This document shows, piece after piece, positions 1 through 64,000 of a stretch of 64,000 bases of DNA. Below the pieces are notes generated by a model that was not told where the DNA came from, ran no database searches, and saw only the letters and a program-made list of their open reading frames with translations. This DNA comes from Dioscorea cayenensis subsp. rotundata (lineage: Eukaryota; Streptophyta; Magnoliopsida; Dioscoreales; Dioscoreaceae): assembly GCF_009730915.1 (NCBI RefSeq), contig NC_052487.1, positions 2,418,001-2,482,000 on the forward strand, written 5' to 3'. A program made the position numbers and the translations under genes. How positions within the stretch are numbered: the first letter of the stretch is position 1; the number at the start of each line of letters is the position of its first letter.

Positions 1-1185
1 ATTTACAAAATCGGATATCAATAATATAGTACTGTTACTTCTAAACCCAAACAAAACCGGAAAATTTTTTTTTAATTAAATCAATTAATTTAAAACCTTT
101 GCCATTTTGTAAACATCACCCGTCAAAGCTTTCTTGCTTGCCTGCCACCCCACATATAACTTACTATTCTTTCTTCAATAATAAAAAATATATCATACAT
201 AGACATTATAAATATGGAAATAACCCAAATAAGGCGCAGACTTTCTTAGCACTTGCTAAAGATGATATTAAAGAAAATAATATAATATATAAACTCAATG
301 ATTACAATAATTCATCAAGTTCAATAACAGAAAATCATATTTGTACCTATGTAAAATAAATATATTTCTTTAATAACTATTAAAAAATTCAAAAATCATT
401 TCCATTGTATACGACTAAATAAGTCGTTAGTTTTAATTATTTATTAAAAAAATTCAAAAACCATTTCCATTGTATACGACTAAATAAGTTGTTAGTCCTA
501 ATTATTTGAAATCAACTATATAAATTTTTCCCCATTCAATTTGTTTTATAAAAAAAAAATTAAAAAATAAGATAAATCAAGTAAAGTTTCTTCTAGATGC
601 TTTTTTGTTTATCTCAATTTTTTTATAAAATCCTATCCCTGAAGTTTTTTTACCCTCTTTATGTAACATCTACAAGTAATTTCAAGACATGTCCATATTG
701 TTTTAAATAGTTTTCTCTTAACTTGGTATCATTTCTAATTTGTTTCGGATAAATTTATTTTAAATTTTTTTTTAGTATTTGGCATCCATCTCAGTATTCT
801 CAATTTAACCAAGGTCATCTTTGTTGTTTTTAACCAGAAAATGTTCTTACATATATATTATAATTGGTCTAATAACAGTTCTATAGAACTAAAATTTTAA
901 TTTAAGAGATATCCTCGGTTAAAAAAATAGTACCAGAAGCTTTTTTTATTATCGAGTATCAATCAAAATTTAAACTATTCTAACATATCAAAATAATAAA
1001 AATATTTCAATAATAAATTAAAATTATTAAAACGAATACATATATACTTGAATGTCAAATTTAGTTAGGCGGAGGGGGATTGCATGTTAGGTATATAATT
1101 AAATTTCACTATTTTTTAGGGTTTGGAAAGTCAGGTAAACAGTGGATGATTTCCCATTAACGCTTTCTCAACTACACGGAACGCC
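1..1185. other. AT-rich intergenic region upstream of the LPR-like gene
   Basis: I see no gene here. The stretch is A+T-rich, with short open frames that have no coding signature. The only recognisable structures are the tandem repeat at 379-508 and the promoter of the downstream oxidase gene at the right end. Confidence 0.6.
379..508. repeat. Direct tandem repeat, two copies of about 65 bp
   Basis: Two adjacent near-identical units (about 379-443 and 443-508) share the core CCATTGTATACGACTAAATA followed by AAGT(C/T)GTTAG. They differ at only a few positions, so this is a recent local duplication. No function is evident. Confidence 0.75.
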
Positions 1186-1193
1186 TATATAAA
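1186..1193 (+). promoter_or_regulatory. TATA box of the LPR-like oxidase gene
   Basis: The sequence TATATAAA lies about 83-90 bases before the ATG at 1276, a normal distance for a plant core promoter with a short leader. It is followed by a pyrimidine-rich stretch that would hold the transcription start. Confidence 0.65.
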
Positions 1194-1275
1194 CCCCTTG
1201 AGGGCTTCCACTTCTCTACGTCCCTTCCATTCTCCCTCTCTTATCCTCTACTTAATTTGGGTAAAACCCAGAGCC

Positions 1276-4200
1276 ATGGAGAAGCTTCTAATTATCTTCT
1301 TGATGTCCTTATTAATGACAATGAGAAGCTCTTCGGCTATTGATAATAAGCTCTTAAATGCTTCCCTGCTTGAGATGTTCGTCGACGACCTCCCAGTCAT
1401 GCCCAAAGTACAGGGATTTAGCATTAGAGACCGCGCGATTCTCCCCGGTCACCTCACCATCGGCATGTTCGACAAGTTCTGGGTACGTCTTTTTCTACAT
1501 CTTCCTCTTTAATTACTGAATTTCTTGCATAGAGTGTTAATTTTCATATTGCTACGGAATCAAATTTTAAAACTCATGCGGCATAATTGTGTTAATATAT
1601 TAATTTTTTTTTATAAATTAGCAGCAAGCACCTATTTATTATTTTTCATTATGTTTGAAAGGTTTGAACTATAATATATTAATTTCACACGTGTACACAT
1701 CCCAATTTTTTTTTAATAAAATTTTTATTTATTTATTTATTAAAAAAAATGATCTTGATTGTTGATTATACAGAATAATTATGGTGTTACATCAATTAAG
1801 TTTATTAATGTTTTATAATTTTAACATGCAATATGATATTAAAGTGGAATTATAATAGTGTTAAGAAAGACACACTAAATATGATTGCACTGTGGAATTA
1901 TTTACAAAAACAATATATTAGTTTTACACTAAAATATTAATAATTTTTTGTATAAATTATAATACTATCAAATAATTCTATTTCAATAATGATCAGTAGT
2001 TAATATTTCATATCATTCTCAAAAATTGAGAAGTTTCTCATTCTATCATCATTTGTCTATATTTACCAATAATGTTATTTACTTTCAGTTTTTTATTGTT
2101 AGTTGTTTTTTTTCTCTATTGCACTCTTTTATTTTTATTTTTTAATAAATTGATGATTTATTCACTTTTATTAAAGTCTATATTTAAAAAAAGAAAATGA
2201 CACCAACATCATTGTCCGGTGTAATAAAAAAACTTTTGAATTTATAAAAAAATTCTAAAAAATCATCATATTTATTATTCAATCCTTAATTTTTATAAAA
2301 GCTTTGAAAAAGAAAGAAATTAAAATACCTTTTATATTTATCAGAAATTCCACAGAGATATCCCAGCGACACGTGTCTTCGCGTACGGTCTCTCAAAGGA
2401 ATCAGCGACCGTACCGGGCCCCATTATAGAAGCTCTCCATGGGGTCCACACTGACGTCACATGGGAAAACCACCTCCCTTCCCACCATATCCTCTCATGG
2501 GATCCCACCATCCCCAACGCCATGCCCTCCTCCGGCACCGGCGTCCCCACCGTCGTCCATCTCCACGGCGGCGTCCACCCTCCTTTCTCCGACGGCAACG
2601 CCAACTCCTGGTTCACCTCCGGCTTCCGCTCCACCGGCCCAACCTGGTCTTCTCCGACCTCCTCGTACCCCCAATGTCCAATCCCCCGGCAATCTCTGGT
2701 ACCACGACCACGCCATGGGCCTCACCCGCGTCAACCTCCTCACCGGCCTCCTCGGCGCCTACATCCTCCGTGATCCCTCCCTCGAGATCACCCCTTTCCC
2801 TCCCTTCCTTCCCCTTCGATCTCAACCTCATGGTCTTCGATCGCAAATTCCGCGTCGACGGTTCCATCTACTTGAACTCCACCGGAAACAACCCTTCGAT
2901 CCACCCTCAATGGCAACCCGAGTACTTTGGCGACACCATCATCGTCAACGGCAAGGTCTGGCCTCGTCTCCACGTCCAGCGCCGCCGCTACCGCTTCCGA
3001 ATCCTCAATGCCAGCAACGCTCGCTTCTTCCGCTTCTTCTTCTCCAACGCTCTCCCCTTCTTCCATATCGGATCCGACTCCACTTACCTCTCCAAACCCG
3101 TTAAGACCACTGGCTTCCTCCTCGCCCCATCCGAGATCGCCGATGTCATCGTTGACTTCTCCGACTCGCCGACTGACTCAGCGATCCTACTTAACGACGC
3201 GCCGTACCCTTTCCCTTCCGGCAACCCAGTCGATGAGACCAGTGGCAAGGTGATGAAGTTCGTGATCGAACGGCAGAGATCTTCTGATCCGTCACGGATC
3301 CCGATGCAACTATTTGTTTTCCCCAAACCCTCGATGCAAAGCGCTGTGAAAACGCGATACATCACGATGTACGAGTACACAAGCCCGAGTGACCAACCGA
3401 CTCATCTCTATCTCAACGGGAAGGCATTCGAAGAGCCGGTGACGGAGACGCCGAAGTCAGGGACGTCTGAGATCTGGTACGTGATCAATCTAACGGGTGA
3501 CAATCACCCGCTGCACATACACTTGGCACACTTAGCAGCGCTGGAACAACGCGAGATTTTGGAGCTGGAGAAGTTTAAGGATTGCATGACGAGGTTGAAC
3601 GATGCGATCAAGTGCCACGTGGATGATCATGCGGTTGGGAAGAGGGATATGGTGGTCGAGCATGAGAGGGGTTGGAAGAACGTGTTCAAGGTTAAGCCAG
3701 GGTTCATGACCACGATGTTGGTTCGGTTCGAGTTACTTGGACCGGGGAATACAACGTACCCGTTCGATGCCACCGCTGAACCGGGTTACCTTTACCACTG
3801 TCACGTAAGTTTCCTTTTTTTTCCCAATATACCTATATAATAAATTAAATGATTTATTAAAAATTTAAATCAATTAAACAATCATTTTTTTAATCCGTAA
3901 ATATGATTTAGATATATATATATATATAACGTTCTTTACTTTCGTGATAAAAAAATTCATTTAATTGTGAAGGTGAAATCCAAAAAAAAAAAAAAAAGGA
4001 TTTATTTGGACAGTGGGAAGAAAATTCAAAATTAAATTTTACATCTCTAAAAAGTTATCCTCTATGTAATTATATTTATTATGCATTGTTTTGTTATTAC
4101 CTGGATTTGGTTGTCTATTAATTTCTCTCTGGAGGTGGTGTGCCGCGCTAGAGTATAATCCTTTTCATATGATGATGATCTAATCCTTATTATATGATCT

Positions 4201-4318
4201 AATTTGTAGAATATAAAAATTATATGAGTCACTTTATTTATAAAATTTTTTGTCACTAATATATTTAAAAATGCAGATAGTGGACCATGAGGACAATGCC
4301 ACGATGAGAGCCATCTGA
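1276..4318 (+). CDS. LPR1/LPR2-like multicopper oxidase gene, frame broken by small indels
   Basis: Three exons are visible: 1276-1482, 2345-3804 and 4277-4318, with GT-AG introns (GTACGT...TCAG and GTAAGT...GCAG). The product resembles LOW PHOSPHATE ROOT ferroxidases, secreted or ER multicopper oxidases that act on iron in the root phosphate response. A hydrophobic signal peptide covers about residues 1-22. All four copper-binding blocks are present: HLHGG (near 2560), WYHDHAMG (near 2700), HPLHIHL (near 3510) and YHCH, continued across the last intron as [10 protein letters not shown]. However, exon 2 needs two +1 shifts to be read through, one in the five-C run at 2668-2672 and one in the pyrimidine-rich stretch about 2790-2818. 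The C-terminus also ends early (MRAI, stop) where LPR proteins continue into a PLK motif. Apart from these points the coding sequence is well conserved, so it is either a young pseudogene or a gene with consensus errors. The start ATG sits in a good context (GCCATGG) below a TATA box. Confidence 0.8.
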
Positions 4319-6123
4319 AACTCCAAATATGAGATTAATTATCATCTATTGTTGTGTGATTAGTATTTTGGGGTATTTTATTTAAATTATAATCATTCTG
4401 TTGTTTAACTTTAACTTTCTTTGGTTATATTTGGAAAATAAATTATATTATGAAATGTTAATGGTGTTTATTTCAAAAATGTTAATGGTGTAATTTTTTT
4501 GTTATTTATGTAAAAAGTCGTTTTAGTTTTTGTACGTTCTCCATTTTTAATGCATTCGTGGAAAAATAAAATAAATAAAAATAAAACTCATTTACTGTGT
4601 ATGATTATACAAATGGTTTATTATTATAGGTTAAAACGCAATTTTTTTTGTTGTGTTTTGCCATGATATTAAAAAAAATATATATATTATTTATTTAAGT
4701 GCTTGTATGATGTAGAGACGAATCAATATATATATATATATATATAGTGGCGGAACTAGGAGGAATATGAAGGTGGTGTTTGATTCAAAGAATTAAAAAT
4801 AAATTTTAAATGTTCCGTATAAAAAAATCAATATATATATATATTATATTATATTGTAGATTGGTCAAATGACATGTCATTACTGTTCGATCCATCCAAT
4901 TTAACAAAAAAATAATAATAAAAACAATGAGGGCTATAAAAATTATAAAGACAGTTATAATTTTTTTTAAGATTGACCAAGTAAAAAAACAAAAAAAAAA
5001 ACAATAAATTTTTGAAAATATTTTTAAAAAAATATTTTTATGTGTTATATCATAGTTACAAAAGCCAGTGTCAAATAAAAAATTTTAACAAAAGTTTTTA
5101 AAAATATAATTTTTATATTGTATAAATTAATTTATAAAAAAAACAAAGGGGATAAATAATAGATTTTTGGAAAAAAAATTTCTACTAGATAAACTAATAG
5201 GTCAAATAATAAAGTTTTTGTAAATATTTTTTTTTAAAAAAAATATTATATTATAGACTATAGTATTAGTTTAGAAAAAGAATTGATATTTTAAAAAAAC
5301 TAAAAATAAAAATGAGAGAGAGAAAAGTAAAAAGGAGGGGGTGCTTCTACCACTAGCCTTATCTGCGGACGTTCGTAGGTGAGCACAGTGTTCATTACTG
5401 TGCTACAGTGAGGTGTAATCAATAGTTAACTGACGGCCCACAGCAACGTTTACAGATTATGAATTTGTGAACTTTCGTAGAAGGTTGAAGCTCTCTATAT
5501 ATATAGACATTATGAATCTGTGAACGTTTGTATGTATCAATGAATGTAATGATGCTTGAAAGATCATTTTACAAGGAAGTAAATTTTTCCCCCAAAATTA
5601 TATTTTGGATATATTTTTAAAATTATTTTGAGTAAAATCTTGAAACACTTAATTTAATGTTTTCTAGTAAACCTATGCATGATTGCTAGAATTTTTTGTG
5701 GAAATTTTATATATTTTCTGCCCAATGGCTGTGCACAGAATGATGATGTCGGTGATATTTAAGAAAAAATTTATAACTATCACCATTACTTATATTACTG
5801 AAACCTCTAATAGAGTCTCATTATAAGTATATCGTTGTTATTATTGTTATTGTTATTATTATTATTATTATTATTCATCAAATATACGTATATAAATTAC
5901 AAGCTAAGCAATTAATGATTTAATAAAAATCTAAACCGTAAATTATGGTCTCTTATCATTCAAATTTAAAAATATAATAGAAGTTTTTGTACTTTTAGAG
6001 AAATACAGAAAAGCCAGAACCTTTAACTTGCTTTTAACTCAAGAGGAGAATCAAATACTTACCTTTTTATTACAAAAACTATAATAATGTTTGAAAAAAA
6101 TATAAATATTAATTTATATGGCA

Positions 6124-6155
<32 letters not shown>

Positions 6156-7198
6156 CAAATGACATGTCAGAATCTCAGATACTTAAATTTCATTTAAAAT
6201 CTTGTTGTTGCTACAATAATAATTCATTATTAATTTAATAATGGAGGTGAAACTCATAAATCTTGTTATTGAAGTTGTTATTATTTATTTATCTTGAAAC
6301 CAAGAAAAAAAGTCAAAAATTTAATTTTACATTATTAAAAACAAAACACTTTTAGCATTTATGTAAATTATATATTCGTTAAAAAAATATTGTTTTCTTC
6401 ATTACTGGTTTATGAAAAGCCTACTTGCACCATGCTTGGTGCAACTCAAGTTGCTTTGCATCTTACAAGGTTTTAAGTTTTTTTTATTACAATGTGATCA
6501 TTACTTATTCATTTAATTTCAACTTTCAGACTTTCCATTTAGATAAAATAAAAATAAACAAACCAATAATATTCACTCTTTAACTATGTGCGCATTTATA
6601 TATAAATTGGAGAAGAGGAAAGAGCCAAGAAAGTGAGCATGGTTGTATCCCACACTCTTGAGTGCACTTGGGTGGATGTATCTGGATTTGGCCTTCTTTT
6701 TCTTTGTGGACAAGTTGTGCCGAGTGGTGAGTCTTTATTATAATTTAATTTAATGCTTTGATAGTTGTAGGTTACAAGAGTATATATTATATATATATTA
6801 CCAATGACTTATTTCTTTCTTTATTTATTTTATTAAAAGCACATACACAGTTAAGGAGTTATTGAGGAGCCTATACATGGACAAAATATTAATCATTCAA
6901 TCGATATGCTTTAATTCAGCAACACAGAATTTTAATTTATACCTATACTAAAAACCTGTTACTAACGATTAAATGATCAGAGTTCGAATCATAGGTGAGA
7001 GCATATTTCTAAAAGTGTGAGTAATAGTTATGTGCAGATGTTCTCAGTGCCCATATATATACAAATTTTTCTCCCACTTATTCCGCCAAGATTTATGCAA
7101 ACCCTTACCTGATGACTATCATTGGGTATGAATTTTTTGGTCAATGACTTTGTATGTCTTGACTTTATTTGTGGAATTTTTGTCACTAGTGTATTTGG
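4319..7198. other. Intergenic, AT-rich, with transposon-like debris
   Basis: No gene is supported. A stretch starting near 4745 with GTGGCGGAACTAGGAGGAAT and ending near 5360 with CTACCACTAG has weakly complementary ends and resembles a degraded plant DNA-transposon remnant, but it is too diverged to assign. A (TA)n run lies at about 6128-6154. Part of the right end (from about 7150) is related to intron 2 of the LPR-like gene and leads into the exon relic at 7206. Confidence 0.45.
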
Positions 7199-7205
7199 AA
7201 ATGCA

Positions 7206-7274
7206 GATAATGGATCATTAAGATAATGCCATCATGAGAGACAAACCACTGAAGCTCCGGCCACAAACATCGGT
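7206..7274 (+). pseudogene. Relic of the last exon of a second LPR-like gene
   Basis: After a GCAG acceptor the sequence encodes I-M-D-H, then a stop (TAA where the functional gene has GAG), then D-N-A-I-M-R-D-K-P-L-K-L. This matches exon 3 of the upstream oxidase ([11 protein letters not shown]) and the usual LPR C-terminus. The bases before it (7160-7205) also align with the end of intron 2 (4225-4276), so genomic DNA rather than a cDNA was duplicated. No exon 1 or exon 2 of this copy is recognisable between the two, so it is the tail of a mostly deleted tandem copy. Confidence 0.75.
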
Positions 7275-7601
7275 AATGGTTTATTATATGTCTAAGTCCA
7301 TTCATTTTGTTCCTTTTTATATGTCAATGCTTTCCAGATTTTCTAAATAGAAATATTAGCCATGCTCGAAAAGAGAAAATGTTAATAGGATCAGAAGAAG
7401 AATATTAATGCAATACTTTTATTACTATAGTCTCAAAATAAATACAATTTTACACAAACTTGAATCATCACATGAGCTTTTAGTTTTTCTTCTCCAAAAA
7501 GGATAAACTGAAATAAATGATTATGAAGAACAAGATGATGAGATTAACACTTCTGTGCTTACTAGACAGGTAATTTCTGCAATCAAGTTTCAACTGATTC
7601 T

Positions 7602-10600
7602 TCAAAGGAATTTTTCGGCTTTGTATTTGATTTGTGGATTCTTGATGTCATCTTGGCTCTGGATTAATCGAATCTCTAAACTACTTGTTTGCGGATCAAA
7701 CCCGGCTTTTAAATAGTCAGACACAGTTCTTTGTAGTAAAGCCTGTAAAATGAGATAATAAAAATCGGCATATCAGTAATGCCTTATTATATCGAAAGAA
7801 TCAACTGAAGCAATTTATAAAAGTAACGGTGTTTCCTTGCCATGCGAGGACCAAAATGACAGTTCCTAAGGGAAAAAAGAAAGAAAGAGCCTTGTGATAA
7901 ACATGTGTCTAATCGATAAAAACTCAATGTAACGATCATGAGAAGTTTTTATGCTTTTGCCAAACTACTCTAGTTTCCAAATGTAAACTACCGAATTTTT
8001 TTTTTTTCTGGTTCAATATACTATTCATAAATCAGTTCGAGGAATGGTTAACATGAGAAAGAAAGACATCAATAACCAAGATATGCAAAAGTAATAGACA
8101 AATTAAATAAGGCATTAAAACAGATCAAATGAAGATACCTGCAAACTTGATACTGCAAGCTCTGATGCTATCTCAAGGTTATCAGGGTATTTCTGGTAAA
8201 ACAGAAGTATGATGTTAAGATTCTAGTTGTTTGGGAAAAATCAATTTATTGGTGAAACTGATGAATTTAAGCTGGTTATAGAATCCGGTGGCCTTACATT
8301 GCTCCATCCTAGTAAAAGTGCAGTCGTTAAATCCCCGGTTCCCTGCATGTTTTAGCCGCACTCAAGATCCATAAACACCAAAAGAATACAGGATGTTATT
8401 TGACAGCATGAGTTCGAAACTAAGGATGTCGACATATTAGTTTTCTCTCTTTTGACATAAAACAAGATCAAGATGAGACTTTTTTTAATTAATGAAAACA
8501 TTTAGGGAACAAAATGAAAAAAGAGGTGGCATAGTTCTGCTACTTATACTGCAACACGTACCGTGAAATATGTGGGAATCTTGGGTATTGCTATCTTAAA
8601 TTGTTCAGGTGGATGATCCTGCAGGAAAAATGCCCTTAGTATGAATTAAACAAGGCTAACCTATGGATAAATTAATAATAGCAATATGATCAAAATAAAC
8701 TACAAGGCTAAGAACCCAAGTCATATTAAAGTTATTAAAAAAAAAAAGGCTTCTTCATATTATAAGCATAATGAAGCAGAGAAGCCCATAGACAAACTGA
8801 CTTCTTGTGGTTTAAAATTATAACAGAACTTTTACAGTTTCCTGAACTGTGATTATTTTTATCAAAATGACTGCATCTATTCTTTTAATCAAGTTGAATG
8901 GGGATGTGGAGATTCCAAATTTATGCAGCTCATAAAAGGTATCCTAATACAGATGTGAAAAAAAATGTATTACCTTTTCTTTCTGATGGCTGCCAATAAG
9001 AAGAAGAGTTCCATTCAAATGCAAACTGGTTATTACCACCTGAGGTGAAAACATATCCAAGATTAAGAAGAAACAATATAAACAAACAGTAGACCAGAAG
9101 CTCAAATTGAAAATGGCTGTAAAAATCAGGATTATGTCTATTCCAAGCACATCTCCTACCTAAATTTGTCTCAGCAAGAGAAGTACTTCTTAAGGCCGGT
9201 GACAATATTTATTAGTTAAAAAGGGTCAAAAATCATGCTAAAAATTTCAATATAATCCAAACATTGGAATGAACCAATGAAATCTAGCATTTCGGTGGAT
9301 AAATCCTGCAACTTCTAATAACATTGACAAGCACAAATACCAAATGTGACAAACCTTCTTTGGTCCAGCTGCATGAAGAATATTGCATGCTTCCAAGCCA
9401 TCTCTTTCAGAAGTGATTCTACAACACATTAAGTGATTTCTTTCAGCACAGATATTTCTACAAGTGCTGGACAATATGCAAAGAAAGAACAAAAATGGAT
9501 GAAATGGAAAGGAGTCTCTACAGTTAACATGTGAAATGATTTATTTAACAGGTTACAACAAAAATTAAATAGATAAACAACTTCTAAGCATCAAAATTAC
9601 ACCTACATCTACATGGCAAGATAAGTGTAAACAATAAAAAATAATAGAGAAAACAACAAACAAATAAGAGACGTTTCAGTAAAAATCAAACAGTTCCCAC
9701 GACAAGTAGAGAGGTAAGATCAAGCTTTATGCTCTATTTCTTGTATAAAAAAAATAAATTCTTATGCCACACTTCAACTCTAAACTCTAGATAGGCACTA
9801 ATTAGCCTGGATAAGATAAGAACAAACTAACAAAACATCAAACTAACTATATTAACTAGAACTAGGATAATGTTAACTAAACTAACATAAACTCATTTTA
9901 ACATAACGTTTATATGTCCTTCCACAATAGGAGCATGTACAGCATCAATCACAGGCAGTGTAATACAAGTTATCAACATGGAAAAAAACTGAGATACATA
10001 TTCAAAGAACCATATTATAAAACCTATTGGTTCATTGGATATGATGGTGTATGACCAAATAAATTGTATTAAATTACTTGCCCATAGAATTGACCACAGC
10101 ATTTGACCAAAGTTTAAGATCCACAGGTCCATTATATGAACAATATTTTTCTTCCCTAATAAAAGGCATGCAGAAAATGAAATAAATCTTAACAACGAAA
10201 AGCAAAAACGTAACGCAATAGAATTACTTCAATCCTGTCAACTGTTCAGCCTCAAATTGGTTTGGAGTAAGCATTGAAGCCACTGGAACAACCTGAAATT
10301 TAGAAAGTCAACATGGAAAATTTAGGCACCAAACATTTTGCCTGACCTAACTCATTATGCACGATATCGACATATTGATTGCTGGCTTTTTTCCACCAAA
10401 GTGTATGCAGCAGTCAATTATGCATCACATGCTCAAATATTTAATCTACAACCTAAGCATTAGTACATTAAAAAAAAGTATATGTGTCAATTAAGTGATT
10501 TGAAGGCAACTTGAGGAACAAAAAAAATCATGATGTAATATGTTTACCTTCTCACGGTATACTGATACTAGCTCTGGAGGAACATATAGCTTTCCTTCAT

Positions 10601-12153
10601 CACCCATGACTGGGTCACAAACTGAATAAGGGAAAAACAATTAATGGCAGTGATAAAAAACAAAAAGTACAAAGTATAATGGCATAGCAACATAATTACC
10701 GTATATGAGCCCAGGATTGATAGAACGCAGTCTTTCTACAACTTGTAAAACAGTATTTAAAAATGAAACTGACCCAATATAACCTGAAACACAACAAAAT
10801 ACGAGAATCAAACTACGAACAAAGACAATAACAATGAGATAGAGAATGGTGTTCCTCACATACATCCAAATCTATAATCACTGCAAGGTGAAAACTGTGT
10901 ATATGACTCCAGTGACTTCCAAGGTAAAGAATTCAAACAATAGTTGATGTGCAGAAGCTTATTACATGCATCACAAGATAACTTTCTTGACAGTAATATC
11001 AGGCTTACAGCACAACACATGATGCAAAATTATATATTCGGTGGCATAGAACAAAAGATTTATCACAAATAGGGTACTCTTCACATGCCAAATGCAGACC
11101 CTAGAGTTGAAACCACTTACAGACAGACGAACATGGCAATATTTTTCTGGCCCAACTGTCAATGTCCTTGGATGTACATCCCCACCCATTTACAAGTGTA
11201 TTATCAATAGTTAAAAGGTACAGAAATTTGTCCATCTTAAGCTTTTTAATTCAATTATAGAAGAATAATTGAGATCGTTTGTAGTCTATGCTCATGAATC
11301 ATATCAATTAATTCGAAGTATACAAAAACATAATAGTCACTTAAAATAATTTATTCAACATATGGTCTTCCAAGAGAAAATTAAAAAAAGCAAACTTCCG
11401 GGAAAATGCAGGCCCTTGTGAAGTTATTCTACAACATCCATTATGGCATCGTTTTGATCTAACAACAGCAAAAAGAATGACACGACGGCTCACCAGTTAG
11501 CAAGTGAGTGTAGTATAATAAATCATTCCCAGCAAGGCCTTCAATCAGATCCCACAATTGCTTCCCATCCAGAACCTGCCCCTTAAAACTTGGATATCCT
11601 GCAAATCAGGAAAAAAAAATCATCTTTTTAGACCAAAAAACATCAATGAATAGATTAAGAACAAATAAGTCATTCACCCAGCCAAGCGCTTGTACATTCA
11701 ATGGTGAAAACGCACCGAATTCAAAGGCCCTTGCGAGGGAATTATATAAAGCATCTTGCCTGTATGATTAGAGAACTGCACTGAATTGATCGGATCCACA
11801 TCATAGCCAAGAAGCTGCAAAGGAAACACCGCGGACTTGTTGCCAACGTATCCCTAGAATTCACAACCACCAATCCCACATTGAAAAATCCGAAGAATCA
11901 ATAAAACAAACACCTTGCGTGCAAAATCCCAAAGAAAAGCGCAAAAAAGCTGGGATTTTTAGGGGACCTGGACGGTGTGGGACTGGATGCTGAGGACTCG
12001 GCCGGTCTCGGAAGGGAGAGCGAGGGCGAGGATCGGCGGGGGCGCCATGGATGATGATGAAGATGATGATGATGGGCTGGAGAAGAAGGGGTCGGAACGG
12101 CGAAGAAGCGGAGAAAAGAAGGAGAGCTTGGGGATGACAAGGCGGCTTGGCAT
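7602..12153 (-). CDS. SOS4: Pyridoxal kinase (SOS4 type), complete 12-exon gene
   Basis: It phosphorylates pyridoxal, pyridoxine and pyridoxamine in the vitamin B6 salvage pathway (PfkB/ribokinase superfamily). Exons in transcript order: 12153-11968, 11853-11760, 11598-11494, 10783-10700, 10621-10548, 10292-10228, 9418-9355, 9039-8974, 8618-8562, 8342-8298, 8192-8139 and 7742-7602. All phases join cleanly into 344 residues. Family hallmarks include GYVGNKS (63-69), [52 protein letters not shown] and the GTGD motif holding the catalytic Asp (266-269). A second ATG at 12048 (residue 36, MAPPPIL) would give 309 residues, the length I recall for Arabidopsis SOS4. The first 35 residues are Ser/Pro-rich and basic, like a plastid transit peptide. 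Intron 2 begins with GC instead of GT. The gene is divergent from the foldback element and the DUF3326 gene to its right. Confidence 0.95.
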
Positions 12154-12820
12154 GTGAGAGAAATCGTTAGGTTAACATGAAGACCATGTGGCCGTTGCGT
12201 TTGAAGTCAATGTGGACCCCACTTTATAATTATTATAATAATTATTATTATTATAATAATTGAAATATGACTTTTTTTTTAATGAATATATTTAAAAAAT
12301 TATTTGAAATAAATATTTTTATTTTAGAAAATCTTCTTATTGCCGATGAAAAACAAAAAGAGAAATAATAAAAATTTTTAGAAACTGGTGGATCTTTACC
12401 TTGCTTGTGTTTTGAGAGTTCTTGAGTTTAAAATCTCTCGAGCACAATGCATAAGTTGTTTATCGTCAATTTATCAAATAATAAAATATTTATTAAAAAA
12501 AATAGATAGACCATGAAAAAAATAGTTTTCCCAACATATAAATAGTTGTATAAATGGTTGTGAGTTCATATTTTCATTATCATTGGTAAAATTTAACTCC
12601 ACTTCATTAGCATTTAAGCAATATAAAGGTTAGAGGGAGGAGACAAGTGCAAAGAAGGGTAGCAATTAATAAATAGAATAAGTTGTGTTTGGTGGTGTTG
12701 GTTGAATTCTCAAACTTGACTATATATATCTAAAATATTTTAATCATAGTTTATTTTTTTTTTAAAATTATTTATTGAAAACAAAAAAAAGGGGATAAAA
12801 AACCGGGATTGGAGAGAGAG
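12154..12820. other. Upstream region of the pyridoxal kinase gene
   Basis: No gene is visible. An A/T palindrome-like run of ATTATTATAATA units lies at about 12225-12262. The rest is low-complexity AT-rich sequence. It would contain the pyridoxal kinase promoter, but I see no convincing TATA box close to the start codon. Confidence 0.4.
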
Positions 12821-13592
12821 AGGAAGGATTGGATGAAACCGGGATACCATGTCGGTATCCCATCCAATCAAAGGATGCCACCTCATCGCTAAAATATATT
12901 AGGTTTCCAAATTAGTAAAAAACTTGAAATGTTTGCATGCAGTTACAAAACTCCTCCTCCTACATTCATGCTTGAAAAGTTTATTTATCAGCTTTTTTGG
13001 CCCGCCAAAATGAAAGAAAATTATTTCTCCCAAGAGCTCACTCTCATCTTCTTTGTTTGTTTCTTCATCTTCTTCCTTCTAGAAAACCATAATTCTAATA
13101 ACTTCTATAGTTGGCATTTTAACAAACATATTGTGTGCAAGATAATTTGTAAAATAATAAAAATCTCCTTGTATTAGTAATAATTTCTAATTACAATCAT
13201 TCACCAATGTTATTCACCATCTAAATATAATTTATTTATATTTTATTATATAATGTTTGTACTTGGTTTGAGAGTTCTTCCTCATGGTCGTCTCTTTCTT
13301 TGATGCTTCCCTGGCAACAATCCAGTCGTCCCTTTGCAACAATCCAATTGGAAGTTAGAAATGCTTTAGATATGAGGTGGCGTTTGTTTTTGAAAATGAG
13401 AGGAGAGAAATCTCAAAACTGCAAATCTACCGGCATAAATCTAGGAGTTTTGTAGTGCGTGTGCAAACATTTCAAGTTTTTTCTAGATTTTTATAAAAAT
13501 ACAAACTAAAATATTTTAGTAATGAGGTGGCATCCTTTGATTGGATGGGATACCACACCGACGTGGTATCCCGGTTTCATCCAATCCTTCCT
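12821..13592. mobile_element. Foldback (long inverted repeat) non-autonomous element
   Basis: The left arm (12821 to about 12945) is the reverse complement of the right arm (about 13455-13592). Both carry the string GAGGTGGCATCCTTTGATTG and the string GCAAACATTTCAAGTTTTTT, the left arm in reverse orientation. Each arm also holds its own small hairpin: GGGATACC...GGTATCCC at 12841-12861 and GGGATACCAC...GTGGTATCCC at 13547-13572. The centre has no coding capacity. The arms and size suit a MITE or foldback element mobilised in trans; the superfamily cannot be assigned because no clear target-site duplication was found. Confidence 0.7.
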
Positions 13593-13640
13593 CGATTGGA
13601 GATTGGAATCTCAAGCAGTAGCCAGTGGCTTGTTCTCAAA

Positions 13641-16581
13641 ATGGAAATCCATCACTGCCGTCCATCTCACTGGCCAACGAAATCCATCCGTCCATTTCCA
13701 TCACCAATCGCAAGCACCCGCCTTCCCTTCTTCCCCATTTCCGCTTCATCTTCTCCGAAGCTTCGCCAGCTCCGGCGACCGTATACCACGGTGCTCATCG
13801 TCCCAACCGGCGTCGGCGCCACCATAGGTGGTTTCGCCGGCGATGCTCTTCCTGTGGCTCGCACCATGGCTTCCGTTGCCGACTGTCTTATCTCCCATCC
13901 CAACGTGCTCCCTCTCTCTCTCTCTCTCCCTTCGCACTTGAGTTCATCTCCATCTCTGGATTTCCAATGCTGATACCCTTGATCTTTGGTTTGAATCCAG
14001 GTGCTGAATGCGGCGATGCTCTATTGGCCAATCCCCAATGCACTCTATGTGGAGGGATACGCTCTTGATAGGTTTGCAGAGGGATCCTGGGCTCTCCGAC
14101 CAGTTCACCAAAACAAGGTATGCAGATCATATGTTGAAGAGAAAAAAGAGGAATTTTTTATTAGGGTTTGATGGATTTGTTTGAAATGGATGAGGAATAG
14201 GTGGGCTTGGTGCTTGATTCTGGGATGGAAACAGAGCTCAGGGTGAGGCATTTACAGGTTGCAGATGCTATGAGAGCTTCATTAGGGTTGCCTGTCATGG
14301 AATATGTTGTCACTGATAGTCCTTTGCAGGTGCTCTTCTTCTTCATTTGTCCATTTGCAATGTAAATGCAAATTTATGTGAATTTGGTGAAAAGTTAGAT
14401 ACATGGTATGATACTCTTCTTCTTTTTCTTCTTCTTCATCATCAACAAGGTGACAATTTTATAATGTTAAAGTGATTTTAATGTAGATTGATGTATGGTT
14501 TGATGAATTTTCTACTTTTTTGAACAGATTGATATAGTGCTTAAGTGATTTTAGTGAGACAGATGCATGCCATGATTCTCTCCTTATCTGGCAAAGTGAC
14601 AATTATACAGTGTTGAAATAATTCTAGTGAATCTTGATGCATGAAAATGATATTCTCCTTCTTTAGCATAGTGACAATTTGTTAGTGTGTGAGTGATTTT
14701 TAGTCAAGATATATGTGTGGTTTATCGAATTCTCTTCATTGAACAAAGTGGCAATTACTTATTTGTTTGTTGATATAGTCGTTATAATTGTGTGTGTTTG
14801 GCAACAAGTTGAAAGGATTCAAAGTGATCTCTTTTTTGTCAAGGGAACCAAAATTGAACTTATAATTACCGGTCAAGAGATGAAATACTACCCATTGCAT
14901 TATCCTGTTGAATTAATTTATGAGGTTTTGTGAATTTGTATAGGTTGAGAAATGGATTGATCCAATCACTGGTCAATCAACAGGGAGGATTGAACGCCCT
15001 GATTCATTATTAAGGGCAGTGCAATCTCTAGTTAATCATGCACAAGTAGATGCAGTAGCAGTTGTGGGACGCTTCCCGGATGAAGAAGTTGGTGACTTGG
15101 ATGATTATCGACAAGGGAAGGTATTAATCTACACTAAGTTTCTTCTCTTATGTGATGCTATGCACTAATTATTCTATTAATTTCCCGGTCAGAGAAGCAT
15201 TTACATAACCTATTTGTTATACGGCATAAGACAAATGAAATAAGTAAAAGATTGCTGCTAAATATAAGATCAATTTAGCATGAGTCTTTGATGATGTGAT
15301 CTATTGCAAGGTTCTTACTTTTATGTTGATGTCCTGCAGGGTGTCGATTCATTGGCTGGAGTTGAAGCAGTTATCAGCCATCTAGTTGTGAAGGAGTTCC
15401 AGATCCCTTGCGCTCATGCGCCTGCAATGTTGCCTCCTCCTCTAACATCATCATTGGCCCCAAGATCTGCTGCTGAAGAGGTTAGAATAATCTTTCCTTC
15501 AAACTTTATCGCTTTCATGCCTGTGTGTTTTTTGCAAATTATGAAGACACCAAAAGACCAGTTTTCTTGATTCAAGATCAATTTCGTTGGTATTATATAA
15601 CTTTTAATTCAACAGATAGGATATACATTTCTACCGTGTGTGCTTGCTGGGTTAAGTACTGCACCACAATATGTAGTGATAAAGCATGGATCATTGGATG
15701 ATGGTTGCGTATTGGCTACCGATGTTGACAGTGTTGTTCTACCTATTAATGCTTGTGGAGGGGACGGTGCTCTCGCATTCGCAAAAAGATTGAAAAAAAA
15801 GGTTGCATTGCTGAATCTTTTATCCTTTGTTTATTTATTTATTTGATAAATGTTGACAAGCCACAATCTTTAACCATTGTTGTGAGCGAAAGTTATCCCT
15901 CAACCTGTCACTTATTGCAAAGGCCGTCATTTATCTTTGATTTATCAGTCTTTCTTCGTGTTTCCATCCTTTCAGATTTTCAAATTTCATATTAACTCTT
16001 GTAAGTTTTTGTACATTGTGCCGAAAGAGCTCTAGTTAAGATTAGGTACTAGTCACGATCTGAGCAACATGAAGAACCTAAAAAGTTGCCGACAGAATTT
16101 AAGTACTAGAAATAAAAACATAATCTCTATTGTCCTGCAAGTGGTTTCAGTAGGATGAAATGCAATTACTGTAATCAATGTTTCTCATTCTTGTTATCTA
16201 TCTAATGAAATGGTACTGTTACTTGTCATGCAGCCTCTTGTGATAGTAGTTCAGGAGAACAAAACGGTTCTTGATGATACGCCTGAAAAACTCGGGATCG
16301 AAGCTGTAATACATCAATTTTACTCTAAAAATATTTCATCGCTGCTACTATTGATAATAAAACAGCAATTTTTTTTTAACTGTAAAACTGTCGTATTTCA
16401 GCTGCAGGTATCAAACTACTGGGAAGCGATCGGTGTAATGGCAGCTCACAAAGCAGGCATAGATCCAAAATCTCTTCGGCGAGGAGGAGTCAATAATATC
16501 AACTGCCTTTCTTCGCCGTCTTCCAATGTATCTAAAAATTCCTTACCTTCTCAAGAGCCACACCAATTTTACCGCACATAG
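13641..16581 (+). CDS. DUF3326 family protein, probably plastid-targeted, 8 exons
   Basis: Exons: 13641-13904, 14001-14117, 14201-14329, 14944-15120, 15340-15480, 15616-15801, 16234-16305 and 16402-16581, giving 421 residues with every junction in frame. I recognise the family from conserved strings such as IVPTGVGATIGGFAGDALPV (residues 53-72), NAAMLYWPIPNALYVEGYAL, QVDAVAVVGRFPDEE, GVEAVISHLVVKEFQIPCAH, NACGGDGALAFA and NYWEAIGVMAAHKAGIDP. The family is shared by plants and cyanobacteria, which suggests a plastid origin; its biochemical role is unknown to me. The first 45 or so residues are rich in Ser, Pro and Arg with few acidic residues, as expected of a chloroplast transit peptide. An in-frame ATG at 13545 exists upstream, but its codons lie in the right arm of the foldback element, so 13641 is preferred. 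The last intron has two possible acceptors (TTTCAG and CTGCAG) six bases apart; the first keeps the usual family length. Confidence 0.9.
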
Positions 16582-17165
16582 TGCTAGTCTTGTAATTTGT
16601 TCTAGACGCGCACAATCACACATCGATGACAATGACAAATGAATTTGTACAAGCTTTGTGCCAATCTCTGAAATTTTCATTCAATTCTTTTGTTTGATAA
16701 AACTATTTGTTCGACATCCTTATCCAACAACCAGCGGAGAAAACAGGACAGATCGATATCATAAGTCAAAGAAGCAGCAGAGCCGAAAAACTCGAAAAGT
16801 CCACAACTCTCTAGCTACCATTCTAACATATTGAACTACTAACATTCTCAAATTTGATCTACTAATACACATCTGTGAACCAAATTCACCAAATTTTCAC
16901 CGCCAGCCATGCATGATGATGCATGCATGCATGGGAGTTGGAATCAATGGATGCGGTGCATGGGGGTTGGAAGCTATCAGTCAACGTACAAGCTCCATCT
17001 CAATGTATACATCTATATATCTTTATCTATATCTCTATCTCTCTGGTGGTAATTAACTGAACAATGTTTGAATGGACACAGCCATTGCAAAGTTTATGCA
17101 CAACTAACTAGCTTCTCTGAACCGCCAGTCTTAACTGTGACCATTCACCCTCTAATATCTCTGTC
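16582..17165. other. 3' region of the DUF3326 gene and promoter region of the MYB gene
   Basis: No gene is seen. A patch at about 16905-16970 is dense in overlapping GCATGC/CATGCATG (RY-type) motifs, and the sequence around 17020-17045 is an imperfect CTATAT/CTATCT run. RY motifs are binding sites for B3-domain factors in known plant promoters; a role here is inference. Confidence 0.4.
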
Positions 17166-17173
17166 TATAAATA
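17166..17173 (+). promoter_or_regulatory. TATA box of the small MYB gene
   Basis: The sequence TATAAATA stands 55-62 bases before the ATG at 17228. This supports transcription starting just upstream of this ATG, leaving no room for a missing upstream exon with the R2 repeat, unless a longer transcript exists. Confidence 0.6.
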
Positions 17174-17227
17174 TCACACCAACTCACATAATCTCCATAC
17201 TTTACTCTCAAAAAAACCTAGTTTGCA

Positions 17228-17777
17228 ATGAGGAGACCTTGTGATAATCAAAACCCTAGTTGCAGACTTAAATGGAGATGCAGCTTTGGAGAAGATGAAG
17301 AACATCTCATCATCAAGCTCCATGCATTACTTGGAAATAGGTATACACATACACATACATACATATATATATATATATATAGACACATGTTTAGGGTTTT
17401 GGTTCTTTGGTGATAAATAATTAGGGTTTGTTGTGATTCTAAAAAGGTGGTCATTGATAGCTGGGAGAATCCCTGGACGGACTGATAATGAGATAAAATA
17501 CTACTGGAACTCACACTTGAAGAAGAAGCTCATAAAGTTAGGAATCAATCCTGAAAAACATCATGTCAACCAGAGTATAAATCTCAGGCTAGCTTCAAGC
17601 TCAAGTGGCCGGAAAAAGGACGATACGATGTCCGATGGCAAGCGGAAAACTCCTTGTGTGCTGCCGGACTTGAACCTGGAGCTCAGCATCAAGCCTATGC
17701 AGTGTTTTAATGAATCAAAAGCATCCAGTGGAGTTGAAGATGAATGTTCATCTCCTCCAACTCGCTTGCTTTTTTAG
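17228..17777 (+). CDS. Small MYB repressor, R3 repeat with a truncated R2 and an EAR motif
   Basis: Two exons (17228-17340 and 17447-17777) give 147 residues. The N-terminus [10 protein letters not shown] looks like the start of an R2R3-MYB, but most of R2 is absent: it jumps to SCRLKW (the end of R2), skips the usual NYLRPDLKRG linker, and enters R3 at [20 protein letters not shown]3 continues normally through [20 protein letters not shown], with the recognition helix intact. The splice site after LLGNR is at the standard R2R3-MYB intron-2 position. The C-terminus carries PDLNLELSI (111-119), an LxLxL EAR repression motif like that of subgroup 4 MYB repressors. The bHLH-binding signature in R3 is nearly complete, but its first position is His (EHLIIK) instead of Asp/Glu. 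I infer a competitor-type repressor similar in architecture to R3-MYBs; DNA binding is probably weak. Loss of R2 could also mean early decay. Confidence 0.8.
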
Positions 17778-17816
17778 ATATATGTTCAATTATGGTTTAC
17801 TGGTTTGCATGCTGAA

Positions 17817-17851
<35 letters not shown>

Positions 17852-19827
17852 CTGTTAAGAAAGTTGTATTGAGCATTGTCTAGTTAATTTAGTTTCTAGA
17901 TGATTTGTGGTTTGATTAAAGATCATTTAAGATTAATAATTATAATGGCAAGTTTGTTCATTTTTCCATAAAATATAAGATAATTCAATACTATATATAT
18001 CTATATTTCATGCATATCTAGAATTTCTATGGACTAATTAAAGTTCTTACAATTTTTTTCCATGTGATCGATCAAACTTTTAAAATGAAATATGTTGGGA
18101 AAAAAAGGGAGATCAAATATTAATCCCAACAACCTCACCACATTTTATGAGCTGTATGCAGGTAATAATCTCAGTCAATCAAACAATCATCAACAAGTTA
18201 AAATCAAAGAAAGAAGGACGCCAACTATAAATGATAATTGAATTTATTTGGAGACTCTAAAATAAAAATAAAACTATATAATATTGATGAATCTAGTATG
18301 TTGTAATAAGAGAATCAACAGTACAAAGAATTTGTGCCAAAAAGAGTACATCTCAAGAACACAAGCCATTATTATAAATAGTGACAAGATATTGTAATGG
18401 AGGTTTGAGCATGCAAAGAAACTCAAAACTTTCTTAAAGCAGAAAATTAATCTCTTATAAAAAGAATAAAGAAATCTTTATGTTTTGATTTCAATATTAA
18501 TCCTAAAATGATTTCTTGAATGAAAATGAAGCTCTAGTTGTGTAAAAAAGAACTTCAATTCCCCTTTGTTTTTCTGCCCCCATGTATTTTTTTGTTTTCT
18601 CTTCATATTCTCAACCCTAATGCAATTATATAAACTTCATCTGGATAAAAATAACTTAATAAAGTCTAATTCCAGCTTTTCAAAGTTTTATAATGTGAAA
18701 AATAATCTTGCCTCAAATCATGTACCAACTTATTAGTGGAAAAAGAACAAAGCATTATCGCCATAATTGCAAGCACTAGTATGATAAACTCTTATATTAT
18801 ATTAAAAATAGTGAGAACGACTTCTTTGCAAAATATGGTTGGGAATTTGGGAAATGCATAAAGTGGTTTGTCCAGTGTGTCAAAAGCAAGAAAAAACAAA
18901 TAGTCCATGGAACTTAAAACTAAACTGCATTATTTGGTTAACAATCTTTCATCTCAATTTTTTCTACTACATTATTTGGTTTCATCTAATTGGACTTGCT
19001 ATATTAATGAAATTTTAGCAATTTACATTGCATTTATTCTTTTACATTTGCATACTGAGCGCATGATAATATTATACTATTATAGTATCCAAACCATTTG
19101 CATCTTGGAATTATGCTACATTTTTTTTTTGTTCTATGATAGTAAAAAAAACAGCTTATAAACAAGGCACATAATTAATCTTAAAAGTTACCTATAATCC
19201 TATCAAAAAATATTAAATTATCTTATCAAAAATCTTGATTTAAAAATGTATATATAAAATCTATCTAGTGAGCAAACTGCTATAATCCAAATTAATATAT
19301 GAGATAAAACAGATCTAAACATGATAAGTTGATAACTCTAATTTTTCAAGCATAATACAAAAATCAATAAAAAAACCCAAATAAACACTCACTAATCAAA
19401 TTAGAAGAGGTAAGAGATAAATTTGAAATACAAGGGATGAAAACAAGAATCACATACCCAAATAGAGAGATCAAGGAGGGTGAGAAATCATGATTTTTTA
19501 TTTTTTTTATTTTTTTTAAACAGATGTTGCTGGAGGCAATACCAAGGGTTACAACCAGTGTTCCATATGAAGTTTTCTAGAAGAAGTCTAGATTGAGATT
19601 ATTTTGGATAAATTGCTATAACCTCACACCCCAGCCCATGGTAATATCACTCTCCCACCCCATCTCCAGAGATTCACTTTCCCACATTCTAAAGGAATAT
19701 AACTCTCATGCCAATGTAAAATTGCTATGGAAGTGGACAACATGGCTTGGCTTAAGTCCTTCTCTGGGTAAAAATTTATGTGAAAGTTTGAAATTTCCCA
19801 CGTACCAAACACTCCCGAGATTTCTAA
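17778..19827. other. Intergenic, AT-rich
   Basis: I see no gene. A (TA)n microsatellite lies at about 17820-17850. Several short open frames have biased low-complexity composition and no family resemblance. The right end is the left border of the tandem duplication. Confidence 0.55.
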
Positions 19828-20598
19828 AACTAACTTGTCAATCTTTCTTGTTCATATAAGTCAATCCAAAATTTATATTTTCACAAGCTTCGTCAAAGGG
19901 GCAAGTAAGTATTGAATTGCACTAGGTATAATGGCTTAAAGACTTTATAGGAATAAATCCATCATATCATACATAGCCTTGTGAAGGAGAAAATACTATT
20001 CTAATAAGAATATAAGTTTTGAACCCTGTCTTTTGAACACCTTATAATGAGTTACTATTGAACTATCAGTAATTCTTAACCAGATATTTATAATAAAAAT
20101 GTTTTGTTAGGATGTTTAGCATTGAAAGATAAAATATAGTATTAAAAGTAACTTTTTATTTTAGTTGACCAAAATTCAACATAAGTAATACCAATAAAAA
20201 TATATATTTTTATATGAAAATTTTATTTTTGTAAAGAAAGGTAACTATTTACTTATATCAATAAAATTTTAAATTAATTATTAAAATATTTATTTTAAAA
20301 TTCAAACAAGTACCCAAGCCAACTTGTTTAAATGAGTGAATTGTGAATAGGACTTTATTCTCAACCAAAGCATGTGTAATTTAGAGTTTAGTACACCGGA
20401 CGTAGCAAACAAGAATGAAGAATTTTGCATACATTAATAATGTTAAGAAAACCCATTAATTAATTGTTAAATAAATAAACTAATTAGTAGTGAAGGGCAG
20501 CACCGCCGACCAACCTCCAACTGCACATTGATCCCACAAAACTACGTGACAAACAAAGTTGGTAAACCCTGACTTCGGCTCATCATGTTAGCCATCCC

Positions 20599-20605
<7 letters not shown>

Positions 20606-20630
<25 letters not shown>
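20606..20630. repeat. (TA)n microsatellite
   Basis: A run of TA dinucleotides lies just right of the site that in unit 2 carries the hAT-type insertion. It is shorter in unit 2 (about 26993-27004). Confidence 0.7.
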
Positions 20631-20635
<5 letters not shown>

Positions 20636-21321
20636 CAACTGTAATAAACAACACATCAACAGTTAATAAATATTTTTTATTAAAATTTAAATAGGGAAAA
20701 TGAATTATAACTCCTTCTAAGTTTCAAAACATCCTAGACTGACCATCTGACATTTAAATTTACCAGATAGTTTATCTTTTTTTTTAAAGTTTACTTTTCA
20801 ATTGATGTAGCTCAATTCGTTAGTTTATTCTACTTTACAACATGTACTCCCTGCTTAAAATATATAGTTTCCCCGTGTTTTTATTTAACAACATAAGTTT
20901 TCACTTAATATATAGCACATTTGTGTTTAAAATTTGACTTTTCAGCATAAAATTATGGGTTTTTGTTTAAAATTTGGTTTTTTCGCTTAACCACATAAGT
21001 TTAACTTAACATGTAGCACATTTGAGTTTAAAATTTGACTTTTCCGTTTAAAATTTGGTATTTTCGCTTAAAAACTGAAAGTCAACCCAGTTAACATCAG
21101 TTACCTTTATGTCAACATCAATCACCTTTATGTCAGAAAGATCTGAAAAATAACCAGTCAGAAAAAAATGGGACCTTTTCGAGAATCACTCAAAGTCGTG
21201 ATGTTTTTTCAGAATCACCGAACTCCCAGCGGGACTGTTTTTGTTCATTAACAGATTTAAATATAACAAATTATATGTATGTATATTTTTATATAAATAC
21301 ATATGTATCTTAATGCATGCT

Positions 21322-21740
21322 CTATATATACACACACTAATAAATATTTTTATATTAAAAATTTATACATAACAAACTACTATACATATGTATATTTTTG
21401 TATAAATAAGCACATACGTAGTAGATGTGTAGCTTAATGCATGCTATTTATATGACGATGTGTAACTTAATGCATGCTATTTATATGACGATGTGTAGTA
21501 ATGCATGCTATTTATATGACGATGTGTAGCTTAATGCATGCTATTTATATGACGAAATGCTTGAGAGAAACCCGAAATATATATACACACACTAATAAAT
21601 ATTTTTATATTAAAAATTTATACATAACAAACTACTATATGTATGTATATTTTTTGTATAAATACATATATACGTAGATGTGTAGCTTAATGCATGCTAT
21701 TTATATGATGAAATGCTTGAGAGAAACACGAGAACAAGAG
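21322..21740. repeat. Promoter-proximal repeats upstream of the first TKPR2-like gene
   Basis: Two levels of repetition are present. The block 21322-21574 is repeated at 21580-21735, including a TATAAATA-like box and the leader string AAATGCTTGAGAGAAAC. Within the first block a unit of about 33 bases containing TTAATGCATGCTATTTATAT occurs four times (about 21430-21555). Unit 2 has a single copy of this segment before its gene (about 27840-27990). The duplication therefore multiplies candidate core promoter and GCATGC elements only in front of this gene copy. Confidence 0.8.
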
Positions 21741-21750
21741 CGAGAGAGAG

Positions 21751-24224
21751 ATGGAGGCTATGGAGTACTGCGTGACGGGAGGGACGGGGTTGATAGGATC
21801 GTACCTTGTCAAGGCCTTGCTCGATAAAGGCCACAAAGTCCGGGCAACAGTCCGAGATCCCGCCGATGAGAGCAAGGTGAGCTTCCTCTTCACCTTCCAT
21901 GGCTCCCAGGAAAGGCTCAAGCTCTTCAAAGCTGATCTAATGGTGGAAGGGAGCTTCGATGAAGCCATTGATGGTGTTGATGGTGTTTTCCACGCTGCCT
22001 CTCCTGTTCTCGTTCCCTACGATGAAAGGATTCAGGTAAGAGAGAGTGAGATCTGAAACCCTAATGCTAATGCCCACCAAGTGTTTGTTGAAATGCTCAA
22101 ATGAGTAGAAAGAATGGATTTGTAGGAAACTTTGGTAGATCCGACTGTGAAAGGCACGATCAACGTGCTGAGATCTTGCGCGAAGGCGAAATCGGTGAAG
22201 AGAGTGGTGCTGACTTCGTCGTGCTCATCAATCCGCCACTTTGAGGACGCCACTCGCGCGTCGCCGCTCAATGAATCGCACTGGAGCGATCTGGAGCATT
22301 GTATTCGAAACAATGTGCGTTGATTCCTGATTTTTGTTGAGTTTTTTTAGGGATTTGATGGGGAATTTGGTTGGAATCGCAGTTGTGGTATGCGTACGCG
22401 AAGACGACTGCTGAGAAAGAAGCATGGCGGCTTGCGGAAGAGTTAGGGTTTGATTTGGTGGCGGTGAACCCTGCCTTCGTTGTTGGGCCGGTGATCTCGC
22501 CGGAGCCGACGAGCACTCTCCTGTTGGTCCTCGCCCTACTCAGAGGTCTCACTCTCACCCTTTGATTCCTTTTTTTTTTTTAATATTTATGAATAAAAAT
22601 AATTTTAGAATATCTCCAATCCTGCGCTAGTTTTTGCTCAAGCACCGGCGCGCAAATAATTGTAGGCTATTTATTTATTGTTATTATTTTATTTTTTGCT
22701 TTTCTGCTTTTTTTTTCCTCGTTTTTTCTGTTTTCATTTTTTGTTTTTGTTTTATATTTATTTTTTTCCCTTATTTTTCTGTTTTCTTTTTTATTTATAA
22801 TTTCATATTTTAATCAAATTAATAACTTTATGATTTAAGTTTATATTTTTAAATTAATAAAAAATTAAAAATTAAAAAAAAATAATACATAAAATATTAA
22901 TTTATTAAAAAAATAAAAAATATATAAAAAAATAAAAATAAAATAAACATAAAAAAATAATCTTAACATAGAAAAAAAAAAAACCACACCAAAACACCGT
23001 TCTAAAATTAAAGTTGATTAAATTTGTTGAAACTAAGAATATATAAATTCTTAAGTGGGAATAATATTTTTTAGAATATTTTGTTTTAAAGTAAATAATA
23101 GAGTTGATTGTCGGAGAAATTTTCACTTTAGAAATTATATTTTTATGTGTTGAAGCTTCAAATATAGAGTTTTGGGTATAAATGCTGATAATTAAAAAAA
23201 GCTATAAAAAAATTAGAACTTTTTAGAGATGTTAAGTCATTTTATTTATTTGGGTTATAATTGATCCATAAAATAGCTCAATGGTATGGGACGAGATGTT
23301 AAGTCATTTTATTTATTTGGGTTATAATTGATCCATAAAATAGCTCAATGGTATGGGACAAAAGCTTCAAGGGAAAAAAGCACGAATTTAAATTTTTTCC
23401 CGGGAGAACTAGGGGAATAGTGATTTCATCCATTTAGGGTTGCATGGTAGACAAGCCATCGGAGCATCCTGCAGTACATATCTTATCCTTTGGACAATCA
23501 TTTAAATGGGGGCATTTATGGTTTATTTGTCAAAAATTTATATATATATATTTTTATTTATTTATTTGGTCTCAATAATTATAATTTTCTTATGATATTT
23601 ATAAAAGAACAAAGGTTTTTGGAAAGAAGTAAGAGTAATTTCAACATTCCGTAAGAACATAGGCAAATACTTACATTTAAATCTCTATATCTCTCTATTA
23701 AAAATAAAAAAACAAAAATTTAATGGAAGTTTTTTTGACTGTAATAATTAAGTATTTATTTCATGGGCATAAATAGTATGGTAATTTTTAAAATCAGGTG
23801 AACGAGATGACTATCCGAACAAAACAGTTGGGTTTGTGCACATAGAGGATGTGGTGAGAAGTCACTTGTTGGCAATGCAAGATAGCAGAGTCACAGGCAG
23901 GCTTGTTTGTTCAAGCAATGTGGCTCATTGGTCTGAAATTCTTGAAATGCTCAAGACCAAGTACCCTTCTTATGCTAATGCAATCCCTACCAAGTCAGTG
24001 CAATTTATTTATATGATTTATGTTTTTAATGTCTTATTTAACTGTTTAATGAAATTGGAAATTAATAAATATCCAGGTGCAGTGTTGTGCAAGGAGATAA
24101 CAAACCACATAGCTTGGATTCCAGCAAGCTCATTAACTTTGGAGTTCCAGCATTGAAGACTATTCCTGAGATGTTTCATGACTGCATTAAGAGCTTCAAA
24201 GACAAAGGGTTTCTCACTCATTAA
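21751..24224 (+). CDS. TKPR2: TKPR2-like tetraketide alpha-pyrone reductase, copy 1
   Basis: Exons 21751-22035, 22126-22314, 22383-22545, 23798-23993 and 24077-24224 give 326 residues. It belongs to the extended SDR family (DFR/CCR type). TGGTGLIG (9-16) is the NADP(H)-binding glycine motif and YAYAK (161-165) the catalytic YxxxK. Strings such as [37 protein letters not shown] and [10 protein letters not shown] match my memory of Arabidopsis TKPR2 (At1g68540). That enzyme reduces tetraketide alpha-pyrones made by the PKSA/PKSB synthases, for sporopollenin in tapetal cells. The NWYCYGK signature of true cinnamoyl-CoA reductases is absent (NLWYAYAKT instead). A TATA-like TATAAATA lies at 21657-21664 and a poly(A) signal AATAAA at 24263-24268. 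Nothing suggests loss of function. The substrate assignment rests on family resemblance only. Confidence 0.9.
22915..23130. other. Low-complexity A/T block in intron 3 of copy 1
   Basis: The long third intron (22546-23797) is filled with T-rich then A-rich low-complexity sequence, followed by the 67 bp tandem repeat and a SINE-like patch. No coding sequence is seen on either strand. Confidence 0.4.
23226..23359. repeat. 67 bp direct tandem repeat in intron 3 of TKPR2-like copy 1
   Basis: The unit beginning GAGATGTTAAGTCATTTTAT and ending near CAATGGTATGGGAC occurs twice with a 67 base period. Unit 2 has it once (about 29515-29580), so the extra copy arose after the large duplication. Confidence 0.85.
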
Positions 24225-24555
24225 CCTTTTCTTTTTTTAATGTCAAAAGTTTTACTTCAATCAATAAAGACCCATCTTATTTTAAGGAAGACACAAAGCA
24301 TCAATGTTGTGAAGTATTGCCTGCCAAAATGTTTATCAAATAATTATCAACTTGTTATATGGTCATTAAAATAACCAATCTTAGAATTGACTTTAAACAA
24401 ACAAACCAACAAGATTCATAAAACTTCTTGGACGGTGCTTAAACCCCGGAAAAACCCAAGAAATTTCTTACATGCCAATGCGAACAACCAAACACTATGA
24501 CATAAATTGAGACATAATATTAATAATAATTTAACTAATTTTTGTACTCCCTAAA

Positions 24556-24764
24556 CCCAAGAAATTTTTGTACTTCCGGGTTTCGTATTCGGGTTCATCC
24601 TCGTCGCTGGATGAATCCGTAGCGTCGGGGTCGGAGAAGACGACGCTGAGCTTTCGGAGCTACCGTTCGGATTCGGGTCGGGCTCTCAGTTTCGGATCCG
24701 GACTTTTTCCCCACTTCCTCCGCATCCGATTCTGATTCACCAGCTGCCGCTGCGGACCTGGCAT
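24556..24764 (-). pseudogene. Truncated CRF-type ERF pseudogene (unit 1)
   Basis: Starting at the ATG complement at 24764, it matches the first 60-odd codons of the intact ERF at 30775-31548, including the [13 protein letters not shown] stretch of the CRF domain. Codon 35, CAA (Gln) in the intact gene, is TAG here (24662-24660). Beyond about 24574 the homology stops: roughly 600 bases encoding the AP2 DNA-binding domain and C-terminus are missing. They are replaced by some 18 bases that look copied from nearby sequence. The 5' leader is also interrupted by a MITE at about 25110. No functional ERF can be made. Confidence 0.88.
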
Positions 24765-25109
24765 TTTGTTTTTCTCTCCCTTTTTTTCCTCAAAAAAAAA
24801 AAAGGTTTTTTTTTCTAGGGTTTCAAAATGATATCTATAAAATGAAGAAATCCGAAGGATTTTAATCTGTAACCAGCCCTGAATGCATGAAAAATCAACA
24901 TAAAATCTTCAAAAACAAAAGAAATTTCCAGACCTAAAGAAAGAACAAAGAAAAAGGGGAAAAAGAGCATACCATGAGGAATGGAAGGGCATAGAGGCTG
25001 AAACGGATCCTCTTTGCGAGCGGGGACGAGAAGAGGAAGAGAAGAGAGCGAAAGAGAAGGATTCAGAGAACCCAGAAGACATAAGTCCCAGCGCTACTCT
25101 GCTCCCCGG

Positions 25110-25481
25110 GTAAATTTTTTTAGTAGGTCACTAAACTTTGGCTCATTGTCACTTTGATCATCGAATTTCAATTTGCATTAATTTGGTCACTCAGCTTTAA
25201 TTTGATTTCATTGGGTAGTAAATCAAGAGATTTTGGCTCGCAAATAAATAATGTGGCTCTTTTTCGATGACATGCACACTTATAATAGACTCAATAATGT
25301 ACCATGGGATGGCTGATTCTAATTTTCAGACAGCTATGTAATCAATTGGGGGTTGAAATCATTGATTTATTATCCAACGAAATCAAATTAAAGTTAAGTG
25401 ACCAAATTGATACAAATTGAAGTTTGGTGATCAAAATGAAAATGAACCAAAGTTTAGTAACCTACTAAAAAATTTATCTCA
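25110..25481. mobile_element. Foldback-type MITE in the leader of the ERF pseudogene
   Basis: The ends are long inverted repeats: AGTAGGTCACTAAACTTTGG at the left and, inverted, CCAAAGTTTAGTAACCTACT at the right; homology continues inward to AATTTGATTTCATTGG / CCAACGAAATCAAATT. The unit 2 counterpart has an uninterrupted CTGCTCCCCCGCTCCC. Imperfect flanks GCTCCCCGG and GCTCCGCCG may be a diverged 9 bp target duplication, which would suit a Mutator-type origin. It has no coding capacity. Confidence 0.8.
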
Positions 25482-26524
25482 GCTCCGCCGCTCCCAGTCC
25501 CCCCGCCCAACCAAAAGAGGAACAAAAAGAAGCCATCTTTGAGAAGAGAGCCGCATTTAAAGCGAAAACAAAGCCCCCACCCACTCTCTAATAAGTGGAT
25601 AGATAGATGAGAAATCAATGGTTGAGATTTCTCTGATTAATCTTTCTATCAATCTGCGCGAATCTTAAAGCCTTTAATATTAACTAAATAAATTTATTTA
25701 TAAAATATTTATTGTATTATTTATTTATTTATTTGGGAAAAATAAATAAATTGGGTAACTAACTTGTCAACCTTTCTTGTTCATATAAGTCAATCCAAAA
25801 TTTATATTTTCACAAGTTCCATCGAATGGCAAATAAGTATTGAATTGCAGTAGGTACAATAGCTTAAAGACTTTACAAGAATAAATCCATCATATCATAC
25901 ATAGCCTTGTGAAGGAGAAAATACTATTCTAGTAAGAATAAAGTTTTGAACCCTATCTTTTCAACACCTAATGATGAGTTACTGTTAAACTATTAGTAAT
26001 TCCTCACTAGATATTAATAATAAAAATGTTTTGTTAGGGTGTTTAACATTGAAAGATAAAATATAGTATTAAAAGTAACTTTTTATTTTAGTTGGCCAAA
26101 ATTCAACTTAAGTAATACCAATAAAAAAATATATTTTTATATGAAAATTTTATTTCTGTAAAGAAAGGTAACTATTTACTTATATCAATAAAATTTTAAA
26201 TTAATTATTAAATATATTTATTTTAAAATTCAAATAAGTACCCAAGCCAACTTGTTTAAATGAGTGAATAGGACTTTATTCTCAACCAAAGCATGAGTAA
26301 TTTAGAGTTTAGTACACCGGACGTAGCAAACAAGAATGAAGAATTTTGCATACATTAATAATGTTAAAAAAACCCATTAATTAATTGTTAAATAAATAAA
26401 CTAATTAGTAGTGAAGGGCAGCACCGCCGAACAACCTCCAACTGCACATTGATCCCACCCAACTACGTGACAAACAAAGTTGGTAAACCTTGACTTCGGC
26501 TCATCATGTTAGCCATCCCCCAAC

Positions 26525-26983
26525 TAGTTGTGTAAATAATACACCTCTACTCGCAAGCTACTCGGGCTCGACTAGGTGAAAACTCAAACTCGGTTCGGTC
26601 ACAGTCGAGCCAAGCTCGAGCTCGAGTAGTCGAGCGAGCCGAGATCGAGTATTATGATACTTGGCTCGAGTGCTCGCGAGCATAATCAAGTATGTATGTA
26701 TATATATATATATATAATATTAGATTTATTTGATAAAAATCAAGGGGAAAAACTTTCGAGAACGAGTCGAGCTCGAGCTCAAGCATAATGTTTATGGTTA
26801 TTTTCAGCTTTTTCGAGCTTAATCGAGCGAGCTCGAGTAGCTCGATTTATGTACCGAGTCGAGCTCGAGCTATAAAATAAATACTCGATCGAGCTCGAGC
26901 CGAGTATCGAATACCGAACTTTCAGTCGAGCTCGAGCTCGAGCTCACTACTGCTCGGCTCGAACTCGATCGATTACACCCCTA
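26525..26983. mobile_element. Non-autonomous hAT-type element with 8 bp target duplication
   Basis: The element is flanked by perfect 8 bp repeats CCCCCAAC (26517-26524 and 26984-26991), the size made by hAT transposases. The ends are short imperfect inverted repeats: TAGTTGTGTAA at the left and, on the opposite strand, TAGGGGTGTAA at the right. The body is packed with overlapping GAGCTCGAGCTCGAG/CGAGC motifs in both orientations, so most of it can fold on itself. The corresponding site in unit 1 (near 20597) is empty (CCCACAAC). No transposase is encoded. Confidence 0.88.
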
Positions 26984-28053
26984 CCCCCAACATATATATA
27001 TATATCTGCACATCAACTGTAATAAATAACACATCAACTGTTATAAACAGTACTGTTAAATTTCAATGCAATAATTATTTAAATATTTATCTAAATATTT
27101 ATTGATGATACGGTTATAAATATATATTAATAAATATTTTTTATTAAAATTTAAATAGAAAAAATGAATTCTAATTCCATGAAAGTTTCAAAAGATACCA
27201 AATAGACTTCTGACATTTAAATTTACCAAATAGTATCTTTTTTTTTACAGTTTACTTTTCAATCATTACAGTTTACTTTTCAATTAATGCAGCTCACTCC
27301 GTTATTTTATTCTATTTTACAACATATATTTCCCGCTTAAAGCATATACTTCCCGTTTAACATTGCGTGTTTTTGTTTAACAACATAAGTTTTCATTTAA
27401 CATATAGCACATTTATATTTAAAATTTGATTTTTGTGCTTAAAATTATGGCTTAAAGTTTGTTTTTTTTCACTTAACCACATAAGTTTCATTTAACATAT
27501 AGCATATTTAAGTTTAAAATTTTATTTTTCTAGTTTAAAATTATGAGTTCCGTTTAAAATTTTGTATTTTCGCTTAAAAACTGAAAGTCAACCTATATAA
27601 CATCAGTTACATTTATGTCAACATCAATCACCTTTATATCAGAAAGGTCTGAAAAATAATCTATCAGAAAAAGAAATGCTTTTTTGGGAATACTCAAAAT
27701 AATGAGGTTTTTTTTGTGAATACCTAAACTATGGCTGGACTTTTTGTCCATATTAATAGATTTAAATATAACAAATTATATGTATGTATATTTTTATATA
27801 AATACATATGTATCTTAATGCATGATTTATATAGATATATCTACACACAATAATAAATATTTTTTTATTAAAAATTTAAACATAACAAACAATGCGTATA
27901 TAAACTTTTCTTTGTATAAATACGTATATACGTAGATGTGTATCTTAATGCATGCTATTTATATGATGAAATGCTTGAGAGAAACCCGTGAACAAGAGAG
28001 AGAGAGAGATTGAGAGAGAGAGAGAGAGAAATCCGAGAACAAGAGCGAGAGAG

Positions 28054-30431
28054 ATGGCGACGATGGAGTACTGCGTGACGGGAGGGACGGGGTTGATAGG
28101 ATCGTACCTGGTGAAGGCCTTGCTCGACAAAGGCCACAAAGTCCGGGCAACCGTCCGAGATCCCGCCGATGAGACCAAGGTGAGCTTCTTCTTCAGCTTT
28201 CATGGCGCCCAGGAAAGGCTCAAGCTCTTCAAAGCCGATCTAATGGTGGAAGGGAGCTTCGATGAAGCCATTGATGGTGTTGATGGTGTTTTCCACGTTG
28301 CCTCCCCTGTTCTCGTTCCCTACGATGAAAGGATTCAGGTAAGAGAGAGTGAGATCTGAAACCCTAATGCTAATGCCCACCAAGTGTTTGTTGAAATGCT
28401 CAAATGAGTAGAAAGAATGGATTTGTAGGAAACTTTGATAGATCCGACTGTGAAAGGCACGATCAACGTGCTGAGATCTTGCGCGAAGGCAAGATCGGTG
28501 AAGAGAGTGGTGCTGACTTCGTCGTGCTCATCAATCCGCTACTTTGAGGACGCCACTCGCGCGTCGCCGCTCAATGAATCGCACTGGAGCGATCTGGAGC
28601 ATTGTATTCGAAACAATGTGCGTTGATTCCTGATTTTTGTTGAGTTTTTTTTAGGGATTTGATTGGGAATTTGGTTGGAATCGCAGTTGTGGTATGCGTA
28701 CGCGAAGACGACTGCTGAGAAAGAAGCATGGCGGCTTGCGGAAGAGCTAGGGTTTGATTTGGTGGTGGTGAACCCTTCCTTCGTTATTGGGCCGGTGATC
28801 TCGCCGGAGCCGACGAGCACTCTCCGGTTGGTCCTCGCCCTACTCAGAGGTCTCACTCTCACTCTTTGATTCCTTTTTAAATATTTATGAAAAAAATAAT
28901 TTTAGAATATCTCCAATCAAGAACCGGCTCGCAAATAATTGTATGTCACTGTAGCAGTACTATTTATTTATTTATTATTATTTTTTTTTTGCTTTTCTGT
29001 TTGTTTTTTATGTTTTATATTTATTTTTTTCCCCTATTTTTTTGTTTTCTTTTTTTATTTCTAATTTCATATTTTAATCAAATTAATAACTTTATGATTT
29101 AAGTTTATATTTTTAAATTAATAAAAAAATTAAAAATTAAAAATTTAAAAAAAATAATACATGAAATATTAATTTATTAAAATAAAAAAATTACACAAAA
29201 TAAAATAAAAACATAAAAATAATTTTAACATGGATTATCATTGATAGTAATAAAAAAAATCAAACCACAACCATGTCCCAAAATTAAAGTTGATTAAATT
29301 TGTTAACACTAGGAATATATATAAATTGTTAAGTGGGAATAATATTTTTTAGAATATTCTATTTTAAAGTAAAAAATAGAGTTGATGGGCGGAGAAATTT
29401 TCACCTTAGAAACTTTATTTTTATGTGTTGAAACTTCAAATATAGAGTTTTGGGTTAGAGATGTATAAATGCTGATAATTTAAAAAAACTATAAACAAAA
29501 TTTGAACTTTTCAGAGATGTTAAGTCATTTTATTTATTTGGGTTATAGCTGATCCATAAAATAGCTCAATGGTATAGGACAAAAATGGCAAGGGTTGAAA
29601 AGCAAAGGTTTAAATCATTTCCCGGGAGAACTAGGGGAATAGTAATTTTTTCCATTTAGGGATGCAAGGTAGACAAGCCATCGTACCATCTCCATATATA
29701 TCTTATCCTTTGGACAATCATTTAAATAGGTGCATTTAAGGTTTATTTGTAAAAAAAATATTTATTTGGTCTCAATAATTATAATTTTGTTATGATATAT
29801 ATAAAAGAACAAAGTTTTTTTTATTTTTTTGGAAAGAAATAAGAGTAATTTCAACATTCCGTAAGAACATAGGCAAATACTTACATTTAAATCTCTATAT
29901 ATCTCTCTATTAAAATAAAAACAAAATTTAATGGAAGTTTTTGGACTGTAAGAATTAAGTATTTATTTCATGTGCATAAATATGATGGTAATTTTTAAAA
30001 TCAGGTGAACGAGATGAGTATCCGAACAAAACACGTGGGTTTGTGCACATAGAGGATGTGGTGCGAAGTCACTTGTTGGCAATGCAAGATAGCAGAGTCA
30101 CAGGCAGGCTTGTTTGTTCAAGCAATGTGGCTCATTGGTCTGAAATTCTTGAAATGCTCAAGACCAAGTACCCTTCTTATGCTAATGCAATACCTACCAA
30201 GTCAGTGCAATTTATTTATATGATTTATGTTTTTAATGTCTTATTTAACTGTTTAATGAAATTTGAAATTAATGGATATCCAGGTGCAGTGTTGTGCAAG
30301 GAGATGACAAACCACACAGCATGGATTCCAGCAAGCTCATCAACTTTGGAGTTCCAGCATTGAAGACTATTCCTGAGATGTTTCATGACTGCATTAAGAG
30401 CTTCCAAGACAAAGGGTTTCTCACTCATTAA
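28054..30431 (+). CDS. TKPR2: TKPR2-like tetraketide alpha-pyrone reductase, copy 2
   Basis: Exons 28054-28338, 28429-28617, 28687-28849, 30005-30200 and 30284-30431 have exactly the same lengths as those of copy 1 and give 326 residues. The glycine motif TGGTGLIG and catalytic YAYAK are preserved. The few substitutions against copy 1 are scattered, for example SFFFSF for SFLFTF, FHVAS for FHAAS, NPSFVIG for NPAFVVG and NKTRGF for NKTVGF. The leader is a GA-rich run (about 27996-28050) partly duplicated relative to copy 1, and TATAAATA lies at 27915-27922. A poly(A) signal AATAAA is at 30470-30475. The gene converges on the intact ERF, with 343 bases between the stop codons. Both paralogues look functional; whether they are redundant cannot be told from sequence. 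Confidence 0.9.
29548..29640 (+). repeat. Possible tRNA-derived SINE remnant in intron 3 (copy 2)
   Basis: TAGCTCAATGGTATAGGAC resembles a pol III box A, and about 40 bases later AAAGGTTTAAATCATTTCCC resembles a degraded box B. The order and spacing suit a tRNA-related SINE head. The same patch is in copy 1 near 23340-23410, so it predates the duplication. No poly(A) tail or target duplication is clear. Confidence 0.35.
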
Positions 30432-30774
30432 CCTTTTCTTGTTTTAAGGTCAAAAGTTTTACTTCAATCAATAAAGACCCATCTTATTTTAAGGAAGACA
30501 CAAAGCATCAATGTTGAGAAGTATCAAATAATTATCAACTTGTTATATGGTCATTAAAATAACCAATCATAGAATTGACTTTAAACATACAAACCAACAA
30601 GATTCATAAAACTTCTTGGACGGTGGGTGGGTGCTTAAACCCCGGAAAAACCCAAGAAATTTTTTACATGCCAATGCGAACAACCAAACACTATGACATA
30701 AATTGAGACATAATATTAATAATAATAAACTAATTTTTGTACTCCCTAAAGCCTGCAAAAAAAAATGTATTATC

Positions 30775-31548
30775 TCATATATCAAAGCTGAAATCCATCC
30801 ACTCATCAAGATCAGCAAAATCCAGCCCGGTTAAATCAGAGACGCTTGATATATGTTCCCAAAATGGTGATTCTGGTTGCAACCCGAAACCCGGTAACGT
30901 CATTAACGGATCCTCTCTAACGAAAAACTCCGTTAACATCCTCGAATCCGCATCCGCAAACACGTCAAGCACTGAAGCAGGAGATGGGACTGAGAACAGA
31001 TTCGGATTCGGTTGCTGATAAGAGGATCCGGAAACAGTGGCGGCGGCTGCGGCGGCGCGTTTCTCGGCGTCGATGCGACGGGAAGCGGCTTGGTAGGCGA
31101 GAGCGGCTTCGTGCTCGGTGTCGTACGTGCCAAGCCAGACCCGAACGCCCCTTAACGGGTCGCGGATCTCAGCCGCCCATTTGCCCCAAGGGCGATATCG
31201 GACTCCTTTGTGCTTCGAGGATCCGATAGAGGATGAAGGTAAGAGTTTTCCGTTTTTAGCCCTCGAAGCAGTCAGGGTTTTACGGGGTTTAAAGGAGATG
31301 GGGCCAATCGCGAGGGAGGGCAAGATGGGGATTTCACGCAAAACACGCTTGGCTTTCTTCCGGGTTTCGTATTCGGGTTCATCCTCGTCGCTGGATGAAT
31401 CCGTAGCGTCGGGGTCGGAGAAGACGACGCTGAGCTTTCGGAGTTGCCGTTCGGATTCGGGTCGGGCTCTCAGTTTCGGATCCGGACTTTTTCCCCACTT
31501 CCTCCGCATCCGATTCTGATTCACCAGCTGCCGCTGCGGACCTGGCAT
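30775..31548 (-). CDS. AP2/ERF transcription factor, CRF-like (group VI/VI-L)
   Basis: The coding region is intronless, 257 residues. The AP2 domain (about 114-166) has [17 protein letters not shown] and [20 protein letters not shown], with the Ala and Asp typical of the ERF subfamily. N-terminal to it, [20 protein letters not shown] (37-56) is the CRF domain that defines cytokinin response factors. The C-terminus ends in an acidic segment, [15 protein letters not shown], a likely activation region. By overall form it is closest to the CRF10/ERF118 branch. In the 5' region a conserved donor-like CG|GTATGC (near 31757) and T-rich tract suggest a leader intron, which is inference. It is convergent with TKPR2-like copy 2 and is the intact counterpart of the pseudogene at 24556-24764. 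Confidence 0.92.
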
Positions 31549-32153
31549 TTTGTTTTTCTCTCCCTTTTTTTCCTCAAAAAAAAAAAAGGTTTTTCTTTTC
31601 TAGGGTTTCAAAATGATATCTATAAAATGAAGAAATCCGAAGGATTTTAATCTGTAACCAGCCCTGAAAGCATGAAAAATCAACATAAAATCTTCAAAAA
31701 CAAAAGAAATTTCCAGACCTAAAGAAAGAACAAAGAAAAAGGGGAAAAAGAGCATACCGTGAGGAATGGAAGGGCATAGACGTTGAAACGGATCCTCTTT
31801 GCGAGCGGGGACGAGAAGAGGAAGAGAAGAGAGCGAAAGAGAAGGATTCAGAGAACCCAGAAGACATAAATCCCAGCGCTACTCTGCTCCCCCGCTCCCA
31901 ATCCCCCCCGCCCAACCAAAAGAGGAACCAAAAGGAGCCACCTTTGAGAAGAGAGCCGCATTTAAAGCGAAAACAAAGCCCCCACTCTCTAAGTGGATAG
32001 ATAGATGAGGAATCAATGGTTGAGATTTCTCTGATTAATCTTTCTATCAATCTGCGCGAATCTTAAAGCCTTTCATATTAACTAAATAAATTTATTTATA
32101 AAATACTTATTGTATTATTTATTTATTTATTTGGGAAAAATAAATAATTGGGG

Positions 32154-35086
32154 CCCAAGTCATGCCTTTTGGTGACTTTACCGAACTCCAAGTTATAATC
32201 TTCGCGCGTGATTATCCTTGTTTTCCCTTTTTATTTATTTATTTATTCTTTTCATGCCACTGAAAACTAATCCATTCTTTAATTGTATCTTGAGTTTTTG
32301 TTTTTTTTTTTTTGGTTTTATTTAATATCTTTTTTTGGAAATTAAGTGAAAATTTTATTTAATTTAATAAAAAATTATAAATGACGCAAGTGTCACGTGA
32401 AGAGCAAGTAAACGAAGACACCTAAAACACTCCGGCTGTCACGTGAGCACATAATTAATTATAAATCATCTTTCCATCAACGTCTGAATGAGTGAAGGGA
32501 ATCTTGAATAATTCAATTTTTAATCTTGTGAATTGATGTTAAACCATTAAAAAAAATCGAAAATTGACAACTAAAATATTATTCTAAATATTTTAATTTT
32601 AATAAAAAAAAGCACCGAGTAAATTATATGAGTACCAATTCCGAATCACGTCTGCACGCACTCCCTGAACATTATTATTATTTTTTTAATAAAAGATTAC
32701 AAATCTTGAGGGAATATTAAAATGATAAACATGTCATTACTGATACTTACCGGTCAAAATACTTGTCTAAAATGTAGTAAATATATTTAAAATATCTTAT
32801 ATATTTAGATGAGGACTAAACTGTCTTTGATTCAATTCAATGAATATCAGAACAAATTTAATAAGTATGGTGAGAAATCTGAATACAAGTATAAAGACAT
32901 CTAAAAATTTTAAATGGAAAACTAAAATTAAATGTACGTGTAAATAAGCTCAATCAATAGCGTGCCAAAAATTGAAACATTTACATTTTACAGACCTTGA
33001 CACAAGCATTTGTTAAATTGAGAACATATAAAATTGAAGTGCTGAAGACTAAGTAACAATATGGAAATATGGCCAAGAACTAGGGGTACTAAAAAAAATT
33101 TATTTCTGCCAATATTTTGAAAAAATTCAGCCAAAATAAAAATAATCATAAATTCAGTTACGATTCTTATTGAATTTCATTGGATTTCTTTTGGATTTAT
33201 CATCTATAAATAACCAAAAATAAAAAAATAAAAAAATAGATGAAACTATTTCAATTATCAACCATGACATTGAGTATGTGTTTTGAATTTCAACATTACC
33301 ATTTAACCTTGCAAGCGTAATGGTCTCTCTCTAAACAAAATAATGTCCATTACCCATACAAAATGATATTTATACCTTTTTTTTATTTATTTTTTAATAT
33401 TTTAATAACTTAAATAAATATGATTATTATAAATATTTTTTAATAAAATAATTAAAAAATCCAAAATTATTATATGATTTATATGGTTAATTAAAAATGA
33501 TTTAAAAAAATTAAATATTAAAGTGAAATGTGTAAATTAAAAATTAAATTATAACAATTAAAATAAAAATTATATTCGAATATTTGTATAAATAAAAAAT
33601 ATTTATTTAATATATTTTAATTTAATAAAAAAATTAATTCAAGATATTTGTTAAAAATTATTATCCATAATTCACTATTTATATATAAATATCATCTTTT
33701 TATCCAAATTTAATAAAAATAATTTTATCATATTTTTCACGACATATCGTTACCATTTCTATTACTTTATTTTTCATTCCCATTATCTCAATTGCCATTT
33801 CACAAACCAAACCCATTTGAATTTCTTAGTTCTCTAACATTCCAAAGATATTACCACTACTTAAAATATTAATTCAAATTTGTATAAATTACCCATGTCC
33901 CACGAAAGAGACGTTTAGTATCTTTTACCGTAGTTTCCTGGTTTTCATTGTTTTATTTTGGTGCATGTTATTCATCGTTTATTATTATTTTTTTAATAAA
34001 CTAAATTTTTTTTTCCCTATAAATAATTAAATAAGTTTGAAAAGATACATAAGAAAGACAACAAATTTTAGAAAAATCACACATAAAACATGGAACTATG
34101 TAATCAAATTCAAAATGTCATAAAATATACCAACAAAATTTATTATTTTGTATAATTTTATAAAATATTAGTTATTTTTTCAAAACTATCTCTAATTTAT
34201 ATCTTCACATTTCTTTTTAATATTTTAATAATAAAAAAATTTAATAAAATGTTTGAATAATTTAAGAAAAAAAATAAATAAATAAATTATGATATTTAAA
34301 AATAACAAATAAAAAAAATGATATTATGACAAATAAAAAAAAATGAAGAGAGTAATTGACTAAAAATTGATGAATGTTTATTACTGTTGTCAGCCAATTA
34401 GGTCCATACATGAGTTTACTCATAATAAACACAAAGTAAAGTACCGTTAAAAAATGCGCCAATTTTTTTTTTTAGATATATCAGAATCCCTATCAATTTG
34501 CAACAGTGCTTTTACTTATGTTTACATATTAATAATACAATTTAAATGTTAAAAAAATTCAGATTCTCATAATTGAAGTGATATCTTTAATTAGTTTTCT
34601 AAACAAGAAAAAAAACAAGGTAATATTCGGAAATATAAATAAATTTTAATTTAATAAAAAAATTAAAAAAACGTGATTAAAAGAAAAGAGCATATTAGAC
34701 TTTTTAAAAAAAAAAGATATTTGAAGGGATACATCAGCAACAACGCACCATCCATTCCGAGAAATCACAGCCGTCCATTCCTCATCAATATTAAGCCGTC
34801 CTTGATTAACGTTACTTCAGCTCCATTTTATATACATAATTTTTTAATGCATTTTCGCAAATAACCCCACTAATTTTTAAAAAATTTCCAAGACACAAGA
34901 TCCAGTACTTTCACGAAACAAAACGAACGTTATGAAAACTAAAAACTAAAACGAAAATCCATCCACGTTTCTCGGTTCCAACTCGTTTCCCTTTTTTCCT
35001 AAAATTTACAAGCTAACGTTAGAAAAAGAAATTTAAAAAAAAAAACAAAAAAAGCAAGACACCCATCCGACCGTTCAACAAGCAAA
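32154..35086. other. Long AT-rich intergenic region
   Basis: I see no gene or defined element. Two CACGTGA motifs lie near 32393 and 32441. The remainder is AT-rich low-complexity sequence with frequent AATAAA-like runs. Confidence 0.55.
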
Positions 35087-35632
35087 TCAAACGGCAGGGA
35101 GCGACTCCACACGCCAAGATCGATCCCCAAGATCCGACGGTCCACAACCAAGATCAGAGTAATCAAAGAGCCCACCATCAAACAAAACCCCATCGTCTCC
35201 GGCGACGTCCCTCTCCTCCATCCTCATCCCAAACCCTAACCCTCCATCAAAGATCTCATCATCAAACCCCCAGATCTGGTCTCCATAACCACCACCCTCC
35301 GCCTCCAACCCACCAATAACCACATCCACATCCTCTCCATCCTCCTCCGACCACACCGGCGCTGGCGGCAACCCTAACTCATCATCCGACGCCCCAAGAA
35401 GAAACCCAAGATCCGGCTGGGCTTCCTCCACTGCCGGCGCTGGCGCCGGCAACCCGATTTCCTCCTCTAAACTCTTCATCACAGAGGCCAAATCCTGTAC
35501 CATCGGATCCCTATCGCCGGCATCGACATCATCATCAAGCATATCAAGAAAGAGGTCATCTCGCAGCCGTTTCACTTCCGGCAACTCGTCGGAGTCCTCG
35601 CGCTGCCTCTTGGAACTTGGTATGTCCTCCAT
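35087..35632 (-). CDS. Acidic uncharacterised plant protein, intronless, 181 residues
   Basis: The ATG at 35632 follows a GA-rich leader. The N-terminal third is the most structured-looking part: a basic patch SSKRQRED, then ELPEVKRLRDDLFLDMLDDD and DPMVQDLASVMKSLEEEI (about 48-65), which could form amphipathic helices. The rest is Asp/Glu/Gly-rich with aromatic residues in acidic context (IWGFDDEIFDGG, LFDYSDL), like transcriptional activation or protein-binding regions. I recall similar small plant proteins with the EVKRLRDDL and QDLxSVMKSxEEEI signatures but no assigned function. Codon usage is GC-rich, unlike the surrounding DNA, which supports real coding. A TATA box lies upstream. Confidence 0.78.
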   Translation of the reverse strand: MEDIPSSKRQREDSDELPEVKRLRDDLFLDMLDDDVDAGDRDPMVQDLASVMKSLEEEIGLPAPAPAVEEAQPDLGFLLGASDDELGLPPAPVWSEEDGEDVDVVIGGLEAEGGGYGDQIWGFDDEIFDGGLGFGMRMEERDVAGDDGVLFDGGLFDYSDLGCGPSDLGDRSWRVESLPAV

Positions 35633-35693
35633 CTCTCTCTCTCTCAAACGAAGAAGAAAGATAAGACTTTGGGTAGATTGGGAACGAACAATA

Positions 35694-35701
35694 TTTATAT
35701 A
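35694..35701 (-). promoter_or_regulatory. TATA box of the acidic-protein gene
   Basis: Read on the minus strand this is TATATAAA, 62-69 bases upstream of the ATG at 35632. The intervening leader is GA-rich. Confidence 0.6.
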
Positions 35702-37167
35702 GTTTTAAAGGTCGGTTAAGTTAAGTACAAGTCTGGGAAGAAGGGAAAGTGCGAGGGCGTTTTGGGCAGGGGTTGGGTTTTTATAGCAGCGTTGGGGGGT
35801 TTCCGAGGATTTTGAATTTTTTTTTTAATTATTTAAATAAGTGAAATAAGTAAAAATAAATAGAAAGTTGTTGGTGGGGCCCGGAGACAGACGCATGGAG
35901 ATCCGGATGCTTCCCTCCATCGAAGACACCTTTTTTAAAAAATAAATAATCTTTATATTTTATTATTTTACTTTTTTTTCAATGGGTTTTGGAATTTTCC
36001 GTTTTATTTGGTTTTTGCTATTAAATTTGATTTGGAGTCCGGCGCTTGGAATCCGGGACCACCGACCATGTTCCCCTCAGCTCGCCTCGGCTCGGCTAAA
36101 CTTTGGGTCGGCTTAGCCGGCTGGTGAGGATTATTTAATTAAATTATTTTTTTTATTTACCTTTCCAGTATAATTAAATTTGTATCATAACTAAATAGTT
36201 TGGTAATTTCAAATATAATTAAAAAATCCTTTAAATTTTAAAGGTTACTTGTTGGAAAAAGTTGATTAAGAGTTGGAAAAAGGAACAAAGAAAAGATAAG
36301 AAAACGAGGAAAAAAAAAAAAAATAGGAAGACAATGACTTTTTCTAGTTTCCAAACTAGAGAGAAAGAGAGAGAGAGAGAGCGGTTGCTTATTAATAACG
36401 ATAATAAATCCATCCATAAAAAACAAAACAAAATCAAAAGAAAGAAAGTATTAGCTCTACCAAAAAAACATTGTAAAACATATGATTAAAAAGCTAATTA
36501 GGTTGTCCTTGATTACATCCTTTTGATTGAGTGGCTTAAATTTATCCGTATGATTCTTGACCAATTTAGAGTCCACATCAAATGGCCCACATCTGTCCTT
36601 TCACTCACAAGCATCCTGCTGTCCTTGTGAAACCGTTTCCCTCCCGCCAAAAAAATAAAATAAAATAAAATAAATAAATAAATAAATAAAGAGAAAAGTA
36701 GATTGGACCAAAACAAGGTCCACAACCTCTTATCTCTTTGCCATTCATTAGGGTCGTGTCAAACTCCATTCTTGATTCTTTGCCCTGAATAACCTAGACA
36801 ATGCCATGGCCTGATGTAACGCCCCTTCCAAAACTAGTCTTCTTCTTGTTTGTGAAACGTTTCACACAGACGTATCACGTTTCACAACTAAAGTTTGTTC
36901 TTTTGGAGTACGTGTCAGCGTTCTGGCAGTGGGCCAGTGTTTGCTGTTCAGAGGTTAATAGTTGTCTGTTTCCCGCCAAAGCTATTGGTAGTAGGTGGCC
37001 CCTATGCTTATCTCTTGGCATGTACTGCCGAATCCCGTGACACTTTATATTATTTTATTTTATAAAATCAATAATTAATAAATAAATATTAACTGGCGAT
37101 GAGATCCAAAACCAACGCCGACCCAGCCGATGATTTCAGCAGCGGCGCCACGTCATCATCGATATCG
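35702..37167. other. Intergenic, no gene seen
   Basis: Contains poly-purine runs (about 36270-36380) and AAATA tandem units near 36650-36690. Short open frames here are low-complexity and unsupported. Confidence 0.5.
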
Positions 37168-37168
37168 A

Positions 37169-37371
37169 CACGTGGCGGTTTCAGACAAAAGCGCCGGATG
37201 AGTCACGAACCTTATCCCCCGCCTCGTTTAAACCGCGCCGAACACCGCTTTAGGCTTCCACGCTCCGCACGTGCCACAAGAGTTGAACTAAGACACGTGT
37301 GAGGCGCGCTCCAGGCGGTGCTCGCCACCGTTACGGGAGAGGATCTGGTGACACGTGGCGGTTGTCACGTG
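37169..37371. promoter_or_regulatory. Cluster of five CACGTG (G-box/ABRE) motifs
   Basis: Perfect CACGTG palindromes occur at 37169-37174, 37268-37273, 37294-37299, 37352-37357 and 37366-37371. Two are within the same longer string, ACACGTGGCGGTT. Further ACGT cores lie nearby (37150 and 37432). The patch is GC-rich in otherwise AT-rich DNA. CACGTG(G/T)C is the binding core for plant bZIP and bHLH factors, including ABA-response factors. No gene with a convincing start lies immediately downstream on either strand; the nearest coding sequence is the acidic-protein gene about 1.5 kb away, transcribed away from this cluster. Confidence 0.55.
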
Positions 37372-37515
37372 AGTTTCGTGGGTTGTTTCACGGTTCTCGA
37401 GGACGAGAAGGTGCTGTGGGCCCCGCGTGGACGTGACGATCCGGTGAAATTATTGGTGGTTGTGGGGCCCTCCGCACCAGGTTCTCTCCCGCTCACCGGG
37501 GGTCACTATAACTAA

Positions 37516-38280
37516 AAAAAATAAAATTATCCATGTGATATTTTTATTCTTAACAATAAGTGGTGAAGTTTGTATGCGGTGAGAGTTTGATAAGTATCAC
37601 CGCGAAGGAGAGATGGGTTTGGTTGCGTGGGCGTAGGGGATGATAGGACTCGAGATTCTAGAACTCACTTGAAAATACGAGAATACCCTCGCTTTTTGAA
37701 TAAAGAAATATCATCCTCATGACTAGAATACCCTTGGAAGTGTTCCTTAATTACAGCGAACAAACAAAATATATATAGTGGGGTTGAGAAAGGGTATAAA
37801 AATCATAAAAAGAGCAAAAGATCTAGTGGGGACCACTTCCACATGATATGTTCTCGAGGAACACGAGGCAAAAAAGCGTACCATAAATCAAGGGTCGTAC
37901 GAAAGGAATTGATAGGGGTATTTTCGTAGTTTCATCTGTATGATAAAATAATAATAATAATAATAATAATAATAAAGCAGGGTGTTGACTTGTGGACCAA
38001 CCACCTCCACGTCAGCATTCACGTTCTCACTGCTTTGCTGACGTGTCCTCAATTACAGGAAATAAATAAATTTATAACATATTTAAAAAAAAAATTTGAA
38101 TTCTTTTATAGATCAATAACTTACGCTTATTCCGAAAAACGAAAACAAAAACAAAAACAAAACCATAAATAAATAAAATATATAAATATTCATTAAAGTA
38201 AATGTAATACTTGAATCAATAATTTAAGTGTTCTACGTTATAAACAAAATCAATTATTTATGTTTTTTGATAAAAGACAA
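37516..38280. other. Intergenic, with a short (AAT)n run
   Basis: No gene is seen. An (AAT)n microsatellite lies at about 37948-37975. Confidence 0.5.
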
Positions 38281-38283
38281 TAA

Positions 38284-38647
38284 GAGGGTGTTCATTTCGG
38301 GGGAACTGAGCGGAAATGGGAAGAAATTGTCTGATTTAACCCACTTCTAGTGTTCATTTGTACTAAAATGACATTTTCTCTACTTCCGATTGAAGTGGAT
38401 TTTAAATTAAACCCAGTTCAGTATATTTTTTACGTGGGAAAAAGTGAACCAATCTATCAAAACTTATTTTTTTCACTCCTAAAGTTATTTTTGAACTCAT
38501 AAAATTCATCCAACACCTAAATTTTTCAGTTTTATTTTCACTTCATTACAAATGAAAAACATAACTATTAGAAATGATTAGTTCCGCCTATTCAAGAAAA
38601 ATTGCACTTCTCCACTTTCACCTAGTTCGCTTAAAATGAAAGCACTC
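38284..38647. mobile_element. Tourist-like (PIF/Harbinger) MITE with TAA target duplication
   Basis: The 364 bp element is flanked by TAA on both sides (38281-38283, 38648-38650). The left end, GAGGGTGTTCATTTCGGGGG, and the inverted right end, GAGTGCTTTCATTTTAAGCG, form imperfect inverted repeats that continue as GAACT(G/A)...GGAAATGGGAAGAA / GGTGAAAGTGGAGAAG. The end sequence and 3 bp TWA target site are typical of Tourist elements. It has no coding capacity. Confidence 0.75.
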
Positions 38648-38650
38648 TAA

Positions 38651-41600
38651 CCTCTCTTGATTGTGTCGAGTCTAAACCTCTGGTGAGTGTATTTTTACTA
38701 ACAAAGAGCATATTCAACTATTATATACTTTTATTTTTCTTAAAAGCAGATAATCGAATTTATAATTCATTTACAAAGATAAAAAACCACTAAACGAAAT
38801 GGTTTTTTTGTATTAAACAAATATTATATGTATTTATAAATTATATCATATTTTTTAATTTTGACATTTTGGAAAAACTCACATATACCTAAATATATTA
38901 TAATAAATAAAAATAATACATTCCTGAGTGTAAAGATTTTTAATGATGATCCGACAATGGGATCAAAAAGAGAACATTAAACAAATTAAGGAAATAATAA
39001 TAAGCAAAACCAAGTGGAGCATGTTAATAAAGAACCAACTCATTTCCATATTTGTTTGACCACAATCATGTAATCTTTCTCTTAAAATAATCTAAGCACA
39101 AAAGCTAACCTTCCTTTCACTAACATGGGCTCCATTAACAATGATAATTATATATTTTTTTTTAATTTCAAGGTAAAGTGTTTTAATGGCCTTATTACTT
39201 TGCTTGTGGATGCTCCAAATGGTTGATTAATAAGAGCTACTTACCTTAAACTTATTTAATTAACTTATCTCACTTCACCAACTAATTGACTAAACTTATT
39301 TGATGGATTTGCCTTCTTGTTTCATTGCAATTGTCATCATATTCTTTGTCCCAACGTTGGCACATTATTGTTCTTTCTTTTTCATATATAGGTTGCTCTA
39401 AGTTTTAAGTTTTCGTTTGATATTCTAGTCAACAGTCTTTAACATTTTTCAATACAATATCTATTTTTATTTAATTAATTAAATTATTCACTAAAAATGA
39501 TTATATCTTTTTGTCTCTTTATCATAAAATTAAGTTAAAATAGTCACCTCTAAAATTAAATTTATATACTAAAAGAGTAAGAACAAAAACATGGACCATA
39601 AAATTACAAATCATACATTTAACAATAATTTTTTTAATAAATTGAGTATATACCTCATCAGGACCTATATAATCTTGAAGTCAATTCCTTAAAACATATA
39701 TAACTCTGTGTCAGTTGAGGTCCAAATCTCTCTATCTCCTTAATAAAATATGAACACCTTATATTAAAGACTGAATATCAATAAATTAAGTAATCGTTGG
39801 CTACATCAAACAATACGATAACCTTAATAATCTAAATATTCTTTAAAGCAAATTAATTCATTTTTTTGATTTTTTTTTTTCCAATGTTTTTCACAAAGAA
39901 AGGGTGATGCAAGTCACTCTCTTGGAGAATTCGCACTCTTAGGACAAAAGCAAGTTAATGGGCACCAAAAGAAAGTTATTAATTTCCAGGAATCTTTTCC
40001 TTCTTCCCCTTTATTCCTCCATAAAAAGATATTGTGAAAGCTTAAGACCTTCTCCCACTTGATTCAATCAAACTCATTATTATATTTATATACTATTTGA
40101 ATTCTTCTCTAGGGCTTCACCATGTGTGGCATGCATGTCTCTATCTATACCCACATTTACATTATCAATATATATCCACCATGAAAACAATCAAAAGTGT
40201 GTGATTGAGGATTAAAGTTTATAACAAAAAATATCTTTGGATTCATTTTTCCTAACCCTATCTTCATTGCATCGCATTCTCTCTATTGTACTCCACCCAT
40301 GCATGAATCATATTTGTTTCCTTTCCTTGTTGGACTAAATGACTTGAATCTCATTAATTAGGAAAATGACATGCCCGCTAATTAAGATCTTACAAGTTTG
40401 GTCCTATTCCATTTAAAATATTGGTACATACTTTGAGTAAGATGATTGATTAATACATAGGTAGACTTATTATAAAGATAGATACTTGTCATTAATAGAC
40501 ACTTAACCATTCTTGTGAGTAATAATAAATAATCTCACCTATATATAGTACTTGGTATTAATTATTTTGTGGACAAGATGAAGATTATCAAAAACAAGTA
40601 AGGACTTAAAAGATCGATGATTTTAGTTAATTTTGAAATCTATGCAACTTTGTAGATGACTTCAAATTTTTTTTTTTTTTTTTTGGGAAGTGAATCATTC
40701 TTCGACGGTGAAACCTAATAGCTTAACCGTTATTTAATTTGTCTTACTAATTTTTGTTAAAGTTAAATTTTTAGATATATGAGCGTATTCTTCTTATGTT
40801 TTGAACATGTAACTCATGATTCTGAGTGAGTATATTCTAATATACGTCAGTTGTGATCATTTCTAAATTGATAACTTGAAAATAAGAGTGAATACACCTA
40901 CAATCTACGCAAGTAGCAGACTATGCTAGTAAATTAAGTGATTCACTTTTCCTATATTATAAATAAGTAGAGCATAATTTATAGTAGGTAACCTTACAAT
41001 CTGAGTGGGGTGTAAGTGCTTTTAACCAAGTAACAACTTATTTTCCTTCTTTAAGAACTTAAATATCTTCTATTATGAACTTCACTCTTATTTCCTTTCT
41101 CATTCTTCTTCTTCAACCACTTAACCAACAAGCTATCTTAAACTCATTTTCATTTTTGTCTATACAAAAATATGTTGTTGATAGTATTTTGCAATAAATA
41201 TTAAAAAGAAAAAATAAATAAATAAAAGAGAGGGCAAATCATTGAAATCAGAAATAAAAGGAGCACCATGCCCCAAAAAATTAAAAATCAACAACAATAA
41301 AAAGAAGAGGAAAATGTTAAAAAAAACAAAACAAAAAGAAGAAAAATATAAAAATAAAAATAAATGAGAAAGGAAAAGAACGAGAAGAAATAGAGGTAAT
41401 TTTGATATTATAGGAATGAAAAATATTGATTTTATATTAACAGAGACCACTTAAAAAAATTTAAACAAAAGTAAGAATTAATTAATCACTGTAAATTTAG
41501 GGGAACATATTAATGTGCATGACCTGTAGATCATTTTCCTTAAAAAGGACAAGACAAGGAACAAGAAACACTGAACCAAAGGACCTATAAATATCTTCAT

Positions 41601-42984
41601 ATATCTCCCTTGGCATGCATGCATGGTTTGAAAATGACAAAGAAAGGTTCAAGGTTCATACAATGAACTCTTAGGGCTACGTGGCAATTCCAAGGCCATT
41701 GAAGGGTTAGTTGTAGGACTATCAAATGGCCTCAATAAGGACATTATTGGTCCCATAGCTTAAATTTTAAGGCATCCCATTAATTGAATGTGCATGTGTG
41801 TGTGTGAGTGGGACATGCATTGCATGCAATGTTTTTTTTTCACTCATTTGATGCAAACCATTTGGAACATGATGGTTAGGTTTATGTCCATTTGGTGTAT
41901 GGCTTGACTTAGCATTAGCACAACTAAGCTTCATTATATCTAGGGTTAGGGTTAGGTTTTCATTCAAGTACATGCTTGACATTCCATTCAAGTTTGCCTC
42001 CTCATTATGTCAAACTAATAGTTGTCTGACATCCATTTTGTGCTGTGATTATTTGACTATATTCATCATATCTTTAATATAAGAACTACTTCTTTGTTTA
42101 AATTTATTATTTTTATTATTATAATCATTGTTTGACTATTAAACATATCTTGAATAATATTGGACAAGTTTTCTATTTTAAATCGATATCACAATCCTTC
42201 ACAATTATAAATAATAGTTTATACTTTTCACAAATAAAAATATTTATATATTTTTTTAAAAAATATGAACAGGTCATATTTACAAAAATAAAAATATATG
42301 GATCACTATATCAACACATCTGTGCACTTATCTTACATGAGTTGCATTTTTTAACACATCTCCTCCTTAGAACACAAATGCCATATGCAAAAGCCATAAT
42401 TCCTTAGAACACAGATGCCACATGCAAAAGCCATAATGCAAATAAACCATGAAGTTATTTGTGAAAAACAATTTTATATATTTGATTATTTTTTTTTCAA
42501 ATCTCTAAAATTTAAAATTTAAATTAATGATATTATTGTTGAACAGATATATGGAATTAATAACAATATAATATAAAAATATGTTATTTGATTAAATAAT
42601 CTAGTTGCTCAAAAGAGTGATTAAATACACGGAAAATTTAATATTGTAAAAAGATTTAATAAGTTGTATATTACTGATTGAGATTGATAAAGCTTGGAAT
42701 TAAACAATATTTATTTTATATTTCACTCCTAAGTAAGCCATTAACCGCAAACTAATTTTACAATGTGAATTTCATTTTGCATATATATTAAAAAAAAAAA
42801 AAACATCATACAGAGATACATGAATCATGAATGAAATGTGACCTAAGAGATACATAAACTTGTTGACTAACTACTGTTTTGTAAGATTGAAATTTCAGTA
42901 TTTAATATCGTTAATAAATTAATTAATTAAGTTCATAAAAGTGATCACAGAGGTTATTAGTGGCTTTTAAATTCAGATTAAAAA
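38651..42984. other. Long AT-rich intergenic region
   Basis: No gene is supported. A homopolymer run of about 22 T lies near 40667-40685. A short AGGGTT array at 41941-41955 is too small to be telomeric. Open frames on either strand are short and of biased composition. Confidence 0.55.
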
Positions 42985-43886
42985 GCTGATTAACTTAATC
43001 TCTTTCAATGAAACTCAAGCCCCAACAACATTTATTAAGATTCCTACAAAATATAACCATTAGAATCAAACAATGCCGCAAAGTGAATCCCAAAGTACTT
43101 CTCTCTCATCTCTGGACAAAAATGACCCCAAATTTCCAAACAAATCCATAAAACTTAACACTCTTCACCCACCATTCTGCTTTAAATGTCAAAACCATTA
43201 CCCCTTTAAGTAAATAAATAAATAAAGGCATAAATATCAAAATAATCATTCTATTTTATGTTTTACGCCTTTAAATCCTCTAATATAAAAATACTGCGAT
43301 TTTAGTCCCTCAGTATTTACATATTTTTTATTTTTTTAACTGTAAAATTCATCCTTTTTAGTTTTTGTATTCTAAATTTTTCACTATTTTTCACTATTTT
43401 TTCGATCCCTCCAGTTCATCAGGACCAAAAAAATATTTTCATCAATAAAAAAAATCAATAAAAAGAATAAAAATGAACTAAAAATGATAGAAATTTATAA
43501 ATATGAGAAACAAAAAAACAAATTTTATATTAGAGGGATTAAAAGAGAAAAAATAAAATAAAATAAAAAGCTATTTTGATATTTTTGACAATAAATAAAA
43601 GATCTCAAATTGCAGAAAAAAATCTATTAAATAAATAAACAAATACGAGAGAGAGAAAAAAAGAACACAGCATTGCATGATAATACTCTTCTCATTGAAC
43701 TTCAATTAATCAATAGAACACTGAAAACGTTTCCCAAACTGTGTTGTTTTCACTCACAAGCTACCACCTTTTTGTACAAAAATACAAAAAACGAAATAAA
43801 ATAAAAACGCTAACTTTTTTTGTTTTTCATTTTTCCACAATCTTCATTCATCTCTGGCTCTCAAAACTCTGAACTTTTCATTTTTT

Positions 43887-44255
43887 TCAAGCATTGTTTG
43901 CAGAGCTTGGGATTTCATGGATGTGTTGAAGCTGCCAAATATCATGATAATCTTCCCAAAATGCCCCTCCAACTCTGTTTTCAGACCAGAGGAAGTCTTC
44001 TTCTCCAAATGGAAACCATCCAAGAAGCACTTCATCTTCAACTCCCCACCACCACCCACACTCACCGGAGAAATCCCACAAGCTCTGCTCTTCCTCGGCC
44101 GGCGGCAGCGCCGGAGGTGGTGCTTCGAGGGGAGCTTCCGGTGAAGTTCTCTTCTCCTCTGGGCTCTCCTTCTTCACTTTGGCTGGAGCTTTGGTGGAGT
44201 CTCTGGACTTCTTTTGGGGTTTTGAGAGAGTGTTTTCAGCTCGGGTTCTCTTCAT
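43887..44255 (-). CDS. Small Lys-rich/Trp-rich protein of unknown function, copy A
   Basis: 122 residues, intronless. The N-terminal 40 residues are basic (MKRTRAENTLSKPQKKSR), like a nuclear signal. A Pro/Ala/Glu-rich linker follows. The C-terminal half is acidic and rich in Trp (SLWDFSGECGWWWG, DFLWSENRVGGAFWEDYHDI). I do not recognise the family; the composition would fit a small nuclear regulator. The start is the internal ATG after the leader; a TATAAAAA box lies about 90-100 bases upstream on the minus strand. The coding sequence is base-identical in its copy at 56885-57253. Confidence 0.6.
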   Translation of the reverse strand: MKRTRAENTLSKPQKKSRDSTKAPAKVKKESPEEKRTSPEAPLEAPPPALPPAEEEQSLWDFSGECGWWWGVEDEVLLGWFPFGEEDFLWSENRVGGAFWEDYHDIWQLQHIHEIPSSANNA

Positions 44256-45360
44256 CGTTTTCGTTTCCGTTTTTCTATTTTCACTGTGTGTGTGCGTGTT
44301 TTTTTTTATAAATTTTTGGGTTTCTGTTTTCTGTTTTCTGGTTTGGTTTTTATAATAAGTAACACAGGGTTTGGACTTGGATGTACGAAACGAAACCACT
44401 GGCGTTCCACTGTTCTACTGTCTCTTTTCTCTCCTTTTAGCTTAACGTGGACCACCATCTCGGTATTTTTAAATATTATATTTTTATTATAGGTGTATAC
44501 ATGTATGACCTTGAAAATATTGGAAATTTATGCAATCACGTACCCCTCGTGGCGTTTGGTTGGCGGGCAATTTGGGTTTGTTTTCTTGAATTAGTACACC
44601 AGAGAAAAAACTCATCAAAATTTAATGTACATCTTCCGTTGAATTAATCAAATTTATTATTTTTGTTTGCCACGTAAGTCAAGACATCTCGAGGCCAGAA
44701 AGAGCAAGCACTCAAGTGGCAACTCAACCTAATCGGCTTTCTTTAATGCACTTGTAATTATGTATTTTTTCTTTTTAGTCTTTTAATATTTTTTAAGACT
44801 GATTAAGTTTTTCGTATTTAGTCAATTGGATCATTCTGGTCCAGATGTGTAAATGGATGAAAGTGTAAAATTCTGATGAGCTAATTATCGTAAAAATATT
44901 ACGAGTGGATTAGAGCAATAGCGATTCGACGTAAAATATGAGAACTAAATTATACCAAAAATATTAAAAGGACTAAGAAGACAGAAAGTACATAATTATA
45001 GGGATGGCAATTAAACTTATTTCTTTTCATATTTTACCAATATATTTAATTATAAATATATTTTTATTAAAATACTCATAACCAAGCTTTCTATGACCTT
45101 ATTAAGGAAAATAAAAGTGAGATAATTCTAAAAGTCTCGAGTTCTCTTTTCTCCGGTTTAAAAGTACGTAGATTGGACAATTAATTCCCAACATTAATTT
45201 TTTTCATCTATATTTTTTTGTTTCATTTTTATAAGTGTCAAAAATGATGAATAATATAAATTTATTTAAGGGAATGAAACGCTGTTCTAGAAGGATCGTT
45301 GGCTCAATGGTAGAGCCCCGATGTTCCAATGGCCTAATCTTTTAAGTGAAAGCAAACATC

Positions 45361-46180
45361 ATAATGCCTTCTTTCAATGAACTTGCCCATTTGTTGGAAG
45401 ATTCTCCTTTTTCTGAGGATACTGATGTTGCCTAGCTTCGGGTTTTGCTAAGATCAAGCGATTGGGAGGCGATGGACATTAAATGTTGGTCATTTTCAGG
45501 AAATGGTTCATTCACGTTAAATCCGTACTATAACTTTCTTAATGATGGTGGGTTACGTTGTAAATTAATGAAGTGTTTTTGGAGAAAACATTGTCCATTG
45601 AAAATCAACATTTTCTATGGCTTGTTTGGAAGGATAAGATCCTAACCCTTGAGAATCTTAAAAGCAGACGCTATAACAGACTCGACAAACGAACTGTGTG
45701 ACGCGTGTCGCGATATTGAATCGAGTGGATCATTTTGTTTCTTCACTATTCGTTTTGCAAAGGGTGTGTGAGTTTTTCTTTGGAAGGTCGCTGTGCCCTG
45801 CTCTTTCAAAGATGATGAGTACTATCTGGTGTTCTTGGAGATGGAACATGAGTCCGACGGCTAGGGTGGTTACGGACATAGTGATCAAGGCGCTTGTTTG
45901 CCATATTTGGCTGGCTAGGAAGGCTAGGAATGATAAAAAATTTTAATGCTAAAATTCTTCATGTTCATTGCATTGTCCTGAATATTACTCGGATGATTTT
46001 ATCGTGTCTCGATGCGCTTGCAGATAACGTCAAAGGGAAGCTGGAAGACTCTATTTCTATGATTCGGCCCAATCTCAAATTCTTGGGGCCATGGGGACAG
46101 CGCCACTTTGGGTAGTGCCACTGCTCGAGGAGGCACCCGGATCCCTGCCACGGGGTAGTCTATCATCTTTTGAATGTGGG
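45361..46180 (+). mobile_element. LINE relic: reverse-transcriptase zinc-binding region, copy A
   Basis: Translated fragments (WSFSGNGSFTLNPYYNFLND, KCFWRKHCPLKINIF, TARVVTDIVIKALVCHIW) match the C-terminal zf-RVT region of plant LINE ORF2 proteins. The frame is interrupted many times and the polymerase core is absent, so it is a dead 3' fragment. In this copy the segment 45675-45790 is scrambled by small indels relative to the copy at 58361. Just 5' of it (45297-45330) a tRNA D-arm-like string, TTGGCTCAATGGTAGAGCC, occurs. Confidence 0.75.
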
Positions 46181-46333
46181 CTCGAGGGAAGCCGTGTTGT
46201 TTTCTTCGGTGGTTTTTAGTTTGTATCTCGCTCGTATCACGTATTGTGGTGTGGGGGTTATTTTATGGGTTCTTGTGTTGCGTGTTCTCGTGTACTTATG
46301 TTTTTGTTTTTAATTTAAGTGGTTTTATCTACT

Positions 46334-46340
<7 letters not shown>

Positions 46341-46366
<26 letters not shown>
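46341..46366. repeat. (TA)13 microsatellite at the LINE 3' end
   Basis: A 26 bp TA run follows the LINE remnant. The counterpart at 59352-59377 is the same length, but there it is preceded by about 20 extra T. Confidence 0.75.
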
Positions 46367-46369
<3 letters not shown>

Positions 46370-47386
46370 TTTATTTAACAAAAAATAAAGAGTTACATAT
46401 ATAAAATTCTTGTAATGTAATATAAACATACATATATATTTACATATTTCTTTGTTTTAAATAAAAATTATTTTTAAATCCAACACAAATAATTAATTAA
46501 TTATGGAAAAATTGGAAAAGTAAAATTTATATAAAAAAAATTAATAATTTTATGGAGTGTCGTGGCATGTCAAGTAATAACCCAACATTTCAGTTTTCTG
46601 TGCTTCATCAAGGGTCCAATCCAATCCACAGTCAAACAGTGCTGACAAACCCTCACCTTAGCCGTCCAATTCCAACCAGGCCCCCTTCACTTTAATTTTT
46701 TTATTTTTATTAAAAATAATATATATATATATATATATGTTCCAATATCAAACACTATAAAAAGATATAAATATAGATATCTTATCCACTGTCTCCACTA
46801 TGTCTCATGTCTCAATTAATAGACATGCAACAACATAGCTGTCCTTTTTTTTTTTTTTCTAATCTTAATTAATTAATTAATTAATATAATTTTTTTTTTA
46901 AAAAAAAAGTACTAATTGGTAAATTAATCTAAGTAATGTCGGCACCTGGAAGGTAGCTGGCAGTGATGGCAGGCATGAAGTCAGTGAGATGGTGGCCTAA
47001 CTGGCTAAACAGCACCACATATCCAGCCAAATAACAACTGGTCAGCCACGTTAGGTCTAACCCAACCCAATGTAACACAACTTGTTTGGACTCTCTCTTT
47101 CTTCTCTTCCTTTTCAATCAATTAACTTATCACTTTCTCAACTTTACCTGATAACTTGGTCTGTCTCCTCTTGTTAGTTCTGGACCACACTTGTGCCCAC
47201 TACCTATATTTTTCTTTTTCTTTTTTTTTTAATGATTTTTTTTCAAATATGTTTTTAATAACTGTGCCTGTGTGCCTATAGCACATAGAGTGTCTGTAGT
47301 CTATGAATAAAAAAAATCCATTTCAACCGTATGTTAAAAAAACCAATTTGAATTGAGATTTGGTGGGAAAAAAATATGCCTATAAC

Positions 47387-47422
<36 letters not shown>

Positions 47423-48970
47423 GACTGATCATATAAGAATATTCTTAGATAATTATTAATCATTGGATTTGAACCTAATGGTTTCAGATTATTCACTCTA
47501 GTAAACAATGATTTATAAACAAAGATATCAATGAATCAAAGTAGAATAATAAAAAAAATAATATATACAGTATTTCCATTTTAACAATTTGAATCCAATG
47601 GTTTTAAATTATTTATTTTAATAAATAGTGATTTATGAACAATGTTGTCCATGGTGTAAAGTAAAATAAACAGAGAACAACTGGATACATAGTATTTTAA
47701 TTTCACTTGTTCAATCACGATCACAATAATAATATAATAAATCACACTAATTCACTCTTATTTGTACCATCACCCCTCTTAGATGTGGACACCATGGAGT
47801 TATATATATATTTTTTTGTTAGAGCAAGGAGTGTTATGGCCATAGCTATTTGAAGACCAAGTTATTTAAGGACAAATATATTTGAAAGACATAAATTTGG
47901 AGTGTTATGATGTGAGAAAACAAACTAGTTATTGGCAAAAAGAGCTATGAAGGAATTGAGTGTATCAACTTGGACTGGCACAACGGGAAGAGTTGGATGC
48001 ATGACATGCATCATAAGGCCACGTTGCAACAAAAAACTGAACTCGACCAAGCATGTAACAATGATCACTTTGGTTGCAAAGTTCGAGTCACACATGAGTC
48101 AGAACTATATTTTGAATGTTAAGACGCTCATATGTTAAAACTCATGTATGAGATTTATAATTTGACATCGAGAGAGATCCAAAATGTGAACATAAACGTG
48201 AGTGTACATTGACCAATCTAATTATAAGGTTTTTTTAAACATTTTTTTAGTGAATTGTTATTTCTAAACTCGATCGTCAAAAATATTGATAGATTGTATT
48301 GAATTAGATTATTAATTTATGTGTTTCTTATTTTTAATTATTTAATTGTACACTAAATATTTATAATTATATTCCAGGAGAAATTGAGCGAAAATCATTG
48401 AACCAATGCTCTCTCAAACTAAAAATATATATATATTTATATTTATATAACATACACACAAGTTACGTGTGAGAAAGGAGGTGGCGTGCAACACGTCAGA
48501 TTCCTCGTATCAGATGAAATTAATGAATGAATTAATTAATTAAGAAAAGGGCCAAAAAAAATGAGAGGTGGAATGTGGGTGGCGCAGTGGATACTAAATA
48601 TAAAAAGAAAAAGAGAGCACGTGAGAAGGGCGTGGGGGACTTTTGGGTCAGGGGAAGGGGACAGCCTTGCAAGACGTGGGGCCCTGGTTTGTTGGGCCAT
48701 GCGTTCATCATGTGTCCTTTGTGTGGGGCCCACGACAACTAAGACTAGTCTTGTCAACTTGTGGATTTTTTTCTAATAAAAATTCTTATATTATATATAT
48801 ATATATGTACGATTTTTTGGAGGTTGATTAGACGGTGGGTTTCTTTGCATGTCGGCCAAGTTGTATTAAATGTCCTCTTATAATGATCCGCAAGACCACG
48901 TTTAGTCTTTTTTTATCATTTTCATGCTTAGTCTTCGTTACGTGCATCACACTTGCGTCTGTTTTCTCTC

Positions 48971-49033
<63 letters not shown>
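48971..49033. repeat. (TAA)21 microsatellite, copy A
   Basis: A perfect trinucleotide run of 63 bases. Identical in length to the run at 61956-62018. Confidence 0.95.
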
Positions 49034-49317
49034 GAGTTGCAGTTGAAAGCCCAACTCGAACTGGGCCAGCCTAATAAAATATGGGCCACTAACCTTCACA
49101 TGAGAAAGTTGAATATTTCATATTCAGATATAAAATCAATGGTTTTTTTCAAATTTATATCTGATTCTTTAAAAATAGTTATTACATTTCACCCCACCCA
49201 ACCCCCCTAATACTGTAACAAAAGAGTTTGTATTTCATTTAACAATTTCATAGTAAAAAAATGCCAAATAATATTTCTCTTTCACAATAGTTTAGTTGAG
49301 GCTAATGATTTGTCCAC

Positions 49318-49349
<32 letters not shown>

Positions 49350-49621
49350 TTCATTTACCTTTCAATTCTAAAATTAAAATGCCATCTCATAATTTATATA
49401 TATTTATTAAAAAAATATCAATATTAAACTACTTTTTTTATTCCTTTTCATTCTTTTTTTATCCCGTCACAAATTCACGATATCCGTCTATTTTCAACAT
49501 CAAGAAGATTTATTATTATTTTTTTCAAAAATTACCCTTAACACTCGATTCAGTTTTCTTTTTGGATTTAAATATGAGATAGAACTGTGAAGATATAAAT
49601 TAGAGGTAATTTTAAAAATAG

Positions 49622-50149
49622 TGGCAAATATTGGCTCGATATCCCTTGGGATGAAGCTCAAATCTCGATCCTTTTTAATCCAACCGCTTAGATTGCTCTA
49701 TTGCTTATATAGTAGCTTATGCTTTTGTCGGGTGTTTTCTAACGAGAGAAGAGAAAGAAAGATAAAGAGGGTAAGTTCTCTCAGTATTTAGAGAGCGAAA
49801 AGAGTGAAGGTGTAGAGTGAGAGCTCTTGCTCTGCTTTTATCTCATTAAAGCAAAGATAAAACTCTTGTTTTTTTATGGTAAGACTAGTTTTTAGAGTTT
49901 GGTAATTCTCTGTGGCTTACGCCTATTTCTCAGACTCGTTATTCCTCCACGATATAAATGAAACATCGTTCTCCTGCACGTAGGCTTGCTTTTTAGCTCA
50001 CGCTAAATCGCGTCTCTTACTTTATTCTCGCGAGATCGGTCAGACGTTATCCCTCAGATCGCCCATTCATCAGCTGCATCACAGGTGATTGCGATATCGC
50101 ACACCAAGTCGTTCAACGATCACACATTAGTTCCAGCTGCTTCACTACA
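49622..50149 (+). mobile_element. Solo LTR, Ty1/copia-like, copy A
   Basis: About 530 bases beginning TGGCAAATATTGG and ending near CTACA, with typical LTR content: a promoter-like TTATATAG, a GAGAGAAGAGAAAG leader and a central CTCATTAAAGCAA. Related LTRs lie at 53574-54111 and 62609-63126. No primer-binding site, polypurine tract or gag-pol sequence adjoins it, so it is a solo LTR. Compared with 62609-63126 it is enriched in CG where the other copy has TG. Confidence 0.65.
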
Positions 50150-51000
50150 CAACAAAAAAATAACTAATTTTTTTATAAAAATTTTGAAAATAACTAAGTT
50201 TTTTAAGATACGAGATTCTTGCTAACCAAACAGTATAAAAACGAAAAGGAGGGAGTAATGTTTTTTTCTTTGCTAGAATTATACAAAAATTTGGTAAGAA
50301 TATTTTATATATTTTACCTAATCAAAGATCAATATTGCCAGATCTATTAATTTTTTTGCTTTTTTACGTGATGAAAGAATACTTTTTTCAGAAAATATGG
50401 ACAAACTATAAAAACCTCAAATCAACCTTTAATTATGGACAAAAAAATATAATACTAAACTCTCCTATCGTATGGCGGTAAGATAATATAATATTAAATT
50501 TTTGAAATAAATATAGCTCATTATCATACCCTAAAGAATTATATTTCTTTTACAAAAACTTTCAAACGACTAAGTTGTCTCATGCTAAATTTAAGTTTTT
50601 GCTTTTTACCCAGTATCTTGTTTGTTTATAATGAAGCTTATATACATTACTAAAAATATTTAGATACAAGTAAATTATAATTAAACCCATCTTGATTCAT
50701 TGATTTTTTAATAAAAAGATAAAACTATTATTTTATTATCTTTATTAGCTGTGCTGAATTACTTTTATAAACATTTCATCAACTTTCGGTGATTAAGAAC
50801 CTAATTTGTGGAAGTTAGTAAATAAATCATTCTTCTTTTTCTTCACACTTTATTCATGTTTTTGCAAGTAAAGTGGTCAAAAAGAGATTTAACAAAAAAA
50901 GAAAAAGAAAAAAAAAGAAAGAAAACCATCAAGGAAAAAATAAAAACAGCAAGCATTAACAAGTCTTCACCAATGCTTCTTTTATTAGATGTTGAATTTT

Positions 51001-52145
51001 GCATAGCAAAGCGGCAAAGAATGCATTAAACTTAAGTTACTTAACCAATAAATAACGCCAAAGAATATTATTTTAAAATTTTAATTGATAATATTGACCG
51101 AAAGACTCATATTACATGTGATGTCACCACGTTATGTCATATTGGCCATCACATTACACCGACTTCTCTTTATATTATATATATATATATATATAGTTTT
51201 CCTAAAGAATATAAAAATTTTTTTCATGAATGGTATAAATAAATCGCCTAAATAAATGCAACTAAATTCATATCAAATAAAAATTTGAGAATCCCTGTGA
51301 GAATGGGAGGAAGAGTCTTAAATTTCAAAACTACTTTTTTATTTTTATTTTTATAATTCTACATTTTACTTTCACTGTTTAATGGGTTGGTTTTAGCCAC
51401 ACAAAGAATTAATAAGTGAAAAAACTAAAATTAGATAGCCATTAATGAATATAAGAAAATATCAACTAAATAAATGGTAACCTAAATTCATGCAAATAAA
51501 TCCACATCAAAATAATTAAAAAATATAAAAAAAAAATGTCGGAGGAGTTTTGCCATAACAATAGAAAGCTTTAACAAGTTTTTTTTAATAAATTGGTGAT
51601 AATTTTTTTTTGTTGCATTGTATTTCAGAGGTAAAGTAAAAAAATCAATAGACTATGTCTTAACTCTTAAGCTTTAACAAGCCTTTTTATATATATATAT
51701 ATATAGTTGCATTTTGCAGACAAAAGCGACAAAGAAAACTTTAAACTTGACTAACAAGTAATGGCCAAGATTATTGTTTTAATTGATGATATTGACTTAA
51801 AGACTTACATTACATATGATGTCACCACACTATTTCTTATTAGCTACCACATTACACCTACTTTTCTTTTCATATTATATATTAGAAAATAATAACATAT
51901 TCTATTAAATAAATAAGATTTTCAGGTATATAGTTTTTTGAAATATTATAAATTTTTCATGCATTGGTATAAAAATTACTTTTTTTCAAATTTTGGGAGT
52001 GAGACTTTTCACCATTTTACTTTTCACCATTTATTGCGGTTTTCACAAATAACTAGTCAAAAATGATTAAAAAGAAGAGATAGTCATCAATGAATATCGG
52101 AAAAATATTAACTAAATAAAAATAACTTAAATAAATACAATTTAG
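51001..52145. repeat. Diverged direct repeat, period about 650-700 bp
   Basis: The segment 51000-51510 recurs at about 51700-52145. Shared landmarks are GATGTCACCAC (51121, 51820), ATTACACC(G/T)ACTT (51152, 51850), GGTATAAA (51231, 51965) and AATGAATAT...AACTAAATAAA (51444, 52090). The copies have diverged considerably and have no coding content. Confidence 0.6.
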
Positions 52146-53573
52146 AAAACAAAAATTAAGAGGGCTCCACCTCCCTACGTGATGTCCCAACAATTTATTT
52201 TTGAAGTATTTTTAAACCAATCCAAAAACTATATTGTTTTTTGAATTTACCAATGTTGTCGACTAGTTTCTGCATTAAATCGATCAAAAGCCGTGAGTTT
52301 GAATTAATGTGTTCAACTGGGTTGAACCATATCAATAATAAAATATTAAAAATATATTATAATAATTAATAAATATAAAAAATAATATAATTTCTATTTT
52401 TCATAACTAAAAAAGTATAATTAATTAAATTTAATATTTTTATTTTTATTTTAATTTTAATTTTAATTTTATATACAAATTTTAACTCCCTAAAACTATA
52501 AAATATTGTAAAAAAATAAAAATCTCAAATTCACTCGTGCCACTCGGAACCTCAAAAACCACTCACTTCTCTTCTTTCTTCCACCATTGTTTTTCCCTTC
52601 TTCTTAGTAACCTAATGAAACCCCCCTCTATCCCCCGCCGTTGCTTCTCCTTTGTTTTTTCTCTATCACAGTAATCTATCTAACCACTCTTTCGCCAGTC
52701 ATTACTCATCCTTCACTAGAGATGGCAACAACTAGGGTATAGATGTGGTATATCAAAAACTTTATTCTTACCTGTAACCCCTACCTTATACCTATACTAT
52801 TACCTGTACCCTCAAAGACAAAAGAAATAATATCTTTATCCTTACCCGCATCGTGACTCCACTTTTCACCTATTGTTCAAAAATACCAAATTAACATTAA
52901 ATAATAATAATAAATAACAAATAATTCATGAATGGAAATTTCATGAGACAATCTGTAAGAAAGGAAAAGCCTCACTTGAGGGTAGGATACATCATTGCCA
53001 TCTTTTATCCTTTACTCTCGCCTCCTCTTAATCGATCACCCTTAGAATCATCCACTCAAATCGCCTCCATTGCTGGCCGGGTCATCGTGTACTTAATCTG
53101 GTCAATCAGCCCGAGCTTAAGGGCATGCCTCGAACAATGCTCATGACCTGTCTCCCTGTTAGACCCAATGCCTGTGTTTAATTACATACATTGGAATTTA
53201 CATTGCAATTGTATAAACAATGCTTGTATCCTAACCATAAATACTATTCAAGAACATGGCAAACTTACATTTTAAGAAAATGTTAGGTTTAGTTTTGAAA
53301 TAGTAAGACCACATCTGTTGTGTAATAAAAGTCAGAATGAGTTTATATATAGCATAGAGGTTGGGAGTCACTAAGTCTTGAAACTTTTGTGTGAAAGAAT
53401 TCTAAGTCCATATAGAGCCCATATAGAGCCCACTAAGATCAAAAATATAAAATCTAATTGGCTCCGCCACGCAACTATAGAAATGTTAAAATGGAAGCAC
53501 CATAACAACGATAACGCACATCGCGATCGTAGCAATGTTATTATTCACATATGTGGCCTCTTGTGCTCGGACA
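52146..53573. other. Intergenic with scattered repeat debris
   Basis: No gene is supported. A stretch around 52720-52870, with GAGATGGCAACAACTAGGGT followed by repeated ACCT(G/T)TACCC-like motifs, resembles the ends of plant non-autonomous DNA elements that start with GATGGCAA. The rest is unremarkable. Confidence 0.4.
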
Positions 53574-54111
53574 TGTTAAATATTGGCTTGATATCCTTGG
53601 GATGAAGTCAAATCTGATCTCTTTAATCCAACGCGTCGGATTGCTCTCATTGTTTATATAGGCTATGCTCTGTTAGTGTTAAGTGAAAAATGAGAAAAAG
53701 AGAGAGAGATAGAAATGGTGAATTTCTCTCAGTATTTGGAGAGTGAAAAGAGTGGTGTAGAGGAGAGCTCTTTGTTTTGCTGATCTCATTAAAGCAAGGT
53801 AGGACCCTTGTTTTTGAGGTAAGGCTAGTTTTTGTAGCTTGCAATCCCTCTTGCTGGTTTTATGTCTATTTCAGGCACTTGTACTTTTTGTTATTCCCCC
53901 ATGCTATAGCGAAGCATTGTTCTCCGTGACGTAGGCTTGTCTCTTTATCTCGAATCCATGTTAAATCGCGTCTCTTTACTTTATTTTTCCTCGAGGTTGC
54001 TGTATGTTATCTTTCAGCATTGCTTCATTCTATTGTGTGATCGCGTTACATGCGAGCATTACACACCGTGTTTAACGAATCGCCACTACTAGTCCCTGGG
54101 CGTGCCTCACA
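53574..54111 (+). mobile_element. Solo LTR, same copia-like family, diverged copy
   Basis: Begins TGTTAAATATTGGCTTGATA and aligns along its whole length to the LTRs at 49622 and 62609, including GAGAGTGAAAAGAGTGG, CTCATTAAAGCAAGG and a final GCCTCACA. It lies outside the 8 kb repeat and is more diverged, so it is a separate insertion of the same family. Confidence 0.65.
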
Positions 54112-54990
54112 TACCTGACAACACATACCATCCTCGCACACCCTTTTGTCACACTCCATCGCTGCTCTCTCATCGCTGCGCACACCGCCCACTATCAACC
54201 TTCCGCGAACAAAAGATTATTGTTGCAAAGACATTGTTTACCAACACTGTATTAAAATTTTATGTTTATGTACAAGCTTTGTGCAAGCTCGCACAACTCT
54301 TCACCAAGTCGTGGGTCTCGCGGTGGACGACACTACCCGTACACCTTTTCTCGCCAAGCTTTGCATAACCTCTCATCTCGTAAATGGCTTCCAAATAATA
54401 ATATAACTTTTACAAATTAGAAAATAACCCTCTTGTAAATTCATAATGAGATAGTAACTCTAAAAACCTCGACAAATGCACATACAAATTTTCTAATCGA
54501 GAAACCACGTGACTCTTTAGAGTCACTTAAGAATGCTTCACTACATCAATAATGGAATACAAGACGATGTTCTTCTAAATATAACTAGAGGATCGCAACC
54601 AAAGATATAACAAATCAACAACTCAAAAATAGATAACAATAATGACATAAAAAGAGATCAAAGGATCATCAAATCACGATGGGTTGTAGAGCTACTTGCA
54701 AGGATCGACTCACCGTAGATTTGTGACAAAATTCAGCACCATTTTACCATCTCGACTTCTCTGCCAAGCTCACCCTAACCCCTTCTTCTCTTCTTTTCTT
54801 AATTTCCTTGCTCATTTTTCTCCAACCCCCGATTCATCTCCATGTGTCACTCGATTTCTAATCCCAAATGGCAAATTAGCCACTTTGCCCTCAAATTGTT
54901 AGGAACTACTACTGTATACAATCAGATATCTATTATTCAGATAGCCACCTTATTTATATAACTCGGTATCTATATATACCAGTATCAGAG
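54112..54990. other. Unassigned sequence up to the gap
   Basis: No recognisable gene. Short open frames near 54100-54400 and 54700-54900 have no family signature. The last bases before the gap, CCAGTATCAGAG, resemble the copia primer-binding site TGGTATCAGAG, so the contig may stop just inside a retroelement. Confidence 0.35.
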
Positions 54991-55990
54991 NNNNNNNNNN
55001 NNNNNNNNNNNNNNNNNNNNNNNNNNNNNNNNNNNNNNNNNNNNNNNNNNNNNNNNNNNNNNNNNNNNNNNNNNNNNNNNNNNNNNNNNNNNNNNNNNNN
55101 NNNNNNNNNNNNNNNNNNNNNNNNNNNNNNNNNNNNNNNNNNNNNNNNNNNNNNNNNNNNNNNNNNNNNNNNNNNNNNNNNNNNNNNNNNNNNNNNNNNN
55201 NNNNNNNNNNNNNNNNNNNNNNNNNNNNNNNNNNNNNNNNNNNNNNNNNNNNNNNNNNNNNNNNNNNNNNNNNNNNNNNNNNNNNNNNNNNNNNNNNNNN
55301 NNNNNNNNNNNNNNNNNNNNNNNNNNNNNNNNNNNNNNNNNNNNNNNNNNNNNNNNNNNNNNNNNNNNNNNNNNNNNNNNNNNNNNNNNNNNNNNNNNNN
55401 NNNNNNNNNNNNNNNNNNNNNNNNNNNNNNNNNNNNNNNNNNNNNNNNNNNNNNNNNNNNNNNNNNNNNNNNNNNNNNNNNNNNNNNNNNNNNNNNNNNN
55501 NNNNNNNNNNNNNNNNNNNNNNNNNNNNNNNNNNNNNNNNNNNNNNNNNNNNNNNNNNNNNNNNNNNNNNNNNNNNNNNNNNNNNNNNNNNNNNNNNNNN
55601 NNNNNNNNNNNNNNNNNNNNNNNNNNNNNNNNNNNNNNNNNNNNNNNNNNNNNNNNNNNNNNNNNNNNNNNNNNNNNNNNNNNNNNNNNNNNNNNNNNNN
55701 NNNNNNNNNNNNNNNNNNNNNNNNNNNNNNNNNNNNNNNNNNNNNNNNNNNNNNNNNNNNNNNNNNNNNNNNNNNNNNNNNNNNNNNNNNNNNNNNNNNN
55801 NNNNNNNNNNNNNNNNNNNNNNNNNNNNNNNNNNNNNNNNNNNNNNNNNNNNNNNNNNNNNNNNNNNNNNNNNNNNNNNNNNNNNNNNNNNNNNNNNNNN
55901 NNNNNNNNNNNNNNNNNNNNNNNNNNNNNNNNNNNNNNNNNNNNNNNNNNNNNNNNNNNNNNNNNNNNNNNNNNNNNNNNNNNNNNNNNN
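54991..55990. other. Assembly gap of exactly 1000 N
   Basis: A round-number run of N is a placeholder of unknown true size. Nothing can be said of its content. Confidence 0.99.
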
Positions 55991-56884
55991 GCTGATTAAC
56001 TTAATCTCTTTTCAATGAAACTCAAGCCCCAACAACATTTATTAAGATTCCTACAAAATATAACCATTAGAATCAAACAATGCCGCAAAGTGAATCCCAA
56101 AGTACTTCTCTCTCATCTCTGGACAAAAATGACCCCAAATTTCCAAACAAATCCATAAAACTTAACACTCTTCACCCACCATTCTGCTTTAAATGTCAAA
56201 ACCATTACCCCTTTAAGTAAATAAATAAATAAAGGCATAAATATCAAAATAATCATTCTATTTTATGTTTTATGCCCTTTAAATCCCTCTAATATAAAAT
56301 ACGCAATTTTAGTCCTCGTATTTACATATTTTTATTTTTTAACTGTAAAATTCATCCTTTTTAGTTTTTGTATTTACAAATTTTCACTATTTTTTCACTA
56401 TTTTTGATCCCTCCAGTTCATCAGGACCAAAAAAATATTTTCATCAATAAAAAAAATCAATAAAAAGAATAAAATGAACTAAAATGATAGAAATTTATAA
56501 ATATGAGAAACAAAAAAACAAATTTTATATTAGAGGGATTAAAAGAGAAAAAATAAAATAAAATAAAAAAACTATTTTGATATTTTGACAATAAATAAAA
56601 GATCTCAAATTGCAGAAAAATCTATTAAATAAATAAACAAATACGAAAAAAAAGAGAGAAAAAAGAACACAGCATTGCATGATAATACTCTTCTCATTGA
56701 ACTTCAATTAATCAATAGAACACTGAAAACGTTTCCCAAACTGTGTTGTTTTCACTCACAAGCTACCACCTTTTTGTACAAAAATACAAAAAACGAAATA
56801 AAATAAAAACGCTAACTTTTTGTTTTCATTTTCCACAATCTTCATTCATCTCTGGCTCTCAAAACTCTGAACTTTTCATTTTTT

Positions 56885-57253
56885 TCAAGCATTGTTTGCA
56901 GAGCTTGGGATTTCATGGATGTGTTGAAGCTGCCAAATATCATGATAATCTTCCCAAAATGCCCCTCCAACTCTGTTTTCAGACCAGAGGAAGTCTTCTT
57001 CTCCAAATGGAAACCATCCAAGAAGCACTTCATCTTCAACTCCCCACCACCACCCACACTCACCGGAGAAATCCCACAAGCTCTGCTCTTCCTCGGCCGG
57101 CGGCAGCGCCGGAGGTGGTGCTTCGAGGGGAGCTTCCGGTGAAGTTCTCTTCTCCTCTGGGCTCTCCTTCTTCACTTTGGCTGGAGCTTTGGTGGAGTCT
57201 CTGGACTTCTTTTGGGGTTTTGAGAGAGTGTTTTCAGCTCGGGTTCTCTTCAT
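56885..57253 (-). CDS. Small Lys-rich/Trp-rich protein of unknown function, copy B
   Basis: The same 122-residue protein as at 43887-44255, with identical sequence. If the 8 kb repeat is an assembly duplicate, the genome holds a single such gene. Its frame is untouched while the surrounding repeats differ between copies, which is mild support for real coding. Confidence 0.6.
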   Translation of the reverse strand: MKRTRAENTLSKPQKKSRDSTKAPAKVKKESPEEKRTSPEAPLEAPPPALPPAEEEQSLWDFSGECGWWWGVEDEVLLGWFPFGEEDFLWSENRVGGAFWEDYHDIWQLQHIHEIPSSANNA

Positions 57254-58360
57254 CGTTTTCGTTTCCGTTTTCTATTTTCACTGTGTGTGTGCGTGTTTTT
57301 TTTTATAAATTTTTGGGTTTCTGTTTTCTGTTTTCTGGTTTGGTTTTTATAATAAGTAACACAGGGTTTGGACTTGGATGTACGAAACGAAACCACTGGC
57401 GTTCCACTGTTCTACTGTCTCTTTTCTCTCCTTTTAGCTTAACGTGGACCACCATCTCGGTATTTTAAATATTATATTTTATTATAGGTGTATTTTTTTT
57501 TTTTTACATGTATGACCTTGAAAATATTGGAAATTTATGCAATCACGTACCCCTCGTGGCGTTTGGTTGGCGGGCAATTTGGGTTTGTTTTCTTGAATTA
57601 GTACACCAGAGAAAAAACTCATCAAAATTTAATGTACATCTTCCGTTGAATTAATCAAATTTATTATTTTTTTGTTTGCCACGTAAGTCAAGACATCTCG
57701 AGGCCAGAAAGAGCAAGCACTCAAGTGGCAACTCAACCTAATCGGCTTTCTAATGCACTTGTAATTATGTATTTTTTCTTTTTAGTCTTTTTAATATTTT
57801 TAAGTACAATTAAGTTTTCATATTTAGTCAAATTGGATCATTCTAGTCCGATGTGTAAATGGATAAGTGTAAATTACAATGACTTAATTATACATAAAAA
57901 TATTGCAGTGGATTAGAACGACACAATTCGACCAAATATGAGAACTAAATTATACCAAAAATATTAAAAGGACTAAGAAGACAGAAAGTACATAATTATA
58001 GGGATGGCAATTAAACTTATTTCTTTTCATATTTTACCAATATATTTAATTATAAATATATTTTTATTAAAATACTCATAACCAAGCTTTCTATGACCTT
58101 ATTAAGGAAAATAAAAGTGAGATAATTCTAAAAGTCTCGAGTTCTCTTTTCTCCGGTTTAAAAGTACGTAGATTGGACAATTAATTCCCAACATTAATTT
58201 TTTTCATCTATATTTTTTTGTTTCATTTTTATAAGTGTCAAAAATGATGAATAATATAAATTTATTTAAGGGAATGAAACGCTGTTCTAGAAGGATCGTT
58301 GGCTCAATGGTAGAGCCCCGATGTTCCAATGGCCTAATCTTTTAAGTGAAAGCAAACATC

Positions 58361-59165
58361 ATAATGCCTTCTTTCAATGAACTTGCCCATTTGTTGGAAG
58401 ATTCTCCTTTTTCTGAGGATACTGATGTTGCCTAGCTTCGGGTTTTGCTAAGATCAAGCGATTGGGAGGCGATGGACATTAAATGTTGGTCATTTTCAGG
58501 AAATGGTTCATTCACGTTAAATCCGTACTATAACTTTCTTAATGATGGTGGGTTACGTTGTAAATTAATGAAGTGTTTTTGGAGAAAACATTGTCCATTG
58601 AAAATCAACATTTTCTATGGCTTGTTTGGAAGGATAAGATCCTAACCCTTGAGAATCTTAAAAGCAGACGCTATAACAGACTTCCGACAGCAACCTGTGT
58701 GACGTGTCACGCTGATATTGAATCAGTGGATCATTTGTTTCTTCACTATTCGTTTGCAAAGGGTGTGTGAGTTTTCTTTGGAAGGCTGCTTTGCTGCCCT
58801 GCTCTTTCAAAGATGATGAGTACTATCTGGTGTTCTTGGAGATGGAACATGAGTCCGACGGCTAGGGTGGTTACGGACATAGTGATCAAGGCGCTTGTTT
58901 GCCATATTTGGCTGGCTAGGAAGGCTAGGAATGATAAAAAATTTTAATGCTAAAATTCTTCATGTTCATTGCATTGTCCTGAATATTACTCGGATGATTT
59001 TATCGTGTCTCGATGCGCTTGCAGATAACGTCAAAGGGAAGCTGGAAGACTCTATTTCTATGATTCGGCCCAATCTCAAATTCTTGGGGCCATGGGGACA
59101 ACTGCCACTGGGTAGTGCCACTATCGAGGAGGCACCAGATCCTGCCACGGGGTAGTCTATCATCT
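58361..59165 (+). mobile_element. LINE relic: reverse-transcriptase zinc-binding region, copy B
   Basis: The better preserved of the two. A frame reads KDKILTLENLKSRRYNRLPT and then CVTCHADIESVDHLFLHYSF, the zf-RVT zinc motif (C-x2-C...H...), with Tyr where the last Cys is expected. Stops and frameshifts remain (near 58435, 58645 and 58770). No endonuclease or polymerase domain is present. Confidence 0.78.
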
Positions 59166-59346
59166 TTGAATGTGGGCTCGAGGAAGCCGTGTTGTTTTCT
59201 TCTGGTGGTTTTTGTTGTATCTCGCCTGTATCACGTATTGTGGTGTGGGGGGGTTATTTTGTGGGTTTGCTGTGTTGGTGTTCTCGTGTACTTATGTTTT
59301 TGTTTTAATTTAAGTGGTTTATCTACTTTTTTTTTTTTTTTTTTTT

Positions 59347-59377
<31 letters not shown>

Positions 59378-60374
59378 AATTTTATTTAACAAAAAATAAA
59401 GAGTTACATATATAAAATTCTTGTAATGTAATATAAACATACATATATATTTACATATTTCTTTGTTTTAAATAAAAATTATTTTTAAATCCAACACAAA
59501 TAATTAATTAATTATGGAAAAATTGGAAAAGTAAAATTTATATAAAAAAAATTAATAATTTTATGGAGTGTCGTGGCATGTCAAGTAATAACCCAACATT
59601 TCAGTTTTCTGTGCTTCATCAAGGGTCCAATCCAATCCACAGTCAAACAGTGCCGACAAACCCTCACCTTAGCCGTCCAATTCCAACCAGGCCCCCCCTT
59701 CACTTTAATTTTTATTTTTATTAAAAAAATAATATATATATATATATATATGTTCCAATATCAAACACTATAAAAGATATAAATATAGATATCTTATCCA
59801 CTGTCTCCACTATGTCTCATGTCTCAATTAATAGACATGCAACAACATAGCTGTCCTCTAATCTTAATTAATTAATTAATTAATATAATAAAAAAAGTAC
59901 TAATTAGTAAATTAATCTAAGTAATGTCGGCACCTGGAAGGTAGCTGGCAGTGATGGCAGGCATGAAGTCAGTGAGATGGTGGCCTAACTGGCTAAACAG
60001 CACCACATATCCAGCCAAATAACAACTGGTCAGCCACGTTAGGTCTAACCCAACCCAATGTAACACAACTTGTTTGGACTCTCTCTTTCTTCTCTTCCTT
60101 TTCAATCAATTAACTTATCACTTTCTCAACTTTACCTGATAACTTGGTCTGTCTCCTCTTGTTAGTTCTGGACCACACTTGTGCCCACTACCTATATTTT
60201 TCTTTTTCTTTTTTTTTTAATGATTTTTTTTCAAATATGTTTTTAATAACTGTGCCTGTGTGCCTATAGCACATAGAGTGTCTGTAGTCTATGAATAAAA
60301 AAAATCCATTTCAACCGTATGTTAAAAAAACCAATTTGAATTGAGATTTGGTGGGAAAAAAATATGCCTATAAC

Positions 60375-60410
<36 letters not shown>

Positions 60411-61955
60411 GACTGATCATATAAGAATATTCTTAGATAATTATTAATCATTGGATTTGAACCCTAATGGTTTCAGATTATTCACTCTAGTAAACAATGA
60501 TTTATAAACAAAGATATCAATGAATCAAAAGTAGAATAATAAAAATAATATATATACAGTATTTCCATTTTTAACAATTTGAATCCAATGGTTTTTAAAT
60601 TATTTATTTTTAATAAATAGTGATTTATGAACAATGTTGTCCATGGTGTAAAAGTAAAAATAAACAGAGAACAACTGGATACATAGTATTTTAATTTCAC
60701 TTGTTCAATCACGATCACAATAATAATATAATAAATCACACTAATTCACTCTTATTTGTACCATCACCCCTCTTAGATGTGGACACCATGGAGTTATATA
60801 TATATTTTTTTGTTAGAGCAAGGAGTGTTATGGCCATAGCTATTTGAAGACCAAGTTATTTAAGGACAAATATATTTGAAAGACATAAATTTGGAGTGTT
60901 ATGATGTGAGAAAACAAACTAGTTATTGGCAAAAAGAGCTATGAAGGAATTGAGTGTATCAACTTGGGTAGCTTGACGGGAAGAGTTGGATGCATGACAT
61001 GCATCATAAAGGCAGCGTTCTGACAAAAACTAGACTTCGGTCAAGATGAACAATGATCTTTGATTGCAGTTGAGTCACGCATGAGTTATGCTATATTTAG
61101 AATGTTAAAGGCGATACATATAAAAAGCTATGTTATGAGATTTATAATTTGACATTGGAGAGAGATCCAAATGTGAACATAAATGAGAGTGTACATTGAC
61201 CAATCTAATTATAAGGTTTTTTTTAAACATTTTTTTAGTGAATTGTTATTTCTAAACTCGATCGTCAAAATATTGATAGATTGTATTGAATTAGATTATT
61301 AATTTATGTGTTTCTTATTTTAATTATTTAATTGTACACTAAATATTTATAATTATATTCCAGGAGAAATTGAGCGAAAATCATTGAACCAATGCTCTCT
61401 CAAACTAAAATATATATATATTTATATTTATATAACATACACACAAGTTACGTGTGAGAAAGGAGGTGGCGTGCAACACGTCAGATTCCTCGTATCAGAT
61501 GAAATTAATGAATGAATTAATTAATTAAGAAAAGGGCCAAAAAAAATGAGAGGTGGAATGTGGGTGGCGCAGTGGATACTAAATATAAAAAGAAAAAGAG
61601 AGCACGTGAGAAGGGCGTGGGGGACTTTTGGGTCAGGGGAAGGGGACAGCCTTGCAAGACGTGGGGCCCTGGTTTGTTGGGCCATGCGTTCATCATGTGT
61701 CCTTTGTGTGGGGCCCACGACAACTAAGACTAGTCTTGTCAACTTGTGGATTTTTCTAATAAAAAAATTCTTATATTATATATATATATATGTACGATTT
61801 TTTGGAGGTTGATTAGACGGTGGGTTTCTTTGCATGTCGGCCAAGTTGTATTAAATGTCCTCTTATAATGATCCGCAAGACCACGTTTAGTCTTTTTTTA
61901 TCATTTTCATGCTTAGTCTTCGTTACGTGCATCACACTTGCGTCTGTTTTCTCTC

Positions 61956-62018
<63 letters not shown>
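61956..62018. repeat. (TAA)21 microsatellite, copy B
   Basis: A perfect trinucleotide run of 63 bases, the same length as in copy A. Confidence 0.95.
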
Positions 62019-62305
62019 GAGTTGCAGTTGAAAGCCCAACTCGAACTGGGCCAACCTAATAAAAATATGGGCCACTAACCTTCACATGAGAAAGTTGAAT
62101 ATTTCATATTCAGATATAAAATCAATGGTTTTTTTCAAATTTATATCTGATTCTTTAAAAAAATAGTTATTACATTTCACCCCACCCAACCCCCTAATAC
62201 TGTAACAAAAAGGTTTTGTATTTCATTTAACAATTTCATAGTAAAAAAATGCCAAATAATATTTCTCTTTCACAATAGTTTAGTTGAGGCTAATGATTTG
62301 TCCAC

Positions 62306-62337
<32 letters not shown>

Positions 62338-62608
62338 TTCATTTACCTTTCAATTCTAAAATTAAAATGCCATCTCATAATTTATATATATTTATTAAAA
62401 ATATCAATATTAAACTACTTTTTATTCCTTTCATTCTTTTTTATCTGTCACAAATTCATGATTTTTTTTATCTGTCATTTTCAACATCAAGAAGTATTTA
62501 TTATTATTTTTTTCAAAATTACCCTTAACACTCGATTCAGTTTTCTTTTTGGATTTAAATATGAGATAGAACTGTGAAGATATAAATTAGAGGTAATTTT
62601 AAAAATAG

Positions 62609-63126
62609 TGGCAAATATTGGCTTGATATCCTTGGGATGAAGCCAAATCTTGATCCTTTTAATCCAACTGTTTAGATTGCTCTATTGTTTATATAGAGTT
62701 ATGTTTGTTGGGTGTTTTCTAATGAGAGAAGAGAAAGAAAGATAAAGAGGGTAAGTTCTCTTGTATTTAGAGAGTGAAAAGAGTGAAGGTGTAGAGGAGA
62801 GCTCTTGTTCTTGCTTTATCTCATTAAAGCAAGATAAAACTCTTGTTTTTTAGGTAAGACTAGTTTTTAGAGTTTGGTAATTCTCTTGTGGGTTTATGCC
62901 TATTTCTTGTACTCTTGTTATTCCTCCATGATATAGTGAAACATTGTTCTCCCGTGGATGTAGGCTTGTTTTTAGCTCACGTTAAATTGGTGTCTCTTAC
63001 TTTATTCTTGTGAGATTGGTTGTATGTTATCCTTGCATTGCCCATTCATTGTGTGATTGCTAGGTATTGTGATATTGCACACCAAGTGTTCAACGTATTG
63101 CCACATTAGTTCCGCGTTTCCTCACA
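62609..63126 (+). mobile_element. Solo LTR, Ty1/copia-like, copy B
   Basis: Starts TGGCAAATATTGGCTTGATA and ends near TTTCCTCACA. It reads like the consensus of the family (TGTTGGGTGTTTTCTAATGA, CATTAAAGCAAGATAAAACT, GTGATATTGCACACCAAGTG). It has no adjacent retroelement genes. Confidence 0.65.
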
Positions 63127-64000
63127 CACAACAAAAATAACTAATTTTTTATAAAATTTTGAAATAACTAAGTTTTTTAGTACATGAGATTCGGTTAACC
63201 AAACAGATAAAAATGAAAGGAGGGAGTAATGTTTTTCTTGCTAGAATTATACAAAATTTGGTAAGAATATTTTATATATTTTACCTAATCAAAGATCAAT
63301 ATTGCCAGATCTATTAATTTTTGCTTTTTACGTGATGAAAGAATACTTTTTTTTTCAGAAAATATGGACAAACTATAAAACTCAAATCAACCTTTAATTA
63401 TGGACAAAAATATAATACTAAACTCTCCTATCGTATGGCGGTAAGATTTTTTTTTTTAATTTTTTTTTATAATATTAAATTTTGAAATAAATATAGCTCA
63501 TTATCATACCTAAAGAATTATATTTCTTTACAAAAACTTTCAAACGACTAAGTTGTCTATGCTAAATTTAAGTTTTGCTTTTACCCAGTATCTTGTTTGT
63601 TTATAATGAAGCTTATATACATTACTAAAATATTTAGATACAAGTAAATTATAATTAAACCCATCTTGACCCATTGATTTTTTTAATAAAAAAAAGATAA
63701 ACTATTATTTTATTAAAAAAAAAAAAAATCTTTATTAGCTGTGCTGAATTACTTTTATAAACATTTCATCAACTTTCGGTGATTAAGAACCTAATTTGTG
63801 GAAGTTAGTAAATAAATCATTCTTCTTTTTCTTCACACTTTATTCATGTTTTTGCAAGTAAAGTGGTCAAAAAGAGATTTAACAAAAAAAGAAAAAGAAA
63901 AAAAAAGAAAGAAAACCATCAAGGAAAAAATAAAAACAGCAAGCATTAACAAGTCTTCACCAATGCTTCTTTTATTAGATGTTGAATTTTGCATAGCAAA

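Follow-up and report, generated by a model that had tools for sequence, protein, structure and literature searches.

Homotype false duplications, as portrayed for the Vertebrate Genomes Project in PMC8081667, lie near contig boundaries, are approximately of read length and come to stand in tandem through scaffolding. According to the same account, their copies dovetail, differ in consensus quality and act as attractors in read mapping. As main signs of false duplication, PMC9516828 gives low depth, a gap between the copies on the same scaffold and discordant linked reads. Reliable short-read mapping onto repeats is described in PMC10095996 as not possible. Here we analyze an 8 kb repeat whose two copies lie to either side of an assembly gap in the window, i.e., the whole 64,000-base stretch of DNA under study. 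Judged from its sequence, this repeat is very probably a false duplication, of one haplotype or of two, and not a biological duplication.

The window contains a single run of N, which is exactly 1000 bases long (Table 1). A BLASTN comparison of the window against itself aligned copy A (42985-51010) and copy B (55991-64000) in the same orientation, with 94.8% identity over 8,168 columns, an end-to-end match far beyond chance expectation. Copy B begins at base 55991, where the right contig starts. The first-pass annotation had placed this copy directly after the gap and matched it to 42985-51010 up to the end of the window, in agreement with our BLASTN result. The repeat has a length of at least 8 kb, with the match between copies A and B still running at position 64000. 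Based on the round number, the length of the gap is probably nominal. As in homotype false duplication, the copies lie at contig boundaries and are separated by an assembly gap. The start of copy B and its orientation also fit a dovetail, the right end of which lies outside the window. An onset that coincides with a contig start, a shared strand, a round gap and a match that is still running favor one locus assembled twice. The gap and the geometry suit equally well the other form of false duplication, heterotype, in which copies A and B would be two haplotypes of one locus, both retained in the assembly. We regard this form as a tentative possibility. Both copies hold the same 122-aa ORF, and a longer frame in copy A (43887-44399) had no Pfam match at E 0.001.

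Table 1. Positions of the copies, the gap and the features discussed, given for the window, with the corresponding positions of copy B in brackets.
Feature	Coordinates	Strand	Remarks
Copy A	42985..51010	+	Inside left contig; noisier copy in the three clusters tested
Tail of left contig	51011..54990	+	In the case of a full dovetail, predicted to match the 3,980 bp that follow 64000
Gap, 1000 N	54991..55990	.	Length probably nominal
Copy B	55991..64000	+	From first base of right contig onward; matches A up to window end
122-aa ORF, same in both copies	43887..44255 (B: 56885-57253)	-	
Palindromic, MITE-like element with error cluster	44753..45000 (B: 57760-58000)	.	Arms pair worse in A
LINE zf-RVT reading frame	45564..45698 (B: 58564-58767)	+	Early break in A; longer and open in B
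Largest difference cluster	49388..50731 (B: 62376-63708)	.	C>T 31 times, G>A never (A to B)
Third, diverged copy of a repeat that lies inside the largest cluster	53578..54093	+	Yardstick, located in left contig

A genuine tandem duplication has to be weighed against these readings. It would be very recent, at least 8 kb long and would carry the 122-aa ORF, with consensus errors on top and the contigs breaking off between its two copies. Long repeats of near-identical sequence are places where an assembly can break, and copy number is unobtainable from sequence alone. Such an event would need to be very young, with a copy boundary that coincides to the base with a contig start, and we consider it improbable.

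A pattern search of copy A identified 12 microsatellite loci, 10 of which have the same length in copy B. The unequal loci are a TA run at 46339 and (GA)5 at 43647 (A coordinates). Of six loci with a length of at least 20 bp, five are equal between the copies, among them (TAA)21 with 63 bp, (AT)15 with 30 bp and (TA)13 with 26 bp, or 27 bp including a half unit. The long TA run comprises 28 bp in copy A (46339) and 26 bp in copy B (59352). This difference of one unit counts against a single locus and speaks for two haplotypes, against which the equality of the other five loci speaks in turn. The first-pass annotation had based part of its argument on four microsatellites of equal length. Equality is confirmed for (TAA)21, (AT)15 and (TA)13, but not for the other long TA run, and what it listed separately as "(TA)13" and "27 bp TA run" appears to be one locus, 49323-49349. 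The argument is thus retained in a weaker form, with five of the six loci of at least 20 bp equal and one TA run different. At a rate of 8.87e-4 per allele per generation, as quoted in PMC12339571, no more than one change in six loci would allow the copies to be up to approximately 445 generations apart (194 to 7,970 at the quoted extremes), a limit that applies a dinucleotide rate to loci including one TAA and one TTAA repeat. Such agreement of the microsatellites would be expected of a single locus, but also of two closely similar haplotypes or of a duplication that is very young. For a recent tandem duplication, it allows an age of roughly a few hundred to a few thousand generations.

An affine global alignment of 8,192 columns gave 286 differences between copies A and B, comprising 93 substitutions and 193 indels, values that depend on the gap costs. 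It replaced an initial MAFFT alignment with 319 substitutions and 105 indels, in which noisy patches had been placed as mismatches. At a threshold of at least four events per 100 columns, which was chosen after the profile had been inspected, 247 of the 286 events (89 substitutions and 158 indels) were located in 29 of the 82 hundred-column bins, forming nine stretches. The remaining 5,292 columns contain four substitutions and 35 indels, 30 of which are changes in homopolymer length. The longest runs of identity between the copies are 749, 555 and 439 bp. For substitutions per bin, the ratio of variance to mean is 5.6, whereas 10,000 random placements gave no value above 1.76. On the basis of this clustering, we rejected uniform neutral divergence of the copies. 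The first-pass annotation made no mention of strong clustering. It described the differences as mostly homopolymer lengths, which is correct outside the clusters, but not within them (77 of 158 indels) or overall, where such changes make up 107 of the 193 indels and thus 107 of the 286 events. In six cases in copy A and one in copy B, a run of T or A with a length of 8-21 is shrunk to one or two letters.

The clustered differences look like consensus noise, and this noise-like character favors one locus assembled twice. Their resemblance to noise, and not to alleles, argues against two haplotypes, for which the four isolated substitutions in the 5,292 clean columns are as expected from low heterozygosity. 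Identical blocks alternate with diverged ones, a pattern that also resembles conversion tracts, as could be left by an older real duplication that was homogenized by gene conversion save for unconverted patches. However, in the diverged blocks indels exceed substitutions (158 to 89), one cluster has a strand bias of 28:0, and the single comparable coding frame is broken in copy A only (see below for both). We consider this history highly improbable.

The window contains a tandem duplication of its own at 19828-32152, with NAD-epimerase-type reductase-like genes in two copies that have matching open exon-like frames. These two tandem genes lie between 21.7 and 30.4 kb, and among six scanned fragments, those with a match were the first exon-like frames of the two copies. 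The second copy of the duplication includes a full AP2/ERF gene encoding an AP2-domain protein (30775-31548), of which the first copy has a short 5' remnant near 24663-24764. A multicopper-oxidase-like frame is present at 2461-3840. Judged by these genes, the surroundings of the repeat resemble a plant genome. An exact 67-bp direct repeat, arranged head to tail at 23226-23359, is single in the other gene copy (29514-29580) and represents either a duplication of recent date or a further, minor error of the assembly.

As a control, four of the seven between-copy segments of this duplication, the three omitted including the most diverged (79%), were given the same treatment and showed 160 substitutions and 52 indel events, compared with 93 and 193 in A and B. 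The ratio of variance to mean was 1.0-2.9, the longest identical runs were 71-148 bp, and the numbers of C>T and G>A were similar. The spread of differences that resembles neutral divergence, as in a real tandem duplication, was not observed between copies A and B (5.6; 193 indels to 93 substitutions), a result compatible also with a duplication too young to have diverged. Like copies A and B, the control consists of two direct copies on one strand. Unlike them, it has more evenly spread substitutions, a balance of C>T and G>A and open matching frames. The marked dissimilarity of this control, albeit an older duplication, speaks against a recent tandem duplication as the origin of copies A and B.

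Internal yardsticks cover three of the nine clusters, one each, namely a palindromic element, a LINE zf-RVT frame and a third copy of a repeat. In these three clusters copy A is the noisier copy and copy B is favored. Consensus quality is unequal between the copies in these three of the nine clusters, as it is in homotype false duplication. The palindrome was evaluated in eight overlapping segments. In the segment with the largest difference in arm score, 44753-45000, on which we rely, the arms of copy B align with a score of 57.5 and those of copy A with 36.0. The folding energy of this segment, calculated with RNA parameters, is -88.7 in B and -70.9 in A. Across all eight segments, the arm score is higher in B in seven and tied in one. 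Folding energy clearly favors B in three segments, is within 0.5 in three and favors A in two, which counts against B. In the LINE remnant, the frame of copy B matches positions 28-83 of the Pfam zf-RVT profile with 46.1 bits (cut-off 27.5). The frame of copy A scores 21.4 bits and reaches positions 26-56 only, the remainder being dispersed across other frames.

Within the homology of the third repeat copy, A and B differ at 94 columns. The third copy has the letter of B at 63 of these, that of A at 14 and that of neither at 17 (76, 16 and 35, respectively, when flank columns lacking the third copy are included). Among transversions, 16 agree with B, none with A and seven with neither. The 14 columns at which the third copy, itself rich in CpG, sides with A count against the reading that favors B. 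The third copy may carry noise too, of the same kind as elsewhere in the left contig. Copy B likewise seems to carry errors. At 46845 it has one T where A has a poly-T of 14, and it lacks an 11-base T/A stretch that is kept in A at 46891.

From A to B, the cluster at 49637-50242 contains 28 C>T but not a single G>A (p = 7.5e-9, uncorrected for 13 clusters). The cluster at 44801-44933 has the opposite lean, with seven G>A to one C>T (p = 0.07), and in the other clusters the balance is even or the numbers are too small. The bias of 28:0 is unlike real deamination, because deamination of double-stranded DNA should give both C>T and G>A. We observed that 26 of the 39 C>T sites from A to B precede a G in copy A, mostly in 49388-50731. 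If copy A is wrong, its noise therefore creates CpG sites. Over the stretch homologous to the third copy, CpG sites number 16 in the third copy (53578-54093), 23 in copy A and three in copy B. The position of these 26 sites before G suggested methylation-driven C-to-T decay of copy B. We rejected such decay, as it accounts neither for the 28:0 bias of that one cluster nor for the surplus of indels or the transversions that side with B (16:0, with seven neither). Methylation in bacteria and homopolymer errors are treated in PMC6591954. Our literature search for nanopore errors in methylated plant repeats found no paper on this combination.

The first-pass annotation had interpreted the repeat as the same locus assembled twice, and the geometry, the noise-like differences and the three yardsticks support this interpretation indirectly. 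Within false duplication, we consider two builds of a single haplotype to be the probable form, with some reserve. The right end of the left contig, from 42985 and probably to 54990, would then be the same locus as the start of the right contig at 55991. The assembler would have left this overlap unmerged, most probably owing to excessive local noise in one of the two consensus sequences. The scaffolder would have ordered and oriented the contigs correctly and inserted a nominal gap of 1000 N. During polishing, reads may have been attracted to copy B, leaving the noisy patches of copy A uncorrected beside perfect stretches. If the overlap includes the whole tail of the left contig, its total length would be 12,006 bp, and the next 3,980 bp after position 64000 are predicted to match 51011-54990.

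If the repeat were left in place, one locus with the 122-aa ORF and several repeats would be counted twice, and its errors would be misread as divergence of paralogues or as fast CpG decay. The ORF at 43887..44255, if it is a gene, would receive two annotations. Through clustered and strand-biased noise, a false duplication can mimic a diverged paralogue at 94.8% identity.

In conclusion, read in this way the repeat is a known kind of assembly artefact, which bears on the quality of the assembly and not on biology. With heterotype false duplication as presented in PMC9516828, it shares a gap between near-identical copies on one scaffold. That type is described there for relatively divergent haplotypes, whereas the clean parts of copies A and B are almost identical. 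The homotype cases of PMC8081667 come from the Vertebrate Genomes Project, whereas the present case is from a plant and the right end of its overlap lies outside the window. With homotype false duplication as characterized in that account, copies A and B, on this reading, have in common the same locus at two contig ends, the tandem arrangement, the gap between the copies and their unequal quality.
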